The translations under genes were made by a program, and so were the position numbers. Below the pieces are notes generated by a model. The model had not been told where the DNA came from, made no database searches, and saw only the letters and a program-made list of their open reading frames with translations. Below are positions 1 to 64,000 of a DNA stretch of 64,000 nucleotides, one piece after another. Source of the DNA: Ruminococcus sp. (GTDB lineage Bacteria > Bacillota > Clostridia > Oscillospirales > Ruminococcaceae); the NCBI GenBank assembly GCA_017620025.1, contig JAFZRF010000055.1, positions 62,001 through 126,000 of the forward strand, given 5' to 3'. Position 1 is the stretch's first letter; each line of letters starts with the position of its first letter.

Positions 1-1
1 C

Positions 2-379
2 GTTGTCTTCCGTGAGCTTATGTCCTTCAACGAAAATGAATCTAAGAATGCAGAAAAGATGGCCTATGCTGCCGAGAACCGTGTCCTGATGAACGATCTG
101 TGGGCCGAGATGGACGGCGATAAGAATTTCATACCGTTTTCAAATATCAGAGGTCATTATTATTACATCGAGATATACAAGTACCACGATATGACAGTCG
201 TATCGGAAAGGGCGAATCTTAAATACCTCGAAAAATACAGGCGTGAGAACCTGCATTATATCTATGAAATGGTATTTCACCCGAACGGAAATCTCTGCGC
301 GGGCTGGAACGAGACGGAAGATATACTCGACAGCTTTACAGACTGGCAGGCTGCCGGTAAGGAGCCGGGAAATGAATGA
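2..379 (+). CDS. Radical SAM family protein, C-terminal fragment (5' end outside window)
   Basis: The reading frame is open from base 2 and ends in TGA at 379, so this is the last 125 or so codons of a gene that begins outside the window. An ATG at 20 is internal: the residues just before it (VVFRELM) match the FIFRELMDY segment of the complete gene at 1045-2148, and the tails also align (HYYYIEIYKYHDMT versus YYYYVEIYKYRNMT; YEMVFHPNGNLCAGW versus YEMIFHTSGHLTGSW). It is therefore a paralogue of that radical SAM protein. The catalytic Cys motif is not visible here. Its stop overlaps the start of the next gene by 8 bp, so the three genes are translationally coupled. The substrate is unknown. 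Confidence 0.75.
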   Translation, partial: VVFRELMSFNENESKNAEKMAYAAENRVLMNDLWAEMDGDKNFIPFSNIRGHYYYIEIYKYHDMTVVSERANLKYLEKYRRENLHYIYEMVFHPNGNLCAGWNETEDILDSFTDWQAAGKEPGNE

Positions 380-1055
380 CCGTAAGATAGCCGGCGGAAC
401 GAGGCTGTATATCAATATCACAAATGCCTGCAATACCGATTGCCCGTTCTGCTGTATGTACAGCGGCACAGACAAGAGCAGGTTCATGGAGTTTGACACA
501 TACAGGAATATCCTCGATTCCTGCGAGGGCGAATTTGAAGTACAGCTTGAAGGCGGCGAGCCCCTTATCCACAGTGAGCTGTACCGGTTTGCCGAGTACG
601 CAGCAAGCACCGGAAGATGCAGAAAGATCATCATACTTACAAACGGTCTCGAGCTGGAAAAGCATATGGACAGACTTGCCGGTATATCCAAACGGAGCGG
701 CATACCGCTCGAGCTGAAAATAAGCGTCAATTACTGGCTGATGCAGGCCGACAAAAACCATCTTGGCAAGCTGAAGGAGCTTATCCGTAAAGCCGGTATG
801 ACTGATACTGTCAGCATAAAGCTGAATGTCAGAAAGAGAGCATCAGGTGATGAGGATATAGATAAGGAGCTTGAAAAGTACGGACTGCTCAGCTGCAGCA
901 ATATCTATTACCTCCAGTCATACGGAAAGCTGAAAGGTTCACCGGAGTATGAGGGGCCGGTAATTGTGCAGAATATCAGCAACTGGGGATTGTATGCGAG
1001 CGACGGCACCTTCTTCGGACAGGATCTTGTCGCAAGGAGCGAATATGAAAAATGA
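372..1055 (+). CDS. Short radical SAM protein (227 aa)
   Basis: The start is ATG 372, preceded by GGAG at 361-364 and overlapping the upstream stop. The protein carries a canonical radical SAM cluster motif CNTDCPFC (Cys20, Cys24, Cys27) near the N-terminus and a GGEP SAM-binding motif at about residues 61-64, which shows a [4Fe-4S]/SAM enzyme. At 227 aa it is short for the superfamily, and no second Cys-rich (SPASM or twitch) domain is seen. It is sandwiched between two longer paralogues with 8-bp and 11-bp overlaps, suggesting that the three act together. It could be the partner or activator of a three-protein system, or one step in modification of a peptide or small molecule. No precursor peptide is visible inside the window. 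Confidence 0.75.
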   Translation: MNDRKIAGGTRLYINITNACNTDCPFCCMYSGTDKSRFMEFDTYRNILDSCEGEFEVQLEGGEPLIHSELYRFAEYAASTGRCRKIIILTNGLELEKHMDRLAGISKRSGIPLELKISVNYWLMQADKNHLGKLKELIRKAGMTDTVSIKLNVRKRASGDEDIDKELEKYGLLSCSNIYYLQSYGKLKGSPEYEGPVIVQNISNWGLYASDGTFFGQDLVARSEYEK

Positions 1056-2148
1056 TAACATAGATAAGATAAAGGTCGGAGCTTCAAGAAAGATCGAATT
1101 CGACGAAAAGCTTCGTGAGAGCCGTAACCTCTATAAGCAGGGCGGCAGCAGCGATTATGACATCAGCAGATATGAGCTTATCGATCACGAATTCAAGGAC
1201 GGCGGCAGGAAGCGTGTCTATAAGAATCTGAATTTCTCTGTTTTCGTGGATGACTACTGTAACGCAGACTGCAAATTCTGTGTTGCACAGCTGAGGTATC
1301 ATCATAAAAACGAGCTCTACAAAAAGGGTCATATCACCGATCCGGACAAATATCTTGCAAGACTCGATGAGGTGCTGAAAATAGTAAGGCCGCTTGATCC
1401 TTCGGTATCGCTTACCGGCGGAGAGCCTACTCTCAGCCCGCTTCTCACAGAGGTGTTGAAGCTCGTTGACAAATACGGTTTCCGCAAGAGGACGATAACG
1501 ACAAACGGCAGCGGACTGCTGCGGGTACAGGATAATGATATCATTCTGAACAACCTGATAAGATACAAGTGGGATCATCTGAATATAAGCCGGGTAAGCC
1601 CCGATGACAGTATCAACAGAGCCATAATGAGATTCAGCGAGGGCAGCGAATACTGCGATATGGCCATGCTCAGGGAGATCCTTGAGATATGCAGCAGGAG
1701 CAGCCTTAAACACAGACTGAGCTGTCTGCTGCTGAAGGAATGTGTCCACGATGTAGCAGGTATAAAGAACTACGCCGATATACTCTCCGAAGCCGGTGCG
1801 GACAACTTCATATTCCGTGAGCTGATGGACTACGACAGGCTTGCGGTAAACACCGAAAAGACAGAGTATTGCAGACAGAACAAGATAAAGCTCTACGATA
1901 TATGGCATCAGTTCAGGGATCATCCGGAGTTTGTACCGTATCTGAATCTGCTCGGATACTATTACTATGTTGAGATATATAAATACAGAAATATGACGAT
2001 AGCCAGCGAGACTGCGGATATGAATATACAGAACCTCGAAAAGGCTGCTCACCCGGATATCGTCTATGAGATGATATTCCACACCAGCGGTCATCTGACC
2101 GGAAGCTGGGTTGAAAAGGAGGAAATTCTCGACCGGTACGAGCCGTAA
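1045..2148 (+). CDS. Radical SAM protein, paralogue of the window-edge gene (367 aa)
   Basis: The start ATG at 1045 has AAGGAG at 1034-1039 and overlaps the previous gene by 11 bp. The radical SAM motif CNADCKFC sits at Cys72, Cys76 and Cys79, with about 70 residues ahead of it, and GGEP lies at 125-128. The C-terminal third (FRELMDYDRL to the end) aligns with the truncated gene at 2-379, so the locus holds a long-short-long arrangement of radical SAM genes. There is no signal peptide or membrane segment, so it should be cytoplasmic. A strong terminator follows within 30 bp, marking the operon end. The family is recognised but not the subfamily or substrate. Confidence 0.8.
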   Translation: MKNDNIDKIKVGASRKIEFDEKLRESRNLYKQGGSSDYDISRYELIDHEFKDGGRKRVYKNLNFSVFVDDYCNADCKFCVAQLRYHHKNELYKKGHITDPDKYLARLDEVLKIVRPLDPSVSLTGGEPTLSPLLTEVLKLVDKYGFRKRTITTNGSGLLRVQDNDIILNNLIRYKWDHLNISRVSPDDSINRAIMRFSEGSEYCDMAMLREILEICSRSSLKHRLSCLLLKECVHDVAGIKNYADILSEAGADNFIFRELMDYDRLAVNTEKTEYCRQNKIKLYDIWHQFRDHPEFVPYLNLLGYYYYVEIYKYRNMTIASETADMNIQNLEKAAHPDIVYEMIFHTSGHLTGSWVEKEEILDRYEP

Positions 2149-2177
2149 GCGTTTCTGTGTGATGATGATAAAAATCA

Positions 2178-2210
2178 AGCCTGTCCGGTACTTGCCGGGC
2201 AGGCTCTTTT
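2178..2210. terminator. Rho-independent terminator between convergent operons
   Basis: An 11-bp stem (AGCCTGTCCGG / CCGGGCAGGCT, one G-T pair) with a TACTTG loop is followed by CTTTT. It ends the radical SAM operon on the plus strand. AAAA upstream gives a weaker T-run on the minus strand, so it may also serve pncB. Confidence 0.85.
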
Positions 2211-2214
2211 ATAA

Positions 2215-3420
2215 TTATTTATTCTTGCTCTTTTCTCTGTCTATCCTGAACTGCACAGAACGCTTGAGGTATTCAAGGTACTCAGTATCACGGCACATTG
2301 CCTTTCCGATATCATCGGAGAGCTTTGCAACAGGTCTGCCGTTGACATACTGGAGCTTGATTACGATATTCAGAGCATTCTCCTCGGTATCGTTTGAGCA
2401 GAATGTACCGATACCAAAAGATACCTTCGTCTTGTCGCAGAAGTACTCATAAAGCTTCTGGGCACGGTCGAAGTCAAGGCTGTCGCTGAACAGCAGAAGC
2501 TTTGTCTTCGGGTCTACGCCGTACTTCTTGTAGTGAGCAATTATCTTCTCGCCCCATGCGTAGGGATCACCGCTGTCGTGACGGACGCCGGTATAGTTGT
2601 TCACCATGGAACGGTTGAAATCAAGCAGGAAGAGGTCTGTTGTAATAGTATCTGTGAGTGCTGTACCGTTATCGCCGTCATACTCGTCATACCAGTCATT
2701 CATTGCATAGTGGTTGGTATAGGCAAGCGGTATGGAATCGATGCCCTGATACATCTGCACAAATTCATGTGCATAGGTTCCGATAGGTGTAACGTTGTAC
2801 TTCATTGCAAGATATACGTTGGAAGTACCCACACACTTGTCAGTCTCGGTGCAGAGACGCTTTACCACAACGTCCTCCCACTCACGGGAAAGTCTTCTGC
2901 GGCAGCCGAACTCAGCGAACTTGAAAGTATAAGTACCGTCGTTCAGAGCCCTGATCTTGGCATCAAGGCGCTCCTCGGCAGATTTTCTCAGCTTTTCGTA
3001 ATCGTACTGCATACGGAAGTAGACCTCGTTTACGATCTCAAGCAGGTAGATCTCAAACTGCATTGCAGAGAAGAGAGGGCCGTCGACAACTATCTTAAGC
3101 TCGCCGTTTTCGTCAAGCTCGGCTGTAACGTAATCACGGAGAGGTCTCCACAGTCTGAGGAACTCCACATAGTCATCCTTGATGAAACGGATGGAACGGA
3201 GGTAGTCAAGCTCTTCCTTTCTGAAGGAAAGTGTGCAGAGGTGGTCGATCTGTTCGTTGATCTCCTTCACCATTTCCGGTGTGAATACAACACCCTTGTT
3301 GCGGCACTTGAAAAAGTACTGTCCGCAGAGATCGGTATGCTTGTGGAAGATGACCTGATCCATATTGAACTTGTAAAGATCAGTGTCGAGCAGTGAAATA
3401 ACAATAGGTTCAAGTTTCAT
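2215..3420 (-). CDS. pncB: Nicotinate phosphoribosyltransferase
   Basis: This 401-aa protein is a full-length NAPRTase: it converts nicotinate and PRPP (with ATP) into nicotinate mononucleotide, the entry step of the Preiss-Handler NAD salvage route. Recognisable segments are the N-terminal LLDTDLYKFNMDQVIF, the central GTSNVYLAMKY, and GVRHDSGDPYAW, which corresponds to the phosphoribosyl-binding region of type II PRTases. The start has AAGGAG six bases upstream. It is the last of four closely spaced genes (12-15 bp gaps) headed by an NrtR-type regulator, and lies directly after a nicotinamidase, which makes its substrate. This fits the pncAB salvage module exactly. Confidence 0.95.
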   Translation of the reverse strand: MKLEPIVISLLDTDLYKFNMDQVIFHKHTDLCGQYFFKCRNKGVVFTPEMVKEINEQIDHLCTLSFRKEELDYLRSIRFIKDDYVEFLRLWRPLRDYVTAELDENGELKIVVDGPLFSAMQFEIYLLEIVNEVYFRMQYDYEKLRKSAEERLDAKIRALNDGTYTFKFAEFGCRRRLSREWEDVVVKRLCTETDKCVGTSNVYLAMKYNVTPIGTYAHEFVQMYQGIDSIPLAYTNHYAMNDWYDEYDGDNGTALTDTITTDLFLLDFNRSMVNNYTGVRHDSGDPYAWGEKIIAHYKKYGVDPKTKLLLFSDSLDFDRAQKLYEYFCDKTKVSFGIGTFCSNDTEENALNIVIKLQYVNGRPVAKLSDDIGKAMCRDTEYLEYLKRSVQFRIDREKSKNK

Positions 3421-3432
3421 AGTTTTTTCTCC

Positions 3433-3957
3433 TTATAAAATATCTATCTGACAGCTTCTCATGGTCTCGATAGCTGCATCATGCTTCTCAGGTGTTACTC
3501 CGGCGCAGCACTTCTCGTCAACCGCTATCGCAGCCTCCGGGAAATTGGCTTTCAGTATCAGTGCATTGCTTATTACGCATATATCCGTGCAGAGTCCGAT
3601 AAGCTCTATCGTGAAATCTTCGCCCTCCGCGGCTCTGATGATAAGCTCGGAGAGGTCTACAGAGCCGAATGTGAACTTATCCACCGGAGTAAACTCCTTT
3701 TTTTCAAGGACTTTGGCTATATCCTTGTAAAGCTGCCAGCCCTCCGTATCCTTTATGCAGTGCGGAACAGGCAGTTTTCTGCCCTCGGCAGTATCCATAT
3801 AGTTTTCAAAGTGAGTGTCGAAAGTGGCGAATATCTCTCCGTCAAATTCTTCGATCTTCTTTACTGCCGCCGGAATGATAGCCTGTGCTTCCTTTGTTCC
3901 GAGAGCACCGTCTACGAAATCCTTCTGCATATCAACTACGATAAGAAATTTTTTCAT
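3433..3957 (-). CDS. pncA: Nicotinamidase-type cysteine hydrolase
   Basis: This 174-aa isochorismatase-fold hydrolase has the N-terminal VVDMQKDFVDGALG motif holding the catalytic Asp, a later Lys (in PVDKFTFGS), and the nucleophile Cys in the segment LIGLCTDICVISNA. A metal-site DTH follows IFATF. These fit nicotinamidases, which deaminate nicotinamide to nicotinate. The length is normal, and AAAGGGGG precedes the ATG. The gene lies 12 bp upstream of pncB and under the NrtR operon promoter, so the substrate assignment rests on both motif and context. Other isochorismatase-family amidases are possible but unlikely here. Confidence 0.88.
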   Translation of the reverse strand: MKKFLIVVDMQKDFVDGALGTKEAQAIIPAAVKKIEEFDGEIFATFDTHFENYMDTAEGRKLPVPHCIKDTEGWQLYKDIAKVLEKKEFTPVDKFTFGSVDLSELIIRAAEGEDFTIELIGLCTDICVISNALILKANFPEAAIAVDEKCCAGVTPEKHDAAIETMRSCQIDIL

Positions 3958-3970
3958 TATAATCCCCCTT

Positions 3971-5881
3971 TCAGAGATCTGCTTTTAAGTAAGCGTCAAG
4001 TATTATCCTTGCATGATCGAATGCAAGACCGTTGTTTTCAATTATCTCACAGCTGTACTGTGTTTTGCGAAGCTTTGCGGACAGCTTCTTTTCACCGCAC
4101 GCAAGCACTACAGTATACTCATCGCCGTTCTTAGCGACATCAATACAGAACCACTTTGCATCGACTGCATCATCTCCGCTCAGGACCTCAACTGCATTCA
4201 TGTCAACGACTGCGGCATACGCACAGCTTATCACCCTGCCGCGGGGATCACGGGCAACGTCACTGTAATTGCCTACCGGTATCAGCTGAACGCTTTCAAC
4301 TCCCGTCTCCTCCGCAAGCTCTCTTGCAGCAGCCTGCTCGAGAGTTTCATCGCTCTTTATGAAGCCGCCTGCAAGAGCCCAGTGATTCATGTAAGGATGC
4401 TCGCCTCTTCTGATAAGAAGCAGCTGCGTTCTTTCGGATGCCTTGCCGAATACCGCAATATCCACGGCGATTGAAGGACGGAAGTAGCTTTCGATATCGT
4501 ATGCGTCAAGGAAGAGTTTCTCATCATTCTCCTCGCCCAGTGACTTGGCTGCAAAGGCAGTTTTCAGCTCCTCCTTTGAACGCTTTGAGTAGAACAGTGG
4601 TATAACGCCGTTTATATGGTCTGCGCCGTGCTCGCTCAGCCACAGTCTTCCGTCATTGAGGTACATCAGCTTGTTTTCAAGTACGAAATCAACTTCATCC
4701 CTGAAGTACTCGCAGAAATCAAGCCCGAAGCGTGCCTTGAAGGCTTCAAGGTCAACGAAGGCGAAGTAGAAGGCCACGGATACCATTTTCGCAATGCTTT
4801 CCTCTTTCGGGAGTGGGTATATATCCTGTATCGGGAGCCTGCCTTCCTCGATCGCCTTCCTGTAGCGTTCCATACGCTTTTCGGCTGCTCCGAGATTGTA
4901 CGCAAGGTAATCCATACCGAAGGACTGTGCTCCGAGTCCCATGCCGACATACGGTGTGCCGTAGATAACACGCTTTGTCAGGTAATCGCTCGTTCCGTAG
5001 TCACCGGGCACTCTGCTGAACGTGTTCTTTCCGATATTGGCACAGTAGCCGCTCTCAGTAAGCATATTGTATGCGAGCCTGTACTGGTATACCGCCTTGT
5101 ATATGGATACTCCGCCGGCCTCGCCCTCTATCTTCGTACCCTTGTAGCGGTTGCGGTAGAGAGTTATATGCTCCGGCGCAAGCTCCACTGCATAGCGAAT
5201 CGTAATTCTGAAATCCGTATCCGTCTGATAGAGGAAGCCGTACATCAGGTCGATGTTGAAGCTTGTGAATCCGGCCTTGCGGATATTCTCAACTGCCCTT
5301 TCGTATATGGAGGCACTGCCCTCTCTGCCGAGCTCGCTGAGCAGCTTTTCTGATACGGTCTGCACGCCCATGCTTATCCTGCGGTAGCCGAGATCGTAAA
5401 GCGCCTTTATCTTCTCAGGCTCATTGGCGGCTATCAGCGGGGTGGTCTCAACGCTGAACACAACGCCCTCCTGAATATCGAACAGCTCATTCACCGCATT
5501 TGTTATGCGCTCAAGATTGCGTACAGAGAGCTTTGAGGGTGTACCGCCGCCGAGGTCATATCCGACTATTTTCTTGCCCCTGAGTATCTCAGAGTACATC
5601 TTCATTTCCTTCAGAAGCAGTTCAACATATTCGTTCTCGCAGTCCTCGTCGGTATGCTCAAGAACTACATACTCACAGAACCTGCATCTCTGCTTGCAGA
5701 AGGGAATGTGTATATAGAGGGACAGCTCGTCGGTCTTCTGCCATTCATTGCAAACAAAATCATAGATCTTATCCCTGTCATTGATCCTGTACTGCATGAA
5801 GGACTGTGGTGTGAGCGGATAGGCTGTATTCGCATAGTGGTGATACAGCAGACCTGTTTCGTAGATCTCATTGCAATTCAT
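3971..5881 (-). CDS. Fusion of a HemN/HutW-like radical SAM enzyme with a NUDIX domain
   Basis: This 636-aa protein has two parts. The N-terminal part (about residues 1-450) is a coproporphyrinogen-dehydrogenase-like radical SAM enzyme: YIHIPFCKQRCRFC gives Cys62, Cys66 and Cys69, followed by DLGGGTPS and RISMGVQTV motifs; the extra Cys of HemN (CxxxCxxCxC) is absent. From about residue 468 there is a NUDIX domain with a perfect GX5EX7REUXEEXGU box at 506-528. This domain resembles the NUDIX part of the adjacent NrtR-like regulator (shared RPS, GxHPY, WAL.GGF and GLAFDHA) but lacks its winged helix. It lies 15 bp after the regulator and 13 bp before the nicotinamidase. The known family suggests porphyrin or haem-type chemistry or a radical enzyme regulated by ADP-ribose or NAD-related ligands; which one is unknown. 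Confidence 0.85.
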   Translation of the reverse strand: MNCNEIYETGLLYHHYANTAYPLTPQSFMQYRINDRDKIYDFVCNEWQKTDELSLYIHIPFCKQRCRFCEYVVLEHTDEDCENEYVELLLKEMKMYSEILRGKKIVGYDLGGGTPSKLSVRNLERITNAVNELFDIQEGVVFSVETTPLIAANEPEKIKALYDLGYRRISMGVQTVSEKLLSELGREGSASIYERAVENIRKAGFTSFNIDLMYGFLYQTDTDFRITIRYAVELAPEHITLYRNRYKGTKIEGEAGGVSIYKAVYQYRLAYNMLTESGYCANIGKNTFSRVPGDYGTSDYLTKRVIYGTPYVGMGLGAQSFGMDYLAYNLGAAEKRMERYRKAIEEGRLPIQDIYPLPKEESIAKMVSVAFYFAFVDLEAFKARFGLDFCEYFRDEVDFVLENKLMYLNDGRLWLSEHGADHINGVIPLFYSKRSKEELKTAFAAKSLGEENDEKLFLDAYDIESYFRPSIAVDIAVFGKASERTQLLLIRRGEHPYMNHWALAGGFIKSDETLEQAAARELAEETGVESVQLIPVGNYSDVARDPRGRVISCAYAAVVDMNAVEVLSGDDAVDAKWFCIDVAKNGDEYTVVLACGEKKLSAKLRKTQYSCEIIENNGLAFDHARIILDAYLKADL

Positions 5882-5896
5882 AACATTACCCCCTGT

Positions 5897-6712
5897 TCAT
5901 TTTTTTCGTGTATAGAGCTTGGCGGGACGATGCCGCTCCCCCTTTACGTATTCGTCTGTCTCCTCGACATAGCTGCCTATCATGCGTCTGAAATTGCCCG
6001 GAAGCACAGTGACGTTCATGATAGTCTCCTGCACTCTTTGCAGCGCTGTGAGAGTGAACTTCTCCGGCAGGAAATCGAATATGGCATCAAACTTCTTGGC
6101 CTCATGCCGCAGAACTGTCAGCGCCATGGCTATTATCGAAGCATGGTCGAATGCAAGACCGCCGCTTTCGATGATACGGAACTCAGTGCGCCGGTAGCTT
6201 GTCTTTTCCTCTGAAAGAACCGCTTTCAGCGATACATCATCATATTCGAGCGTGAGATGATACAGCCCGTCGTCACTTTGTTCAAAGCTTACGATGAACC
6301 ACTGTGCATCATCAGCGTCATCCATGGCGACCTGCTTTACCGATTCTTCCGTGATGATCGATACATAGGCATTCGAGATAATCCAGCCGCGGGGATCACG
6401 TCCCGGCTTGCTGAATGTGCCGACCGGCAGGAGTGCTGTCGGCATTACATTCGTCTCCTCCTGTATCTCCCTCAGCGCACATTCCTCAACGGTCTCGTTG
6501 CTCTGAAGGAATCCGCCCGGAAGTGCCCAGCAGCCCTTGTACGGATGCCCGCCTCTCTTTATGAGAAGCAGCCGGAGCTTGTTATCCGGATCCTTTCGGT
6601 CGCTCGTCTTATCCTCCGTGCTGATCATGAATGCCGCGACATCGGTTGTAAGCGAAGGACGTTCATAGTCTTTGATGTTATAGTTCGATAAAAACTCCTT
6701 CTCAGATTCCAT
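5897..6712 (-). CDS. nrtR: NrtR-type NUDIX transcriptional regulator of NAD metabolism
   Basis: This 271-aa protein has an N-terminal NUDIX domain (box at about 67-89, catalytic REIQEE kept but the usual Gly near the end of the box replaced by Asn) and a C-terminal winged helix (about 212-271, FTLTALQRVQE, NFRRMI, RPAKLYTRK). This is the NrtR architecture: a repressor whose NUDIX domain senses ADP-ribose-type metabolites. AAGGAGG stands ahead of the ATG. It heads the operon for nicotinate/nicotinamide salvage, and a 25-bp palindrome covers its own promoter, so autoregulation is likely. The changed Gly suggests ligand binding rather than efficient hydrolysis, which is an inference. Confidence 0.88.
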   Translation of the reverse strand: MESEKEFLSNYNIKDYERPSLTTDVAAFMISTEDKTSDRKDPDNKLRLLLIKRGGHPYKGCWALPGGFLQSNETVEECALREIQEETNVMPTALLPVGTFSKPGRDPRGWIISNAYVSIITEESVKQVAMDDADDAQWFIVSFEQSDDGLYHLTLEYDDVSLKAVLSEEKTSYRRTEFRIIESGGLAFDHASIIAMALTVLRHEAKKFDAIFDFLPEKFTLTALQRVQETIMNVTVLPGNFRRMIGSYVEETDEYVKGERHRPAKLYTRKK

Positions 6713-6734
6713 TGTACTCGCCTCCTTTGTTTTT

Positions 6735-6759
6735 CTTAATATGATAATATCACATTAAG
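6735..6759. promoter_or_regulatory. 25-bp palindrome, candidate NrtR operator
   Basis: The sequence CTTAATATGATAATATCAC continued by ATTAAG reads the same on both strands except at two symmetric positions and the centre. It overlaps the spacer and -10 box of the minus-strand promoter at 6744-6772, the classical place for a repressor. NrtR genes usually bind their own promoters, so this is the likely operator. Confidence 0.75.
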
Positions 6760-6772
6760 AATAATTTGTCAA
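6744..6772 (-). promoter_or_regulatory. Sigma-A promoter of the NAD-salvage operon
   Basis: On the minus strand TTGACA (6772-6767) and TATTAT (6749-6744) are separated by 17 bp. The start of nrtR lies about 32 bp downstream of the -10 box. Confidence 0.85.
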
Positions 6773-6827
6773 GTACTTTCTGAAAAATTTTCAAAATTTT
6801 TTGCTCAGCCCGTATTTTAGTCAAGTA

Positions 6828-6856
6828 TTGCAAAACTTTGCCGGATATGATATAAT
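6828..6856 (+). promoter_or_regulatory. Sigma-A promoter of the leucine-rich repeat gene
   Basis: TTGCAA (6828-6833), 17-bp spacer, TATAAT (6851-6856). It is divergent from and about 55 bp away from the nrtR promoter. Confidence 0.8.
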
Positions 6857-6910
6857 TGATTTAATAAACACTGATCACATCAGTACGCATGATAAGGAGG
6901 TGGTGAAGCA

Positions 6911-9496
6911 ATGGCTGAATATGTGATAACCTTTTCCCCGGAATATTTGGCTTCAAGTCTCTGGGGCAAAAATGACGCGGCTCAGGCTGCTTTCGGATAT
7001 GAGATCGATTACAGCGAGCTTCCGCTGTCCGAGGAGCTTGTCAGGAAGCTTAATGATTTTGACGACGAATGTATGGGTATCATCGACTGGGATGATCCCG
7101 GAAAGGGTGATGTGCGGCCAATTGAAGAGAGGATAGCGTACTACGAAAAAGGCCTCGACCTACTCGAACTTATACGCGGTGAGCTCGGAGACAGATTTGA
7201 AGTCATTGACGGCCTCGACTGGATAAAACCGGAGCCGCTGAAGATCATCGGTATCAAGTGCTCCGTGGCCATTATGTCCCTTGCCCAGAGGTTCATGAAC
7301 TGCCTTGGGTTCAGTATACTTGAAGAGCTCCCCTGCTCGCTGCCGAGAAAGATAAGCTTCACCGCTGAGGAGGGAGAATGTATCTGCTGGTACAAGGGTG
7401 AGAGCTGCTGCATCAAACCGGATACTCACCTTTCCATAATGGCAAGGGTACCGCATTTCTACGATTCCGACCGTTCACCGTGCAGGCTCTCTTCGCTTTC
7501 GGATATGCTGAATGACCTTGTCGGAAAGACCGATGTATACTATCTGTATGATATCTGTTACCCGAGGGACAGCGAATGGCGGGAGAATGTATTCATAAAA
7601 GGCAAATCAAATCACTTCTTCATTCACAACCACACAGAGGAAGACAAAGATTACACTGATGAGCATACTCCTGCCGTCTACTATCAGAAGCTCTATGATG
7701 TGATGCGGAAAAAAGCAGAAAGCAAGGGATATTCCGATGTCCTCAGCCTTATCTCCTGTGAGTTCAACAAGAATATCAACGATATATACTACGAGGATGA
7801 ATTCGACCAGTACCACTACAACGGCGAAGGAATATTCATCCCGGCGGATTTCACACGCATCTACGAAAAGCCTCTGGATGGAAATATGTTTTACTCCCCG
7901 TCTCTGAAAAGGATAAGGGTCGCTCCGGACAATCAGCATTACTGCGACACAGACGGGGTGCTGTTCAGCAAGGACAGAAAAACACTTATCCGCCTGCCGA
8001 GAGCCATCGAAGGAAAATACGTCATACCCGAGGGAACAGAGATCATCGGCTGCCATGCCTTTGAAGGCTGTGACACAGAGGAAATAATCATTCCTCCGAC
8101 GGTGAAGAAGATCGGAAAATCCGCCTTTGAATACAGCAGCATCTCTTCCGTAACGATACCCGAAGGCATCACAAGGATAGAAGCGAAGGCTTTTACCAAT
8201 TGCGAAAAACTCGTCAGAGCCGTACTTCCCGAAAGTCTTGAATACATAGGCGATAACGCTTTCAGCGGCTGCGAAAGTCTCACCCATATCAATATCCCCT
8301 CTGGTGTAAGACTGATTGACAGCTGCGCCTTTGAGGACTGCAGCAGGCTCTCCGAACTTAATATCCCTCCTGATGCCGGGATAGGCAATCTTGCGCTGCA
8401 CCAAACGGCATGGCTCGAGAATTATGCCGACGACTTTGTTATCATAAACGGCTTGCTCTATCAATACAAGGGAAGTGATGAGAATGTCATCATACCCGAT
8501 GGCGTGAAGTCGATAGGCTTCTGGGCATTCGGGCAAAACGAAAAGCTGGGTTCTGTGACCATTCCGGAAACAGTCACAAAGATCTGTACCTGTGCATTCT
8601 ACGAATGCAGGAACCTTGCTGAAATCAACATCCCCGAAAGCGTCACTGTGATTGAAAACAACGCCTTCTTACGCACCAAATGGGAGGAATCTCAGGGAGA
8701 TCTTATAATCGTAAACGACATACTGTATCGCTACAAAGGGAACGACAGCAGCATCATTGTTCCTGAGGGCGTTCGTGTTATAGCAGAAGACGCATTTAAT
8801 CACAAAAGCTCACTTGTGTCTGTTACCCTCCCCGAAGGCCTTGAACGCATAGAGATGGACGCATTTTCCGGCTGCTCCAGACTTGAAAAGGTCAATATAC
8901 CGGACAGTGTTACCTATATTTCAAGGACTGCCTTCTATAACTGCCAGACTCTTGCAAAGCTTATAAAAGAAGGAAAAGCCGAAAACATACTGGCAAGGCC
9001 TCTTACGGAAGAGAAGCTTATGATCATCGCAGGCACTGACAAACAAATAGGCGCCGCTTTTGAAAACATCAGCGAACTCAGCGACAAGGAGTATCTTAAG
9101 CTGTATTCCTACTGTCTCAATCTCAGCTCCTGGTATGATTTTGCGGCTCAGTACATTAGTACGAACTACCTGATGCTGCTTCACGAAAGAGAACCGGAGC
9201 GTTTACGCAGCAGCTTCCCTGAGGCTTTCAGAAAGACGTTCACCTCCGTGAACAGCGAGAATTTCTACGGTGCTTTCGATGAGCTTTGCAGGCTGTTCGC
9301 AGTCATGGACAGGGACATTTACAGACAGCTCCTTGAACTCAGCCTTGCGGCTCCGAATGACTGTATCTCAGAGGAGGCGGAAAAGCTGCTCGCTTCTCCC
9401 GATGATACCGACGGGGAGTATAAAGAATATCTGCTGAAAACGTATTCTGATTTCAAGAACAGGATACCTTATAATAAACCACGAAAGGATGTATAA
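6911..9496 (+). CDS. Cytoplasmic BspA-type leucine-rich repeat protein
   Basis: This 861-aa protein starts at an ATG with AAGGAGG 12 bases upstream. Residues from about 350 to 690 hold LRR_5 (BspA/TpLRR) repeats of about 23 residues with the pattern IxxxAFxxCxxLxxVxIPxxVxxI. Unlike the other such protein in this window it has no signal peptide and no dockerin; the first 340 residues form an unrecognised acidic domain and the last 170 a helical tail. Known LRR_5 proteins mediate protein-protein contacts, mostly at the cell surface, so an intracellular one is less usual. The next gene starts 2 bp after its stop, implying one transcript. Function is unknown; a scaffold or sensor role is only a guess. 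Confidence 0.8.
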   Translation: MAEYVITFSPEYLASSLWGKNDAAQAAFGYEIDYSELPLSEELVRKLNDFDDECMGIIDWDDPGKGDVRPIEERIAYYEKGLDLLELIRGELGDRFEVIDGLDWIKPEPLKIIGIKCSVAIMSLAQRFMNCLGFSILEELPCSLPRKISFTAEEGECICWYKGESCCIKPDTHLSIMARVPHFYDSDRSPCRLSSLSDMLNDLVGKTDVYYLYDICYPRDSEWRENVFIKGKSNHFFIHNHTEEDKDYTDEHTPAVYYQKLYDVMRKKAESKGYSDVLSLISCEFNKNINDIYYEDEFDQYHYNGEGIFIPADFTRIYEKPLDGNMFYSPSLKRIRVAPDNQHYCDTDGVLFSKDRKTLIRLPRAIEGKYVIPEGTEIIGCHAFEGCDTEEIIIPPTVKKIGKSAFEYSSISSVTIPEGITRIEAKAFTNCEKLVRAVLPESLEYIGDNAFSGCESLTHINIPSGVRLIDSCAFEDCSRLSELNIPPDAGIGNLALHQTAWLENYADDFVIINGLLYQYKGSDENVIIPDGVKSIGFWAFGQNEKLGSVTIPETVTKICTCAFYECRNLAEINIPESVTVIENNAFLRTKWEESQGDLIIVNDILYRYKGNDSSIIVPEGVRVIAEDAFNHKSSLVSVTLPEGLERIEMDAFSGCSRLEKVNIPDSVTYISRTAFYNCQTLAKLIKEGKAENILARPLTEEKLMIIAGTDKQIGAAFENISELSDKEYLKLYSYCLNLSSWYDFAAQYISTNYLMLLHEREPERLRSSFPEAFRKTFTSVNSENFYGAFDELCRLFAVMDRDIYRQLLELSLAAPNDCISEEAEKLLASPDDTDGEYKEYLLKTYSDFKNRIPYNKPRKDV

Positions 9497-9498
9497 TT

Positions 9499-9852
9499 AT
9501 GGCAAGAAACAAATATGCGCTCTGCTGCGCACTCAGGCACATCTACTTCAACGACTTCGGTCTTGACAAGACCTTCATCATGAGCGATCTTCTGGCTCTT
9601 ACTGCGTACTATGAAGATGATAATACGCCGCCCGAGATCATCTCAAATCAGAAGAAGCTGCACCTGTGGCTGACCAGGATCGAGCTTCTCAAAAAGCTTG
9701 GAAAAGAGCAGGGCGATGAGGTGATCGGCAACCTGATGCATGAGCTTGACCTTATCAACGTAAACGGCATGATGCAGTACGTAAAGAGCAAGGCACTCGA
9801 AGCCGGAGATCTGGCGCTGGAGCATATCAAAGGCGATAACGATAAGTGGTAA
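9499..9852 (+). CDS. Small conserved-looking protein of unknown function (117 aa)
   Basis: The start lies 2 bp after the stop of the leucine-rich repeat gene and GAAAGGA precedes it, so the two are coupled. The protein is soluble and mostly helical in character, with a Cys pair near the start (ALCCALRHIYF) and no membrane segment. I do not recognise a family. Good ribosome site, normal codon use and a strong terminator downstream support a real gene. Confidence 0.7.
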   Translation: MARNKYALCCALRHIYFNDFGLDKTFIMSDLLALTAYYEDDNTPPEIISNQKKLHLWLTRIELLKKLGKEQGDEVIGNLMHELDLINVNGMMQYVKSKALEAGDLALEHIKGDNDKW

Positions 9853-9934
9853 AACGCTTACAGTTTATGCGGGGGTGTGGGGCAAAGCCCCTTTAGAATC
9901 CAAAACTGATTTAAACAGTGCTTTTGAACAAGTT

Positions 9935-9965
9935 AAGGGGAGAGCCGCTGCTCTCCCCTTTTTGT
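9935..9965 (+). terminator. Rho-independent terminator
   Basis: A perfect 10-bp stem AAGGGGAGAG / CTCTCCCCTT with a 6-nt loop runs into TTTTT. It ends the 6911-9852 transcript and lies just before the convergent DUF3021 gene. Confidence 0.9.
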
Positions 9966-9991
9966 CACTTATATATCCGTTCTGCGGTATG

Positions 9992-10423
9992 TCATACTTC
10001 CGTATTCTCACGGTTTATCTCCGCAAGTATTGCATTTGCTTTTTTGATCTGTTTAAAGAAAACAAGATAGTACACGAATGCGCTTACAACAAACGGTATA
10101 GTCACCGAGAGAAGCATCTGCCACATTGCATTCGTGGATGTGCCTGCTATCACATCAGCAGCCTTTACAAAAGCCACTGTAGCACCGGCTACGAGAAGAT
10201 ACTGCCCTATAAGCACGGGTATCAGCGGGAAACGCTGAAGATAGAAGTGCAGTGCAAGTACGGCTGTTATGATAACGGAGAAGCCAAGGCAGGTAAAGAT
10301 ATTCCCTGTATAGTGAACGTCAGTAAAACCCGCTGCCTTTTCTATGAGCAGCTTTCCGCAGACTATCAGCGTGAAGCTGATACAGACTATTGAAATGAAA
10401 TTCTTCTTGTTAATCAGCTTCAT
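9992..10423 (-). CDS. DUF3021 four-helix membrane protein
   Basis: This 143-aa protein has four predicted membrane helices (about 10-27, 43-60, 70-90 and 103-124) and a basic/acidic tail, the layout of DUF3021 proteins. Its start overlaps the stop of the LytTR gene by 4 bp. DUF3021 genes are typically paired with LytTR-domain DNA-binding proteins, where the membrane protein is thought to hold the regulator in check. The family assignment rests on this pairing and the topology. Confidence 0.82.
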   Translation of the reverse strand: MKLINKKNFISIVCISFTLIVCGKLLIEKAAGFTDVHYTGNIFTCLGFSVIITAVLALHFYLQRFPLIPVLIGQYLLVAGATVAFVKAADVIAGTSTNAMWQMLLSVTIPFVVSAFVYYLVFFKQIKKANAILAEINRENTEV

Positions 10424-10878
10424 TTTCTGCTCCTCTCCTTTATCCTTTCAAGCTCCGCAAGAAACTCTTTCTTGTATCCCCTGTTCATTATGAGCTTTTC
10501 GCCGTTCTTCAGGAAGATGATCGTTCTCATGTTCATATCGCCCTGTAAATGGTCTATCCTGTATACGTTCACGACAGCCGACCTGCTAATCCTGATAAGC
10601 CCTGCATCAGAATACATATCAAGGATGTTGTTCAGCGCAAGCCGCATCTCGATGCACATACTGTCTGTATATGCGAAGGTCTTCCTGTCTACCGTCTCAA
10701 AATACAGCACCTCAGTCACAGGCACCGAAACGTGCCTGTCATCACAACTGCCCTCCACGTTTGAGAGCGTTGTATCGAGTCTTGCGATAAGTTCTTTTGT
10801 CTCTTCATCAACTTCGTGATAATGGAGTTCGAGATAATTCTCCCTGAGTCCTTCTTCTCTTGTTTTTATGAATCTCAT
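10420..10878 (-). CDS. LytTR-domain DNA-binding regulator
   Basis: This 152-aa protein has a LytTR DNA-binding domain in its second half (about 45-150): VTEVLYFETVDRKTFAYT, LIRISRSAVVNVYRI, and a terminal GYKKEFLAELE. There is no receiver domain, so it is not a classical response regulator; such stand-alone LytTR proteins are usually controlled by the DUF3021 membrane partner encoded next, here with a 4-bp overlap. LytTR proteins bind direct repeats about two helix turns apart; repeats with exactly that spacing occur upstream of this operon (11653-11683) and of the dockerin gene (12399-12451), which makes both likely targets. Confidence 0.88.
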   Translation of the reverse strand: MRFIKTREEGLRENYLELHYHEVDEETKELIARLDTTLSNVEGSCDDRHVSVPVTEVLYFETVDRKTFAYTDSMCIEMRLALNNILDMYSDAGLIRISRSAVVNVYRIDHLQGDMNMRTIIFLKNGEKLIMNRGYKKEFLAELERIKERSRK

Positions 10879-10888
10879 TTATCCGTCC

Positions 10889-11581
10889 TTATAGTATGAA
10901 TATTATGCAAAGCAGTAAATATGTGAGCTTTGCCTTTCTGTTTGCAAGCAGGTACACACTTCCGAGCATGAGTCCGCAGAGCGCTGTGAAGATGCCTGCT
11001 GTAAACGAGCCCTTGCTCCACCAGTGTCCCAAGCCCCATGTGAGTGCTGCGATTATACCGCCGTAGGGGATATTCTCCCTGCCGAACCATGTCTCGCAGG
11101 CCTTCTGTCCGCAGACGATTATCAGCATAACGAGGAACACCTCGATGAAGTAATATATGTACTGGAATACGAAGAGCAGCGGGCCTTTCCTGTCAAGCTC
11201 AGTGAGTACCTTGCTGCCGTTCCAGTCTATCCAGGTGGATATAAGGCATACAGCAACGCCAAGTCCTATGCATACCCACTGCCATGTGCGTATCTTCCTG
11301 TCGTTCACAGGGAAAAGCTCATAACCCTTCTTCTTCATTGAGCGGCATATATAAAAAGCGAAGAGTCCCCAGATGATGTATGTAAGCACCCAGTGAAGAA
11401 TGCTCTGCCAGGTGTTGAAGTCTTTGATCGTGCAGTTGTATATCTTCTGCTCAATGCCGAATGCAAGTATGCCCTCGCAGCCGAGTGCAAGAAATGCGGT
11501 CAGGCCGTAGGTCAGTATATCGAGTCCCCTGAGGAATCTTCCCTTTCCCTTGTTCGTGATAGCTGTTGTGTTGTTATTCAT
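10889..11581 (-). CDS. Multi-pass membrane protein, possibly CPBP/Abi-like
   Basis: This 230-aa protein has about six to seven hydrophobic segments. The region AALTWGLGHWWSKGSF followed by a Gly-rich helix recalls the last conserved motif of CPBP (CAAX-like) membrane proteases, but the earlier EExxxR-type motif is not clearly present, so the family is uncertain. A ribosome site (GAAAGGAAG) precedes ATG 11581. It is the first gene of the LytTR-DUF3021 operon (10-bp gap to the next gene) and is probably controlled by that pair. Confidence 0.65.
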   Translation of the reverse strand: MNNNTTAITNKGKGRFLRGLDILTYGLTAFLALGCEGILAFGIEQKIYNCTIKDFNTWQSILHWVLTYIIWGLFAFYICRSMKKKGYELFPVNDRKIRTWQWVCIGLGVAVCLISTWIDWNGSKVLTELDRKGPLLFVFQYIYYFIEVFLVMLIIVCGQKACETWFGRENIPYGGIIAALTWGLGHWWSKGSFTAGIFTALCGLMLGSVYLLANRKAKLTYLLLCIIFIL

Positions 11582-11614
11582 GATGAATACTTCCTTTCGT
11601 GTTGGTATGTCTGA

Positions 11615-11643
11615 ATTATATACGAAAAGAAGCTCATGGTCAA
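11615..11643 (-). promoter_or_regulatory. Promoter of the LytTR operon
   Basis: On the minus strand TTGACC (11643-11638), 17-bp spacer, TATAAT (11620-11615), about 33 bp ahead of the first gene. Confidence 0.8.
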
Positions 11644-11652
11644 TAGCTCAGT

Positions 11653-11683
11653 GCGTGAACTGCGCTGAGAGATGTCTGAGTTA
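11653..11683 (-). promoter_or_regulatory. Two degenerate direct repeats 21 bp apart, candidate LytTR site
   Basis: Read on the minus strand TAACTCAGAC (11683-11674) and CAGTTCACGC (11662-11653) are spaced exactly 21 bp, with 9 bp between the second and the -35 box. The match between the two is partial. The spacing and distance equal those of the repeats at 12399-12451. Confidence 0.4.
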
Positions 11684-11701
11684 CACTTTGCACATCATCA
11701 G

Positions 11702-11714
11702 CTGCATGATGCAG
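11702..11714. repeat. Palindrome CTGCATGATGCAG
   Basis: A perfect 6-bp inverted repeat with one central base. It is related to the palindrome at 11832-11847, which shares CTGCAT/ATGCAG arms, and lies in the divergent interval between the LytTR operon and flavodoxin. Confidence 0.5.
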
Positions 11715-11792
11715 TCAGAACCAATAATGATTATACCACATACTGTTATACGAATCAAGCTATGCCGGAACTGAATAAACCTGCCTGTCATA

Positions 11793-11821
11793 TTGCATTA
11801 CGTGAAGCATTGTGGTATAAT
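11793..11821 (+). promoter_or_regulatory. Promoter of flavodoxin
   Basis: TTGCAT (11793-11798), 17-bp spacer, TATAAT (11816-11821). Confidence 0.8.
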
Positions 11822-11831
11822 AATGGCAGGA

Positions 11832-11847
11832 GCTGCATCCATGCAGC
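11832..11847. promoter_or_regulatory. Palindrome GCTGCATCCATGCAGC at the flavodoxin transcription start, candidate operator
   Basis: Perfect 7-bp arms flank a CC centre, a loop too tight for an RNA hairpin, so a DNA operator is likelier. It begins 10 bp after the -10 box, where a bound protein would block RNA polymerase. The regulator is not identified. Confidence 0.5.
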
Positions 11848-11897
11848 ACATCGGAATCAACGATGATAATTATACCGTAAATCAGGGAGGAATGACA

Positions 11898-12341
11898 ATG
11901 AAAACCTTAGTAGCTTATTTCAGCGCCGAATCAGGCAAGACAAGAAAGATCGCAGAGGAGCTCGCAGAAAAGCTCGGTGCGGAGCTGTTTGAGATCACAC
12001 CGGAGCAGCCGTACACCGCCGCAGACCTGAAATGGACAAATCCTCTTGCAAGATGCAATAAGGAAAAGCTCGGCAAGAAGGAAGTACCGGTTTCCGGCAA
12101 GGTCGATAACTGGGATGAATATGATACAGTTTACCTTGGCTTCCCGATATGGTACTATGGCGCACCTAATGTCGTAAACACCTTCTGCAAGGGCTATGAC
12201 TGGAACGGAAAGACTATCCACATCTTTGCGACATCCGGCAGCAGCGGCATCGGAAAGACTGCCGAGAAGCTGAAGCCGTATGTAAACGGCGCAGAGATAG
12301 TCAAGGCTGTAAGAGTAACCTCTGTGTCAGAGGTCGAATAA
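11898..12341 (+). CDS. Flavodoxin
   Basis: This 147-aa protein is a short-chain flavodoxin-like electron carrier. The N-terminal LVAYFSAESGKTRKIA is the FMN phosphate loop, and VYLGFPIWYYGAP and FATSGSSGIGKT are the flavin-ring loops typical of the flavodoxin_4 group. I start it at ATG 11898 because GGGAGG (11885-11890) is seven bases ahead; the in-frame ATG at 11892 is too close. It is monocistronic, with its own promoter and a hairpin after the stop. Confidence 0.9.
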   Translation: MKTLVAYFSAESGKTRKIAEELAEKLGAELFEITPEQPYTAADLKWTNPLARCNKEKLGKKEVPVSGKVDNWDEYDTVYLGFPIWYYGAPNVVNTFCKGYDWNGKTIHIFATSGSSGIGKTAEKLKPYVNGAEIVKAVRVTSVSEVE

Positions 12342-12350
12342 ATGATAAAG

Positions 12351-12385
12351 GGCACGGGGAAAGCTTTTTCTCCGTGCCATTCTGT
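12351..12385 (+). terminator. Probable terminator after flavodoxin
   Basis: Stem GGCACGGGGA / TCTCCGTGCC (one G-T mismatch or wobble) followed by a mixed ATTCTGTTT tract. The T-run is weak. Confidence 0.6.
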
Positions 12386-12398
12386 TTCACATCCGTCC

Positions 12399-12451
12399 TG
12401 CATCTTACCCCTTGCAGAATGCAACTTACCGCCCCTGTGGTGCATCTTACC
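12399..12451 (+). promoter_or_regulatory. Three 11-bp direct repeats on an exact 21-bp period
   Basis: TGCATCTTACC (12399-12409), TGCAACTTACC (12420-12430) and TGCATCTTACC (12441-12451) differ by one base and lie exactly 21 bp apart, on one face of the helix. The last ends 9 bp before the -35 box of the dockerin gene promoter. This is an activator-type array; the nearby LytTR protein is the best candidate binder. Confidence 0.75.
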
Positions 12452-12460
12452 ATTTTTCAC

Positions 12461-12490
12461 TTGACATCAGGCTGAATATTGATGTAAGAT
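12461..12490 (+). promoter_or_regulatory. Promoter of the dockerin/SH3 protein gene
   Basis: TTGACA (12461-12466), 18-bp spacer, TAAGAT (12485-12490). The weak -10 and long spacer fit an activated promoter. Confidence 0.65.
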
Positions 12491-12562
12491 AATAGTATAG
12501 ATCAGTGCAAAAGGCTTTGTGCAGCCTTGATCCCTACCCTATTACAGAACGGAGGAATAAAA

Positions 12563-14815
12563 ATGAAAAACAGGATATTTGCAATACTTGCATCAGGTCT
12601 TATGCTGTCCTCTGCATCGGCAATGCCAACGGTGCAGGCTGAGGACAGATTGGGATATGATTCTCTTATCGGTAAACTGCCCAGCTGGACACCTATGAGC
12701 TTTGTCGATGCAATGAAATTCTACAACAAACACGGCAAATGCTATCTGGCAGATAACTATATCTGTATGGTCAGACCGATACCAAAGAACAAAACAGACC
12801 AATACGGATATAGTATTTCCGGAAGTATGACAAACGTCAATACTCCTGCAAGTCCCGGAAACAGGATATATGAGCTTGAAATACCGGAAGAACCGGATCC
12901 GGATGATATTGAGGCAGTCGATGAGTATAATTTCTACTGTGACTCAGTCGGCAACTACTCCCACGAGCAGAGCTTCTTTGATGACTACCTGGCAAGCGAT
13001 GAGCAGTATGTGTTCGATGTAGAGATGTTCCGTGTACTTGACGGCCTCGACCTTAATATCATGTGCTACGAAATGGAAGGCGAGGAATACAAGATAACTG
13101 ACAAGTACAGCTTCGAGAATCATGACGGCACTACAGTTCAGACCGATATCTACAGCTGGCTCCCTGACAGCACTAAAGAGCTGCAGGACTATATCTATGA
13201 CCACGGCGACGTTTCTGTTCATGACAGCTATGTTATACTGCTGTCCCAAGTGAATGCTGCCGCGGGTGAATCTCTCATCATGAGACAGGAAGGCGAAGGC
13301 GCATTTGAAGAATACCTTACATCTGTCTGTGATAACTTTGAGATCTTCCCGATGGACGGTGTATCTCCGCCCGCTGCCATACTGTATAAGCCCACAGCTG
13401 ACGGCAAGGTAGATATAGAGTGGAGAAAAGGATTCAGAGACGATGATACTGAAAACTATTTCTTTGACGGAAAATACGAGATAAAGGAGAACTGCACCGT
13501 CATAGACGACCGCTCTCCTTTCAGAAAAGGCAATACTGTCTTCACATTCATTGATAAAGCTACCGGCAATCCGGTCTATAAAAAGTATCTCTCCGGTTTC
13601 ACCGGCGAAACGCCCGACGGGGAGCAGATGACAAGCGAAACATTCCAGATAACTGACAATCCCCTTACTGTTGATTCAATAAATGCCTACAAGCCGGGCT
13701 GGCACTATTTCTTTTACGCAGCCTCAAAGTCAGGCTGCTATGAGAACCCGGAGTTTGAGGTAACAGGAGAAGACAATGGCACTGTATATGTTACCTGCAA
13801 GGTTGAATGGCAGGCTTACGGAGATGCAAACGCCGACGGAAAGCTCACCGTTGCTGATGCCGTTATCCTTGAGAAATGGCTGCTCGGCGCAAAAGATGTA
13901 TCCCCCATCGACTGGAATGCTATGGATCTCTGCCGTGACTGCAATATCGATGTATTTGACTATTGTCTGTTAAGACAGAAACTCATCGACAGAAAGGAAC
14001 TTATAGCAGAACCGGAATTTCCCGTATACCCCACAACCTCCGCAATGTTCCGTATCACAGGCGATGATTTCAATGTATATTCCGGCCCCGGAACAGCATA
14101 CCCCATAGTAAACACCTGGCCCGACGGAGATTGGTTATATGAGATGGGATACAATGACGGAAACGATGAATGGGTCTATACCGAGTATAACAATATCAGA
14201 GGCTGGGTAAGACTTATCAGCAGCGACGATAAAACAGCGAATATCGAATGGGCAGAGCTCGCCTATGACAAGCCTGTCATCTACCTCTATCCCGAGGAGA
14301 AGACCGATGTTCACGTAGAGCTTGATCTGACTACATCCGATCTTGCAACGACCTATCCGAAGTACAACGGCGGCTGGGATGTTACAGCATACCCTGACGG
14401 CTCTCTTCTCAACAAGGCAGACGGAACACATCACAGATATCTTTTCTGGGACAGCACCAATGCCAGGACCGCATTTGACCTCTCCAAGGGCTTCTGCGTT
14501 GCCGGCAGCGATACCGAGGCTTTCCTCAGGGAGAAGCTCACCTACATGGGACTTTCCGAAGAGGAGATGAACGAATTCATCGTATACTGGCTCCCGAGAA
14601 TGGAGCACAATGCCTACAACCTGATAACCTTCCAGGGCGATGCCTATACAGACTCCGCAAAGCTTGACATCACTCCCTCACCCGACAGTCTCCTCCGCAT
14701 CTTCATGGTATATATGCCGCTTGAAAATGCAGTGGATATCCAGCCGCAGCAGCTCGAGACCTTTGAAAGAAAAGGCTTCACAGTCGTTGAATGGGGCGGC
14801 ACAGAACTCGGATAA
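12563..14815 (+). CDS. Secreted multidomain protein with dockerin-type and SH3 modules
   Basis: The start is ATG 12563, with GGAGGA at 12551; an ATG at 12527 has no ribosome site. The 750-aa product opens with a signal peptide (to about residue 26, ending PTVQA). A large unrecognised domain follows, then a dockerin-like calcium module (GDANADGKLTVADAVILEKW; the second half is degenerate, with CRDCNIDVFDYC), an SH3-like domain (VYSGPGTAYPIVNTW) and a C-terminal domain beginning KPVIYLYPEEKTDV, a module seen in many clostridial secreted proteins. It would be exported and possibly docked to a scaffoldin. Expression is probably driven by the 21-bp-phased repeats upstream. No catalytic function is recognised. 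Confidence 0.85.
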   Translation: MKNRIFAILASGLMLSSASAMPTVQAEDRLGYDSLIGKLPSWTPMSFVDAMKFYNKHGKCYLADNYICMVRPIPKNKTDQYGYSISGSMTNVNTPASPGNRIYELEIPEEPDPDDIEAVDEYNFYCDSVGNYSHEQSFFDDYLASDEQYVFDVEMFRVLDGLDLNIMCYEMEGEEYKITDKYSFENHDGTTVQTDIYSWLPDSTKELQDYIYDHGDVSVHDSYVILLSQVNAAAGESLIMRQEGEGAFEEYLTSVCDNFEIFPMDGVSPPAAILYKPTADGKVDIEWRKGFRDDDTENYFFDGKYEIKENCTVIDDRSPFRKGNTVFTFIDKATGNPVYKKYLSGFTGETPDGEQMTSETFQITDNPLTVDSINAYKPGWHYFFYAASKSGCYENPEFEVTGEDNGTVYVTCKVEWQAYGDANADGKLTVADAVILEKWLLGAKDVSPIDWNAMDLCRDCNIDVFDYCLLRQKLIDRKELIAEPEFPVYPTTSAMFRITGDDFNVYSGPGTAYPIVNTWPDGDWLYEMGYNDGNDEWVYTEYNNIRGWVRLISSDDKTANIEWAELAYDKPVIYLYPEEKTDVHVELDLTTSDLATTYPKYNGGWDVTAYPDGSLLNKADGTHHRYLFWDSTNARTAFDLSKGFCVAGSDTEAFLREKLTYMGLSEEEMNEFIVYWLPRMEHNAYNLITFQGDAYTDSAKLDITPSPDSLLRIFMVYMPLENAVDIQPQQLETFERKGFTVVEWGGTELG

Positions 14816-14822
14816 TTAAACT

Positions 14823-14856
14823 ACGGCACTCTGCTGAAAGGCGGAGTGCCGTTTTT
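14823..14856. terminator. Terminator between convergent genes
   Basis: Perfect 9-bp stem ACGGCACTC / GAGTGCCGT followed by TTTT on the plus strand. Confidence 0.88.
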
Positions 14857-14914
14857 CATAATGATCGCAATGCTTTCAGAAGCGCCGGGCTGTTCCCATG
14901 TCGGAAGATGCCTG

Positions 14915-15769
14915 TTAATGCTCTGTGCGTATAAAGTGAGGTGCTCCCTGCTGATCGGCATAAATGTCGTTGAGCGGTATCTCTCCCGATACGCCGAAGC
15001 CGTGCCATAAGGCTCCGCCGTATTCATAGAATGTATACCAGTACTCATGATCGCCGCTCTGTGTGAGGCTGTACTCAAGCTTTACATAGCCGCTGACTGA
15101 GCTTTCGCCGTTTTCGTAATAAATGAAATCACCGTTGTAGATATCGCTGCCCTGTGTGATCACCAGCTTTGACTCAGGAGCACCTTCCTGTACCCATGTA
15201 CCTGAGAGTGCCGCAACACTGACGGATGTCTCAGCCGGGTCTGTCACGGAAAAGAATCCATATTCGTTGGAGGCTTTTGCATATTCGCTCGTGATATCCT
15301 CATAGGCGGGTATCTCCTCAACGAAGTCGGCGCTGACATATCCGTTATGTCCGTCATAGGTGGTGAGGTACCAGCCTCTTACGCCAGTAGCATACAGATC
15401 GATCTGTGTGCCTTTCGGGATCTTTGCAACTATATCCGAATTTGTATCCGGTGTGATGCGGAGGTTGAGATCACCGCTCTCTGTTGCAACAAATCCCCCG
15501 AACAGATACTGTGCAGTAAGATCAGGCTCTGAAGGCTTTTCCTGTGCCGGTGCTGCATTGTCTGCTGCGGTTGCTGCCTGAGCGGTTTCTGCAGGAGCGG
15601 CTTCTGTTGTCTGAGCTGCTGCCGTCGCTTCTGCTGCAGCCGATGCTTCTGTCACTGCCGATGTTGCTGTCTGAGCTGCCTCGGAAGCGGTGTCTATAAT
15701 ACTTGTTCCGCATGATGTCATTGATGCGATCATAGCGAATGCTGCGATAAAGATAAACTGCTTTTTCAT
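14915..15769 (-). CDS. SH3-domain lipoprotein
   Basis: The start ATG at 15769 is chosen because AAGGAG lies seven bases upstream; the ATG two codons earlier sits almost on it. The 284-aa product has a lipoprotein signal (MTSC around residue 20), a Thr/Ala/Glu-rich spacer (about 25-90), a bacterial SH3 domain (GDLNLRITPDTNSDIVAKIP to about residue 155) and a C-terminal beta-rich domain (GTWVQEGAPESKLVITQG). It should be anchored outside the membrane, with the SH3 domain binding wall or protein ligands. Its promoter carries the same palindrome as the two-component locus at 18044-18061, so it is probably a target of that response regulator. Confidence 0.85.
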   Translation of the reverse strand: MKKQFIFIAAFAMIASMTSCGTSIIDTASEAAQTATSAVTEASAAAEATAAAQTTEAAPAETAQAATAADNAAPAQEKPSEPDLTAQYLFGGFVATESGDLNLRITPDTNSDIVAKIPKGTQIDLYATGVRGWYLTTYDGHNGYVSADFVEEIPAYEDITSEYAKASNEYGFFSVTDPAETSVSVAALSGTWVQEGAPESKLVITQGSDIYNGDFIYYENGESSVSGYVKLEYSLTQSGDHEYWYTFYEYGGALWHGFGVSGEIPLNDIYADQQGAPHFIRTEH

Positions 15770-15826
15770 AATCATTCTCCTTTTTACTTGTAAGCTGTAT
15801 CGTGTACGTCCTTAACTGACAATGTC

Positions 15827-15855
15827 ATTATAGCACACCGGATAAACAATTTGGG
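15827..15855 (-). promoter_or_regulatory. Activator-dependent promoter of the SH3 lipoprotein
   Basis: TATAAT on the minus strand (15832-15827) has no recognisable -35 at the 17-bp position (15850-15855). The palindrome at 15859-15876 abuts that position, as expected for an activator. Confidence 0.6.
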
Positions 15856-15858
15856 GAT

Positions 15859-15876
15859 AATTACAGAATTGTAATT
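15859..15876. promoter_or_regulatory. Palindrome AATTACAGAATTGTAATT, candidate response-regulator site
   Basis: Its 16-bp core ATTACAGAATTGTAAT is identical (as reverse complement) to the core at 18044-18061. Both sites are centred 35.5 bp from the first base of a TATAAT box and 3 bp from the expected -35 position. Confidence 0.75.
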
Positions 15877-15884
15877 GCATAATG

Positions 15885-15913
15885 TAAAAATGAAGGGCGC
15901 ACAATGTGCGCCC
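15885..15913 (-). terminator. Terminator of the response regulator/lipoprotein transcript
   Basis: Stem GGGCGCAC / GTGCGCCC with an AAT loop, followed on the minus strand by TTCATTTTT. Confidence 0.85.
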
Positions 15914-15927
15914 CGCTGTTTACTGTA

Positions 15928-17307
15928 TCATCTGGTGTATTTAACGTTCCAGCACCCGTCGCCGATCTCGATAGCCTTTGGTTCTCTCACGGCGTCTATC
16001 AGGGGTTGATTCTCGATTAAGGCAAGAACGTTTATGTCCCCCGCCTCATACATAAAGAGGTTGTCAAGGCCTGTCCTGATCCTCTGCTTCGGGATATGGA
16101 ATGCATAAAGCCCTCCTGCCTCTATCTGCGAGCATATATCCTCCGGCAGGCTGTAATAGTAAGGCACATCCTGGAAAAGCCTCATTATTGCTCCGTATCC
16201 GATTCCCTCATCGCCGTTATACGTCTTCACCACGGATGCTGTGAACCATCCTTCGATGCTGACATCATAGTACAGATCATCTATATTCCTTGCGATCGGA
16301 TCCTCTGCCTCGGTAATGGTATAAACCACTTCCTCGTCTCCCGGTCCGGGGCTGCTCTTTGCGGGAACACGCACATCATCAAAGTAGGCACTGTCTGCTA
16401 CGGCGACCGGACGGCAGAAGATATTGTTATCACGGCGGTAAAGATCGGACTGGGTCAGATACAGCTCTGAATCTGCAAAACGGAAGCTGTTGACCTTGCC
16501 GGTGACTACCCTTTCACAGAGCTCAGGATCGAGATTCAGACAGAACGGCCCGAAGCTGTCTGTTCTGCCGAGAACTATGCCCCATCCAAAGATATTATCC
16601 TCGTAATCCGGTATCACGTCAAGCACACTGACCTCATACCAGCCGTCAGGAAGTAAAGAAACACAGGAATCGAATACTTCTTCACCGTATTCCTCAGCCT
16701 CGGTTGTGACAGGCGGCTCGGTCGTCGTTGCAGGTATTGTCGTTGTAGTCCTTGCAGTGGTTGTCCTGACAGTAGTCGTTTTAACAGTAGTAGTCTTTGC
16801 GGTCGTGGTTTTTGCCGTTGTTGTCTTGGCAGCAGAAGTCTTATAAGAAGTCGCAGTATATGACGATGATGCTGCTTCAGCTGATGCAGTTCCCTCCTGT
16901 ACCGCAGCCGTCACAACTGCGGTTTCATTTGCAGCAGTCTCATTGACAGGAGCTGCCTCTGTTCTTGGAGCTTCTGTGGACGGCACTGTTTCAGTTGCAG
17001 CTGCTGTAGTCTCAGCAGGGGCTGGTGCCGTTGTCTCAGCAAGGGCAGGCTTGTTCGCCAGCGGCTGCATGACAAACACAGGCTCGGTATGTACAGAGGT
17101 CTCCGTAACGGCGGTCTCCGTTTCACGCACCTTTGGCTTTCTCGTCACTACCGCATCAGTAACGGCAGCCTCAGGTGCTTCTGTAGTCGTTTCAGTCTCT
17201 TCGGAAATTACCGTCCTGTCATTCTCCTCAGGGAGAGGATCATGTCCGCAGCTGCTGAGGCACAGGAATACACTCAGCATCATTATCATAAAGATATATC
17301 TTTTCAT
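15928..17307 (-). CDS. Cell-surface lipoprotein with Thr-rich pentapeptide repeats
   Basis: This 459-aa protein has a lipoprotein signal (LSSC, Cys20), a long low-complexity Thr/Ala/Glu/Pro region (about 30-205) and two related globular domains (about 212-310 and 335-435; GWYEVSVLDV and GWGIVLGR in the first correspond to GWFTASVVKT and GYGAIMRL in the second). Residues 161-190 are six units of KTTTA type. The Thr-rich stretch resembles wall-spanning, often O-glycosylated linkers. It is 35 bp downstream of the response regulator and probably co-transcribed, hinting at an accessory role in the same envelope signalling. No family is recognised for the paired domains. Confidence 0.8.
   Translation of the reverse strand: MKRYIFMIMMLSVFLCLSSCGHDPLPEENDRTVISEETETTTEAPEAAVTDAVVTRKPKVRETETAVTETSVHTEPVFVMQPLANKPALAETTAPAPAETTAAATETVPSTEAPRTEAAPVNETAANETAVVTAAVQEGTASAEAASSSYTATSYKTSAAKTTTAKTTTAKTTTVKTTTVRTTTARTTTTIPATTTEPPVTTEAEEYGEEVFDSCVSLLPDGWYEVSVLDVIPDYEDNIFGWGIVLGRTDSFGPFCLNLDPELCERVVTGKVNSFRFADSELYLTQSDLYRRDNNIFCRPVAVADSAYFDDVRVPAKSSPGPGDEEVVYTITEAEDPIARNIDDLYYDVSIEGWFTASVVKTYNGDEGIGYGAIMRLFQDVPYYYSLPEDICSQIEAGGLYAFHIPKQRIRTGLDNLFMYEAGDINVLALIENQPLIDAVREPKAIEIGDGCWNVKYTR
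16738..16827 (-). repeat. Six 15-bp coding repeats (KTTTA units)
   Basis: In-frame tandem units encode KTTTA, KTTTA, KTTTV, KTTTV, RTTTA and RTTTT inside the lipoprotein at 15928-17307. Such tracts change length by slippage. Confidence 0.85.
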
Positions 17308-17342
17308 ACTTTCATCTCCTTGCTCCGGCCGGCCAAGCCTCT

Positions 17343-18029
17343 TCAGAATATGACACGCCGCAGAACGTACTCTCCCTCAGAGGTCGAGGCTATCTCATAT
17401 GTACTCATATCGTCCATAGAGAGATGCTTTTTTAGACGTGAGATGTTGACTCTGATGGTGTTCTTGCTGTCATCGACATCACAGCCGTATATCGATTTGT
17501 ATATCTCGTGATAGCTGATGCGTGAGCCGATGCATGAGGCAAGAAGATAGAGTATCTGCAGCTCACGCTGCGGAAGGGAATATTCCTCTCCGTCAAGCGA
17601 AGCTGTACCGGAAAACAGATCTATCGTAAGAAACGGCAGTTCTATTCGGGGATGATTCGGAGCCTTCGCCGTATTCCGGCGGAGCTGTGCCTCGATCCTT
17701 GCCTTCAGTACATTCAGGTCATACGGCTTTGTGATATAATCATCACCGCCGCTGCGGAATCCCATTATCACGCTGTCATTCTCGTCACAGGCAGTCAGGA
17801 ATATCACAGATGCCTGAGTTTTCTGACGGAGTATCTTGCAGAAATCCATGCCGTCTCCGTCGGGGAGCATTACATCGAGCAGGACAAGATCCGGAACGAA
17901 TTCTTCGATCATGAACGATGCTGTCTGGACAGAATCTGCACAATGCACGTCATATCCTTCGTTTTCAAGGAAGTTGCTGTTGATACGCATGATATCTGAA
18001 TCGTCTTCAACTAATAAAATATGTGGCAT
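17343..18029 (-). CDS. OmpR/PhoB-family response regulator
   Basis: This 228-aa protein has a complete receiver domain (acidic pair ED at 8-9, phospho-acceptor Asp52 in LLDVMLPDGDG, Thr79, Lys101 in ITKPYDL) and a C-terminal winged helix (about 130-225, LPQRELQILYLLA and NTIRVNISRLKKHL). AGGAGG precedes the ATG. It is divergent from the histidine kinase at 18214, an obvious cognate pair. The palindrome at 18044-18061 lies between them and recurs at 15859, so it is the probable DNA target, and both sites sit in activating positions. Confidence 0.93.
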   Translation of the reverse strand: MPHILLVEDDSDIMRINSNFLENEGYDVHCADSVQTASFMIEEFVPDLVLLDVMLPDGDGMDFCKILRQKTQASVIFLTACDENDSVIMGFRSGGDDYITKPYDLNVLKARIEAQLRRNTAKAPNHPRIELPFLTIDLFSGTASLDGEEYSLPQRELQILYLLASCIGSRISYHEIYKSIYGCDVDDSKNTIRVNISRLKKHLSMDDMSTYEIASTSEGEYVLRRVIF

Positions 18030-18043
18030 ATTCGACCTCCTGT

Positions 18044-18061
18044 GATTACAATTCTGTAATC
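18044..18061. promoter_or_regulatory. Palindrome GATTACAATTCTGTAATC, candidate response-regulator site
   Basis: A perfect 7-bp inverted repeat around ATTC, placed 3 bp upstream of the expected -35 of the kinase promoter; its core equals that at 15859-15876. A further half-site ATTACAG occurs at 18069-18075. Confidence 0.75.
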
Positions 18062-18064
18062 CTG

Positions 18065-18093
18065 TTCCATTACAGATAAAAATATGTTATAAT
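18065..18093 (+). promoter_or_regulatory. Activator-dependent promoter of the histidine kinase
   Basis: TATAAT at 18088-18093 with a poor -35 (TTCCAT, 18065-18070) at 17 bp. Confidence 0.65.
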
Positions 18094-18213
18094 GTCTATA
18101 GTACGAAAATTATGATTATATATTCCTTACATATAAGCAGATCAGAGATTTGCCCGCTGTAACAGGACTTTCATAACAATTCGCTGCACCCATACCTATA
18201 AAGGGGGTATTAT

Positions 18214-19755
18214 ATGCAAAAGAAAAAATCAACTCCGCTGCGCCGGAAACTGTTTCTAATGATACTGTTTTCAATGGTCGCACTGCTGATGTGCATGGGA
18301 AGCGTTTTCCTGCTGCTTACAAATAATATACAGAAGCAGGAGGAAAAGACTCTTTCAGGATTCTCGGATGAGATGGTGCGTCTTAACATCGAGGAGAAGA
18401 AACTGAAAATGCATTCACAGACGATCATCTATGCAAGACATCTCTGTTCATTATCACTCGACAGCCCTTTCATGTTTGATCCGGATTCGCAGAGCATTTT
18501 CTCTGAGGCCTGCAAAACTGCAGTCGGTTCCTTTCATCAGGCCGGAGAGATCGCTGACTACGAAACAGAATGCACCCTGTTCATGCTGTCCGGCGACTAC
18601 AGCTATTCCTCAGAAGAGCAAAGCAAAGAAGAGATCGAAGCCATGCTGAATGAGATATACTCTGACGAGAGAAGGCAGAGCGAAGCTGTATATAATGACC
18701 CCGACGGCGTATCGTGGGTAAAGAATAACGAATCAGGCGATTCCTACATCGAAACAGATGAAGGTCTCGTCTCAATAGCCTTCAACGCTCCGGCATACGG
18801 ATTAGGGGATCCTCTCAGGGTAGGCGTTATCCTGCGCTGGAACAACAAGGAGCAGCTGCTCCGTGCCGCTGAAGAAATGGTATCCGAGCATACGGATTCT
18901 GCAAATGAAACGAATGCCGCAATATTCCGCAGAGCCCTGATAGTCATAGGTTCGGCCGCACTTCTGATACTCCTGCTGTGCCTGATATATACCCGCAAGC
19001 TTTCAGAGTTCATTGCCGATCCGATTGAGCTTGAACAGCTGAGAGCAAAGCAGGAGAAGGAAGCGCTCGAAAAGGCTGACAAGATGAAGACAGCATTCCT
19101 GTCCGATGCTTCACATGAGCTCAAAACACCTCTTGCCGCAATGTCAGGCTATGCTCAGAATGCAGAGCTTGAGCTCGTCAAAGGGGCAGAGACTTCTGTG
19201 ATACAGGAGAAGCTGAGGCGTATATCCTCAGAAGCAAACCGCATGGCGCTCATGGTAACACAGATACTCGATGCAACACGTATCGAAGAGGGAAGAATGG
19301 TGCTCGAGCTCGCTCCGTGTGATATCGACAGCCTTGTGCGAAAGGTCGTGGAGACCTACTTCGCCGTTCTCAACAAGAACAATAACCGCCTTGCGATACG
19401 CATACCTCTTGACCTGCCAGAGGTCAGTGCAGACGCCTCCCGTTTGCAGCGTGTGCTGGTAAATCTGGTATCGAACGCTCTCAAGCATACCCACAACGGT
19501 ACGATACTGATCAAGGCTGAACAGGAAGAGGGATCTGTCCGTGTCACCGTAAAGGATACCGGCAGCGGTATCTCCGAGGAGGATATGCCGCATATCTGGG
19601 AGCGCTACTACAAGGGAAAGCACTCCGAGACCGGTACGGGACTTGGCCTGTTCATATGCAAATTCATCATCGAATCGCACGGAGGAAGGATATGGGCCGA
19701 GAGCGAACCCGGAAAGGGATCATCATTCATATTTACTCTGCCTGCCGGGAAATAA
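18214..19755 (+). CDS. Membrane sensor histidine kinase
   Basis: This 513-aa kinase has a first membrane helix at about 12-34, an extracellular sensor domain of roughly 195 residues, a second helix at about 233-255, a HisKA dimerisation domain with phospho-acceptor His301 (SHELKTPLA), and a HATPase domain with N-box (LVNLVSNALKHTH), G1 (DTGSGIS) and G2 (ETGTGLGLFICK) boxes. AAAGGGGG precedes the ATG. It is divergently transcribed from its response regulator. The sensor domain has no family I recognise, and the signal is unknown; the co-regulated SH3 and Thr-rich lipoproteins suggest envelope or wall status. Confidence 0.93.
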   Translation: MQKKKSTPLRRKLFLMILFSMVALLMCMGSVFLLLTNNIQKQEEKTLSGFSDEMVRLNIEEKKLKMHSQTIIYARHLCSLSLDSPFMFDPDSQSIFSEACKTAVGSFHQAGEIADYETECTLFMLSGDYSYSSEEQSKEEIEAMLNEIYSDERRQSEAVYNDPDGVSWVKNNESGDSYIETDEGLVSIAFNAPAYGLGDPLRVGVILRWNNKEQLLRAAEEMVSEHTDSANETNAAIFRRALIVIGSAALLILLLCLIYTRKLSEFIADPIELEQLRAKQEKEALEKADKMKTAFLSDASHELKTPLAAMSGYAQNAELELVKGAETSVIQEKLRRISSEANRMALMVTQILDATRIEEGRMVLELAPCDIDSLVRKVVETYFAVLNKNNNRLAIRIPLDLPEVSADASRLQRVLVNLVSNALKHTHNGTILIKAEQEEGSVRVTVKDTGSGISEEDMPHIWERYYKGKHSETGTGLGLFICKFIIESHGGRIWAESEPGKGSSFIFTLPAGK

Positions 19756-19893
19756 AGACAGGCAGAATATGCTATAGAAACATTATAACATAAACTGTGA
19801 TAAATTAAAAGAGTTATTTCAAGAAAACTTTTAAATCTTTTCAGCCTGATGTCATCATAGCCTGCTTCTATAACTGCATATCGAATACAGGGA

Positions 19894-19923
19894 TTGGACA
19901 AATACAGCTTCACGGTGTATAAT
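19894..19923 (+). promoter_or_regulatory. Promoter of the small transcription unit
   Basis: TTGGAC (19894-19899), 18-bp spacer, TATAAT (19918-19923). Confidence 0.75.
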
Positions 19924-19954
19924 ATAGACATACTAAAGGAAAGGAGCTGTACAA

Positions 19955-20041
19955 ATGGTAACAGGTAAGGATTCCATACAGCATATTTTCCGCTCAGTGC
20001 TCATTTGTACAGAGCGGATGTGGAGATCAGGACGATGTTGA
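19955..20041 (+). CDS. Possible 28-aa peptide
   Basis: ATG 19955 follows AAAGGAG with good spacing and the frame runs 28 codons to TGA at 20041. The peptide (beginning MVTGKDSIQHIF) is basic and has two Cys but no clear membrane helix. Its start codon lies in an 11-bp stem, so translation would be repressed unless the stem opens. Real translation is uncertain. Confidence 0.4.
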   Translation: MVTGKDSIQHIFRSVLICTERMWRSGRC

Positions 20042-20096
20042 AACAGCATACTGATCATTGAATACTCCTAAGATAATATGTACCTCGTCAGTTTTA

Positions 20097-20129
20097 CGCC
20101 CGGACTTTCATCAGGTCCGGGCGCTTTTT
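20097..20129 (+). terminator. Terminator of the small transcription unit
   Basis: Perfect 9-bp stem CGCCCGGAC / GTCCGGGCG, 9-nt loop, followed by CTTTTT. Confidence 0.9.
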
Positions 20130-20146
20130 GTATGCTGTTCCGAACA

Positions 20147-20195
20147 GACGAAAACAGAGCCGGTCATACGAAGCATATCCGTATGACCGGCTCTG
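20147..20195 (-). terminator. Terminator of the corrinoid transporter operon
   Basis: A perfect 16-bp stem (arms 20155-20170 and 20180-20195) with a 9-nt loop, followed by TTTTCG on the minus strand. Confidence 0.9.
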
Positions 20196-20236
20196 AATAA
20201 TTGGATGCTAATCACTTCTTTCAAGCAAGACTTTTT

Positions 20237-21352
20237 TCAAATTTCTTTATCCTGTTCCCTTTTCAGCTTCTCAGTCTTCTCCGCCTCACCCAGAAGCCTT
20301 CTGTTCCCGCCATTCATAGTACCGAAGCTGTCGGGGCAGCATATCACCTCGTCGCACTTCTCCATTATTGCAAGTGCCTTCTGCACGCTTTCATCACTTA
20401 TCGGTTCAAAGGCTTTCTCAGTTACTGTTACTGCCGCAAGGCTCTGTGCTACCGGAAATTCGATATCATTTTCATGTATAACTCCGGCTGCGAACGGTAT
20501 TCCCTGACGCTGCAGGCGGCGGTATACCGGTATTCCGCTGCCGCCACCGCCAATTACGAAGACCTTTGGTGTTCCCTGTACTGCCGGAGCTTCCGCAGTT
20601 CCGAACAGGGGCACGAATGTACCGCAGTCCATACCGTAGAGACGGCTTATATTATCTCCGGAGAATACCTCCTCGGGAGTGCCGGTCATATCAGCCCTGC
20701 CGTCCCTGATGCAGAGTATCCTGTCAGAGAAACGCTGTGCAAGGTCGAGTTCATGCAGTGTCTGTATAACTGCTATCCCTCTGTTCCTTGCAAGTTCTTT
20801 GAGTATGCTGAGCAGCCGAAGCTTGTTGTTTATATCAAGAAACGAAGTCGGTTCATCAAGTATCAGCACCTGAGGCTGCTGTGCTATGGCACGGGCAAGC
20901 ATGACTGTCTGACGCTGACCGTCGCTTATGAACCGGATATCCCTGTCCGCAAGAGCTGATACTCCGGTGAGTTCCATAGCCTCATGCACTATTCCTCTGT
21001 CCTCAGCGGACAGTATTCCGAGCCTTCCAGTATACGGATAACGTCCTGTAGAAACAACGTCCTCACAGGTCATTTTCTCTGCCGTTATCCTGTCTGTAAG
21101 ACATACTGAAAGCACCTTTGCGATTTCGTGACTGCTCATATCCGAGATATCTTTGCCGCCTATAAATACCTTTCCTTCGATGACCGGCAGCTGTGATGCT
21201 ATGGTTTTCAGCACCGTAGACTTGCCTGCGCCGTTGGGGCCTATGAGAGTAAGTATCTCACCGGAGCATACTTCGATATCAAGTCCGCTGACAACGACCT
21301 TTTTGCCGTAGCTTGCCGACAAAGCTCTGGCAGTTAATACAGCATCGCTCAT
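20237..21352 (-). CDS. btuD: Corrinoid/iron-complex ABC transporter ATPase with extra C-terminal domain
   Basis: This 371-aa protein has an ATP-binding cassette of the BtuD/FecE type in its first 245 or so residues (Walker A GPNGAGKST at 38-46, signature ISDGQRQ, Walker B VLILDEPTSFLD). About 120 further residues follow, beginning KVFVIGGGGSGIPVYRRL, a Gly-rich Rossmann-like segment not needed in an ordinary ATPase. The start codon directly follows the permease stop (TGAATG). The cobalamin riboswitch ahead of the operon argues that the cargo is a corrinoid rather than a siderophore. The role of the added domain is unknown. Confidence 0.85.
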   Translation of the reverse strand: MSDAVLTARALSASYGKKVVVSGLDIEVCSGEILTLIGPNGAGKSTVLKTIASQLPVIEGKVFIGGKDISDMSSHEIAKVLSVCLTDRITAEKMTCEDVVSTGRYPYTGRLGILSAEDRGIVHEAMELTGVSALADRDIRFISDGQRQTVMLARAIAQQPQVLILDEPTSFLDINNKLRLLSILKELARNRGIAVIQTLHELDLAQRFSDRILCIRDGRADMTGTPEEVFSGDNISRLYGMDCGTFVPLFGTAEAPAVQGTPKVFVIGGGGSGIPVYRRLQRQGIPFAAGVIHENDIEFPVAQSLAAVTVTEKAFEPISDESVQKALAIMEKCDEVICCPDSFGTMNGGNRRLLGEAEKTEKLKREQDKEI

Positions 21353-22378
21353 TCAGACACTTCCTTTCTGTTCACGGCGGCTGAGCATCGCTGCTATAAC
21401 AACAGGTGCGCCGAATACGGCTGTGACCGTACTTATGCTGATCTCAGCGGGAGCAAAGAGCATACGTGCGATAAGATCACAGACAAGACAGAATCCTGCA
21501 CCACCTATAAAGGCGGCAGGTATCACCACGATGGGCTTTGCTGTACCGAACAGGTTCTTCACAAGATGAGGAACAGCTATGCCCACGAATGAGACAGGTC
21601 CGGCAAATGCTGTTACACAGGCGGAAAGAATACTTGAAAGGAGTATCAGCGCAAGTCTGAACAGCCTCAGGTTCACACCCATATTCTTTGCGTAGTTTTC
21701 TCCGAGCTGATATGCGCTCATCGGCTTTGAAAGCATGAAGGCTGCTGCAACAGCTGCAATTACTATGACTGCAATGACTCTGACGTTTTCCATATCGATT
21801 CCGGAAAAGCTGCCCATTGACCAGTTATGGAGATTCACTATATTGGCATCGTCCGCAAAGGTGACTGCAAGCTCAGTGACAGCGGAGCAGATATATCCTA
21901 TCATGACTCCGGCAATGATGAGCTGCGCCATATTCTTCACCTTTCCCGAGAGAAGCAGTATCGCACCCATGGAAAGCAGAGAGCCTGCAAAAGCCGCTCC
22001 TACCATACCTGCGGAGCTGAGAAGTATACCGTTCTGCATCGTCAGCATCATGGCAAGAGCTACGGTCAGCTTTGCGCCGGAGGATATACCGAGAACATAG
22101 GGGCCTGCTATCGGGTTGTTGAAGAAGCTCTGAAGCAGAAAGCCCGATACGGAAAGACCTCCGCCGAGAAGTGCGGCGGCAATGGCACGGGGCAGGCGGA
22201 TGCTCCTGACTATCGTTCCGGCAGTACCGTCCGTGCTGCTGCCTGTCAGTGCAGAAAAGACATCTTTTACAGAGATATCGGCGCTTCCGCTGACAAGCTC
22301 CATGACAAAGAACACCACTGCGATAGCGGCAAGCAGCACAAAGCACACAGTCCGGCGCATGATTCTTTTTCCGGTCAT
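21353..22378 (-). CDS. btuC: FecCD/BtuC-type ABC transporter permease
   Basis: This 341-aa integral membrane protein with about ten helices carries FecCD-family signatures: RLPRAIAAALLGGGLSVSGF, NNPIAGPYVLGISSGA and FAGPVSFVGIAVPHLVK. It forms the membrane channel for a cobalamin or iron-complex importer. GAGGTG precedes the ATG. It lies between a binding lipoprotein and an ATPase gene in the riboswitch operon, so corrinoid import is the likely job. Confidence 0.92.
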   Translation of the reverse strand: MTGKRIMRRTVCFVLLAAIAVVFFVMELVSGSADISVKDVFSALTGSSTDGTAGTIVRSIRLPRAIAAALLGGGLSVSGFLLQSFFNNPIAGPYVLGISSGAKLTVALAMMLTMQNGILLSSAGMVGAAFAGSLLSMGAILLLSGKVKNMAQLIIAGVMIGYICSAVTELAVTFADDANIVNLHNWSMGSFSGIDMENVRVIAVIVIAAVAAAFMLSKPMSAYQLGENYAKNMGVNLRLFRLALILLSSILSACVTAFAGPVSFVGIAVPHLVKNLFGTAKPIVVIPAAFIGGAGFCLVCDLIARMLFAPAEISISTVTAVFGAPVVIAAMLSRREQKGSV

Positions 22379-22387
22379 ATAATCACC

Positions 22388-23515
22388 TCACGAAAGCCTG
22401 TGCAGATAGGTCAGTTCACCGCTGACCGCATCATCCGTAAAAATACTGTTGAGGTCGCATATCATATCTGCTGCACCTGTTGTCTGCTGGAACATATTCT
22501 GTCCCGTACACCATACATCGCCGTTCTTTACAGCCTTGAAATCTGCCAGTACGCTGCATTTCCCGATAAGCTGGCTTATACTTTCAAGGTCACCGTCTAC
22601 CGTGCTGTTGTAAATAAGTATATCGGCATCATGTGCGATATCGTAGAAGGTCTCCGTCTGTATGTTCATGGTGGAAAGGGCATTGTCATCCACATTGAGG
22701 TCATCGGCAGTAAAGATATATCTTCCGCCAGCAAGACCTATCATCTTTGATACATAGTCTCCCGGCTTGCGTATGCTGAAATAACCGTTGGATGTGATAT
22801 AGAAGAATGCGGCAGTCCTGCGCTCTTCCTCCGGGATATCCGGTACTTCAAGGCTCTCAAAGGCCTCCGTTTTTTCAGCGAAGAGCTTTTCTGCCTGCTC
22901 TGTCTCTCCGGTGAGCAGGCCGTAGAACTTCATCCATTCCATGCGCCCGAGCGGATGCGTCTCATAGCTTGAACGCTCCGTAAGCACCGGTATGCCGAAG
23001 GACTCTATCTGCTCCTTTACCTCCGGGGTGTGATATATCATCGTGGACTCCACGGCGAGCCCGCAGTTCCGGCTCACGAGCGTTTCATAGTCCGGTGCGC
23101 TGTACTTGCCGATGAACTCGATACTTCCCGAAGAGACCGCATCATGTATCGCAGGAAGGCTCCAGCCGTCTGCAGCGGTCGAGGTCATAGTCACATCGCC
23201 GAGCTTTCCGATACCGTCAAACAGATCCATGGCAGAGGTCGCTGCAACGTAGATATTTTCCACCGGCTGCTTTATGACTGTCATGCCCTGAGTATCCTCC
23301 GGCACTTCAACTCCCTCAGGCACTATAAGATACCTGTCATCACCGACAGCTGCTACAGCACAGCCGTTTGCACAGTAGTCAACGCTGAACTGCTCCGCAT
23401 ACTTAAGCTCCATGCTGCCGGTGATATCATATCCGGCAGTCTCCTGCCTTTTCCCGCAGCCCGTGACGATCAGCGCAGCTGCCGTCAGAAGCGGGAGCAG
23501 TGATCTTACTCGCAT
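22388..23515 (-). CDS. btuF: Corrinoid-binding lipoprotein of the ABC importer
   Basis: This 375-aa substrate-binding protein of the BtuF/FhuD fold has lipoprotein signal VTGC (Cys20). Typical elements are the YFSIRKPGDYVSKMIGLAGG segment and the long connecting helix. The start overlaps the previous stop (ATGCGAGTAA). It would capture the corrinoid outside the membrane and hand it to the permease encoded next. Iron complexes are a possible alternative cargo, but the riboswitch favours cobamides. Confidence 0.88.
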   Translation of the reverse strand: MRVRSLLPLLTAAALIVTGCGKRQETAGYDITGSMELKYAEQFSVDYCANGCAVAAVGDDRYLIVPEGVEVPEDTQGMTVIKQPVENIYVAATSAMDLFDGIGKLGDVTMTSTAADGWSLPAIHDAVSSGSIEFIGKYSAPDYETLVSRNCGLAVESTMIYHTPEVKEQIESFGIPVLTERSSYETHPLGRMEWMKFYGLLTGETEQAEKLFAEKTEAFESLEVPDIPEEERRTAAFFYITSNGYFSIRKPGDYVSKMIGLAGGRYIFTADDLNVDDNALSTMNIQTETFYDIAHDADILIYNSTVDGDLESISQLIGKCSVLADFKAVKNGDVWCTGQNMFQQTTGAADMICDLNSIFTDDAVSGELTYLHRLS

Positions 23516-24471
23516 TTCTGTAATGTCTCAGAATCGAAATAGAGCTTGTAGTCTATCGTATGCGGCTCACTCATTGCGGTAGTCCTTGCACCGACAGGCA
23601 TCTTGTAATCAAATCCGATAATATCTATCGTGAATACGGAATGACCGTCAATGATCTCGGGGAGGTAGTTTCCGCCCTCTATTATCATCAGGTCGTACTT
23701 GTCGCTGCTCCATACTATCTCTGCATCAGCATAACCGTCCTTAACTATGACTTTGCACGGCGACTGTACCGAAGCCCTGCCTGAGCCGCCCTCAAGGCTG
23801 ACATCGCAGGTATACTCTCCGTCCTCAAGACCGAGCTCTGAAGCAGTTGTATATCTGCATTCGTAGAAAGCCTCATCCGGCAGCGAATCCGCACGGAAAA
23901 CAAGTGTCCTGCCGTACCACTCCTGCTTCTTTGCACTGAGTGCAGCACACTGAACCTCTGCATCGAGAGCTTCAACGGGAACTGTGAATACGGACTGCCC
24001 GCTGTCGTTCACGGTATAGGCGATACAGTCCGCTCTGGCTGCCTTGTCAGCCTCGTCCTCAGTACCCATAAAGAGAAGATCGTAGGACTTGCTGTCTATG
24101 ATGATATCGGCAGTCATAGCATCGTCTGCAACGTGAAGTATGCAGTCGGCAATCTTGAACATAGAGGAGCTTGAATCGACGGAGATATGGTAATCGCCCT
24201 CGTTTAGTGATGAAGCTTCTACAGCTTCCATGCCCTCATATCCTACCTCGTTCTGAGGTGCTGTCTCATGCTCTGTTGCAGCCTCTGTAGCGGCTTCTGT
24301 CACTGGTTCAGTCGGTTCCTCGGTCTGTTCTTCAGCCGCTGCTTCTGTGATCTCTTCCGTTGCTGCCTCTGTTGCTGCTTCTGTGGGAGCGGTGCTCTGT
24401 GCAGGTGTGCTGCTGCATGATGCAAGAGCAAGCGCTGCGATGATCGATATTGCTGTGATCCTGTTTTTCAT
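23506..24471 (-). CDS. Lipoprotein with two related beta domains in the corrinoid operon
   Basis: This 321-aa lipoprotein (ASC lipobox, Cys19) has a Thr/Glu/Ala-rich spacer (about 24-72) followed by two similar domains: LNEGDYHISVDSSSSMFKI with CILHVADDAMTADIII in the first and LEDGEYTCDVSLEGG with CKVIVKDGYADAEIVW in the second, each ending near a KSYDLL or KYDLM motif. The repeats recall NEAT-like ligand-binding beta sandwiches, but this is by appearance only. The position between the chelatase and the binding protein suggests a surface receptor for a corrinoid, haem or metal. A hairpin stands just upstream. Confidence 0.7.
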   Translation of the reverse strand: MKNRITAISIIAALALASCSSTPAQSTAPTEAATEAATEEITEAAAEEQTEEPTEPVTEAATEAATEHETAPQNEVGYEGMEAVEASSLNEGDYHISVDSSSSMFKIADCILHVADDAMTADIIIDSKSYDLLFMGTEDEADKAARADCIAYTVNDSGQSVFTVPVEALDAEVQCAALSAKKQEWYGRTLVFRADSLPDEAFYECRYTTASELGLEDGEYTCDVSLEGGSGRASVQSPCKVIVKDGYADAEIVWSSDKYDLMIIEGGNYLPEIIDGHSVFTIDIIGFDYKMPVGARTTAMSEPHTIDYKLYFDSETLQKCE

Positions 24472-24492
24472 AATATACCTCTTTATATCAGT

Positions 24493-24516
24493 ATCGGGCA
24501 GCCGAAACTGCCCGAT
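24493..24516 (-). promoter_or_regulatory. Intercistronic hairpin without T-tract
   Basis: Perfect 9-bp stem ATCGGGCAG / CTGCCCGAT with a 6-nt loop, between the CbiK-like gene and the next. With no T-run on the minus strand it is more likely an mRNA-stability or processing element than a terminator. Confidence 0.5.
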
Positions 24517-24555
24517 AGAATGTCATATTGCCTGTAACGCAGATACCGTTCCGTC

Positions 24556-25632
24556 TTACTTGATAGAATCGACAGCCTTCTGTGCGTGCTCGATGTAGAT
24601 CTGTCTGATTGCTTCGTTCTCGCCGAGACCTCTGATCACACACTCTACCTCATAGCCAGCATCCTCGAAGATGCTCTTCCATGAATCCTCATCGTCGCCT
24701 GCCATATCGTTGTTAGCGTGATCGCCTGCAACTACCATGAGGGGCTCGAGGACTACCTTTTCATAGCTGCCGTTCTTAACCAGCTCGAGTACGTCCTCAA
24801 CGGAGGGCTCTGCCTCAACTGTGCCTACGAAGTAGTTCTTGTGGCCGTCAGCTGTAAGCATATCCTGCATCTTAGAGTATACGCTGTTGGAATCGGCCTC
24901 TGTACCGTGTCCCATGAAGCAGATAGCTGTCTTTCCGTCGTCATACTCTGCTGTCCAGTTTACGATAGCGTTCTCAACACGCTTGAAGTCATCATCGCTT
25001 GTGAGAAGCGGCTCGCCGAATGCTACCTTCTCGAAAGCATCTGAGTACTCTGCAACTGTATCAACGATCTCGTTGTACTCGATACCGTTCATAAGGTGTG
25101 TGGGCTGTATAACAAGGTTCTTTACGCCGTTGTCAACTGCTCTCTCGAGTGCCTTGTTGATATCATCGATGAGTATTCCGTCACGGCGCTGTACATGGTC
25201 GATGATGATGTTTGCTGTGAATCCGCGGCGCACTGCATACTCAGGGAATGCCTTCTCGAGAGCACTCTCGATAGCACCGATAGTGAAACGGCGGCTGTCA
25301 TTGTAGCTTGTACCGAAGCTGAGAACGAGCAGCTCGTTGTCGCCGATATTGTCCTCGTTGCGGATATTGTCAAGGGAAGCATCGCCTGTATCGTAGTTCT
25401 CCTCGTCTTCCTCTTCTTCTGCCTCTGTCTCCTCCTCTGTGGGAGCTTCTGTCTCTTCCTCAGTAGGTGCTTCTGTCTCCTCCTCAGTTGCCTCTTCCGT
25501 AGCCTCCTCAGTTGCAGTCTCTGAAGCGGGCTCTGTGGGAGCTGTATCGGATGTTGTGCCGGCAGCACCGCAGGATGTAGCAGCTGCTGTCAGGCAGGCA
25601 AGACTGATGATGAGTGCAAGTGTCTTTTTCAT
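24556..25632 (-). CDS. cbiK: Exported CbiK-like sirohydrochlorin cobaltochelatase lipoprotein
   Basis: The start ATG at 25632 follows AGGAAG. The 358-aa product has a lipoprotein signal (ATSC, Cys21), a very acidic spacer at about 33-79 made of TEEE/TEAP units, and a complete CbiK domain (about 95-358) with metal-binding His179 (QPTHLMNG) and His242 (MGHGTEAD). CbiK inserts Co(II) into sirohydrochlorin in anaerobic cobalamin synthesis, normally in the cytoplasm; here the enzyme is predicted outside the membrane. It is the first gene of the riboswitch-controlled uptake operon. It could metallate or handle tetrapyrroles, or act as a metal- or porphyrin-binding receptor. Confidence 0.88.
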   Translation of the reverse strand: MKKTLALIISLACLTAAATSCGAAGTTSDTAPTEPASETATEEATEEATEEETEAPTEEETEAPTEEETEAEEEEDEENYDTGDASLDNIRNEDNIGDNELLVLSFGTSYNDSRRFTIGAIESALEKAFPEYAVRRGFTANIIIDHVQRRDGILIDDINKALERAVDNGVKNLVIQPTHLMNGIEYNEIVDTVAEYSDAFEKVAFGEPLLTSDDDFKRVENAIVNWTAEYDDGKTAICFMGHGTEADSNSVYSKMQDMLTADGHKNYFVGTVEAEPSVEDVLELVKNGSYEKVVLEPLMVVAGDHANNDMAGDDEDSWKSIFEDAGYEVECVIRGLGENEAIRQIYIEHAQKAVDSIK

Positions 25633-25671
25633 AATGATCTTCCTTTCTGTGAAAGGCCTGACCGCATAACG

Positions 25672-25699
25672 AAAAAAGCCCTCTGAACAGGCAGAAGGC
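25672..25699 (-). terminator. Intrinsic terminator of the cobalamin riboswitch
   Basis: Stem GCCTTCTG / CAGAGGGC (one T-G pair) followed by TTTTTT on the minus strand, 40 bp before cbiK. It is the likely expression platform: ligand binding ends transcription here. Confidence 0.8.
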
Positions 25700-25778
25700 A
25701 CGCAGACAGACTCCCCCGGGAGTCCGCATAACAGTACGATCAAAACCTCGTGACCCTGGCCTTGCGGCCATGTACCAA

Positions 25779-25950
25779 CAAACGGCAGGTTTCCTGACTT
25801 ATGCCTCAGCACGGTATACAGCCTTCCCGATCGCTCAGTGACTATATTCGCATACCGCTCCGCAATTACAGTGACGGGTTCGTGCAGGAACTTCACCTGC
25901 TTCCCTTTTACCTTTCCGCACGGTATACCGTCGGAAAGCACCGTTTGCCT
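25779..25950 (-). ncRNA. Cobalamin riboswitch aptamer
   Basis: On the minus strand the RNA has the conserved features of the B12 element: the GGGAAGCAGGTGAAG and CCTGCACGAACCCGTCAC core, GGAAGGC, and the B12 box AAGTCAGGAAACCTGCC (25800-25784). P1 is closed by CAAACGG (25947-25941) with CCGTTTG (25785-25779). It controls the operon 25632 down to 20237 through the terminator at 25672-25699. Confidence 0.95.
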
Positions 25951-25972
25951 TTTTAAATTTTCAACAATAAAC

Positions 25973-26001
25973 ATTATAGCAGACTTGCTCTGCAAATGCA
26001 A
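25973..26001 (-). promoter_or_regulatory. Promoter of the riboswitch operon
   Basis: On the minus strand TTGCAT (26001-25996), 17-bp spacer, TATAAT (25978-25973). Transcription would start just ahead of P1 of the riboswitch. Confidence 0.82.
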
Positions 26002-26039
26002 GTATTACGCAGATTTTGTACGTATACAACGAATCGTCT

Positions 26040-26681
26040 TCACTTTTTCAGGCCTTTTTTGGCGTCAAGCATATACAGCAGGGCGTTGCATATCGCCGCC
26101 GCCACATTGCTTCCTCCCTTTCTGCCCCTTGCAACTATACACGGGATACCGGTCTCTATTATCATTTCCTTTGACTGCACAACGTTCACGAATCCTACAG
26201 GAGCGCCTATTATGAGCTCCGGTACGAAGGTGCCGGCCTTGATATGCTCGCTGAGCCTTACCAGTGCAGTCGGGGCGTTTCCGACGGCGTACACCACGGG
26301 CCGTCCGAGTCCGGCGGCCTTGTCAACGGATGCCGCCGCTCTTGTTGTGCCGTTCAGCCTTGCCGTCTCTGCGATATCCTTATCCGCCATGAAGCACTCA
26401 CACTCACAGCCGTGACGGGCAAGTGCGGCCTTGTTGATGCCTGCCTTTGCCATATTGGTATCTGTGACTATCAGTGCGCCCCTGTCAAGCACCGAGAGAG
26501 CGGTATCAATGACATTCTCCGAGAAGTAAAGATTCTCCGCATAGTCGAAATCGGCAGTTGTATGTATCGCACGCATGACTACGGGCTTTATCTCCTCCGG
26601 TATCTCCCTTTCGAGCTCGCTCTCTATTATTTCAAAACTGCGCCGCTCAATATCGGCGGGCAGCACATATTCCAGCTTCAT
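26040..26681 (-). CDS. cbiC: Cobalt-precorrin-8 methylmutase
   Basis: This 213-aa enzyme moves a methyl group from C11 to C12 to give cobyrinate. Family motifs are RAIHTTADFDYAENLYFSE, ALIVTDTNMAKAGI and ELIIGAPVGFVNV. It is the last gene of the biosynthetic operon and overlaps cbiP by 4 bp. Confidence 0.95.
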   Translation of the reverse strand: MKLEYVLPADIERRSFEIIESELEREIPEEIKPVVMRAIHTTADFDYAENLYFSENVIDTALSVLDRGALIVTDTNMAKAGINKAALARHGCECECFMADKDIAETARLNGTTRAAASVDKAAGLGRPVVYAVGNAPTALVRLSEHIKAGTFVPELIIGAPVGFVNVVQSKEMIIETGIPCIVARGRKGGSNVAAAICNALLYMLDAKKGLKK

Positions 26682-28147
26682 ACGCCCTCCTCAATGATCT
26701 TGTAGATATACTCCGTGTCAAGCGCCTTTCGCACGCTGTCCGCGAGTATGTCAAGCTGCTCCTCACGGTACTCCCTCCGCCCGCAGACTCTTCCGTTGTA
26801 TTCCATACCCCTGCGCCTGTAAAGCGCTCTTACAAGCCTGCCTGATACCTCGGCGGTATCGAATATGCCGTGTACGTAGCAGCCTGCCGCATTGCCGGAG
26901 AAGCTGCCTCCGCAGTCGGTGAGCGGTTCGCCGCTGTCCGCCGTGACGCCCATGTGTATCTCATAGCCCTCAAACACAGCTCCGGAGAGGCAGGAGAAAA
27001 AGCCGTGTATATCGCAGAATCGGCCGCTTACCTGAGTCTGCCGTTTCTCCTTGCTGAACACCGTTGTACTGACAAGCAGACCGAGTCCGCTGACACTGCC
27101 GCCGCATTCGCTGCCGTCAGGGTCGGATATGGTCCTTCCCATGAGCTGATAGCCGCCGCATATCCCGAATACCGGTATACCCTCGCCGCAGCGCTCTCTC
27201 ACCGCCTCAGCAAGACCGCTCTCCCTGAGCCACGCCATATCCGCTATGGTGCTCTTTGTGCCGGGAAGGATGATCAAATCCGGCGTGCCGAGCTCTGATG
27301 CATTGGATACATAGCGCACCGATACTCCGTCATACTGTCCGAATACGTCAAGGTCTGTGAAGTTGGATATCTTCGGCAGGCGTATCACGGCTATGTCTAT
27401 GATGCCGCTCATCTCACGCCTTGTCAGTCTGGTTGAAAGACTGTCCTCGTCCTCAAGGTCACAGCTGAGATACGGCACTACTCCTGCAACTCTCTTGCCG
27501 GAACGCTCCTCAAGTATATCTATACCGTCGCGGAACAGTCCTATATCGCCGCGGAACTTGTTCACAACAAGCCCCTTTACAAGCTCCCGTTCGCTTTCCT
27601 CAAGCAGAGCGAGCGTACCGATGAGCTGTGCGAACACTCCGCCCCTGTCGATATCACCGACAAGCAGGACGGGCGCTCTTACAAGCTTTGCAAGCCCCAT
27701 ATTCACGATATCGTCGGCTTTGAGATTCAGCTCCACGGGACTTCCCGCACCTTCTATCACGATGATGTCGTGCTGCGAGGCAAGAGTACCGTATGCCGAC
27801 ATGATATCCGGTATAAGCTCCTTCTTGTGCCGGAAGTAATCCGCCGCCTTCATATTTCCACGCACTTTGCCGTTCACTATGACCTGCGAGCCGATGTCAG
27901 TCGTCGGTTTCAGCAGTACCGGATTCATCAGCGCGGAGGGCTCTATACCTGCCGCCTCAGCCTGTAATGCCTGCGCCCTTCCTATCTCGAGCCCGTCACG
28001 GGTGACAAAGGAATTGAGCGCCATATTCTGGGACTTGAACGGAGCAGCGGTATAGCCGTCCTGACGGAATATCCGGCAGAGGGCCGCTGTCAGCACGCTC
28101 TTGCCGACATCGGACATGGTCCCCTGCAGCATTATGCACTTAGCCAT
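26678..28147 (-). CDS. cbiP: Cobyric acid synthase (glutamine-hydrolysing)
   Basis: This 489-aa enzyme amidates four carboxylates of adenosylcobyrinate diamide. The N-terminal MLQGTMSDVGKSVLTAALCR is the P-loop-like ATP site, and the C-terminal glutamine amidotransferase domain has the nucleophile in VFGICGGYQLMG and a late His (AGCYVHGIFD). Length is normal. It overlaps the following cbiC by 4 bp and the preceding cobD by 8 bp, so it is translationally coupled. Confidence 0.95.
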   Translation of the reverse strand: MAKCIMLQGTMSDVGKSVLTAALCRIFRQDGYTAAPFKSQNMALNSFVTRDGLEIGRAQALQAEAAGIEPSALMNPVLLKPTTDIGSQVIVNGKVRGNMKAADYFRHKKELIPDIMSAYGTLASQHDIIVIEGAGSPVELNLKADDIVNMGLAKLVRAPVLLVGDIDRGGVFAQLIGTLALLEESERELVKGLVVNKFRGDIGLFRDGIDILEERSGKRVAGVVPYLSCDLEDEDSLSTRLTRREMSGIIDIAVIRLPKISNFTDLDVFGQYDGVSVRYVSNASELGTPDLIILPGTKSTIADMAWLRESGLAEAVRERCGEGIPVFGICGGYQLMGRTISDPDGSECGGSVSGLGLLVSTTVFSKEKRQTQVSGRFCDIHGFFSCLSGAVFEGYEIHMGVTADSGEPLTDCGGSFSGNAAGCYVHGIFDTAEVSGRLVRALYRRRGMEYNGRVCGRREYREEQLDILADSVRKALDTEYIYKIIEEGV

Positions 28148-29174
28148 TGATACACCTCCTCAGCGCTGTTATAAGCCGTGTGTTATCTTCGTACCCTCTC
28201 ACAGCGATACGGTAAAAGCCCTCTTCAAGTCCGTGAAAGCTCTGGCAGTCACGGATAAGTATGCCCTCGGATAGCATTTTTTCACAGAGCCCGGGAAGAC
28301 TGCGGAAGAAGATGAAATCCGCCTCGCTGCCATATACTCTTATCCCCATATCCCGCATCGATGAGATAAGATATTCACGTTCAGCAGTCACGTAATTCAC
28401 TGTCCGTTCTGTATAGTCCTTTTCTCCGAGTGCAGCTGTACCGGCTGCCTGAGCAATTGAAGATACGCTCCAGAACTGTCCGCTCCCGGCTATCCTCTGA
28501 GCAGTTTCAGCACTGCCGCAGACCGTATATCCGAGCCGCAGCCCCGGCATGGCATAGAGCTTTGTAAAGGCCTTGAGGATTATGCAGTTACCGCTGATAA
28601 ACCGCCGGAGACTGTATTTATCCCCGTCCCTTACAAATCCCATAAAGCACTCGTCACACACAAGCAGTATCCCGTTCTCTTCACATCTTCGGGCTGTGCG
28701 TTCAAGCAGCTCCGGCTCAATGAGAAGCCCCGTCGGGTTGTTCGGAGTGCATAGAAAGCAGATATCGACAGAACCGTCAAGCTCGTCAAGTATGCTGTCT
28801 GTAAGTACAAAGCCGTTTTCCTCCGTCAGCAGATGCTCTGCAATGCTGCAATCAGCTTCATTGAGCGCACGGGTGTATTCCCCGAATGACGGAGCACATA
28901 CTACGGCTTTCTGAGGACGGAAGGCATGGACGATGCGATAGATAAGGTCGGCAGCACCGTTTCCGCAGACTATGTTGTCCGGTGATATCTTCTCATGCTC
29001 TGCCAACCTCTGCCGCAGCTCAGTACAGTAAGGGTCAGGGTATTGTTCAGCACCGTCAATACTGCCGCTCAAAGCAGCCCTGACGCTATCCGGCATACCA
29101 AGTGGATTGATATTAGCCGAGAAATCGGTCACACCGGGAAAACGTCCGGTGTTCCCGCCGTGAAGCTGTATCAT
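28140..29174 (-). CDS. cobD: Threonine-phosphate decarboxylase, CobD type
   Basis: This 344-aa fold-type I PLP enzyme resembles histidinol-phosphate aminotransferases (HGGNTGRF at the N-terminus, FLCTPNNPTGLLI, and the PLP lysine in KAFTKLYAMPGLRLGY). In a cobalamin operon it is the CobD enzyme making (R)-1-amino-2-propanol phosphate. I start at ATG 29174: AGGAGG is directly upstream and the ATGA overlap with cbiB matches the rest of the operon, whereas the ATG eight codons earlier has no ribosome site. Confidence 0.9.
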   Translation of the reverse strand: MIQLHGGNTGRFPGVTDFSANINPLGMPDSVRAALSGSIDGAEQYPDPYCTELRQRLAEHEKISPDNIVCGNGAADLIYRIVHAFRPQKAVVCAPSFGEYTRALNEADCSIAEHLLTEENGFVLTDSILDELDGSVDICFLCTPNNPTGLLIEPELLERTARRCEENGILLVCDECFMGFVRDGDKYSLRRFISGNCIILKAFTKLYAMPGLRLGYTVCGSAETAQRIAGSGQFWSVSSIAQAAGTAALGEKDYTERTVNYVTAEREYLISSMRDMGIRVYGSEADFIFFRSLPGLCEKMLSEGILIRDCQSFHGLEEGFYRIAVRGYEDNTRLITALRRCING

Positions 29175-30136
29175 GTCATACCTCCTGCGATAATACATCT
29201 CAGAGCCGCTGATATCACGAGCATCAGCACTGATGCGCCGTACAGGAGCCTGTTCGCACGGCGTATGTCCTCCGGCTCGATGCTCCTGTCGTCGTCGCCT
29301 ATATAGGGCTTTTTGTGGAGCTCACCGAAGTACCATGCATCTCCCGCAAGACGAAGGTGAAGAGCTCCCGCACAGGCAGATTCAGTCTGCGCCGAGTTCG
29401 GGCTTGCATGATTTCGCCTGTCACGCTTCCAGATACGAAGCGCATTTCTTCCGTCAAGGCGGAACAACGGCGCAGAAGCCGCCATAAGGAGCGCTGTAAG
29501 GCGTGAGGGAATGTAGTTGAGAACGTCGTCGAGTTTTGCCGCAAACCGGCCTATATCGGCGTATTCCTCGTTACGGTAGCCGATCATCGAATCCATCGTG
29601 TTGACCGCTTTGTAGAGAAATGCGCCCGTAGCTCCTCCGAGTCCCATGAAGAAGAGCGGAGCAGTCACGCCGTCAGAGGTATTCTCCGCAACTGTTTCCA
29701 CCGCCGCACGTATTATCCCGTCACGGTCAAGCACAGCCGTATCACGGCCGACTATCATCGAGACAGCTCTTCTTGCCGCCTCGGTATCGCCCGACTCCGC
29801 AGCACGGCATACCTTCATGCTCTCGCTGCACAGACACCTCGCCGCAAGCATATAGCAGCAGAGAACAGTCTCAGCAGCGATCCCGAGAACGGTATGTATC
29901 CTGTAGCATATCCTGAGGACAAGCAGGGGAGCAGTAAAGGAGAGCAGTATCACGGTAACGGCAAGCAGTACCCCGCCGAGACGCAGATTCTTCATACGGC
30001 TGCGGACATACTTTTCAAGTCTGCTGATAAGCCTGCCGATAAGTCTTACCGGATGCGGGATATTATAGGGATCACCGACCAGCGAATCGAGCAGAAAGGC
30101 CAGTACGACCGGAAGAGCCGGCAAAAGCTGTTTCAT
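29171..30136 (-). CDS. cbiB: Adenosylcobinamide-phosphate synthase
   Basis: This 321-aa membrane enzyme joins aminopropanol phosphate to adenosylcobyric acid. Motifs are LLDSLVGDPYNIPHPVRLIG, the central VGRDTAVLDRDGIIRAAVETVAEN-like segment and MIGYRNEEYADIGRF. The start at 30136 gives an ATGA overlap with the previous gene and has AAAGGAG upstream; the earlier ATG has neither. Confidence 0.94.
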   Translation of the reverse strand: MKQLLPALPVVLAFLLDSLVGDPYNIPHPVRLIGRLISRLEKYVRSRMKNLRLGGVLLAVTVILLSFTAPLLVLRICYRIHTVLGIAAETVLCCYMLAARCLCSESMKVCRAAESGDTEAARRAVSMIVGRDTAVLDRDGIIRAAVETVAENTSDGVTAPLFFMGLGGATGAFLYKAVNTMDSMIGYRNEEYADIGRFAAKLDDVLNYIPSRLTALLMAASAPLFRLDGRNALRIWKRDRRNHASPNSAQTESACAGALHLRLAGDAWYFGELHKKPYIGDDDRSIEPEDIRRANRLLYGASVLMLVISAALRCIIAGGMT

Positions 30137-30693
30137 ATCTTCTCCTTTACGCTGAGCGACGTGCCGTCCCACAGGCATATATACCCGTGACCGTTCTCAC
30201 AGTGCCAGCTGTAGTAATCGCCGTGCGGAACGGCGTATTTTTCGAGTACAGACATTATTGTTCCGCCGTGAACGACAAACGCAATCGAGCCTGAAGCGGC
30301 GTATTTTCTGACGATCATTTCAAATGCCGCTGCACATCTCTGTCTGAAATCCGCCGGACTTTCACCGTTTGGAAATTGCATTCCGCCGCCGCTGTCAACC
30401 CACCTCTGATAGTCAGGATTGTCGGAAAGCTCCTTGTAGTTTTTACCTTCAAAGTCGCCGAAATCACACTCTCTGAGGTCATCGCAGAGAGTGATAGTCT
30501 GTGCTGGATAAATCCTCTCTGCCGTCTGTATACAGCGCTTCATCGGGCTGCATACAAGCACATCACAGGGCTCCGGTGTGAGCTCACGGAGGGCTGTTTC
30601 GCCCTCGTTGCACAGAGGTTCGTCAGTCCTGCCGATGTAGCGCTTTTCGAGGTTTCCGGCAGTAAGTCCGTGCCTGATGAATACTGTCCTCAT
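30133..30693 (-). CDS. cobC: Alpha-ribazole phosphatase, histidine phosphatase family
   Basis: This 186-aa phosphoglycerate-mutase-like phosphatase has the RHG motif (FIRHGLTAGN, catalytic His8) and a second His in VVHGGTIMSVL. It removes phosphate from alpha-ribazole-5'-phosphate or adenosylcobalamin phosphate in the nucleotide-loop pathway. Overlaps of 4 bp on both sides place it firmly in the operon. Confidence 0.88.
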   Translation of the reverse strand: MRTVFIRHGLTAGNLEKRYIGRTDEPLCNEGETALRELTPEPCDVLVCSPMKRCIQTAERIYPAQTITLCDDLRECDFGDFEGKNYKELSDNPDYQRWVDSGGGMQFPNGESPADFRQRCAAAFEMIVRKYAASGSIAFVVHGGTIMSVLEKYAVPHGDYYSWHCENGHGYICLWDGTSLSVKEKI

Positions 30694-31073
30694 GGCATCT
30701 CACCCTTTATGGCAGAGGGGATGCCGCAGACGAGCCTGATAACAGAATCAGAGCGGGCAGCGATGATACAGCCGCATCTTCCCACGTTCTCACGCCATAC
30801 CCTCTCGCTCTTTTCCAGCGGAACTATACCGCAGCCGATCTCATCTATGATGATGACTGCACGCTTATTTCTCCTGCACAGCTCTTCCGTAAAGGGGATA
30901 CACTCCTCACCGAGACGCTTTACAAGTTCATGGAAGGAACTGATACAACGGGCAGAAACAGCCTCCTCCGGCGTACATATCCTGCCGTCTGCGATATCCT
31001 CAGGGGCTATACCGAGTCTTTCCGTGACGAATGCCGTCTTGCCCTGATATGCCCCGCCTGTTACCATGATCAT
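30690..31073 (-). CDS. Short CobU-like P-loop protein
   Basis: This 127-aa protein starts MIMVTGGAYQGKT, a Walker A like that of CobU, and ends IRLVCGIPSAIKGEMP, which parallels the C-terminus of the full CobU next door (VYGIPVVLKGELPC). It lacks much of the middle found in the 173-aa CobU, including the His-containing ERHRKMR segment that carries the guanylate in CobU, so it probably cannot be a complete kinase/guanylyltransferase. Several clostridial operons carry such a second copy. A partial kinase or accessory subunit is plausible. Confidence 0.75.
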   Translation of the reverse strand: MIMVTGGAYQGKTAFVTERLGIAPEDIADGRICTPEEAVSARCISSFHELVKRLGEECIPFTEELCRRNKRAVIIIDEIGCGIVPLEKSERVWRENVGRCGCIIAARSDSVIRLVCGIPSAIKGEMP

Positions 31074-31834
31074 AGTGATGTTATCCTTTCCGCAATTACT
31101 GCCGCTGCAAGTACCGCTGTCTCACATACCACAGTGAACCAGCCGCAGAGATCTCCCGTTATTCCGCCGAAATCACGGTATGAAGCATACCTGTGATATC
31201 CGAGCACTGCCGCCGCTGCCAGAACAGATACAGCTCCGACTGCCGGAGATAGCACTACAGATACCGCAGCAGATACGATGATGAAGAATACCTCCATAGC
31301 AACAGTGATGTTCCTGTGGGCAGGCTTCACGAAGCTCTGCAGTGTGCCGGAGGACTTCGCCGAGCGGAAGGTCACGGCAGTAAGACCGCTGAGTGCACGG
31401 GAGAGAACATATCCGCAGGCTATGACTCCGGCTGTCCTCAGCTCTGTGACCTCAGAAAACAGCGCAGTCTGTACTATAAGGCAGAGACATACTCTTATCA
31501 CTGCAAATGAGCCTATATGCGGATCTGACATTATCTCAAGGCGTTTCTCCCTGTCGGCATAGGTTGCTCTTGCGTCCGTGACATCGCAGAAGCCGTCAAG
31601 GTGTATGCCTCCTGTAACAAGCACGGAGAGTAATACCGCACCCGCAGCAAAGAGCAGCTGTCCGATGCCGATGCGGTCGCAGAAAAGCCTCCACAGCATA
31701 AGAAGACCGCCGGTCACAGCACCGACGAGCGGGAAGAACCCCAGCGCATACCGCCGGTTTTCCTCCTTCCACTCCACCCTCGGGACAGGGATGCGGGAAT
31801 ACATAAGAAAGGCAGAACAGAGCGATTTCAGCAT
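31070..31834 (-). CDS. cobS: Adenosylcobinamide-GDP ribazoletransferase (cobalamin synthase)
   Basis: This 254-aa membrane protein has the CobS signature start (FLMYSRIPVP), GFFPLVGAVTGG and the metal-binding GIHLDGFCDVTDA. It joins the lower ligand nucleotide to adenosylcobinamide-GDP. The start at 31834 overlaps the CobU stop (ATGCTGA); the ATG 14 codons earlier lies inside cobU without a ribosome site. Confidence 0.94.
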   Translation of the reverse strand: MLKSLCSAFLMYSRIPVPRVEWKEENRRYALGFFPLVGAVTGGLLMLWRLFCDRIGIGQLLFAAGAVLLSVLVTGGIHLDGFCDVTDARATYADREKRLEIMSDPHIGSFAVIRVCLCLIVQTALFSEVTELRTAGVIACGYVLSRALSGLTAVTFRSAKSSGTLQSFVKPAHRNITVAMEVFFIIVSAAVSVVLSPAVGAVSVLAAAAVLGYHRYASYRDFGGITGDLCGWFTVVCETAVLAAAVIAERITSL

Positions 31835-32349
31835 GGCAGTTCCCCCTTCAGTACAACGGGTATACCGTACACGCATTCTATCACGTTGTCAGCAAATGCA
31901 GCTATACCGGCATTTATCTCCCCGAGAGCCTGTATGTAATCCCCAGTGCCTTCCGGATAGGCAATGCCGTCGCTCCCCACCTGATTCGTTACTATGACAA
32001 GCTCTCCCGACTTTTCAGCAAGTGTGCGTATGCCGTCAACTATACCGCTGACGGAGAAGCCTGTACCATCGCCGGAGAACATCTCATTCGCACAGAGATT
32101 GCCCATACATTCCAGCAGTACACCGCAGTCCTCAGGCAGCTCAGTACCGCCGATACCGGTATATCTCTCCACTGTCTCAAAGCCCTTGCCGGCACGCATC
32201 TTCCGGTGGCGTTCAATGGCTTCAAAGGCATCCTCGCCGAAGGGCTGCATGGTAGCGATGTATATCTTCCTGCCGCCGAAGCTGTCGAGTATCCTTTCGG
32301 CAAGACTGGATTTTCCGCACTTTGAGCCGCCTGTCACAAGTGTCGTCAT
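31828..32349 (-). CDS. cobU: Adenosylcobinamide kinase/guanylyltransferase
   Basis: This 173-aa bifunctional enzyme has the P-loop VTGGSKCGKSSLAE, KIYIATMQPF and the guanylylated-His segment ERHRKMR. It phosphorylates adenosylcobinamide and turns it into the GDP form used by CobS, encoded next with a 7-bp overlap. Confidence 0.94.
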   Translation of the reverse strand: MTTLVTGGSKCGKSSLAERILDSFGGRKIYIATMQPFGEDAFEAIERHRKMRAGKGFETVERYTGIGGTELPEDCGVLLECMGNLCANEMFSGDGTGFSVSGIVDGIRTLAEKSGELVIVTNQVGSDGIAYPEGTGDYIQALGEINAGIAAFADNVIECVYGIPVVLKGELPC

Positions 32350-33395
32350 TTCAGTTCCACATACCTTTCTATAGCTGTATCTTCAAATCTGTGTGCGTTG
32401 TTGTAGAGCGAGAGAGCCCCTTCAAGAAGCGGTATCAGCAGAGCTCCGCCCGTACCCTCGCCGAGCCGGAGACCTGCATTGATGGGCGCTCTGAGACCGA
32501 TGTACCCGAGAAGCCCCTCGCCTGCCGGCTCGCAGGAGCAGTGCGAGGCAAGCATATATTCGCTGCAAAGCGGCTGTATCTTGCAGGCAACTGCCGCAGC
32601 TGCCGCCGATATCACGCCGTCGATTATAACGGGGACATGATAGTATGCCCCGCCGAGGAAAAGCCCCGTCATTGCGGCGATCTCCGCACCTCCGAGCTTC
32701 TGAAGCAGCTCAAGCGGCCTGTCCGGTGAAGGCTGGTTCACCTCTGTCGCACGTCTTACAACACTGACCTTTTTCTGCAAGCCCTCCGACGAAAGCCCTG
32801 CCCCTCTGCCTGTTACCTTTTCCGGCGGGAGTCCAAGCAGTACTGAGGCAAGAGCAGCAGTGGGAGTGGTATTGCCGATTCCCATTTCTCCGGTAATTAT
32901 AAGCTTTGCACCGTTCCCTGCAAGCTCTCCGGCAATATCCATTCCGGTCACTATCGCAGCCTCTGTTTCAGCCGCAGTCATAGCGCTGCCCTCTGCGATA
33001 TTCCTTGTGCCGCGGACAACCTTCCTCTTTATGAGACTGCTGCATTCCACATCTTCTGCGATCCCCACATCTACCGCCATTACGTCGATACCGTAAGCGG
33101 CAGCAACAGCGTTTATGTTGGAACGTCCCTCCGCTATGGCAGCGGCACACTGCGCCGTGACCTCCTGTCCGCACTGCGTCACACCCTCACAGACAACACC
33201 ATGATCCCCGCACATGATAACGGCAGTGCGCTTCGATATATCTACATCAGGCGTACCCTGTACGGCGGCGATGCGCTGTATCATCTCTTCCAGCAGGCCG
33301 AAGCTGCCGAGAGGCTTGGCAATACTGTCCCAGCGCTCCTTTGCTGCTTTGTATGCTGCCCTATCAGCCGGTACTATCTGTTTTATCCTGTCCAT
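32346..33395 (-). CDS. cobT: Nicotinate-nucleotide-dimethylbenzimidazole phosphoribosyltransferase
   Basis: This 349-aa enzyme activates the lower-ligand base using nicotinate mononucleotide. Motifs are MCGDHGVVCEGVTQC, EGRSNINAVA, EMGIGNTTPTAALA and GGAEIAAMTGLFLGGAYY. The N-terminal 32 bp overlap the end of cbiA, the largest overlap in the operon. The NaMN it uses is produced by the pncB salvage route at the left of this window. Confidence 0.94.
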   Translation of the reverse strand: MDRIKQIVPADRAAYKAAKERWDSIAKPLGSFGLLEEMIQRIAAVQGTPDVDISKRTAVIMCGDHGVVCEGVTQCGQEVTAQCAAAIAEGRSNINAVAAAYGIDVMAVDVGIAEDVECSSLIKRKVVRGTRNIAEGSAMTAAETEAAIVTGMDIAGELAGNGAKLIITGEMGIGNTTPTAALASVLLGLPPEKVTGRGAGLSSEGLQKKVSVVRRATEVNQPSPDRPLELLQKLGGAEIAAMTGLFLGGAYYHVPVIIDGVISAAAAAVACKIQPLCSEYMLASHCSCEPAGEGLLGYIGLRAPINAGLRLGEGTGGALLIPLLEGALSLYNNAHRFEDTAIERYVELK

Positions 33396-34713
33396 TTTCC
33401 CTGTGCTCCATACACTTTTTTACGAAACGCTCAGCGATACGGATATCCGAGCAGAAGCTGATATGCGGAAAGCCTGCATAGAGAGTATCGCTCACATGAG
33501 CGCATTCCCAGTGTCTGCCGTCTGTCTTCTCCGCCGAGAATCCGTCACCGCAGGAGGTGCTGTCCCAGTAGTGAAACTCATGCGCTTTTATTTTCTCCCC
33601 GGCGCTGCACAGGAGATTGTCCTCACCGGCAGTCATGGTGATATATCCGAAGCGCTGCAGCCTGTCAGTCGGGAATGCCTTTCCGCTTATCACGCCGGCC
33701 ATATGGTACTCCGTACCGTCCTTGGATACAAGCGTGTCATGCAGATACATAAACCCGCCGCACTCCGCAATTGTCGGCATACCGCCAGATATACACTTCT
33801 TCACACTGTCGAGCATAGACCTGTTGGCAGAAAGCCTTTCCGCATACAGCTCAGGATATCCGCCGCAGAGTATAAGACCGTCAGCCTCCGGTACTTCCTT
33901 TTCTTCAAGAGGTGAGAAATACCTTATCGTACAGCCCGTCTTTTCAAGAAGCTCTATGTTCTCCTGATAGATGAAGCAGAAGGCTCTGTCACGGGCAACG
34001 GCTATCACCGGGGCAGATTCAAAGCCGGATATCTCCGGCGCGGTATACTCCGGGAGAGGCACATCGCCAAGCTCAAGAAGCCTGTCGATGCGGATATACT
34101 TCTCTGCAAGCTCTCCGAGACGGGAAAGCTTCTCCTGTATGTCATCTATCTCGTCTGCCGTTACAAGTCCGAGGTGACGGCTCTCTATCGTTATATCACA
34201 CTTAGGCAGGCAGCCGAAATACTCCGTTCCAAGCTCACTGCACAGCCTCTGTGCAAGCGGTATCAGCTTCTCCGGCAGGCGGCTGAATATGAATCCGGCT
34301 ATACGGTTACTGCGGTAGCTGAGAAAACCTTTCATTACCGCTCCGATGGAATCGCTCATGCCACGGCAGTCGATCACTATTACAGCAGGCGTCTGAGTAA
34401 GCTCCGAGACCGACCATGCGCTGCCCTCCGCCCCGTCATAGAAGCCCATAACGCCCTCAATAACAGATACATCATGTCCGCCAACCTTTTCGTCCAGAAG
34501 ATAAAGGAGCATATCCCTGCCGCAGAAAAAGCTGTCAAGATTATGCGAGCTCACGCCTATAGCCTTTCTGTGGAACATCGGGTCTATGTAGTCCGGACCG
34601 CATTTGAATGCCGCCGGAGAAAGCCCCCTCTTTTTAAGTGCCGAGAGGACTGCACAGGTTACTGTCGTCTTCCCGCAGCCGCTCCTGGTACCGGCAATGA
34701 TAAAACGTTTCAT
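33364..34713 (-). CDS. cbiA: Cobyrinic acid a,c-diamide synthase
   Basis: This 449-aa enzyme has an N-terminal ATP domain (IIAGTRSGCGKTTVT, FKCGPDYIDPMFH) and a C-terminal glutamine amidotransferase domain (nucleophile in TIAECGGFMYL, late His in the HEFHYWDS segment). It amidates the a and c side chains of cobyrinate. The stop lies inside cobT. Confidence 0.95.
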   Translation of the reverse strand: MKRFIIAGTRSGCGKTTVTCAVLSALKKRGLSPAAFKCGPDYIDPMFHRKAIGVSSHNLDSFFCGRDMLLYLLDEKVGGHDVSVIEGVMGFYDGAEGSAWSVSELTQTPAVIVIDCRGMSDSIGAVMKGFLSYRSNRIAGFIFSRLPEKLIPLAQRLCSELGTEYFGCLPKCDITIESRHLGLVTADEIDDIQEKLSRLGELAEKYIRIDRLLELGDVPLPEYTAPEISGFESAPVIAVARDRAFCFIYQENIELLEKTGCTIRYFSPLEEKEVPEADGLILCGGYPELYAERLSANRSMLDSVKKCISGGMPTIAECGGFMYLHDTLVSKDGTEYHMAGVISGKAFPTDRLQRFGYITMTAGEDNLLCSAGEKIKAHEFHYWDSTSCGDGFSAEKTDGRHWECAHVSDTLYAGFPHISFCSDIRIAERFVKKCMEHRENGQDKTDSTG

Positions 34714-35900
34714 GAGAGCCTCCCGCTGATGATGAATACAGGGTTCTGCGCCCGCATCATGGTATGACCGAGCATCTTTTCCGCCCTTGTTATACCTATC
34801 TGTACGATCTCCGGTTCAGTGCCGTGCTCAGAAAAGCAATTCATTGCATCATGAACTGTTTCAAGTGATACTGCGGTCACAACGATCTGAGCCCGCGGAT
34901 TCTTTTTGCATACTTCTGCAAGGATGCCTGCCATATTTCCTGATGTGCCGCCGATGAACACACAGTCCGGTGTCTCTGCATCAGAGAGAACCTCCGGGCA
35001 GCTTCCCTCTGTGACGGTTATATTATCGCAGCCGAAAAGCCGTGCATTCTCTTCAGTCAGTCTTACCGCATCCGGCTTCTTGTCGAATGCAAGCACTTTT
35101 CCTTCCGGGCAGCGGAAAGCGGCTTCCACAGATACCGAACCCGTGCCGCTGCCGATATCCCATACCACGGAATCGCGGCATATCCCGAGCTTTGAAACGG
35201 CAACGCACCTTACCTCCGCTTTCGTCATTGGAACACTGCTCCGTGTAAAGCTGTCATCCGGTATCGCCGATGGGATATATCTCAGGAAGTCATCATTCTC
35301 CGTGAGCATGACGGACAGCTTTCCGGTATCTTTTTCCGCAAGCTCCGATGCAGTGCCGCTTATGATACATTCTTCCGGATAGCCGAGGTCTGAACCGATA
35401 TGAACTTTTACATCCGGCATACCGTATTCACAGAGCCGCCTGCAAACGTCAGGCGAAGACATATCCCCGCCGAGGAGGAAGAAGCAGTGCCCGTTCATTT
35501 TCACATTAAGCGCAACACTTGAAGTCCTGCCGTGAAGTGTAATGAACTTCATATTTTCATATGGAATTCCTGCCTTGCTGCAAAAATATGACACCGAGGA
35601 AATGCCGGCTACAACCTGCACATCGTGACCGTCAAGGAGGGGCAGCAGTTTCCTTGTGCCGCTGAAAAATCCGCTGTCTCCCGACATCAGCACCGCTGCT
35701 GTATCATATCCGGCACTGCCGAGCTTATCTGCAATATCAGACGGCCTGTAGCTGACAAAAAGCTCCTTGCCGGACTGTGCAAAAGGCTTCACAACGCGCT
35801 CTGCGCCGATGAGCAGACCTGCTTCTGTAATGGCTTTTTCAGCCTCTCTTGTGAGTGTTTCAGCGCCGTCCATACCTGTGCCGACTATGTATACCTTCAT
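34710..35900 (-). CDS. cbiET: Fused cobalt-precorrin-7 C5-methyltransferase/C15-methyltransferase (decarboxylating)
   Basis: This 396-aa fusion has an N-terminal tetrapyrrole methylase domain (CbiE; KVYIVGTGMDGAETLT, MSGDSGFFSG) to about residue 200 and a C-terminal Rossmann methyltransferase (CbiT; VVWDIGSGTGSVSVEAA, FIGGTSGNMAGIL). It corresponds to CobL of the aerobic route and to the CbiE and CbiT steps of the anaerobic one. Confidence 0.95.
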   Translation of the reverse strand: MKVYIVGTGMDGAETLTREAEKAITEAGLLIGAERVVKPFAQSGKELFVSYRPSDIADKLGSAGYDTAAVLMSGDSGFFSGTRKLLPLLDGHDVQVVAGISSVSYFCSKAGIPYENMKFITLHGRTSSVALNVKMNGHCFFLLGGDMSSPDVCRRLCEYGMPDVKVHIGSDLGYPEECIISGTASELAEKDTGKLSVMLTENDDFLRYIPSAIPDDSFTRSSVPMTKAEVRCVAVSKLGICRDSVVWDIGSGTGSVSVEAAFRCPEGKVLAFDKKPDAVRLTEENARLFGCDNITVTEGSCPEVLSDAETPDCVFIGGTSGNMAGILAEVCKKNPRAQIVVTAVSLETVHDAMNCFSEHGTEPEIVQIGITRAEKMLGHTMMRAQNPVFIISGRLS

Positions 35901-36637
35901 TGCTTCATTTCCTTTTCAATGATCTTGATTATCTCTTCAAAGCTGTATCCCTGTTCTGCCGGACGAATGAGAGTAACAATCTCAGCGCCGCATACCTGTG
36001 CAGCTTCGGCTTTTTCCGGATAACCGCCTGTTGCTCCGCTCTCCTTTGTAAGCAGTATCCCCGCACCGCTTTTCCGCAGGTGCCGGGCGTTCTGTTCTGC
36101 GCTGAACGGTCCTTTTTCCATTATCACTTTTGCCTCGTCATAGCCAAGCTCACGGCACTGCTCAAGTATTTTCTCAGACGGCAGCACCCTCACCCAGATA
36201 CGCTCCCGGTAATTCCGCACCTTTGTGAGTTCCGGAAGTGACTTGCTCCCGAGAGTACTGAGTATAATATCATCCCCGGCATTGAGCAGCTCCGTCAGCT
36301 CCTCCATGTTCTGTACCGTCCTTCCGCATACCTCCGAGCTTTTTCTTATGAGCCGCAGATACTCCGTTCCGGTCTCAGTACAGGCACGGCGTATGTTCTC
36401 AGTGGCCTCAACGGCATAGGGATGAGTTGCGTCAACGACAGCAGAATACCTGCCGCCGATGAGTGCCTTCATCTGCTCTGCATCAAGCCTTCCGCAAATC
36501 ACTCTGACTCCCTCCGGCACGAGTGAAGCACCGTAATCCGTAGCTACGGAAACATCAGCGCTTATGCCTTCTCTGCCGCAGTATTCCGCAAGCAGCCTGC
36601 CCTCCGTAGTGCCGCCGAAGATAAGAAGCCTATACAT
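35897..36637 (-). CDS. cbiJ: Cobalt-precorrin-6A reductase
   Basis: This 246-aa NAD(P)H-dependent reductase has the N-terminal LLIFGGTTEGRLLAEYC, VVDATHPYAVEATENI and VIMEKGPFSAEQN motifs of the CbiJ/CobK family. It overlaps both neighbours. Confidence 0.94.
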   Translation of the reverse strand: MYRLLIFGGTTEGRLLAEYCGREGISADVSVATDYGASLVPEGVRVICGRLDAEQMKALIGGRYSAVVDATHPYAVEATENIRRACTETGTEYLRLIRKSSEVCGRTVQNMEELTELLNAGDDIILSTLGSKSLPELTKVRNYRERIWVRVLPSEKILEQCRELGYDEAKVIMEKGPFSAEQNARHLRKSGAGILLTKESGATGGYPEKAEAAQVCGAEIVTLIRPAEQGYSFEEIIKIIEKEMKQ

Positions 36638-37352
36638 TCCTGTAGCCCCTCGGAGTCACCATTTTCCCGGCTATTACCCTGGTCTCGGAATTGCCGATAT
36701 ATACCGTTGTGAACATATCCACCGCCGTATCACGAAGCTCCGAAAGCGTTAGGATACGGCTTTCCTGACCTTCACGCCCTATGTTCCTTACATAGCCGCA
36801 GACCGTTTCTCCGGAGCGGTGTTTCAGCACGATGTCGCAAGCCTTCTGCAGATAGTCCGCACGGCTCTTAGACGACGGATTATAGAGGACTATCACCATA
36901 TCGCACTCCGCCGCACATTCAAGGCGTCTGCGTATCTTCTCCGCAGGCGTCAGGAGGTCTGAAAGGCTTATCACTGCGAAATCATGTGTCAGGGGCGAGC
37001 CAAGCACAGCGCCGCCGCTGAATGCCGCCGTAACTCCCGGTACCACCTCTATCACGGTTCCCGGACAGCTTTCCGCAAGCTCATAGGCAAGCCCCGCCAT
37101 ACCGTAAAGCTGAGGATCGCCGCTGCACACCAGTGCGACTGTACGATTCTGTGATTCACGCAGAGCAAGCTCCACACGCTCCTTCTCCTGACGCATACCG
37201 GTCGATGCATATTCCTTTTCCGGGAATATATCTTTAAGCAGCTCGGTATACTTGGTATAACCGACTATCAGCTCGCTGTCGAGCAGTGCTCTCTCAGCTG
37301 CAATAGTCATTCCCTCACGGCTGCCTGCGCCCGTGCCTACGATGTAAAGCAT
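36630..37352 (-). CDS. cbiH: Cobalt-precorrin-3 C17-methyltransferase
   Basis: This 240-aa tetrapyrrole methylase has LYIVGTGAGSREGMTI, IVGYTKYTELL, VCSGDPQLYGMAGL and VPGVTAAFSGGAVLG. It methylates C17 and drives ring contraction. Its start abuts the cbiG stop by one base. Confidence 0.95.
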   Translation of the reverse strand: MLYIVGTGAGSREGMTIAAERALLDSELIVGYTKYTELLKDIFPEKEYASTGMRQEKERVELALRESQNRTVALVCSGDPQLYGMAGLAYELAESCPGTVIEVVPGVTAAFSGGAVLGSPLTHDFAVISLSDLLTPAEKIRRRLECAAECDMVIVLYNPSSKSRADYLQKACDIVLKHRSGETVCGYVRNIGREGQESRILTLSELRDTAVDMFTTVYIGNSETRVIAGKMVTPRGYRNV

Positions 37353-38383
37353 TACAGCACCACCTTTTCAAAGTCGAGCACCACCGGTCTTTCCGCTGCT
37401 GCAACTGTCACGCCGTCATGTGCTGTCTTGCGTATGATAAGCTTTCCTCCGCTGCATCTGACCGCACTTCTCTCACACACGTTATCCGCACCCGTAACAG
37501 TCCTTACAAAATGCGAGCGTGTGAAATCGCCCTCGGTCTCCATAAGCTCCTGCGGTGTGCAGAACGTCACTCCAAGGCCGTGCTTCCTGCAAAATGCAAT
37601 CAGACCTCTTTCATCTGCTTTAAGGTCGATGGTAGCGATGCGCTCCACCCTGTCAAAAGGTATCCTCGCCGATGCAAGTGCTGCTCTGACGGCGATCTCT
37701 ATGCTCTCACAGTCTGCACCTCTCCTGCACCCTATGCCGAGAACGATATTTCTTGGGATGAGCTTCAGAGTTTCCGGGAACGGCAGCCTGTTGTCGCAGC
37801 CGACATAGATGCCTGTGCGGGCTCCTGTACCCGGTGTCAGATCATCCGGCATCCCCATATATTCGTAGTCGCTGACGAAGCCGACTGTCTCTCCGTCAAG
37901 CACTGCCGCCGCAACTGACTTTGCCGCCTGCATATCGCTTATCAGCAGGTCATTTGCCTTGGCAAAGCTGTCTGGTGAGAAGCGTCCGCCGGTATCCGTT
38001 GCCGTAGTTATCACAGCCTGAGCATCGATAAGCTCCGAGAGCAGGAGCGCAAGCACGTTAGCTCCGCCGAGATGGCCGGAAAGTATCGGTATTACGAACC
38101 TTCCGCAGTCGTCTATAACTATGACGGCCGGATCAGTCTGCTTCGAGCGCAGATAAGGTGCGACCGCACGCACTGCTATACCGCTTGCACATACGAATAT
38201 GAGTGCCTCGTATTTTGTGAATATATCGCCTGTCAGCTTCTGCGTGCCGACAAAGCTCCTTGCATCTCTGTCGGTATGGCTGTAGTAGCAGTAGCGTTCC
38301 GCACTCATGAAGTCTGCCTCTGCTGCTATCCTCTCCGAGAGGAGTCTTCCGTTTTCTGTGTATGAGATTATTGCTGCTTTCAT
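37352..38383 (-). CDS. cbiG: Cobalt-precorrin-5A hydrolase
   Basis: This 343-aa protein has the CbiG segments FVCASGIAVRAVAPYL, VIDDCGRFVIPILSGHLGGA and a C-terminal GIGCRRGADCESIE domain. It opens the lactone ring, losing acetaldehyde. It overlaps cbiF by 4 bp. Confidence 0.95.
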   Translation of the reverse strand: MKAAIISYTENGRLLSERIAAEADFMSAERYCYYSHTDRDARSFVGTQKLTGDIFTKYEALIFVCASGIAVRAVAPYLRSKQTDPAVIVIDDCGRFVIPILSGHLGGANVLALLLSELIDAQAVITTATDTGGRFSPDSFAKANDLLISDMQAAKSVAAAVLDGETVGFVSDYEYMGMPDDLTPGTGARTGIYVGCDNRLPFPETLKLIPRNIVLGIGCRRGADCESIEIAVRAALASARIPFDRVERIATIDLKADERGLIAFCRKHGLGVTFCTPQELMETEGDFTRSHFVRTVTGADNVCERSAVRCSGGKLIIRKTAHDGVTVAAAERPVVLDFEKVVL

Positions 38384-39138
38384 CCTTCTTTTGCCTTTCT
38401 GTATTCTGTTTCAAAATCCGGGGAATAGAGCTTCGAGAGTGAGCGCACATCCCCGAGGAAGTCACCGACTGTTATGAGCGCCGTCTTCCTTATTCCGTTT
38501 TCTTCGGCAGTCTTTGCAAGTGTGGCTACAGTACAGCGGCATACCTTCTCATCAGGCCATGTAGCCTTGTATACTATAGCCGCAGGAGTGTCCGGACTGC
38601 AGCCTCCGTTTATCAGCCGTTGTGAGAGTTCCTCCAGCATACCTGTACTGAGGAATATGATCATAGTCGCATGATGTGCCGCAAGGCTCTCTATGCTCTC
38701 GCTCTCCGGCACAGGAGTCCGCCCTGCCATGCGGGTGAGTATCACGGTCTGCGAGACATCCGGCAGGGTATACTCTGCCCTGAGAGCTGCTGCCGCACCG
38801 CAGAACGAGCTGACACCCGGGCATACATCATAAGCGATGCCGAGAGCATCAAGCCTCTCCATCTGCTCCTTTATCGCACCATACAGACACGGGTCTCCGG
38901 TATGCAGCCTGACCGTCATCTTTCCTTCACTCTCAGCCTTTTCCATGACTGCTGTTACTTCATCAAGAGTCATGACTGCGCTGTTGTATATTTCACACTC
39001 AGAGCCTGCATATCCGAGAAGCTCCGGATTCACAAGTGAGCCGGCGTATATTATGACATCCGCTTTCTCAAGAAGCTTCATGCCCCTGAGTGTTATCAGG
39101 TCGGCAGCACCGCTGCCCGCACCTACAAAATGTACCAT
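38380..39138 (-). CDS. cbiF: Cobalt-precorrin-4 C11-methyltransferase
   Basis: This 252-aa tetrapyrrole methylase has VHFVGAGSGAADLITLRG, YAGSLVNPELL, RLHTGDPCLYGAIKEQM and CPGVSSFCGAAAAL. It carries out the C11 methylation. It starts one base after the cbiD stop. Confidence 0.95.
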   Translation of the reverse strand: MVHFVGAGSGAADLITLRGMKLLEKADVIIYAGSLVNPELLGYAGSECEIYNSAVMTLDEVTAVMEKAESEGKMTVRLHTGDPCLYGAIKEQMERLDALGIAYDVCPGVSSFCGAAAALRAEYTLPDVSQTVILTRMAGRTPVPESESIESLAAHHATMIIFLSTGMLEELSQRLINGGCSPDTPAAIVYKATWPDEKVCRCTVATLAKTAEENGIRKTALITVGDFLGDVRSLSKLYSPDFETEYRKAKEG

Positions 39139-39139
39139 A

Positions 39140-40270
39140 TCATCCCTCCGTCGCCTTTCTTATGATATCATCAGCGTATGCCGTTTTGAGAAGAAGCTCA
39201 TGCTGAAACGAGAATATCACTGCTCCTGTTCTTGCCTGTCCCTTTGCACGTGCCTGCAGGTAATGATGTATGCGCTCCGTGAGTACATTCATCACTGCCT
39301 CCGCACAGCCGTTCTCATAAAGTATATCGAGCGCCGCATCTGTAGTGACGCAGTCCGCAAGAGAGCGCAGTACTGCTGTATCTGCGCCTGCTATCGCTCC
39401 GCAGGCAATAAGCGTTTCCATTCTGCCGTCTGCGTAAGAGGAATGGGTATTCATTATACCTGAGCCGAGCTTTACCATTTTTCCGATATGGCCGTAGACA
39501 AGTATATCATCAAACCCGAGCGAGATGCCGATATCTATCGCATCACCGATGAAGTTGCTGCACATGACGCACTGCTCCGCAAGTCCGGGAGCATTGTCGA
39601 AGATATGCTTCTCGCTGTAGTTGCCGAGAGTGAGGACAAGCACCTTCCTCCCTTCCTCACGCCGTACAGAAGCTTCGGTGCGTATTGTCTCAACCACCGC
39701 GCGGTCGCTCATCGGTTCGACTATGCCTGTAGTACCGATTATGGAAATGCCGCCCTCTATACCGATACGCGGATTGAAGGTCTTCTGTGCTGTATCCTCG
39801 CCGCCGGGAACGGATATCACTATACGGAATCCGCCGTGATAGTCATAGAGCTCTGCGATATCACCGACTGCCTGAGTGATCATTTTCCTTGGCACGGAGT
39901 TTATCGCTGCATTGCCGACAGGCTGATCAAGACCGGGCTTCGTGACAGTACCGACGCCGCTCCCGCCGAGTATCTCCACACCTTCATCTGTAAATGACAC
40001 CTCTGCGCATATTTCCATACCGTTCGTAACATCAGGATCGTCGCCGCTGTCCTTTATCACGGAACAGAGAGCGCTCCCGCCGCTAAGTTCACAGCGTGAA
40101 ACAGGAAGGCTGAGCAGGACGCCTTTCGGAGCGAGTATATCCGCCGATGTTACACTGCGCCCGGTGAGCAGAGTCTCAGCAGCAGCCTTTGCCGCTGCCG
40201 CCGCACAGGAACCGGTTGTATATCCGCAGCGGAGCTTTTTTGTGCCGCTGTAAACAAATCTTTCCTCCAT
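39140..40270 (-). CDS. cbiD: Cobalt-precorrin-5B C1-methyltransferase
   Basis: This protein of about 376 aa has the CbiD signature LRCGYTTGSCAAAAAKAA and later GTTGIVEPMSD and GHIGKMVKLGSGIMNTHS. I start at ATG 40270 (MEERFVYSG), where homologues usually begin; an in-frame GTG at 40282 is an alternative, and neither has a strong ribosome site (AGGTG lies just upstream of the ATG). It is the first gene of the cobalamin operon, 45 bp after the -10 box. Confidence 0.93.
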   Translation of the reverse strand: MEERFVYSGTKKLRCGYTTGSCAAAAAKAAAETLLTGRSVTSADILAPKGVLLSLPVSRCELSGGSALCSVIKDSGDDPDVTNGMEICAEVSFTDEGVEILGGSGVGTVTKPGLDQPVGNAAINSVPRKMITQAVGDIAELYDYHGGFRIVISVPGGEDTAQKTFNPRIGIEGGISIIGTTGIVEPMSDRAVVETIRTEASVRREEGRKVLVLTLGNYSEKHIFDNAPGLAEQCVMCSNFIGDAIDIGISLGFDDILVYGHIGKMVKLGSGIMNTHSSYADGRMETLIACGAIAGADTAVLRSLADCVTTDAALDILYENGCAEAVMNVLTERIHHYLQARAKGQARTGAVIFSFQHELLLKTAYADDIIRKATEG

Positions 40271-40314
40271 GTTTGTTATCACCTGCCATCTTCTGAAAAT
40301 GTCCGCTGTATTTT

Positions 40315-40343
40315 ATTATATCATACCTCAGAATCATTTACAA
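40315..40343 (-). promoter_or_regulatory. Promoter of the cobalamin biosynthesis operon
   Basis: On the minus strand TTGTAA (40343-40338), 17-bp spacer, TATAAT (40320-40315). Only about 40 nt separate the start site from cbiD, too short for a riboswitch. Confidence 0.8.
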
Positions 40344-40357
40344 TACATTACAGAGAT

Positions 40358-40388
40358 GAAAAAAGGCTACTGCATCTGCAATAGCCTT
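40358..40388 (-). terminator. Terminator of the exopolysaccharide operon
   Basis: Stem GGCTATTGCA / TGCAGTAGCC (one wobble) followed by TTTTTTC on the minus strand, 16 bp after the last gene. Confidence 0.88.
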
Positions 40389-40404
40389 TGGAAGTATTAT
40401 TTCA

Positions 40405-41940
40405 TCATCTGCCCTTACGGCGGTTCTTGTTTCGGTTATCAGAACTGTAAGAACTTCCCTTTGTATTCTTCTGAGCATCTGTTCTGCTGCTGAGCTCCGT
40501 AACGGTTCTTGTCGGCTTAACAAACTTCTTGTACTTCTTGTTTGTCTTCATATCATTGAGAATGAAGCCGAACATATTTGCCTCGAAGAACTCGATCCTG
40601 CTGATGGCGGAATCGATATCGGATGTCGAGGATTCATTGTACCTTGCTACCATGAGCAGACCGGAAGACTTCTTTGCGATCTCAACGGCATCTGTGAAAA
40701 GGTTTACAGCCGGAGTATCAATAACGATATAGTTGTATCTGTCCTCAAGCTTCTCGAGGAGTCTGTCCATATTCTCCGATGCAACGAGCTCGGAAGGATT
40801 AGGCACGGCAGGACCGGCTGACAGCACATCAAGCTTGTCAAGGATGGTCTTCTTTATGCTTATCTCAAGCTCTGAGATGTCTGTAAGGGCGTTTGAGAGG
40901 CCCTTCTTTTCGCTGATGCTGAATATCTCATGCTGAGCAGGATGTCTCAGGTCAGCATCGATAAGAAGCACCTTGTTGCCGCCCTGTGCAAGGCTGATAG
41001 CCAGATTCGCAGCTGTGACAGATTTTCCCTCGTAAGGCTCTGCCGATGAAACGGATATGACCTTCTTGTCGCTGGAAGAAAGCGTATATATAAGACTTGT
41101 ACGGATAGCTCTGTAGTTTTCAACTACCGTCAGCGGGATATTTCTGTCAAAGAGACTTACATATTCGCTCTTCTTCTCGCCGCTCTTCTGCTTGCCTCTG
41201 AAATGCTCGACCTCGCCGATAACAGTCCTGTCATACCTGTTAGTGAGAGTATCTGCCTTTCTGACAGAATCGTCAAAGAAATCCATAAGGAATATCAGCA
41301 GCAGTGACAGGAGCACCGCCGAGATGATACCGAGAGCAGTATTCTTGAGCTTGTTCGGCGAAACAGGTACATCGTTGAACTTTGCCCATGACATATACTG
41401 CGCCTTGCTTCCGGTTCCGATAGCCTTCTGAAGGTATATATCGGAGTGGAGAGCAAAGAAGTTGCATATCGCCAGTGAAACCTCCGGGTCCTTGGTTATG
41501 ACCTTCAGCTTCAGAACGAGAGTATCGGGCACGCTTTCGATGAATATCGTTTCACGGAGATCATCTGCATGGATGTTGTTATCCCTGTCCAGTTTGAAAA
41601 CATTGCGTATATTATCTACTCCGAACTTTGTGATAAGATCGTTTCCGACCTCCTGCATTACCAGATCGTCGTTGAGTACCTCGATGTATGTATTGATAAG
41701 CTGTTTCAGATTATTGACATCACTTCTGTTTTCACCTGCAGAATCTGTATTTCCGCTGGTAAGAAGCGGTGAATCGTCCTGAACATACAGGTTGATATGC
41801 GCTTCATACTTCGGCGAGATGATATACGTAGATACGCAGTAGGCGATGATGCCTCCGCATACGGCAAACAGGAATATCAGCCACAGTTTTCTGAAAATCA
41901 GCGAAAATATGTCTTTAAAATCGATTACTTCGGTATTCAT
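40405..41940 (-). CDS. Fused Wzz-type chain-length regulator and BY-kinase-like ATPase
   Basis: This 511-aa protein has an N-terminal Wzz domain (membrane helices at about 18-38 and 198-220 flanking an extracellular domain) and a C-terminal MinD-like ATPase of the bacterial tyrosine kinase family (Walker A SSAEPYEGKSVTAANLA, Walker A' VLLIDADLRHP, Walker B YIVIDTPAV). The tail after the kinase is basic and Ser/Asn/Lys-rich with a single Tyr instead of the usual Tyr cluster, so autophosphorylation may be limited. It is the last gene of the polysaccharide operon, although such regulators generally come first. It would control chain length and export of the glycan. Confidence 0.9.
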   Translation of the reverse strand: MNTEVIDFKDIFSLIFRKLWLIFLFAVCGGIIAYCVSTYIISPKYEAHINLYVQDDSPLLTSGNTDSAGENRSDVNNLKQLINTYIEVLNDDLVMQEVGNDLITKFGVDNIRNVFKLDRDNNIHADDLRETIFIESVPDTLVLKLKVITKDPEVSLAICNFFALHSDIYLQKAIGTGSKAQYMSWAKFNDVPVSPNKLKNTALGIISAVLLSLLLIFLMDFFDDSVRKADTLTNRYDRTVIGEVEHFRGKQKSGEKKSEYVSLFDRNIPLTVVENYRAIRTSLIYTLSSSDKKVISVSSAEPYEGKSVTAANLAISLAQGGNKVLLIDADLRHPAQHEIFSISEKKGLSNALTDISELEISIKKTILDKLDVLSAGPAVPNPSELVASENMDRLLEKLEDRYNYIVIDTPAVNLFTDAVEIAKKSSGLLMVARYNESSTSDIDSAISRIEFFEANMFGFILNDMKTNKKYKKFVKPTRTVTELSSRTDAQKNTKGSSYSSDNRNKNRRKGR

Positions 41941-41993
41941 ATTTATCCCAGCCTTTCTGATAGTATCATGGATTTTTATGCTTACAGGGCTGC

Positions 41994-43121
41994 TCAGTCA
42001 GAGCTGCCCAGGCTAAGTATTACGTCGCAGATCCTGTCAATGTCCTCTCCGCTGAGATCAGCATACATCGGGAGCGTGAGCACACGCTTGCTTATATGCA
42101 GTGCAACAGGTGTTTCATTCACATCATACTTTCCGTGGAAGCATTCAAAAGTATTGGATATCGGATAGAAATACTTTCTTGCATGGATGCCGTTTTCAGC
42201 AAGAGCCCTGAACACATCGTTCCTTGTGGCACCGAAACGCTTCTCATCAAATACGACAGGGAAATAGCCGTAGTTCGGCTTTACATCCTTCTGCGGCTTA
42301 CAGAGGATTATACCGTCAGCATTCTCAAGACGGCTCCTGTAGTGCTCTGCAACTATGCGTCTCTTCTCTATCTCCTCATCGATATGCCTGAGATTGCATA
42401 TACCCATAGCAGCCTGGAATTCGTTCATCTTGGCATTACCGCCTATATAAGCAACATCCTCAGGACCGTGTATGCCAAAATTCTTCATATCGTTCAGCTT
42501 CTGCACAAGGCTGTCGTCCTTGTAGCAGAGTGCGCCGCCCTCAATGGTATTGAAGACCTTCGTAGCATGGAAGCTGAACATCGAAGCATCACCGAAGTTT
42601 GCAGCGTTCACTCCCTTGTATTCCACACCGAAGGCATGAGCGGCATCATAGATGACCTTGAGATCATACTTGTCAGCTATCTTCTGTATCTTCTCCACAT
42701 CGCAGATATTTCCGTAAACATGGACAGGAAGTATAGCACAGGTATTGTCGGTGATGAGCCTTTCGATCTGGTCGGTGTCTATGGTATAGTCGTTTTTGTT
42801 GATATCGCAGAAGACAGGCTCAAGTCCGTTCCTTACGATAGCGTGGGTGGTCGAAGCAAAGGTGAACGGTGATGTGATGACCTCGCCGTGCTTCGGCAGA
42901 TTCATGGCAGCGATAATGTTCTCAAGCGCAAGATGTCCGTTGGTATAAAGAGTAACATGAGGAACATTAAACCTCTCCTCAAGAGATTTCTGAAGCTGCA
43001 TATGCTTTTCGCCCATATTCGTGAGCCAGTGGCTTTCCCAGAACCCCTTTATCTCGTTGCAGTATTCCTCAAAATCAGGCATGGAGGATCTGGTGACAAG
43101 TATTTTATCATTCATTTTCAT
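41994..43121 (-). CDS. DegT/DnrJ/EryC1-family sugar aminotransferase
   Basis: This 375-aa PLP aminotransferase resembles VioA/FdtB-type enzymes acting on dTDP-keto-deoxysugars: TNGHLALENIIAAM, SPFTFASTTHAIVRNGLEPVF, VIYDAAHAFGV and the PLP lysine in SFHATKVFNTIEGGAL. The ATG at 43121 has GGAG five bases ahead and overlaps the acetyltransferase by 14 bp. Together with that acetyltransferase and rfbAB nearby, it suggests synthesis of an N-acetylated amino-dideoxyhexose. The exact sugar cannot be read from the sequence. Confidence 0.9.
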   Translation of the reverse strand: MKMNDKILVTRSSMPDFEEYCNEIKGFWESHWLTNMGEKHMQLQKSLEERFNVPHVTLYTNGHLALENIIAAMNLPKHGEVITSPFTFASTTHAIVRNGLEPVFCDINKNDYTIDTDQIERLITDNTCAILPVHVYGNICDVEKIQKIADKYDLKVIYDAAHAFGVEYKGVNAANFGDASMFSFHATKVFNTIEGGALCYKDDSLVQKLNDMKNFGIHGPEDVAYIGGNAKMNEFQAAMGICNLRHIDEEIEKRRIVAEHYRSRLENADGIILCKPQKDVKPNYGYFPVVFDEKRFGATRNDVFRALAENGIHARKYFYPISNTFECFHGKYDVNETPVALHISKRVLTLPMYADLSGEDIDRICDVILSLGSSD

Positions 43122-43635
43122 TTAACTCCATATATTCTTCTTTCAGCAGTGAAAATAATTTCATGTCAAGATATCTTCCTTGCTTGAAAACAGCCTGTCT
43201 CTTGACTCCTTCTTTCTTGAAACCAAGTTTTGTATACAGCTTCGGTGAGATATTGTTTGTTTCCACGCTGCTAAGCTCAACTCTGTTCAGATTAAGATTG
43301 CAGAATGCGTGATGGAGCATTTCCTTCACGGCAAATGAACCGATTCCTTTTTTACGGTTTTCAATTCTTCCAATCATCAGATGAAGCTCTCCCGAACGAT
43401 TGAGCTGATCAATGCCCGTAAGGCTTATAAGCCCAAGTATCTGGTCATTCTCATCAACTATAGAGCATCTGACGTTGGAACTGCGTGATCTCATATAGTT
43501 CTCAAACCATTCCTCATCAACTCTCAGATTGATATATCTGAACGGAGCACCGAGGAAACCTATCAGTTCAGGGTCATTTCTCCATTTATTGATCTCCGGG
43601 AGATCTTTTTTTTCCAGTTCACGAAGTTTATACAT
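43108..43635 (-). CDS. GNAT acetyltransferase, probably sugar N-acetyltransferase
   Basis: This 175-aa GNAT protein of the RimJ/RimL-like group (LRELEKKDLPEINKWRND, NRKKGIGSFAVKEML acetyl-CoA loop, LYTKLGFKKEGVKRQAVF) resembles enzymes that acetylate amino sugars in surface-glycan clusters. It overlaps the aminotransferase on one side and the atypical DegT-like gene on the other. Confidence 0.82.
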   Translation of the reverse strand: MYKLRELEKKDLPEINKWRNDPELIGFLGAPFRYINLRVDEEWFENYMRSRSSNVRCSIVDENDQILGLISLTGIDQLNRSGELHLMIGRIENRKKGIGSFAVKEMLHHAFCNLNLNRVELSSVETNNISPKLYTKLGFKKEGVKRQAVFKQGRYLDMKLFSLLKEEYMELNENE

Positions 43636-44572
43636 TCCTAATCGCCTCTATAACATAATTTATATCATCGGATGAATACCTCTGGTCACACGGCAGCGGT
43701 ACTATATTCTCTGCAAGATCATACTCTGTATCGGATTCATTGCAGTTCTCAAGCACGTTCGGCCAGAGTGTCGGGGTATATATCTTCATACCGATAAGCT
43801 TCTTTTTCAGGTCCCTGCCGTTTTCGATATACAGCGGATACATGAACGCTCCGTCAGGCACCCTCAGCGAAAGCCTGTTGACAGCTTCAAGCTCCTTGTG
43901 ATAGAGCCTGAAATTATCCGTCCTTCTCTTCTCTGTAAAATCATAGTCGATGCCGTGGAGCAGATTCTCCGTGAGCCTCGACATTCTTTTCAGCGGCTCG
44001 GCAAAGAACACATCGTTGTTTGCTGCATATTCGCTGTAGAACTCGGATGCAGGTCTTTCATATCTTCCGATAAGGAAGTTCATCCTTCCGTATGATTCAT
44101 CGTAAGGGAGCTCCCTTTCTATCTCGGAATCGGTATAGAGTATCGCTCCGTCCGGTACTCCGAAAAACTTGCGGCAGGTGTAGATAGTATCTATACCCGG
44201 CAAAGGCTTCTGAAAGTACGCATGGGCATTATCAACGATGATCCTGTCATACTTCTTCTTCAGTGCGAGTATGTCCTCCTCGGAAAGCTGTCCGTAATAG
44301 TTCACCACATACAGCCATTCATCCTCGCCGAGCCCGATATCGACCGGCTTCAGATCCCTGCCGATGGAGTAGTACCTCACCTCAAGATCATGGCTGCCGA
44401 GCACCTTTTCATCCGAATCGCACATCATTTTCGGAAAGCATACCTTTTTGATGTTCCTGCTCTCGATAAGATACGCAAATGCATTTCTTCCGCAGTTGAG
44501 CTTTTTTCCGTCATCATACATCATTGGTGAACGGAATGTTTCCAATTCTATATATCCGCCTATTTCTCTCAT
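43628..44572 (-). CDS. Divergent DegT-like PLP-dependent protein
   Basis: This 314-aa protein shows features of the DegT aminotransferase fold: VDNAHAYFQKPLPG (the Asp-Asn-Ala-His of the PLP pocket) and CRKFFGVPDGAIL, where the Lys would bind PLP. It is about 60 residues shorter than typical members. The ribosome site is weak (GAAGAG). It lies between the ATP-grasp gene and the acetyltransferase. It could transaminate an unusual sugar or act as a lyase. Confidence 0.7.
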   Translation of the reverse strand: MREIGGYIELETFRSPMMYDDGKKLNCGRNAFAYLIESRNIKKVCFPKMMCDSDEKVLGSHDLEVRYYSIGRDLKPVDIGLGEDEWLYVVNYYGQLSEEDILALKKKYDRIIVDNAHAYFQKPLPGIDTIYTCRKFFGVPDGAILYTDSEIERELPYDESYGRMNFLIGRYERPASEFYSEYAANNDVFFAEPLKRMSRLTENLLHGIDYDFTEKRRTDNFRLYHKELEAVNRLSLRVPDGAFMYPLYIENGRDLKKKLIGMKIYTPTLWPNVLENCNESDTEYDLAENIVPLPCDQRYSSDDINYVIEAIRNV

Positions 44573-44586
44573 ATATGTCTCTTCAA

Positions 44587-45798
44587 TCAGTCTTCAAATT
44601 CTATATTTACCCATTTCTCAGTATCAGCCATTGTCCTGTCAAGCTCCTCACGGGAATCAAAACGGAGGAAGAAATCTCCCAGTGTCATATTTGCTCCGGT
44701 AAATGGCTTTACCACATCGCCGGGCTTTGCAGTGATCATGGAGTACTTTATATTGTTCTTCTCTATCTCGGGATCTACCGTAATGGACTTCAGTATGCGG
44801 TCACGGTCGTTTTTGGAATGGATATCGATCTGTACCCAGTGGCCGTCGCACTCGCCCTCCCAGATATCTGTGAGAGGCATTCCTACAGCCTTTCTGATCT
44901 CGTTCTCTATAAGATCGGGGCCGTATGCCATCTTCTGTATCTCAGCGATCCTGCATCCGCCGCCGCGGGGGGATACCTCCATGATGTACGGCTTGTTGTC
45001 TGATGCGATGCAGGCTTCAACATTGTAGATGCCTGTCTTCATGTTCAGAGAGTACATAAGCTTCTGTACCTCTCCGACAAGAGCCTTCTCTTCTTCCTTA
45101 GTCATAGAAGAGGGCCAGATCAGCATTGTAGGAGTAAAGGGGTTGACAGCATTTTCATCATTGAGCTGATCCGCCAGCTGTGCAAATACCAGCTTTCCGT
45201 CTACGGTAAAGAAATCGCCGTCGGCATGATATCTCTTGAATGTAATGAAGTCTTCGATGATGAATGCACCGTTATGACACTCGGAGAGAGCGATCTCTAT
45301 GGCTTCGGCAAGCTTGTCGGGTGTCTCAACCTTAGTAACGCCCTTGCTTCCTGCTGAGTCAACAGGCTTTACAATGACCGGCCAGCTGAAATAATCTATA
45401 TCGCCGAAGGGAGCCTCCTTGTCAGTGTATCTCTTTGAATGAGGTGAGTTGAATCCGTGCTCCTCGAGGTACTTACGGAAAAGTCCCTTGTCCTGGAGTA
45501 TCCTTACTGATTCATAGGGGCCCTGGAAAGGCAGTCCGAGCTTCTCAGCAGCATAGGCAGCCGATACAACTCCCGGATCGCAGGCGAAGGAGATAATGCC
45601 GTCCACTTCATGCTTTCTTGCTGCTTCAAGAACAGCCTCCTTGTCGATAACGCTGACGTCGCAGTACTCATCGGAGTACTTGTGTGCTGTGTTATCCGGA
45701 AGATAGTCGCAGGTAATAACATAGCAGCCGAGTTCATGCGCCTTTTCGATAACGGGGATTATAAATGCCGATCCGCCAAGTATCATAAGTTTTTTCAT
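44587..45798 (-). CDS. ATP-grasp ligase in a glycan cluster
   Basis: This 403-aa protein has a pre-ATP-grasp Rossmann segment (LMILGGSAFIIPVI), the ATP-grasp core (WPVIVKPVDSAGSKGVTKV) and metal-binding residues (IMEVSPRGGGCR). ATP-grasp enzymes join a carboxylate to an amine or thiol through an acyl phosphate; in surface glycan loci they can attach amino acids to sugars. It overlaps the flippase by 4 bp. The substrates are unknown. Confidence 0.85.
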   Translation of the reverse strand: MKKLMILGGSAFIIPVIEKAHELGCYVITCDYLPDNTAHKYSDEYCDVSVIDKEAVLEAARKHEVDGIISFACDPGVVSAAYAAEKLGLPFQGPYESVRILQDKGLFRKYLEEHGFNSPHSKRYTDKEAPFGDIDYFSWPVIVKPVDSAGSKGVTKVETPDKLAEAIEIALSECHNGAFIIEDFITFKRYHADGDFFTVDGKLVFAQLADQLNDENAVNPFTPTMLIWPSSMTKEEEKALVGEVQKLMYSLNMKTGIYNVEACIASDNKPYIMEVSPRGGGCRIAEIQKMAYGPDLIENEIRKAVGMPLTDIWEGECDGHWVQIDIHSKNDRDRILKSITVDPEIEKNNIKYSMITAKPGDVVKPFTGANMTLGDFFLRFDSREELDRTMADTEKWVNIEFED

Positions 45799-47246
45799 AT
45801 TGCATTATCCTTCTTTCGATTCATCAGACTTTTTAACGTATCCATCAGATACTCATAGCTGTCGATATGCATTATCTTTGAAATGATTATATATGCTATC
45901 ACACCTACAGGTATCTGTACAAACAGCAGAAGTATACCCTCAAGGCCTGTATACTTAACAAGGTATACTATAACGCCCATGATGACAGATGCTATGATCT
46001 GCGGCACCATGTCAACGACCTGCTCCGGATAGCTGTATCCGAGCAGCTTCTTGTTCGGCCATGCGTTGATGACCTGACTGATCACGGATGCCACGAGCAT
46101 TCCGTAGACCATTGCCTTTACAGATATGAACATCGTTGTGATTATCGAAGCAAAATCAACGAACTTCTTTATGATCTCAAGCTTGAGATATATGTCGCTC
46201 TTTCCGATAGCCTTTATGGCGTTGAGGTTTGCCGTATGTATCGGCATAAAGGCATAGGCTATGCAAAGGATCCTGAGATAGGGGATACACGGGATCCAGT
46301 TCTCGTTGAAGAACAGCCTTATGACGGGATCTGCACAAACAATGATGCCTGCCATGAACGGCATCATCAGAAAAGTACCTATCTTGATGGCACGCCTTGT
46401 CATATTCTTCACGTTTTCCCGTGAGTCCTGTTCCTTCGACATAGACGGCAGCAGTACGCTGTCTATGGAAGAGTTGAGTATGCTCGATATAAACTGCGGG
46501 AAGTACTCGCCGTTGTTATAATAAGCAAGACTCTCGGAGGAGTATCTCTTTCCTATGATAAGATTCCTGAGCTTAAGGTATATTACCTCCATCATAGAAG
46601 AAGCAAAAAGCTTCCAGCCGAAGGAGTAGAGCTGCTTGAGACGTTCAAACGAGAAGCACTTCTTCGGACGCCATTTTACGGTTATCCAGAGGATAGTGGT
46701 ATCTATCGTTATATTTACGAGATTCTGTGCTGCAAGCGCCCACAATCCCAGGCCGTTGTATGCCATTACAATACCGACAACGGCAGCAATAACAGTACCG
46801 GCCAGAGTCGCAAGGAAGAAGCGCTTGAACAGCATATTCCTGCTGACATAAGCCTGCTGTACGTTCTTCATGCCGGATGCAAGAAGCACAAGGCTCATGA
46901 ACTTTATGACAGGCGTCAGATACGGCTTTTCATAGAACAGTGAAATAAGGGGAGCAGTGAAGAACAGCAGCAGGAACAGCAGAACGCAGACTACTGTGTT
47001 GAAGTAGAAGACGGTGGAGAAATCAAGATCATCCGCATCCTTCTTCTGTATAAGGGCATTTCCGAGACCGCTCTCAATAAACAGCTGCAGTATCTCGATA
47101 AATACTGCAACCAGCGCAACATCGCCGAACAGCTCCGGGGTAAGCAGCTTTGCAAGGACGAGGTAAACTACGAACTGTACGAGCTTTGCGCCGAAGCGTT
47201 CTCCGAGCCTCCATACAAGATTCGTGAATACTGTTTCTCTCTTCAT
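45795..47246 (-). CDS. Wzx/TuaB-type polysaccharide flippase
   Basis: This 483-aa protein has about twelve to fourteen membrane helices and the MOP-superfamily start TNLVWRLGERFGAKLVQFVVYLVLAK-like segment, with an AYVSRNMLFKRFF motif. It should flip lipid-linked oligosaccharide units across the membrane in a Wzx/Wzy-type pathway. 4-bp overlaps with both neighbours. Confidence 0.9.
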   Translation of the reverse strand: MKRETVFTNLVWRLGERFGAKLVQFVVYLVLAKLLTPELFGDVALVAVFIEILQLFIESGLGNALIQKKDADDLDFSTVFYFNTVVCVLLFLLLFFTAPLISLFYEKPYLTPVIKFMSLVLLASGMKNVQQAYVSRNMLFKRFFLATLAGTVIAAVVGIVMAYNGLGLWALAAQNLVNITIDTTILWITVKWRPKKCFSFERLKQLYSFGWKLFASSMMEVIYLKLRNLIIGKRYSSESLAYYNNGEYFPQFISSILNSSIDSVLLPSMSKEQDSRENVKNMTRRAIKIGTFLMMPFMAGIIVCADPVIRLFFNENWIPCIPYLRILCIAYAFMPIHTANLNAIKAIGKSDIYLKLEIIKKFVDFASIITTMFISVKAMVYGMLVASVISQVINAWPNKKLLGYSYPEQVVDMVPQIIASVIMGVIVYLVKYTGLEGILLLFVQIPVGVIAYIIISKIMHIDSYEYLMDTLKSLMNRKKDNAI

Positions 47247-48181
47247 CTGCTTCTCACCGCCTGTACTTTTTCAGACACGGTAACAGCTGTCTTGTCTGCC
47301 AGCATCTTCAGCAGCGCTGCCATACATCCCGGTGACTTCAGGAGAGCACCGTAATTCTTTTCCATTACCATGACCTTTGCAGACTCACGGGCAATGGCCT
47401 TCTTTATAGCCGGAGAATACTTATGCCCGGTATATTCATCTATCGAACGGAAGCCCGAGATTATGCTGTTATGCTGGGCTATCCTTTTTCTGTTGTCTGA
47501 ATTCATCATCGAAGACCATGAACCGACCGCATTCATCCTGTAGCATGACATAGTCCTCGGTATATAGTGGATGTATCCGAGAGTGCCGAAATAGAGCTTC
47601 ATGGGATAATCTCCGATACCGCCCATAGAGAAGGCTTCATTCTTCCTCTTCATCGTCTCTGCTCTCCACATGAACGAGCTGAAATGGAAGTATGAATTCG
47701 GTTCGGCAAGGATGATATCATTTACAGTGTAATCCTTTTCCTTCTTTGACTTGTTGAAGTTGAGTCCTAAGGAAGAGCCGTCCTCTGCTATCTTGTCGGT
47801 GTTATGCACACAGAGACTGCAGTCCGGATGCTTTTCCATATAATCGACCTGCAGCTGGAGCTTTTCCGGATCAGTCCAGTAATCATCGCCCTCACAGACT
47901 GCAACATACTTTCCCTCTACTCTCGGGAACATATACTCGTCCTCGAAGTCAATACCCTGCTGGTACTTGTTTTCCTCCTGAAGCACAAGATCAAACATAT
48001 CGGGGTACTTCTCCGCATACTCTCTGATTATATCCTGGCTGCCGTCGGTAGATGCATCATCATGGACGACGACCTTGAACCTGAATGTTGTCTTCTGATT
48101 TACAAAGCCTTCCAGAGTTGTTCTGATGTATTTCTCATGATTGTAGGAAAGGCACAATACCGTAACTAAATAATCACTCAC
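47243..48181 (-). CDS. Family 2 glycosyltransferase
   Basis: This 312-aa GT-A enzyme has VTVLCLSYNHEKYIRTTL, VVVHDDASTDGSQDII and CEGDDYWTD (the DXD-like metal site). It adds a sugar to the growing lipid-linked repeat unit. The acceptor is unknown. Confidence 0.9.
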   Translation of the reverse strand: MSDYLVTVLCLSYNHEKYIRTTLEGFVNQKTTFRFKVVVHDDASTDGSQDIIREYAEKYPDMFDLVLQEENKYQQGIDFEDEYMFPRVEGKYVAVCEGDDYWTDPEKLQLQVDYMEKHPDCSLCVHNTDKIAEDGSSLGLNFNKSKKEKDYTVNDIILAEPNSYFHFSSFMWRAETMKRKNEAFSMGGIGDYPMKLYFGTLGYIHYIPRTMSCYRMNAVGSWSSMMNSDNRKRIAQHNSIISGFRSIDEYTGHKYSPAIKKAIARESAKVMVMEKNYGALLKSPGCMAALLKMLADKTAVTVSEKVQAVRSR

Positions 48182-49367
48182 TTATCTGCTCCTCAATTTC
48201 TGATTCATCATAATAATCGTATACGTTTTCATTTTCCTCCAGGCACCATACATTTGCAAGCAGGATTATCATCCAGAAGGAAGCCTGACGGTGATTAACA
48301 AGAGTGAAAGCCTCAAGGAATATCGCACAGTACACAGGAAGTGCATCGAACCTGATATGCCTGATGTTCGAGTATATCCAGGCAAGGAATATACAGAACG
48401 GCAGTACTCCGTAATAATAGCATATAGAGATCCATGTTGAGTGCATCTCTTCATGGTGGCCGTATCTCGGGAAGGAGAAGCCCTCGCCGTATCCGAAGAG
48501 GAAGTATGCGGGATGCTCCTGCGCCACATTGAGCGCTCGGTCATCTATAAAGCTCTGCAATACCGAACCGTGACCGCTCAGCTTGTTGGAAAGACGGAAA
48601 TGATCCCAGTCGATATGGATGATATCGAGCATGATGAGCAGTATCACCGCTCCTATGCCGAGTATGATAAGGAACAGTACAGTATATGATATACCGCCGT
48701 TGTCCATTGCTCTTTTAAGCATTATCATGCCGTCAAGGGAGACAAGTATCAGAAGCGATATGAGCATACCGCTCGATGAGGTCTGTAAGACGAGCACCGC
48801 AGCCACAAGAACAAAGAAGTATTTCCATCTGTCCTTCAGAAGGAAGAGTATGGCCAGGGTGGATATAATGGCAAATCCAAGCTGGTTCGGGTCAGTATAG
48901 GTTCCCATGTACCTGTATGTGCCTTCCCAGTAGCTTCCCATGCCAAGAAGGAATATCGCAAGCTGGATCAGAAGATTGAACTTGCAGACCAGTCCGAGCG
49001 CATACCGCCATGCCTTGCTGTACATAAAATGCCGGAAGCAAAGGATGACCATGTAGTTGAATACATAGTACAGGCAGGATTTCAGAAATTCCGTGCCGTG
49101 ATATATGGAGAAATAGATAAAGTTGATAACAACAATGCAACCGAGAAATACCACGAACAGATAATCATCATTCCTGAGACGTCCCTTTCTCTCGTAGACA
49201 AGAAAGGCAAAAGACAGCAGAAGGAAGAAATCTCCCGGCTGCAAAGTTCCGCTGGCAAAGAGATAGAATGGCTTCAGCAGGAAATACAGCAGGAAGCAGA
49301 CTGATGATATGGTGAATGCTTTCCCGTTCTCCGCTCCGGTCACAACAATATTATTGGTTCTTGTCAT
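48174..49367 (-). CDS. O-antigen polymerase/ligase-like membrane protein
   Basis: This 397-aa protein has about ten to twelve membrane helices and a large extracellular loop near the C-terminus (FGYGEGFSFPRYGHHEEMHS, a His/Glu-containing loop as in Wzy and WaaL proteins). It is the probable Wzy polymerase of this operon. The sequence family is poorly conserved, so identification is by topology and context. Confidence 0.82.
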   Translation of the reverse strand: MTRTNNIVVTGAENGKAFTISSVCFLLYFLLKPFYLFASGTLQPGDFFLLLSFAFLVYERKGRLRNDDYLFVVFLGCIVVINFIYFSIYHGTEFLKSCLYYVFNYMVILCFRHFMYSKAWRYALGLVCKFNLLIQLAIFLLGMGSYWEGTYRYMGTYTDPNQLGFAIISTLAILFLLKDRWKYFFVLVAAVLVLQTSSSGMLISLLILVSLDGMIMLKRAMDNGGISYTVLFLIILGIGAVILLIMLDIIHIDWDHFRLSNKLSGHGSVLQSFIDDRALNVAQEHPAYFLFGYGEGFSFPRYGHHEEMHSTWISICYYYGVLPFCIFLAWIYSNIRHIRFDALPVYCAIFLEAFTLVNHRQASFWMIILLANVWCLEENENVYDYYDESEIEEQISE

Positions 49368-50506
49368 AACTCCGATTCCTTACATAATACATCTTTATAT
49401 ATCTGTTTCCATTCAGCTATAACTATGCTGAGATCATATTGTTTTACGGACTGCATATTGACTTCACCCATGGATTTTCTGTCCGCTGTGAGACATTTCC
49501 TGAGTGCGTCGGCAAATTCCTCCGGCGAATCCGGAGCGCAGAGATAACCTCCGCCTTCTACTATAAGATCGGTGTTGCCCCTTATCCTTGAAGCAACACA
49601 GGGCAGCCCGCAGGCCATAGCCTCCATGAGCGATCGTGAAAGTCCCTCTCTGAATGAAGGCATCACGAAGATATCACAGGCTGACAGCAGCTCCCTGACG
49701 TCATTCCTGTATCCGAGAAAACGGATATTCTCACTGAGGCCGTGCTCTGAGGCAAAGCTCTTTATCGCAGCCTCCTCCGGTCCGACACCGCAGATATAGT
49801 AGTGCAGGTTCTTATTATTGATCATCGCCATAGCCTTTGCTATCACGATGTTGTTCTTGTTCTTATTCAGCTCTCCGACAGAGATAACAGCGATGTCAGC
49901 ATCACCGAGGCCGAGCTCGCTGCGCTTCTGCTGACTGCGCTTTTCTGCGCCGTCATATACCGAAAGATTAATGCCGACTCCGTGTACATAGCGAAGCTTA
50001 CCGCCCTTTCTCAGGCTGAAAGCCTTTGCCGCCTCAAAATCCTCGCTGTTGATCGTGACGAGCACATCTGTATCCTTTGCGAAGTGCTTCTCTATATTAT
50101 AAAAGAGTGTGCGGTTAATGAAAGGCGCTCCGTTATAGAAATGGAAACCGTGCGCCTGATAGATCACCTTGTCAATACCGCATTTTTTTGCGGCATATCT
50201 TCCGATAATACCGCCGATAGGTGTATTGCAGTGTATCAGGTCGAATTTATTCTGCTCCATTATGGCCTTTATCTGACGATAAGCCTTATAGTTCCGCGGA
50301 TCGTACGGAGCACGAATAAAATCGACCTGATAGATCTTTATACCGTATTTTTTTTCATCGGCTTCTCTTGCCGCATCATCGGGATATCCCCAGTTTCCTG
50401 CTATCGAAAACTCTATCCCGAGCTTCTGTGCTGCTATCATGGCGGAGTAGGAGAAGTTGTTGACCCTCTCCGCAACATTTAGAATATAGAGCATCTTTAC
50501 TGACAT
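49364..50506 (-). CDS. Family 4 glycosyltransferase
   Basis: This 380-aa GT-B enzyme has GGIIGRYAAKKCGIDKVIYQAHGFHFYNG-type N-terminal segments, VGELNKNKNNI and the C-terminal EX7E motif (PSFREGLSRSLMEAMACGLP). It adds a sugar to the repeat unit. Confidence 0.92.
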   Translation of the reverse strand: MSVKMLYILNVAERVNNFSYSAMIAAQKLGIEFSIAGNWGYPDDAAREADEKKYGIKIYQVDFIRAPYDPRNYKAYRQIKAIMEQNKFDLIHCNTPIGGIIGRYAAKKCGIDKVIYQAHGFHFYNGAPFINRTLFYNIEKHFAKDTDVLVTINSEDFEAAKAFSLRKGGKLRYVHGVGINLSVYDGAEKRSQQKRSELGLGDADIAVISVGELNKNKNNIVIAKAMAMINNKNLHYYICGVGPEEAAIKSFASEHGLSENIRFLGYRNDVRELLSACDIFVMPSFREGLSRSLMEAMACGLPCVASRIRGNTDLIVEGGGYLCAPDSPEEFADALRKCLTADRKSMGEVNMQSVKQYDLSIVIAEWKQIYKDVLCKESEL

Positions 50507-50507
50507 A

Positions 50508-51113
50508 TCATACCCCGAATCTGTATTCGTTCATTTTTCTTCCTTCAGCAGAGAAATAGCTTCTTGCCAGCTTGAAGCCGTTCTTTACATAGAATCTGTT
50601 CACATCGTCATTGTTTTCCGCATCGGTCTCAAGATTGATGTATGCGTATTCACTGAGGTCTACCATGCCCTTAAGGTGATCGATGAGCATGGTGCCTATC
50701 CCCTGTTTTCCCATATCGGGCTCAACGCATATTGAAGCAAGCTCAACATACTTCTCGGTCTTGACAACCGAATCGCTCTTCTTGAAGGCTCCGAGAAGCC
50801 TTTTGATAAAGGAAGGATGCCTTATGGCCGCACCCATGGAGCATATGGCAAATCTGAACAGCTGGTTCTTTATAAGTCCCTTGTAGAAATTCGGATAATC
50901 GTAGGAGTAAGCGATAAATCCTGCAAGCCGGCCGTCGTCTTCGGCTACTATTATACCCGATCTCTCGTCGCTGAGATAGCCCTTGTACAGAGCATCGAGA
51001 AATCCCACACCGAGCTGCGTGAGAAAAAAGCCGGGGAAAGCACGTACATGAAGCCGGGATAATTCCCTTATGCTCCCCTTCTCTGACTCTGACATATTTC
51101 TGACGGTGACCAT
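50508..51113 (-). CDS. GNAT acetyltransferase
   Basis: This 201-aa GNAT protein has an acetyl-CoA binding segment (EPDMGKQGIGTMLIDHL) and a C-terminal FYVKNGFKLARSYF motif. It lies 12 bp after the sugar-phosphate transferase and may modify a sugar amine made by the operon's aminotransferases. Confidence 0.8.
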   Translation of the reverse strand: MVTVRNMSESEKGSIRELSRLHVRAFPGFFLTQLGVGFLDALYKGYLSDERSGIIVAEDDGRLAGFIAYSYDYPNFYKGLIKNQLFRFAICSMGAAIRHPSFIKRLLGAFKKSDSVVKTEKYVELASICVEPDMGKQGIGTMLIDHLKGMVDLSEYAYINLETDAENNDDVNRFYVKNGFKLARSYFSAEGRKMNEYRFGV

Positions 51114-51125
51114 ACAGCAAACTCC

Positions 51126-51824
51126 TCAATCATATTCTTTTCCCAGAACGGCCAGAACAGTTCTGACCATAGTAAGCAGCTCACGGAAGAACGAAAAACG
51201 CTCGATGGAATTAAGGTTCCACACCATTTTCCCCGGGAGCACCTGCTCAATATAAGTCTTGTCAACATCCTCGGAAGCGCTCAGAAGCTTGTATTCGTCC
51301 TTGTACCTGATTGAGGCCTCACTGGTTATACCGGCAGGCATAAGCAGTGTGGCACAGAATTCCGGGCGGTACTTACGGACATATTTCTTTACCTCCGGGC
51401 GTGTGCCCACAAAGCTCATAGTGCCCTGGAGCACGTCTATGAGCTGCGGCAGCTCGTCAAGGCGCAGATCACGCAGCATGGAACCTACCCGTGTGATCCT
51501 GCTGTCATTGCTGACGGTAACAGCCGTTCCGACCTTATCGGCATTTGCGACCATGGTACGGAACTTGTGTATACGGAAGGTCTTTCCGTATGTGGTTACT
51601 CTTTCCTGCCTGTACATTACAGGCCCTTTTGAATCAAGCTTTATCATCACAGCGATAACTATCATCGGTATCGCAGTGACGAAAAGCAGCATCAGTGCAG
51701 CAGCGATATCAAACGCTCTCTTTGCTGCGAGATGTCTTCGTTTTTTCCACAGTATCTCCCAGTACGGTCTTACCTCTTCCGTCCTCATGAAGGCAGGGAG
51801 ATCTTCCCAGCGGCGCAGTATCAA
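51126..51824 (-). CDS. Undecaprenyl-phosphate sugar phosphotransferase, short form
   Basis: This 232-aa enzyme of the bacterial sugar transferase family has KRAFDIAAALMLL (membrane segment), YRQERVTTYGKTFRIHKFRTM, LRDLRLDELPQLIDVLQGTMSFVG and the TRPE motif. It lacks the N-terminal multi-helix domain of WbaP-type proteins, so it is PglC/WecP-like in size. It starts the lipid-linked repeat unit. It overlaps the aminotransferase by 4 bp. Confidence 0.92.
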   Translation of the reverse strand: MILRRWEDLPAFMRTEEVRPYWEILWKKRRHLAAKRAFDIAAALMLLFVTAIPMIVIAVMIKLDSKGPVMYRQERVTTYGKTFRIHKFRTMVANADKVGTAVTVSNDSRITRVGSMLRDLRLDELPQLIDVLQGTMSFVGTRPEVKKYVRKYRPEFCATLLMPAGITSEASIRYKDEYKLLSASEDVDKTYIEQVLPGKMVWNLNSIERFSFFRELLTMVRTVLAVLGKEYD

Positions 51825-53023
51825 AGGTAATCCTTTACGATACTTACGTAGTTTTCGATTACATAATCCTCCATTTCATCGGTAAGACAGGTATGAAGCG
51901 GAAGAGTGATCTCGTTGATGAAATGATCGTAGGCATTCGGGAAATCTTCGATCCTGAATCCGAGATTCTTGTATGCGGTAAGCAGCGGGAGCGGCTTATA
52001 GTGAACATTGGTAGCAATGCTCTGCTCTGCCATGCGTCTGATGATCTCATTCCTCTGCTCGCCTGTTATTCCCGGCACCCTTGTAAGATAGAGATGGCCG
52101 GAAGAAGTATATTCGTCTGTGTAGTGCGGAAGTGTCTCGATACCGAGCGGTCTGAAAGCTTCATCATAGCAGTCAATGATATGATGCCTGCACTCAAGCA
52201 TACGAGGATATCTTTCAAACTGCTTGAGACCGATAGCTGCAACGACATCGGTCATATTGCACTTATACCATGTTCCGATAACATCGTACTCCCATGCACC
52301 GAGCTGTGTCTTCTGGAAAGCATCCTTGCTCTGGCCGTGAAGGCTGAAGAGCTGGAGCTGATGATATATCTCCTCATCGGAAATGCCGTTCACAGGTCTC
52401 CAGGTGAGAGCGCCGCCCTCGGCAGTTGTGAGGTTCTTTACCGCATGGAAGCTGAAGCTGGTGAAATCAGCTATATTGCCGACATATCTGCCGTAACGCT
52501 TTGCACCGAAGGCATGGGCAGCATCGGCATTTATCGAAATGCGTCCCATAGCCTCCTGCATCTTGTTTGCAGGTCTGAATAAGGACTTCTTGCTTTCAAC
52601 GATCTGATAGAGCCTCTCATAATCGCAGGGTATGCCTGCAAGGTCTACAGGTATGATGACCTTTGTCTTTTCGGTTATTGCCTTCTCGACCTGATCATAG
52701 TTGATCTCAAAGCTGTCGGGCATAGTGTCAACAAGAACAAGCTTTGCGCCCACATGGCATACAACAGAAGCTGTTGCCGTATATGTATATGCAGTAGTAA
52801 TGACCTCGTCACCCTCACCGACTCCGAGAAGTCTCAGCGCCATCTCTGCACACGCTGTCTGTGAATTGAGACAGCAGGCCTTTTTGAGCCCTATCATCTC
52901 CGCAATATTACTCTCAAAAAGCTTTGTCTTCGGTCCCGTCGTTATCCATCCTGACATCATAGCTTCGATTACTTCACGGATCTCGAGACGTGAAATGTCA
53001 GGCGGAGAAAATGAAATTTTCAT
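51821..53023 (-). CDS. DegT/DnrJ/EryC1-family sugar aminotransferase
   Basis: This 400-aa PLP aminotransferase begins ISFSPPDISRLEIREVIEAM and has LNSQTACAEMALRLLG, NADAAHAFGAKRYG and the PLP lysine in FSFHAVKNLTTAEGGAL, as in PglE- or ArnB-like sugar aminotransferases. It is the first gene of the polysaccharide operon. Next to a short PglC-like phosphotransferase and a GNAT protein, a bacillosamine-type diamino-sugar initiator is possible, but a dehydratase for UDP-GlcNAc is not present in the window. Confidence 0.9.
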   Translation of the reverse strand: MKISFSPPDISRLEIREVIEAMMSGWITTGPKTKLFESNIAEMIGLKKACCLNSQTACAEMALRLLGVGEGDEVITTAYTYTATASVVCHVGAKLVLVDTMPDSFEINYDQVEKAITEKTKVIIPVDLAGIPCDYERLYQIVESKKSLFRPANKMQEAMGRISINADAAHAFGAKRYGRYVGNIADFTSFSFHAVKNLTTAEGGALTWRPVNGISDEEIYHQLQLFSLHGQSKDAFQKTQLGAWEYDVIGTWYKCNMTDVVAAIGLKQFERYPRMLECRHHIIDCYDEAFRPLGIETLPHYTDEYTSSGHLYLTRVPGITGEQRNEIIRRMAEQSIATNVHYKPLPLLTAYKNLGFRIEDFPNAYDHFINEITLPLHTCLTDEMEDYVIENYVSIVKDYL

Positions 53024-53042
53024 TATTGTACCCCTCCAGAAA

Positions 53043-53061
53043 TATTTGAGTAATTCAAATA
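53043..53061. repeat. Inverted repeat in the polysaccharide operon leader
   Basis: TATTTGA and TCAAATA flank GTAAT just upstream of the first gene's ribosome site. It may be a small mRNA hairpin or operator. Confidence 0.45.
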
Positions 53062-53158
53062 CTTACTATATCTGTATTCAAAACTATATTTAATAATGTA
53101 CACATTCAACATTTAGTATAATTAAAGCTATCGGTTACTGCTTGTAATCAATCAAGTC

Positions 53159-53187
53159 ATTATATCATAAATAATTGCCTATGTCAA
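53159..53187 (-). promoter_or_regulatory. Promoter of the exopolysaccharide operon
   Basis: On the minus strand TTGACA (53187-53182), 17-bp spacer, TATAAT (53164-53159): a near-consensus promoter leaving a leader of about 125 nt. Confidence 0.88.
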
Positions 53188-53208
53188 TAGATTAACGTTT
53201 TATTTCTG

Positions 53209-53237
53209 ATATCCCCCAATTTCCACATATATCCCCC
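53209..53237 (-). promoter_or_regulatory. Direct repeats GGGGGATAT spaced 20 bp, upstream of the polysaccharide promoter
   Basis: Two identical 9-bp copies (plus strand ATATCCCCC at 53209-53217 and 53229-53237), G-runs standing out in an AT-rich region, about 21 bp beyond the -35 box. Confidence 0.5.
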
Positions 53238-53614
53238 TTTTTTCTTCACTCAAATTGTTCACTATGCATCCTGATAATATGCTCAATATTGCTATTTTTC
53301 ACAGCACTGACCATATATTGCTGTGCCTCTATACATCCTACCTGTATGTGATTATCCATCGTGTATTTTTGTTATTGTTTTACTCATTATTAATTATACG
53401 TTCTGACATAAGAGCATATTCATTTGTGACAATGTCCGAAAGCTTTGTCAGCCCCCAACGTGTCACAGTTTATAATGTTATATCTTTCAATTAACGCATA
53501 TGGTATTCATAAACGCAGAATCAAAAAATACAAAAGATTATGCATAAATTAAATATTACACGACGTATATTATTTTATTACGTCTCATTGTACACTATCT
53601 ACAAGTATACTCCC

Positions 53615-53645
53615 CGTTATTTAATAATAACGCCGTTTTTTATTC
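53615..53645 (+). terminator. Hairpin with T-run, possible terminator
   Basis: Perfect but AT-rich 7-bp stem CGTTATT / AATAACG with a TAAT loop, followed by CCGTTTTTTATT. No upstream gene on this strand is known, so it may end a small RNA or be a shield against read-through. Confidence 0.5.
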
Positions 53646-53662
53646 AAAAGGCATAGATTTTA

Positions 53663-53691
53663 TTGATTTTTCAGTTCACTCGTGGTATAAT
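53663..53691 (+). promoter_or_regulatory. Promoter of the small acidic protein gene
   Basis: TTGATT (53663-53668), 17-bp spacer, TATAAT (53686-53691), leaving a 5' leader of about 155 nt. Confidence 0.78.
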
Positions 53692-53852
53692 ATCAATATA
53701 AAGATCGAACTCATACGGAATTTGTCAAATATTCCCAACTGTAATATCGCAGCACTTTATAACACAACTTTACAAATCGGATTTAATCCGCATCACACTA
53801 CTATCCATACCACCAGACTTCCGGTGATTCTTAATGAAAAGAGGTTTTTGAT

Positions 53853-54161
53853 ATGAATGAAAACAGAATAGTTAAGGGTTTCCTCTCACAGTTACGCAAG
53901 TTCCTTCCCGAGAAGGTAATCTATGAGGCTTTATCGGTTCTTCCCGAAGACATCTTCGATAACGAAGAGCTGCTTGACATTCCGACCTTCAGAAGCGACA
54001 GAGAGGTCTATGAGTTCATAAAGAAAAATGGGTTTGAGAATTCTGAGAATTTAGCCTGCTTCTTCATGGAGCAGTATCTTGAGGATCTCGACGCATTCAT
54101 AGACGAGCTGCTCGACGAGATGGATGTTAAGGACGAAAGACTCATGGCCTGTGCATCATAA
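53853..54161 (+). CDS. Small acidic protein of unknown function (102 aa)
   Basis: ATG 53853 follows AAAAGAGG. The protein is soluble, helical in character and strongly acidic at the C-terminus (EQYLEDLDAFIDELLDEMDV). It has its own promoter and a strong terminator, so it is a stand-alone gene. I do not recognise a family; a regulator or partner-binding protein is possible. It stands alone between two minus-strand glycan operons. Confidence 0.7.
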   Translation: MNENRIVKGFLSQLRKFLPEKVIYEALSVLPEDIFDNEELLDIPTFRSDREVYEFIKKNGFENSENLACFFMEQYLEDLDAFIDELLDEMDVKDERLMACAS

Positions 54162-54183
54162 TAAGTTGAATAACAAATAAAAT

Positions 54184-54228
54184 ACGGCTTCCTTTTGTTT
54201 AATCCAGTCAAAAGGAAGCCGTTTTCTT
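54184..54228. terminator. Strong terminator shared by convergent genes
   Basis: A perfect 14-bp stem (arms 54184-54197 and 54209-54222) followed by TTTTC on the plus strand; it also directly follows the VanZ-like gene on the minus strand. Confidence 0.88.
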
Positions 54229-54665
54229 TATTTCTGACGTCTGCTGTCCGGCGAATATATCCACTGCGCAAGCAGACAGCCGAGGATTCCGCCGAGAAAC
54301 GCTCCGAGAGTATTGTGCAGCAGGTCGTCTATCTCAAAGAATCCCCGAGTAGTTGCAAGCTGTATTATCTCGATAATCAGAGAAGCGATCAGTCCGGCAA
54401 GAGCAGCCTTCCACGGTTTATCTGCCTTCCGTATCCAGAGCGGCACGAAAAAACCGAACGGAACAAGCATCAGGGTATTCAGAATGATATCAAAAAGCAT
54501 TCTTATGTTTCCGTTCATGACCTCCTGCAGTTCCCAGAACGGCGGTTTTACGATATGCTCATGTATCGGCAGCCTGAATATCAGTGTTACGAATACTATC
54601 AGAAGCATATACGGTACCGACATAAGTCTAAACAAGATCAGCAGTACTTTTTTTATTCTACTCAT
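54228..54665 (-). CDS. VanZ-like membrane protein
   Basis: This 145-aa protein has four membrane helices with the VanZ family motifs LNTLMLVPFGFFVPL, IEIIQLATTRGFFEIDDLLHNTLGAFLGG. VanZ proteins are linked to resistance to glycopeptides and related lipid-targeting agents, but many family members have no known role. It is 46 bp after rfbB and probably in the same transcript. Confidence 0.88.
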   Translation of the reverse strand: MSRIKKVLLILFRLMSVPYMLLIVFVTLIFRLPIHEHIVKPPFWELQEVMNGNIRMLFDIILNTLMLVPFGFFVPLWIRKADKPWKAALAGLIASLIIEIIQLATTRGFFEIDDLLHNTLGAFLGGILGCLLAQWIYSPDSRRQK

Positions 54666-54711
54666 TCCTTCCCGGTCAAAATCAGTGCTTACTGTAGAGC
54701 CTTCAGAGGCA

Positions 54712-55746
54712 TTACCTGTTTACCTCTGCTCTGTTTCCGTACATCTTCTCATAGTAGTTCTGATACTCGCCTGAAATGATAGTCTCCCACCACTCACGGT
54801 TTTCGAGGTACCACTTGATAGTCTTCTTTATGCCGTCAGCAAACTTAGTCTCCGGCAGCCAGCCGAGCTCGTTGTGTATCTTTGTAGGGTCGATAGCATA
54901 GCGCATATCGTGTCCCTTTCTGTCCTCAACAAAAGTGATCAGACTCTCGGGCTTACCGAGTTCCTTACATATCAGCTTAACGATGTCGATGTTCTTCATC
55001 TCGTTGTGGCCGCCTACGTTGTAGACCTCGCCTACTCTTCCCTTATGGATAATAAGGTCGATAGCACGGCAGTGATCCTCAACATAGAGCCAGTCACGGA
55101 CGTTCAATCCCTCACCGTATACAGGGAGAGGCTTGTCGGCAAGAGCATTTGCTATCATCAGAGGTATCAGCTTCTCAGGGAAGTGATAAGGACCGTAGTT
55201 ATTTGAACAGCGGCTGATAGTCACAGGCAGACCGTATGTCCTGTGATAAGCCATAACAAGCAGATCGGCACCGGCCTTTGAAGAGCTGTAGGGGCTGCTT
55301 GTGTGGATAGGTGTTTCCTCAGTGAAGAAGAGGTCGGGACGGTCAAGCGGAAGATCTCCGTATACCTCGTCAGTAGATACCTGATGATATCTCTGGATAC
55401 CGTACTTTCTGCAAGCGTCCATAAGCACCTGTGTGCCGAGGATGTTTGTCTGGAGGAATATCTCCGGATCCTCGATTGAGCGGTCAACGTGGGACTCAGC
55501 TGCGAAGTTGACTACGATATCAGGCTTCTCCTCCTCGAAGAGCTTGTAGATACCCTCACGGTCACAGATATCGATCTTCACAAAGCGGAAGTTAGGGTTA
55601 TCCATGACGGGTGCGAGAGTAGAAAGATTGCCGGCGTATGTGAGCTTGTCAAGGCATACGATGCGGTAATCCGGGTATGTATCAAGCATATGGAATACGA
55701 AATTTGAACCTATAAATCCGGCGCCGCCGGTGATGAATACTGTCAT
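54712..55746 (-). CDS. rfbB: dTDP-glucose 4,6-dehydratase
   Basis: This 344-aa extended SDR enzyme has the NAD site FITGGAGFIGSNFVFHML, the DxE..YG segment TDEVYGDLPLD, and the catalytic YSSSKAGADLLV (YxxxK). It converts dTDP-glucose to dTDP-4-keto-6-deoxyglucose. It follows rfbA by 12 bp. No rfbC or rfbD is present nearby, so the keto sugar probably feeds the aminotransferases of the polysaccharide operon rather than only rhamnose. Confidence 0.96.
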   Translation of the reverse strand: MTVFITGGAGFIGSNFVFHMLDTYPDYRIVCLDKLTYAGNLSTLAPVMDNPNFRFVKIDICDREGIYKLFEEEKPDIVVNFAAESHVDRSIEDPEIFLQTNILGTQVLMDACRKYGIQRYHQVSTDEVYGDLPLDRPDLFFTEETPIHTSSPYSSSKAGADLLVMAYHRTYGLPVTISRCSNNYGPYHFPEKLIPLMIANALADKPLPVYGEGLNVRDWLYVEDHCRAIDLIIHKGRVGEVYNVGGHNEMKNIDIVKLICKELGKPESLITFVEDRKGHDMRYAIDPTKIHNELGWLPETKFADGIKKTIKWYLENREWWETIISGEYQNYYEKMYGNRAEVNR

Positions 55747-55758
55747 TGCTGATTCTCC

Positions 55759-56643
55759 TTATAACACGAATTTTCCGTCCGCTACGTGGCGCAGATGTGC
55801 GCCGTAGGGAGATTTTCCGTACATCTCTGCAGTATGGAGCAGCTGCTCACGGGTTATCCATTTCTCATGGAAGGCTATCTCCTCCGGTGAAGAGATAACC
55901 ACGCCCTGGCGCTTCTGGACCGTCTGGATGAAGAAGGAAGCCTCCATAAGGCTCTCCATAGTACCTGTATCGAGCCACGCAAAGCCTCTGCCGAGGATCT
56001 GCACCTTGAGCTCGTTCTTTTCAAGGTACTGGCGGTTGAGGTCTGTTATCTCAAGCTCTCCTCTTGCCGAGGGCTTTACCTGCTTTGCCATGTCGCTCAC
56101 GCCCTTGGGATAGAAGTAAAGGCCGGTTATCGCATAGTTTGATTTCGGGTTTTCCGGCTTCTCTTCAACAGATACCACGTTTCTGTCCTCGTCGAATTCA
56201 ACGATGCCGAAGCGCTCAGGATCCTGTACATAGTAGCCGAATATCGTTGCCTTTCCTTCCTCGGCATTCTTTACGGCATCCCACAGGTTTCTTCTGAACC
56301 AGCCGCCGTAGAAGATATTATCGCCGAGTATCATCGCACAGGCTTCATCGCCGATGAACTCCTCACCGATCAGAAAAGCCTGAGCAAGTCCGTCCGGGCT
56401 CGGCTGTACGGCATAGGAAAGACTGATGCCCATATCACTTCCGTCACCGAGCAGTTCCCTGAATCTCGGAATATCCGTGGGGGTAGAAATGATGAGTATA
56501 TCCCGGATGCCTGCAAGCATCAGTGTTGACAGCGGATAGAATATCATTGGTTTGTCATAGACAGGCAGCAGCTGTTTACTTGTAACTTTTGTAAGGGGAT
56601 ACAGCCTTGTGCCGGATCCGCCTGCGAGAATTATACCTTTCAT
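55759..56643 (-). CDS. rfbA: Glucose-1-phosphate thymidylyltransferase
   Basis: This 294-aa nucleotidyltransferase has [21 protein letters not shown]-type N-terminus (first 20 residues typical), [23 protein letters not shown] and [13 protein letters not shown]. It makes dTDP-glucose from dTTP and glucose-1-phosphate. AGGAGG precedes the ATG; it is the first gene of the rfbA-rfbB-vanZ unit. Confidence 0.97.
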
Positions 56644-56681
56644 TTCATTCCTCCTGTGCTAGGGTATTGTATACAGTCAAT

Positions 56682-56711
56682 ATTATACATCACATCATCA
56701 CGTTTTGTCAA
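56682..56711 (-). promoter_or_regulatory. Promoter of rfbA
   Basis: On the minus strand TTGACA (56711-56706), 18-bp spacer, TATAAT (56687-56682). Confidence 0.82.
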
Positions 56712-56739
56712 TTACTTTTTTGTTTTTCCGTTCTGTATA

Positions 56740-56786
56740 AATAATGACCGGCTGCTGTCAGCTTTCAAAAGCCTTCAGCAGCCGGT
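56740..56786 (-). terminator. Terminator of the SLH/dockerin protein gene
   Basis: Perfect 11-bp stem ACCGGCTGCTG / CAGCAGCCGGT with an 18-nt loop, followed by CATTATTTAT on the minus strand; the T-run is imperfect. Confidence 0.7.
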
Positions 56787-56807
56787 CTGCTTAGTTATTT
56801 CGGTGCA

Positions 56808-58835
56808 TCAGTTGCCTGCCGTCGAAAGATCGGCATAGTAAGCAAGAATATCGGAGGCATCCGAAGAATTGACAGCACCGTCACGGTTATAGTCTGCAAG
56901 TTTCTTCTGCTCCTCATCGAAGCCGCCGTCCTGCTTTGTGGAAATAAGAGCATAGTATACAAGCACGGCAGTCGCATCGAGCGAATTCACCTGACCGTCC
57001 CTGTTGACGTCTCCGGGTGCAGGATCGGTAACAGCTGCCGGAGGTACAACAGGAGATGCGGGCGGTGTATATACGGAGGCCTTTGCAGCCACTCCGTTCA
57101 CCTCATACAGCCTGTTTATCATCTCTTCGATCTCGGCACTGGTAGCCTTGCCGTAAGGGTCGATGTTCTGCTCCGACTTCGGCGCACCGGGCTCGCCCTT
57201 TCCGTCCATCAGATTCCAGGTGGAAGTCCAGCAGATAGCCTCCCAGTGATCGAAGTCTATATCGTAGTAATCAAGGTATTCATCACTTCTTCCGAAGTCT
57301 ATGGCTCTCTTGTAATTTGCAAACTCCGAGTATCTCATCAGCATGAGAGCAGCATCCTGTCTTGTTACCCATTTTCCGATGCCGAAGGTATCTGCAGCAA
57401 CATACGGGTAGCCTACACAGATACTGTTCGCCTCGCCCCAGCGAAGAGCATCCTCGTACCAGGCGCCCGGCACTACATCCGTGAATCTTGATTTTTCTAC
57501 GCCGCCTCCGGGGCGTCCTGCCATTTCGTAAAGGGTCTGCACAAGAGCCTCACGGGTCACAAGATCTGTGGTATCCGTTATTCCGTCATCGTTGTCATGA
57601 TAATCAAATACCGGTGCAGCGCCGTTTGATTCAGTACTGAGAGTAACGATATCATCGAAGCAGAGGAAGTATATATTATCCCCGCCGGTAGAGGTATCTC
57701 CGCCGTAATCGATAGTCCACGAATGTCCCTTGCATACCTGATACTCAGCCTGTTTCACGCCTTCGTTGTAGGTCTTTACAAGGAAGGGATTGTTGCCGAT
57801 ATTCAGCTCTGTAAAGGGATTGGTGAAAGCCTGTAAAAAGCGCAGGTTCGGGTTTTTTGAAATATCGAGCGAGCTGATGCCGTCACAGGCACAGTCGAGG
57901 TATACCAGCTTCGGATTATGTGATATATCCAGCTCTGTGAGAGTCGGATTATAGCTGCATATCAGCTTGTTCAGCTCGGGGTTATGGCTCACATCTATAG
58001 ATGTCACTTCATTATGGGCGCAGTTGTAGTACTGCAAACCCGGATTGTTGCTGATATCGATGCTTCCGAGCCCCGGATTGTCCCAGATATCAAGTCGCTT
58101 CATCTTCGGGTTATGCGAAAGGTCAAGGGTGGTGAAGCGGTTGCGGAAGGCATCAAGATGCTGCAGATTCGGGTTCTGACTCAGATCAAGGGTGGTGAGC
58201 TCGCACGAGCCGCACATAAGATGCTCCAGCAGAGGATTATGCGTAACATCAAGCTCCTTCAGCGGATTGGTATTGCACTCGATATACGACATCTTCGGAT
58301 TGTTGGCCACGTTGAGGAAGGTGAGGTTGCAGTCGAAGCAGTATACCCACTCAAGATCAGGATTCGGCGTGAAATCAAGGGTAGTGAACTTGTTTCCCGA
58401 ACACCACACACCTGTCAGCAGCTTGTTGTTGCTTATATCCATTGTCTCTATCTCGTTATCCATGCAGTAGAGTCCACGAAGCTCCACAAGGTATTCGATA
58501 CCCTGTAATGACTTTATACCCTGTCCTATGCACCAGAGGTTTCTTGCAAGGATGATCTCATCGACATCAAGATGGCCGTCTCCGTCACGGTCATAGTCCC
58601 TGCTCGCAATAACGGCTCTGAAATTAGGATCAGGAAAGGTGGAGGCATTGATATCTACGGGGTGTATATGGGAGATATCCTCCGAGCCAGCAAGCGAGCT
58701 GCCCGTTTTCTCCGTCATGATCTTTTCTTCGCTGATACCGGCTGCAAAGCAGGTGTCAGCCGCACCGCTCATAGTCAACATCAGTGCCGCAGCACCGGCG
58801 ATAAGTTTCGATATCTTTCTGCTTTTTGTTCTCAT
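56808..58835 (-). CDS. Secreted leucine-rich repeat protein with SLH-like and dockerin modules
   Basis: This 675-aa protein has a signal peptide (to about residue 31, CFAAG), an EF-hand-like piece (DYDRDGDGHLDVDE), about 12 leucine-rich repeats of about 21 residues (pattern LxxLDISxNPxLxxLxC), an S-layer-homology-like region (about 430-590; FTDVVPGAWYEDALRWGEAN, VTRQDAALMLMRYSEF) and a full type I dockerin at the end (GDVNRDGQVNSLDATAVLVY and YNRDGAVNSSDASDILAYY). SLH modules bind wall polymers and dockerins bind cohesins, so it could bridge the cell wall and a scaffoldin. No catalytic domain is seen. Confidence 0.88.
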   Translation of the reverse strand: MRTKSRKISKLIAGAAALMLTMSGAADTCFAAGISEEKIMTEKTGSSLAGSEDISHIHPVDINASTFPDPNFRAVIASRDYDRDGDGHLDVDEIILARNLWCIGQGIKSLQGIEYLVELRGLYCMDNEIETMDISNNKLLTGVWCSGNKFTTLDFTPNPDLEWVYCFDCNLTFLNVANNPKMSYIECNTNPLKELDVTHNPLLEHLMCGSCELTTLDLSQNPNLQHLDAFRNRFTTLDLSHNPKMKRLDIWDNPGLGSIDISNNPGLQYYNCAHNEVTSIDVSHNPELNKLICSYNPTLTELDISHNPKLVYLDCACDGISSLDISKNPNLRFLQAFTNPFTELNIGNNPFLVKTYNEGVKQAEYQVCKGHSWTIDYGGDTSTGGDNIYFLCFDDIVTLSTESNGAAPVFDYHDNDDGITDTTDLVTREALVQTLYEMAGRPGGGVEKSRFTDVVPGAWYEDALRWGEANSICVGYPYVAADTFGIGKWVTRQDAALMLMRYSEFANYKRAIDFGRSDEYLDYYDIDFDHWEAICWTSTWNLMDGKGEPGAPKSEQNIDPYGKATSAEIEEMINRLYEVNGVAAKASVYTPPASPVVPPAAVTDPAPGDVNRDGQVNSLDATAVLVYYALISTKQDGGFDEEQKKLADYNRDGAVNSSDASDILAYYADLSTAGN

Positions 58836-58925
58836 GTTATTACTTCCCTTCTTGTTCCGTATTCAGAAAAAAACTATAGCCCGATTCTCAATAAAATACC
58901 CTGTATCATTCATCGTCTTAATTAC

Positions 58926-58954
58926 AGATTATCATACTTCGCTGCCTGTGTCAA
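58926..58954 (-). promoter_or_regulatory. Promoter of the SLH/dockerin protein gene
   Basis: On the minus strand TTGACA (58954-58949), 17-bp spacer, TAATCT (58931-58926); the -10 box is weak. Confidence 0.6.
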
Positions 58955-59007
58955 TACCTTTTATGCTATATTTCCTGCCGCCTGTAAACAGCGGAAAACA
59001 GCCTTCC

Positions 59008-59050
59008 GGAAAAGACAGGAGCACAGGCCGAAAAAGCCCGTGCTCCCGTC
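59008..59050 (-). terminator. Terminator of the lipoprotein gene
   Basis: A stem of about 15 bp with several G-T pairs (GACGGGAGCACGGGC / GGCCTGTGCTCCTGTC) followed by TTTTCC on the minus strand. Confidence 0.75.
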
Positions 59051-59095
59051 TTTATAACACTTCATTCCCTTAAATATGAATCTGAAACTCTTTTA

Positions 59096-59653
59096 TTATT
59101 CCGCCTTTTTCCTCAGCTGCTCTATCCAGTCAAGGCGCATCCTGCTCAGCTCTTCCACTGGTAGGTTATCCTGTACTGTCCTGTACATATACATGAACTC
59201 CTTATTCTGCGGCATATAACCTCCGCAGCCCTTGAGCGGCTGATCGTCCGTTCCGTATAATGTCAGTACGTAGCTTGTACCGTCGCAGGCTTCTTTGTCC
59301 AGCTCAGGATCGAGAGTATAGAGCTTCTCCCGGTCAAGTGCCTTTTCAATGGCGTTATACTGCTCATCGGTAATAGTTAATGTCGCCGCCTGTTCATAAC
59401 CTGTAACACTATGGTTCTCGGTCTGCGGAAGCTCGACAATAATCTCTTTGTTCGTGCATACCGTTACCTTAACAGAAAGGCAGTCATAGAACTCGCCCCA
59501 GCCTGAACCTCCGAAAGTCGTACCGACAAGGTATTTATCTGAAAACTCCGGCACAACGATGTCCTGTGAGCTTGGATTATCTTTAACACCGGAGCAGCCG
59601 CACAGCATAACTGCTGACAGCATACCAGCAATAATACTTCTAAACAGCTTCAT
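59096..59653 (-). CDS. Small lipoprotein of unknown function (185 aa)
   Basis: The signal MKLFRSIIAGMLSAVMLCGC ends in a good lipobox (LCGC, Cys20). The mature domain is beta-rich, with two Cys (FYDCLSVKVTVC) that could form a disulphide and a short C-terminal helix. I do not recognise the family. It has its own promoter and terminator and is divergent from the leucine-rich repeat gene at 60053. Confidence 0.75.
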   Translation of the reverse strand: MKLFRSIIAGMLSAVMLCGCSGVKDNPSSQDIVVPEFSDKYLVGTTFGGSGWGEFYDCLSVKVTVCTNKEIIVELPQTENHSVTGYEQAATLTITDEQYNAIEKALDREKLYTLDPELDKEACDGTSYVLTLYGTDDQPLKGCGGYMPQNKEFMYMYRTVQDNLPVEELSRMRLDWIEQLRKKAE

Positions 59654-59690
59654 AAAGCTTCTCCCTTCGCTGTCGCCTGTTTACACTATT

Positions 59691-59719
59691 ATTATACCCC
59701 ATATCAGGCCGGATTTCAA
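59691..59719 (-). promoter_or_regulatory. Promoter of the small lipoprotein
   Basis: On the minus strand TTGAAA (59719-59714), 17-bp spacer, TATAAT (59696-59691). Confidence 0.78.
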
Positions 59720-59777
59720 GTGACAATAGCTTTACAGTTTTCAGTTCCAAGCCTGATATTGATACTTTACTGTAAAG
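59701..59777. repeat. Two interleaved perfect 9-bp inverted repeats
   Basis: ATATCAGGC (59701-59709) pairs with GCCTGATAT (59751-59759), and CTTTACAGT (59730-59738) pairs with ACTGTAAAG (59769-59777). The arms alternate A-B-A'-B', the order of an H-type pseudoknot if transcribed, or of two overlapping operators at the DNA level. Confidence 0.6.
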
Positions 59778-60052
59778 AAATGATAGAATTCTGAAAGACT
59801 TTTTTCGCATATTGTGATACAATTAATGTATAAGCTGATAAACAACCGAGCCGTTCCAGAAATGCTTATTGTTTTTAAGCCAGCAGATATTTGTCACATA
59901 CTTACAAATGCTGTCAACCGCTTTTGTTCATTTATACAAAGATATGAAAAGAACTTTTATAAAGCACAACATAAGCAGCGGATTTATCGTTATAAGTAAT
60001 GAGGGGCTTACTATGCCCGTCAGTCATTATTATAGTATAGGGAGGAATCAAT

Positions 60053-62125
60053 ATGTATTTCAAAAGAACAATCGCAGCAGTGCTTGCACTGGCTATCACA
60101 GGTGCGGCATATTTCCCGGTATCAGTATCAGCTCCGACGTTACCGGTAAGCTATGCGGCTGATACAGCAGCCGACTTCACAGAAGCAAAAGAAGGCGATC
60201 TTTCCTTCTATGTATATTCCGATCATGCAGAAGTATCATTCTGCGTCAAATCAGTAAAGGGAGAGCTCACCATTCCCGCTGAGGTCAGCGGTGTACCCGT
60301 TACCGGAATCAGAGACAGGGTATTCTGGAACTGCAGATCTCTCACAGCTGTATCTGTACCCGATTCAGTTACCGAAATAGGAGAATCAGCATTTTCAGGA
60401 TGCGAAAAGCTTATATCCGTGTCGCTTCCCGCTTCACTAAAAAAGCTCGGTGCTTTTGCATTCAGCGAATGCGAACTACTTAAGTCTGTCATCATACCTG
60501 GTTCTGTTGAACAGATAAAAGGATCTACATTCTATGGATGTCATTCCCTTACATCTGTGACCATACCGGATTCAGTAACAGCTATAGGAAATGAAGCTTT
60601 CATCCATTGCTGGAGCCTTGAAACCGTTGAACTCCCGACTTCACTTGAAAGTATTGGTGATAACGCATTCACCGCCTGTGAAGCCCTCAAGTCTGTGACA
60701 TTGCCTGATTCCGTTAAAACCATCGGAGAAGGAGCGTTCCAGTACTGTTATGATCTCGAAACGATCAATATTCCGAAACAGGTCGCAGGCATCAGCAACA
60801 GTACATTTGAAGAATGCAGGTCGTTAGTATCAGTTTCCATTCCCGATAAAGTTACAAGTATAGGTACCTACGCATTTTATAACTGCACTAAGCTCAAAGA
60901 GATCGTCCTTCCTGATTCTCTTATAGTCATATGCAACGGTGCATTCAGCGGCTGCGAAAGCCTTGAATCTGTTGATCTTCCTGCTTCATTGAATTACTTG
61001 GGTTGTTCTGCCTTTGACAACTGTACAAGTCTGAAAAAAATAACTATTCCGGATCCTGTTACAATTCTGAATGAAGATGTATTCAGCGGCTGCTCCGGCC
61101 TTGAATCGGTAGTTATCCCCGACACTGTCACAAGCATAGGAGACCGCGCTTTCTACGATTGTTCCGGCCTGACCGAGATAGCTATTCCCGACTCTGTAAC
61201 AACTATCGGACATCAGGCATTTGACAGCTGTTCAGGTCTCAAAGCTGTAACGATACCCGGAAATGTAACAAGTCTCGGAGACTATGCCTTCTCCTACTGT
61301 GTAAATCTTGAATCGGTAGTCATCCCTGATTCTGTCACAACTATCGGTGACGAAGCATTCTATAACTGCTCCTCTCTTAAATCGTTGGAAATACCTGAGT
61401 CCGTCACAAGCATAGGCGGCCATGCTTTCACTGGAACGGCATGGTTAAATGAAAAGATATGGTTCAATGAAAACGCTCCTGTAAATCATCTCGTAGAAGT
61501 AAACGGTATACTGATAGACGGACATCTCTGTAAAGGCGATGTAACAATTCCGGATACAGTAACTAAGATCGGAAAAAAAGCTTTTACCGGCAGCCGTGAC
61601 ATAACATCCGTTACTATCACTGAGAGCGTGACAAGCATAGAACGTGATGCATTCATGAATGTAGAAGGCATCAGATCCGTTACCATACTCAATCCTGATT
61701 GCAGGATCGAGGGTGACAAAACAACGTTCTGTGAGCCTTATTTCTCTTCGCCCTGTTATGCTCCTGTTATAGAATTTTCCGGTGTGATACACGGATATGA
61801 AGCCTCATCAGCTCATATGTATGCTAAAAGTTGCGGATATACCTTCAGGCTGATCGGTGATGATACCGAAGATCCCACCGATGAACCGGTTGCTGCTCCC
61901 ACAGCAGTCCCCGGATATGTCAGAGGCAACGGCGACGCAAACGGCGACGGCAAGCTGACAGTAGCCGATGCCGTAGCAGTCCTCCAGTACATCGCAAACA
62001 GTACTAAGTATGCTCTCGGTAAGGAAGGCGAGACAAACGCCGATGTTGACGGCATCCCCGGTGTCTCCGGCTCTGACGCCATCATCATCCAGAAGGTGGA
62101 TGCAGGCATAATGACACTTGAATAA
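60053..62125 (+). CDS. Secreted BspA-type leucine-rich repeat protein with dockerin module
   Basis: This 690-aa protein has GGGAGG seven to eight bases before ATG 60053, a signal peptide (to about residue 36, SYAAD), some 20 LRR_5 repeats of 23 residues (LxSVxIPDSVTxIGxxAFxxC) from about 50 to 560, and a C-terminal dockerin-like module (GDANGDGKLTVADAVAVLQY, then a degenerate second half with a 5-residue insertion). BspA-type repeats mediate adhesion and protein binding on cell surfaces. The dockerin could tether it to a cohesin scaffold. Two consecutive hairpins end the transcript. Confidence 0.9.
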   Translation: MYFKRTIAAVLALAITGAAYFPVSVSAPTLPVSYAADTAADFTEAKEGDLSFYVYSDHAEVSFCVKSVKGELTIPAEVSGVPVTGIRDRVFWNCRSLTAVSVPDSVTEIGESAFSGCEKLISVSLPASLKKLGAFAFSECELLKSVIIPGSVEQIKGSTFYGCHSLTSVTIPDSVTAIGNEAFIHCWSLETVELPTSLESIGDNAFTACEALKSVTLPDSVKTIGEGAFQYCYDLETINIPKQVAGISNSTFEECRSLVSVSIPDKVTSIGTYAFYNCTKLKEIVLPDSLIVICNGAFSGCESLESVDLPASLNYLGCSAFDNCTSLKKITIPDPVTILNEDVFSGCSGLESVVIPDTVTSIGDRAFYDCSGLTEIAIPDSVTTIGHQAFDSCSGLKAVTIPGNVTSLGDYAFSYCVNLESVVIPDSVTTIGDEAFYNCSSLKSLEIPESVTSIGGHAFTGTAWLNEKIWFNENAPVNHLVEVNGILIDGHLCKGDVTIPDTVTKIGKKAFTGSRDITSVTITESVTSIERDAFMNVEGIRSVTILNPDCRIEGDKTTFCEPYFSSPCYAPVIEFSGVIHGYEASSAHMYAKSCGYTFRLIGDDTEDPTDEPVAAPTAVPGYVRGNGDANGDGKLTVADAVAVLQYIANSTKYALGKEGETNADVDGIPGVSGSDAIIIQKVDAGIMTLE

Positions 62126-62130
62126 GCAGA

Positions 62131-62165
62131 AAAGCTCCGGCCGCACTGACCGGAGCTTTTTTCTG
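62131..62165 (+). terminator. Terminator of the leucine-rich repeat gene
   Basis: Perfect 10-bp stem AAAGCTCCGG / CCGGAGCTTT followed by TTTTTT. Confidence 0.92.
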
Positions 62166-62202
62166 ACCGGGTACAGTCATATAATGTACCCGGTCAGTTT
62201 TT
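62163..62202 (+). terminator. Second tandem hairpin terminator
   Basis: Perfect 13-bp stem CTGACCGGGTACA / TGTACCCGGTCAG followed by TTTTT on the plus strand, directly behind the first terminator; it also abuts the stop of the convergent gene. Confidence 0.82.
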
Positions 62203-63313
62203 ATACATTGTTCATTTCAGCCTCAATCCACTCCATAAGAACGCTCACGATATAGGCCTGCTCCTCTTTTGTCAGGACCTTTCCGGCGGGGATATTATGC
62301 CATTTTTCAAGACAGCTGCGGCAGCAGCAGGCTGTTGCGTGCTGAGCGACAAATACCGGATGCCCTTTCATAGGAGTCTGCTTTCCGTCGTTCTCAGGAT
62401 TCTCCGTCGAAAGACGCTTTTCAACGAAATCCCTCGCATGGCTCTGTATGGTATCCAGTCCCTTCTCCGCAATATACTGCCTGTCCTTACAGGCAAGATG
62501 GAAACGGCTCCGGAAATCCGACCTTTTAAGCCTGTCAAACAGTGCTCTGCGGTCGGGCAGAGTGTACTTTATAGCGTCAGCCATACTCATGCCCGGGATA
62601 TAGCTGTACCCCGACTTCTTCGCCTGGGACAGATGAAGCTTCCGGTCAAGATGATAAGTCCTGCCGTCCTTTATGAATACAGCTCCTGTCTGCCGGAATG
62701 TAAATGGTATACCGCACCGTATGCACTCCCGGCGCACCTCCTGTATCCATCTGAGGTCGCACGGCCTTGCATCCGGGCCTGATTCGCCTCCGCATGAAAC
62801 GTGTTCTATAAGACCTGCTGACAGGTACTTCTCCATATTTATCTCACCGAGCATAGGCTCGCATATGACTTCACGGTGTTTTATGGGCAGCTTCAGAAAC
62901 AAGGGCAGCCTGTAGTCAGTCCTGTCCTGATTCTCACAGGTGCAGCATATCGTGACATTATCCCAGCCTTCCCCCCAGTCAGGAGGAATACACTGCTCAA
63001 AACGGTCTATCCTCTTGGTGATGATATGGAAACTGAGATCCTGTCTTTCACGCATCATATCCCAGCATCCCTGACGCCATTCATCCGCTGCATCAAGGAA
63101 GAAGTCTGACGTCATGCAGCAGAATACTACACCGTCCTCAGCGGTCAGCTTGTAGCTTCCCTGTCTGTTCTTTTTCAAAGGGAGGTCATAATCGCCTGTC
63201 TTCGATACAACAGAAGCATCCTTTCCGATGCTCTCATCACGCCTGTAGACATAGCAGTTAAGACATCCCGCACTTATCTTGCGGCAGCCGTGCCACGGGT
63301 TCCATATACTCAT
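62201..63313 (-). CDS. DUF5131 (phage Gp37/Gp68-like) protein fused to DUF4186
   Basis: This 370-aa protein has an N-terminal DUF5131 domain (about 1-240): WNPWHGCRKISAGCLNCY with Cys10, Cys17 and Cys20, FHIITKRIDRF, HVSCGGESGPDARPC and FTFRQTGAVF, a family thought to be radical-SAM-like. Residues about 262-370 look like DUF4186 (GLDTIQSHARDF, GKQTPMKGHPVF, QHATACCCRSCLEKWH). The two are usually separate genes. DUF5131 proteins occur in phages and defence or DNA-modification islands; the role is unknown. No neighbouring phage gene is seen. Confidence 0.82.
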   Translation of the reverse strand: MSIWNPWHGCRKISAGCLNCYVYRRDESIGKDASVVSKTGDYDLPLKKNRQGSYKLTAEDGVVFCCMTSDFFLDAADEWRQGCWDMMRERQDLSFHIITKRIDRFEQCIPPDWGEGWDNVTICCTCENQDRTDYRLPLFLKLPIKHREVICEPMLGEINMEKYLSAGLIEHVSCGGESGPDARPCDLRWIQEVRRECIRCGIPFTFRQTGAVFIKDGRTYHLDRKLHLSQAKKSGYSYIPGMSMADAIKYTLPDRRALFDRLKRSDFRSRFHLACKDRQYIAEKGLDTIQSHARDFVEKRLSTENPENDGKQTPMKGHPVFVAQHATACCCRSCLEKWHNIPAGKVLTKEEQAYIVSVLMEWIEAEMNNV

Positions 63314-63513
63314 AACTATATCACTTCATATTCCAGATGATCCGGTGACCGGTTCTCTTGTTCATCAGCACGTACCTGTCTGAACTGATACTATTGTATC
63401 ATATAAACACCTGTGAAATCAAGAAGCCTCAGTTTTTTCTCACGTCCGGCACCCCCGGAAACCGTGAAAAACAGGGCTTGTTTTTATCATCAGCTTTAAA
63501 AAACAGAAAAAAT

Positions 63514-63530
63514 ATATCGAAAAACGATAT
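63514..63530. promoter_or_regulatory. Palindrome ATATCGAAAAACGATAT, candidate operator
   Basis: Perfect 6-bp arms around AAAAA, just upstream of the -35 box. DUF2975 genes are normally followed by a small XRE/YozG-type regulator gene, which would be the probable binder but lies beyond the window. Confidence 0.55.
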
Positions 63531-63537
63531 TTAGGTA

Positions 63538-63566
63538 TTGACAAATGATATTTTGTGTGCTATAAT
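63538..63566 (+). promoter_or_regulatory. Consensus promoter of the DUF2975 gene
   Basis: TTGACA (63538-63543), 17-bp spacer, TATAAT (63561-63566). Confidence 0.9.
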
Positions 63567-63597
63567 AAAGTCACCAAACATAAAGGAGCTCAATTTT

Positions 63598-64000
63598 ATG
63601 TGGAATAAAGACAAATCACTCTATCTGTCCAGGATCCTGACATACGTCTGTGCAGGACTGGCCGCACTTTTCACTCTCTTCGTGCCCGGTATAGCTCAGT
63701 GGTACAACGATATCTCTGATCCTATCGGCATACTCGCACATAAGGACGTTACCCTTCCTATGATAATCGTCGTCTATTTCTGTGCAGTTATGGCCTTCTG
63801 GGTACTGTGGTCTCTTCATAAGCTGCTTTCCAATATCTCAAATGACAAGGTATTCATACCTGAGAATACCGCCTGTCTGAGAGCTATTTCATGGGCCTGC
63901 ATGATCGTGGGCGCAGCTCTTTTGGTGCTTGCCATCTGGAGAGCCATCTTTGTATTCTTCGCCTTCATTTTCGTTTTCCTCGGCCTCGTTATGCGTGTTA
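63598..64000 (+). CDS. DUF2975 membrane protein, 3' end outside window
   Basis: ATG 63598 follows AAAGGAG with good spacing, and the frame is open to the window end (134 codons visible). The product has membrane helices at about 12-30, 52-75 and 92-112 with a start of a fourth, and the central KLLSNISNDKVFIPENTACLR-type loop found in DUF2975 proteins (shown here within 20 residues: LSNISNDKVFIPENTACL). DUF2975 genes usually pair with a small XRE-family regulator. Function is unknown. Confidence 0.8.
   Translation, partial: MWNKDKSLYLSRILTYVCAGLAALFTLFVPGIAQWYNDISDPIGILAHKDVTLPMIIVVYFCAVMAFWVLWSLHKLLSNISNDKVFIPENTACLRAISWACMIVGAALLVLAIWRAIFVFFAFIFVFLGLVMRV

Follow-up and report, generated by a model that had tools for sequence, protein, structure and literature searches.

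A radical SAM/NUDIX fusion protein encoded in an NrtR-linked NAD-recycling operon of Ruminococcus sp.

The 64,000-nucleotide stretch of Ruminococcus sp. DNA analyzed here (hereafter, the window) contains an NAD-recycling operon that encodes a fusion of a radical SAM enzyme with a NUDIX domain, and we confirmed this observation. The fused architecture is conserved, is linked to NAD genes in part of its family and is accompanied by an operator-like site shared between loci. Our preferred explanation, in which we place intermediate confidence, is that of a radical SAM enzyme coupled to ADP-ribose, an NAD breakdown product, in its expression and probably also in its activity.

The operon comprises four minus-strand genes separated by 15, 13 and 12 bp: an NrtR-type regulator (5897..6712, 271 aa), the fusion (3971..5881, 636 aa), the nicotinamidase-like pncA (3433..3957, 174 aa) and pncB, encoding nicotinate phosphoribosyltransferase (2215..3420, 401 aa). 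The ORFs and Pfam domains agree with the original prediction, made from the DNA letters, which had proposed these four genes with gaps of 12-15 bp. The regulator combines the two domains that define an NrtR, namely a NUDIX domain (PF00293, residues 44-142, 58.7 bits), whose NUDIX box ends EETN, and an NrtR winged helix (PF21906, NrtR_WHD, residues 212-267, 62.0 bits), both above the curated Pfam cut-offs. PncB matches PF04095 (NAPRTase, 219 bits) and NF003704 (489 bits against a cut-off of 379). The NCBIfam nicotinamidase match of PncA is weak (26.3 of 174 bits), and its assignment is based on the Pfam superfamily (PF00857, Isochorismatase, 83.3 bits) and on the operon context.

The radical half of the fusion harbors a Radical_SAM domain (residues 56-230, 5192..5716, minus strand; PF04055, 71.1 bits) followed by a HemN C-terminal domain (residues 376-419, 4625..4756, minus strand; PF06969, 26.8 bits against a cut-off of 24). 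The former contains GGGTP and the CX3CX2C [4Fe-4S]/SAM motif (C62, C66 and C69; 5675..5698, minus strand), which is present in 18/18 family rows, and these features place the protein in the radical SAM superfamily. Residues E145, Q174, R186 and D211 align with E145, Q172, R184 and D209 of HemN, which we take to be SAM-binding. No NCBIfam model reaches its cut-off for this half: the best match is the STM4012 family (NF006067, 187.6 of the 380 bits needed), ahead of HemN (173.2 of 324.95 bits), HemW (147.7 of 205.4 bits) and HutW, which ranks lower (138.5 bits). The HemN/HutW-like label of the original prediction needs correcting in this respect: STM4012 tops the list and HutW lies further down. 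The relatives L050, L039 and L044 also stay below the STM4012 cut-off (191.5, 204.4 and 193.4 bits, respectively). The fusion resembles the STM4012 proteins in its HemN-like layout but differs from them by its sub-threshold score, by an identity of 27-28% to the two members compared and by its gene neighbors. To our knowledge, no function has been established for the STM4012 family.

The radical SAM core and HemN_C domain are shared with HemN, HemW, HutW and the class C radical SAM methyltransferases, the latter described in PMC9692996 as binding two SAM molecules at once and transferring a methyl group. The presence of HemN, HemW and HutW among the best NCBIfam matches, along with the HemN_C domain, could indicate a heme or tetrapyrrole protein, that is a HemN/HemW-type enzyme or chaperone placed under NAD control. 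We consider this quite unlikely, as all model scores fall below cut-off and, using the motif definitions in PMC10320005, the HemN motifs GPRYTSYPTA, RNFQGYTT and CX3CX2CXC and the HemW motif HNxxYW each occur in 0/18 family rows. As also reported there, CgdH2 can bind heme despite lacking the HemW motif, and a chaperone role of the fusion therefore stays conceivable. The six motifs given in PMC10320005 for the menaquinone methyltransferases MqnK/MenK had no exact match in the 18 rows either, the near-matches being a shortened TxYPL (16/18 rows) and the cluster motif with Y in place of the last F (18/18 rows).

The second half of the fusion consists of a NUDIX domain (residues 472-583, 4133..4468, minus strand; PF00293, 67.6 bits) with an intact NUDIX box at residues 506-528 (4298..4366, minus strand), which the original prediction had located correctly. 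The box matches GX5EX7REUXEEXGU exactly, as expected for a candidate NUDIX hydrolase. Pfam did not find an NrtR winged helix in the window fusion chain. The fused NUDIX is 47% identical to the window regulator over residues 451-629, and its five best PDB matches are 2fml, 5bs6 (AraR), 3i9x, 3gz8 and 3gz5, the last two of which we take to be SoNrtR. Assuming this identity and a 3-residue tag on the chain, R547, the second Arg of RDPRG (4241..4243, minus strand), would correspond to Arg98 of SoNrtR. According to PMC4666351, Arg98 contacts ADP-ribose, NdnR, a member of the NrtR family, responds to NAD and not to ADP-ribose, and the NUDIX box of NAD regulators is impaired. PMC6800001 describes the box as inactive in two regulators and credits the prototypic NrtR with both functions. 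Our best reading is that the NUDIX half serves as a sensor, a hydrolase or both.

The NUDIX tree, from which L015 (internal stop), L017 (fragment), L042 (truncated NUDIX) and the loci with radical SAM matches only were omitted, places the window fused domain beside the L038 and L052 fused domains and the adjacent NrtR among stand-alone NrtRs. Together with the PDB matches, it supports the view that the fusion carries an NrtR-type NUDIX, in line with the original prediction. That prediction had also derived the fused domain from the neighboring regulator by loss of the winged helix. The loss is broadly supported, since relatives have kept the winged helix, but the tree grouping argues against descent from the adjacent NrtR. 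This descent is not favored, with no formal rejection: topology tests rejected neither a local duplication (p-AU 0.123) nor descent of all fused domains from one origin (p-AU 0.273). An older radical SAM–NrtR fusion that lost its winged helix would fit better than descent from the adjacent regulator.

The window fusion belongs to a HemN-like subfamily that is well separated from HemN and HemW and is represented at no fewer than 21 loci, including the window and MAGs of several phyla. In nine genomes, the fusion occurs as a long form of ~720 aa in which the radical SAM enzyme is joined to an entire NrtR, winged helix included; all five long forms scanned (L039, L047, L051, L152 and L153) have Radical_SAM, NUDIX and NrtR_WHD domains above the Pfam cut-offs, and four of the five also HemN_C. 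Fused or separate NrtR is used near-exclusively. The winged helix of the fusion is the only NrtR_WHD found in 8/9 genomes (G663, which has a winged-helix-bearing fusion, also encodes a second NrtR-like gene), and a fusion devoid of winged helix is accompanied by a separate NrtR in 10/11 genomes. The winged helix is absent from the fusions of the window, L038, L052 and L151. An intact box (all glutamates plus REUXEEXG) was observed in 8/10 rows without winged helix and 2/7 rows with it in alignment A4, or 9/11 and 2/9 with three further rows added; as the comparison was read by eye and the rows are not independent, the correlation of box integrity with winged-helix loss is suggestive only.

We propose that the family unites a HemN-like radical SAM enzyme with a whole NrtR repressor, comprising a NUDIX sensor and a winged helix. 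The long form would act as its own transcription factor, repressing NAD-salvage genes when ligand-free and bound to the operator at its own promoter, and ADP-ribose or a related nucleotide would release it. In the window lineage, the winged helix would have been lost and the separate NrtR would repress, and the fused NUDIX with its intact box would remain as the radical domain's partner, binding a ligand or hydrolysing ADP-ribose. The radical domain itself most likely acts on a NAD- or ADP-ribose-derived small molecule. We infer the ligand, the DNA binding and the gating in this scheme and, as did the original prediction, that an NAD metabolite gates the enzyme or is acted on by it. A bolder proposal, which we put forward tentatively, is that the radical SAM enzyme opens a new anaerobic step of NAD/ADP-ribose metabolism and that the long form is its own ADP-ribose-controlled repressor, such that one polypeptide would sense NAD breakdown, switch the salvage operon and perform radical chemistry on an NAD-derived metabolite.

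We know of no radical SAM step in NAD salvage, and we found no description of a radical SAM–NrtR/NUDIX fusion in openly licensed full texts. NrtR itself (PF21906; SoNrtR, presumably 3gz5) has in common with the family the NUDIX domain, the winged helix, the AFDHA motif between them, the operator-like site on the operon's own promoter and NAD-gene targets; here, however, it is fused behind a radical SAM enzyme, and the window fusion lacks the winged helix while keeping an intact box. The NadM-NUDIX enzymes (2qjo and 2qjt) likewise combine an enzyme with a NUDIX domain, one that resembles the fused NUDIX in sequence, but their partner is an NMN adenylyltransferase instead of a radical SAM enzyme, and they are not known to have a winged helix. 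Enterobacterial NadR, a "trigger enzyme", combines an enzyme and a repressor of NAD genes in one chain with domains unrelated to those of the fusion. A radical enzyme and a complete NrtR-type repressor in one chain would, if true, constitute a new kind of metabolic switch. Such a chain would also offer a practical entry point to an uncharacterised HemN-like subfamily: with predictions for the ligand, the operator and the regulon, the search for substrates can be limited to compounds derived from NAD.

The long forms could also be dual-input regulators, in which the radical half senses redox, oxygen or SAM and modulates NrtR without a metabolic reaction of its own. The [4Fe-4S] site is an obvious sensor, the whole-NrtR fusions hold the sole NrtR_WHD in most of their genomes and several have an operator, and between the long forms L041 and L005 conservation of the NrtR half matches that of the radical half (69% and 66%). 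The radical half is nonetheless better conserved in the other pairs compared (for example, 75% against 48% for the window and L039), several lineages lack the winged helix but retain the radical SAM and NUDIX domains (in a comparison built without row L121_R and the outgroup rows), and L050 is a radical SAM-only member. We regard such a regulator as rather unlikely.

Fusions between operon neighbors are common, and the joint might be an accident of gene order with two independent halves. The NUDIX half evolves faster in most pairs, and the Clostridium lacusfryxellense copy ends inside its NUDIX part. On the other hand, the joint persists across 16 fusion rows from several phyla, the NUDIX-box glutamates are conserved in 16/17 fused rows of alignment A4 (QE in L049) and purifying selection acts on the NUDIX half, which makes this explanation very improbable. 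Where measurable (5/8 pairs for each half), dN/dS ranges from 0.04 to 0.11 for the radical half and from 0.12 to 0.19 for the NUDIX half, with dS often saturated. These low values in both halves and the occurrence of the joint in independent assemblies indicate that it is not an assembly accident.

The operon promoter, a sigma-70-type TTGACA-N17-TATTAT with an extended -10 TG (6744..6772, minus strand; 11/12 consensus positions), ranks first among the 12 promoter-like sites of the scanned 5-kb region. Over its -10 element lies a 29-bp palindrome, TTCTTAATGTGATATTATCATATTAAGAA (6733..6761, minus strand), a predicted NrtR operator with 26/29 self-complementary positions and 15/17 arm pairs (0/5000 shuffles as good). 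On a matrix trained on seven sites, one of which is this palindrome, it scores 42.8, compared with 12.4 for the second-best distinct site across the 64 kb. The operator core overlaps the extended -10, and conservation of the core is therefore inflated; symmetry is weak for single sites (p 0.075 for L040 and 0.036 for L027).

The same predicted operator is found upstream of stand-alone NrtR genes, of fusions and of one remote pncA. A search of 11 whole genomes with the exact pattern returned 12 matches in nine of them, 11 lying upstream of an NrtR, fusion or pncA gene; seven of the 12 belong to the training set, and four of the remaining five precede such genes. The exact site of G583:C176 precedes uncharacterised ORFs of 130-140 aa. 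Allowing one mismatch yielded 21 matches versus one for the reversed pattern, and among five of nine one-mismatch matches examined, one precedes a fusion (G733) and four have no NAD gene. In a scan that did not include L049 (cut 5' end), the best matrix match lies before the radical SAM gene in 3/10 non-training family loci (L037, L047 and L051), and a best match of at least 18 lies directly before NrtR in 4/15 stand-alone NrtR loci (L006, L014, L022 and L025).

A pncA, pncB, NAMPT or nadE neighbor was found at 7/18 first family loci and at 0/65 HemN/HemW-like control loci, with the window restricted to its first 22 kb and with queries drawn from Oscillospiraceae-type members, which may favor such hosts. 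These genes are absent beside the 11 other first loci and likewise beside L151 and L152; unlinked loci include ones labelled Desulfobacterales, Bacteroidetes, Anaeromyxobacter, Verrucomicrobia, Planctomycetia and Clostridium. The original prediction linked the enzyme to NrtR and NAD genes and named a scattered distribution without such a link as evidence against itself. The family is indeed scattered over phyla and largely unlinked, but the operator extends the association beyond neighborhoods in two genomes. In G646, the fusion is unlinked to NAD genes and has its own site, and it lies on a different contig from an NrtR-pncB pair that also has one (matrix scores 41.4 and 45.2); in G585, where the winged helix of the fusion is the only NrtR_WHD found, an exact site lies 19 bp upstream of pncA on a different contig. 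Neighborhood and operator sites thus provide good support for a tie between the fusion enzyme and the NrtR/NAD regulon, in Oscillospiraceae at least. Unfused relatives likewise occur beside NrtR: in L050, the radical SAM gene is divergent from a NUDIX-WHD gene, and a Prevotella plasmid combines radical SAM, NrtR and ADP-ribosylglycohydrolase genes. NadA is present in 15/18 host genomes; the enzyme therefore does not obviously make up for a missing step in NAD synthesis, and we rejected a replacement of de novo NAD synthesis.

We also considered a damage or repair function, in which the pair would process damage products that are ADP-ribosylated or derived from ADP-ribose and NAD salvage would be no more than the downstream recycling. 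A Prevotella plasmid encodes an unfused relative beside genes for an NrtR (winged helix present in Pfam), an ADP-ribosylglycohydrolase and a DUF1810 protein, and PMC9503650 (section 3.8) describes NUDIX-regulated ADP-ribosylglycohydrolase systems with a proposed anti-viral role. Among the matches listed, members in different phyla are ~64-70% identical to the window fusion, which suggests horizontal transfer. The plasmid relative, however, is just 31% identical, the window operon contains no ADP-ribosyl enzyme and PADLOC yields only a weak NUDIX-domain match (26.3 bits), so that damage repair appears unlikely. On the same PADLOC outcome, we rejected a defense system. Phage or plasmid cargo was rejected as well, as none of 50,697 phage and 72,556 plasmid records matches 80% of the fusion at a single location; scanning IMG/VR with a pattern returned just three distant matches (30-34%).

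At family rank, the full-length fusion occurs in 2/197 genomes, the window's included (radical half in 6/396 in a larger draw); at class rank, the window and G522 stand >500 bits above the remainder of 391 genomes; and the phylum draw of 398 genomes contains the window's own fusion only. Given this rarity, we rejected a housekeeping feature of the group. At the distal end of the operon, a 12-pair hairpin directly past pncB (2178..2205, no strand assigned) is terminator-like on the plus strand only and is possibly a terminator between convergent operons.

Our analysis places the radical SAM (rSAM)/NUDIX fusion where the original prediction had put it, inside a NAD operon beside an NrtR. Four minus-strand genes separated by gaps of 12-15 bp encode an NrtR-type regulator (5897-6712; NUDIX and NrtR winged-helix domains (WHD) over the Pfam cut-off), the 636-aa fusion (3971-5881), a nicotinamidase-like protein (3433-3957) and PncB (2215-3420). 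The Radical_SAM (residues 56-230), HemN_C (376-419) and NUDIX (472-583) domains of the fusion all lie over the Pfam cut-off. Its NUDIX domain is of the NrtR type and carries an exact GX5EX7REUXEEXGU box, and the box of the adjacent NrtR ends in EETN. The operon has a single clear promoter (11/12 positions), overlapped by a 29-bp palindrome that is self-complementary at 26/29 positions.

Around the operon, a BspA-type leucine-rich-repeat protein of 861 aa (6911-9496) is encoded divergently, and a similar-looking protein, judged by reading, lies near the G108 genome's fusion (L027:6579-8351). Tandem radical SAM genes (PF04055; 375-1055 and 1045-2148), of a type other than the fusion, converge towards the operon, and 20-379 is similar to the end of the second (41%). 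By eye, a long minus-strand run at about 24500-40300 resembles a cobalamin-synthesis cluster.

We searched the genome_contigs collection (one genome per species, 84,980 species) with the rSAM halves of three members and recovered at least 15 relatives at 49-86% identity, after which identity drops to 37% or less among the matches listed (80 loci kept). Together with the window, G108 and G522, 15 relatives make up the 18 family loci (L, locus; G, genome); a further survey added three members (G646, G663 and G733), G650 being the contig of L040. The records label the hosts of the scan's relatives as Oscillospiraceae, Ruminococcus and Clostridia MAGs, two Clostridium strains, and MAGs under the names Desulfobacterales, Bacteroidetes, Anaeromyxobacter, Planctomycetia (two) and Verrucomicrobia, plus one unplaced bacterium. 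Members from several other phyla share about 64-70% identity with the window fusion, which suggests that the family may have moved horizontally between phyla.

In a tree of the 18 family rows, 15 HemN-, HemW- and Prevotella-type outgroup rows and one wrongly extracted row, the family falls together on one side of a branch (support 94/96). The family alignment shows little or no variation in stretches such as YRNRYKGT, GKNTFS and PxQDxY. Residues E145, Q174, R186 and D211 of the fusion align with HemN E145, Q172, R184 and D209, which we take to be SAM-binding positions, and their conservation is compatible with a HemN-type SAM site. The motifs of HemN, HemW and menaquinone methyltransferases, as given in passages of PMC10320005, are absent from the members, and none of the four members scanned reaches the cut-off of any NCBIfam radical SAM model listed. 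The subfamily is uncharacterised and combines known domains in a new architecture; we found no description of an rSAM-NUDIX/NrtR fusion in the openly licensed full texts searched.

Three architectures occur. Long forms, rSAM-NUDIX-WHD, carry a whole NrtR at the C-terminus of a 719-735-aa protein (G108, L039, L040, L041, L047, L048, L051, G663 and G733), with the domains confirmed by Pfam in five of five scanned. Short forms lack the winged helix; the complete ones (window, L038, L052, G646, G522, L043, L044, L045 and L046) span 610-671 aa, and of two incomplete ones, L049 is 5'-truncated and the Clostridium lacusfryxellense fusion (L042:10001-11662) ends inside the NUDIX part, in a genome with a separate NrtR. 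In L050, the rSAM stands alone, divergent from a NUDIX-WHD gene about 540 bp away. The fusion's own winged helix is the sole NrtR_WHD found in 8/9 long-form genomes (exception G663), and a separate NrtR is found in 10/11 short-form genomes (exception G590); many genomes are incomplete MAGs, and absence is therefore weak evidence in each single genome. The gene following the planctomycete long fusion (L047:12204-13076) encodes a Phage_30_3 domain (82.6 bits), and the one following the Bacteroidetes fusion (L045:4330-4758) an Imm-NTF2 immunity-type protein (59.4 bits).

Using tblastn with NAD queries drawn from two of the loci (window and L039), a choice that may bias detection towards close hosts, we detected pncA, pncB, NAMPT or nadE beside 7/18 family loci (window, L027, L038, L039, L040, L051 and L052) and beside 0/65 control loci (HemN/HemW-like genes of similar mean length), two of which had a PRPP synthetase-like match alone. 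L039 and L051 have whole operons of fusion, pncA, PRPP synthetase-like gene, NAMPT and nadE, with a methyltransferase after the fusion in L051. L153 supplied a further pncA neighbour; L151 and L152 added no NAD-gene neighbour. The linkage is seen mostly in Oscillospiraceae and related Clostridia, with none at loci from other phyla.

An operator-like site is common to NrtRs and fusions and, with the 7/18 versus 0/65 loci, upholds the core of the original interpretation, the tie of the fusion to NrtR and NAD genes. The recurring layout, TTATT-N7-TGnTATTATCA-N6-AAATAA around -10, lies upstream of three NrtRs (window, L038 and L052) and four fusions (L027, L039, L040 and L041), and these seven sites formed our score matrix. 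Among 15 stand-alone NrtR loci, the best match directly precedes the likely NrtR start in L014 (37.5), L022 (32.0), L006 (28.3) and L025 (18.8); L010, L024, L125 and L128 score just 10-17 there, and the remainder have no match before NrtR. Among ten further family loci, the best match precedes the rSAM gene in L037 (22.8), L051 (19.3) and L047 (17.6), and does not do so in L042-L046, L048 or L050.

Across 11 whole genomes, the consensus has 12 exact matches, in 9 genomes, of which 11 precede NrtR, fusion or pncA; seven of the 12 are training sites, and four of the other five precede such genes. One mismatch adds nine sites; of the five inspected, one precedes the G733 fusion and four show no NAD gene. 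The reversed control pattern gives one match at up to one mismatch. The two most telling cases are G585 and G646. In G585, pncA has an exact site 19 bp upstream and is on a contig other than that of the fusion, whose winged helix is the sole NrtR one found in that genome; in G646 a site precedes both the WHD-less fusion and NrtR-pncB, on separate contigs. Since the core overlaps the extended -10, promoter conservation contributes to that of the site; the outer arms and genome-wide specificity argue for a predicted operator as well as a promoter. The exact pattern also precedes three tandem copies of a 130-140-aa protein (L178/L193, G583:C176), two of which were scanned and gave no Pfam match. 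The window's genome has a second, divergent NrtR-like gene (L003, G000:C19:39313-40074), adjoining a transposase-like ORF (by reading), with its best matrix score, 20.1, about 200 bp upstream.

The proposal that the fused NUDIX domain descended from the adjacent regulator is probably wrong, though a recent local duplication is not rejected (p-AU 0.123). In a 47-row NUDIX tree, the fused domains of the window, L038 and L052 cluster together (100/100) on a long branch, nested in a 20-row group (88/92) with the long fusions, the G522 fusion and several stand-alone NrtRs; the window's adjacent NrtR groups with stand-alone NrtRs (98/97). The L043-L046 and L049 domains form a separate group (95/94); a single origin of all fused domains is not rejected (p-AU 0.273), and the winged helix needs three changes on the radical-domain tree. 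Our preferred reading is a single early rSAM-NrtR fusion, followed by losses of the winged helix. dN/dS is 0.04-0.11 for the radical half and 0.12-0.19 for the NUDIX half (5/8 pairs per half, where dS is measurable), and the radical half is the better conserved in 7/8 pairs (exception L041-L005, 66% versus 69%). Four stand-alone proteins of the NrtR NUDIX type (L008, L011, L012 and L016; about 200-230 aa), all from the same bacterial family, end soon after the AFDH motif and thus lack the winged helix; they group with one WHD-bearing NrtR (99/97).

If 3gz8/3gz5 is SoNrtR with a three-residue tag, the second Arg of RDPRG in the fusion is aligned with SoNrtR Arg98, which contacts ADP-ribose. Long forms would repress their own operon until released by ADP-ribose, and short forms with an intact box may bind or hydrolyse ADP-ribose beside the radical domain. 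According to passages of PMC4666351 and PMC6800001, ADP-ribose reduces DNA binding of NrtR from Shewanella and Synechocystis, the NrtR relative NdnR responds to NAD, and those NAD regulators that have been studied carry an impaired NUDIX box; a passage of PMC6800001 credits prototypic NrtR with both hydrolase and repressor functions.

An unfused Prevotella plasmid relative (31% identical, sharing the CEY, NTxYPL and NTFS signatures) lies near genes for NrtR (NUDIX and NrtR_WHD), ADP-ribosylglycohydrolase and DUF1810. Here, as in L050, an unfused rSAM gene is associated with NrtR, and the two associations point to ADP-ribose as the common theme. NUDIX-controlled ADP-ribosylglycohydrolase systems are proposed as anti-viral in section 3.8 of PMC9503650, in whose main text a term search found no 'radical SAM'. 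In full, the plasmid cluster (L121, Prevotella sp. E2-28) comprises two radical SAM genes, NrtR, ADP-ribosylglycohydrolase, DUF6717, DUF1810 and leucine-rich-repeat proteins.
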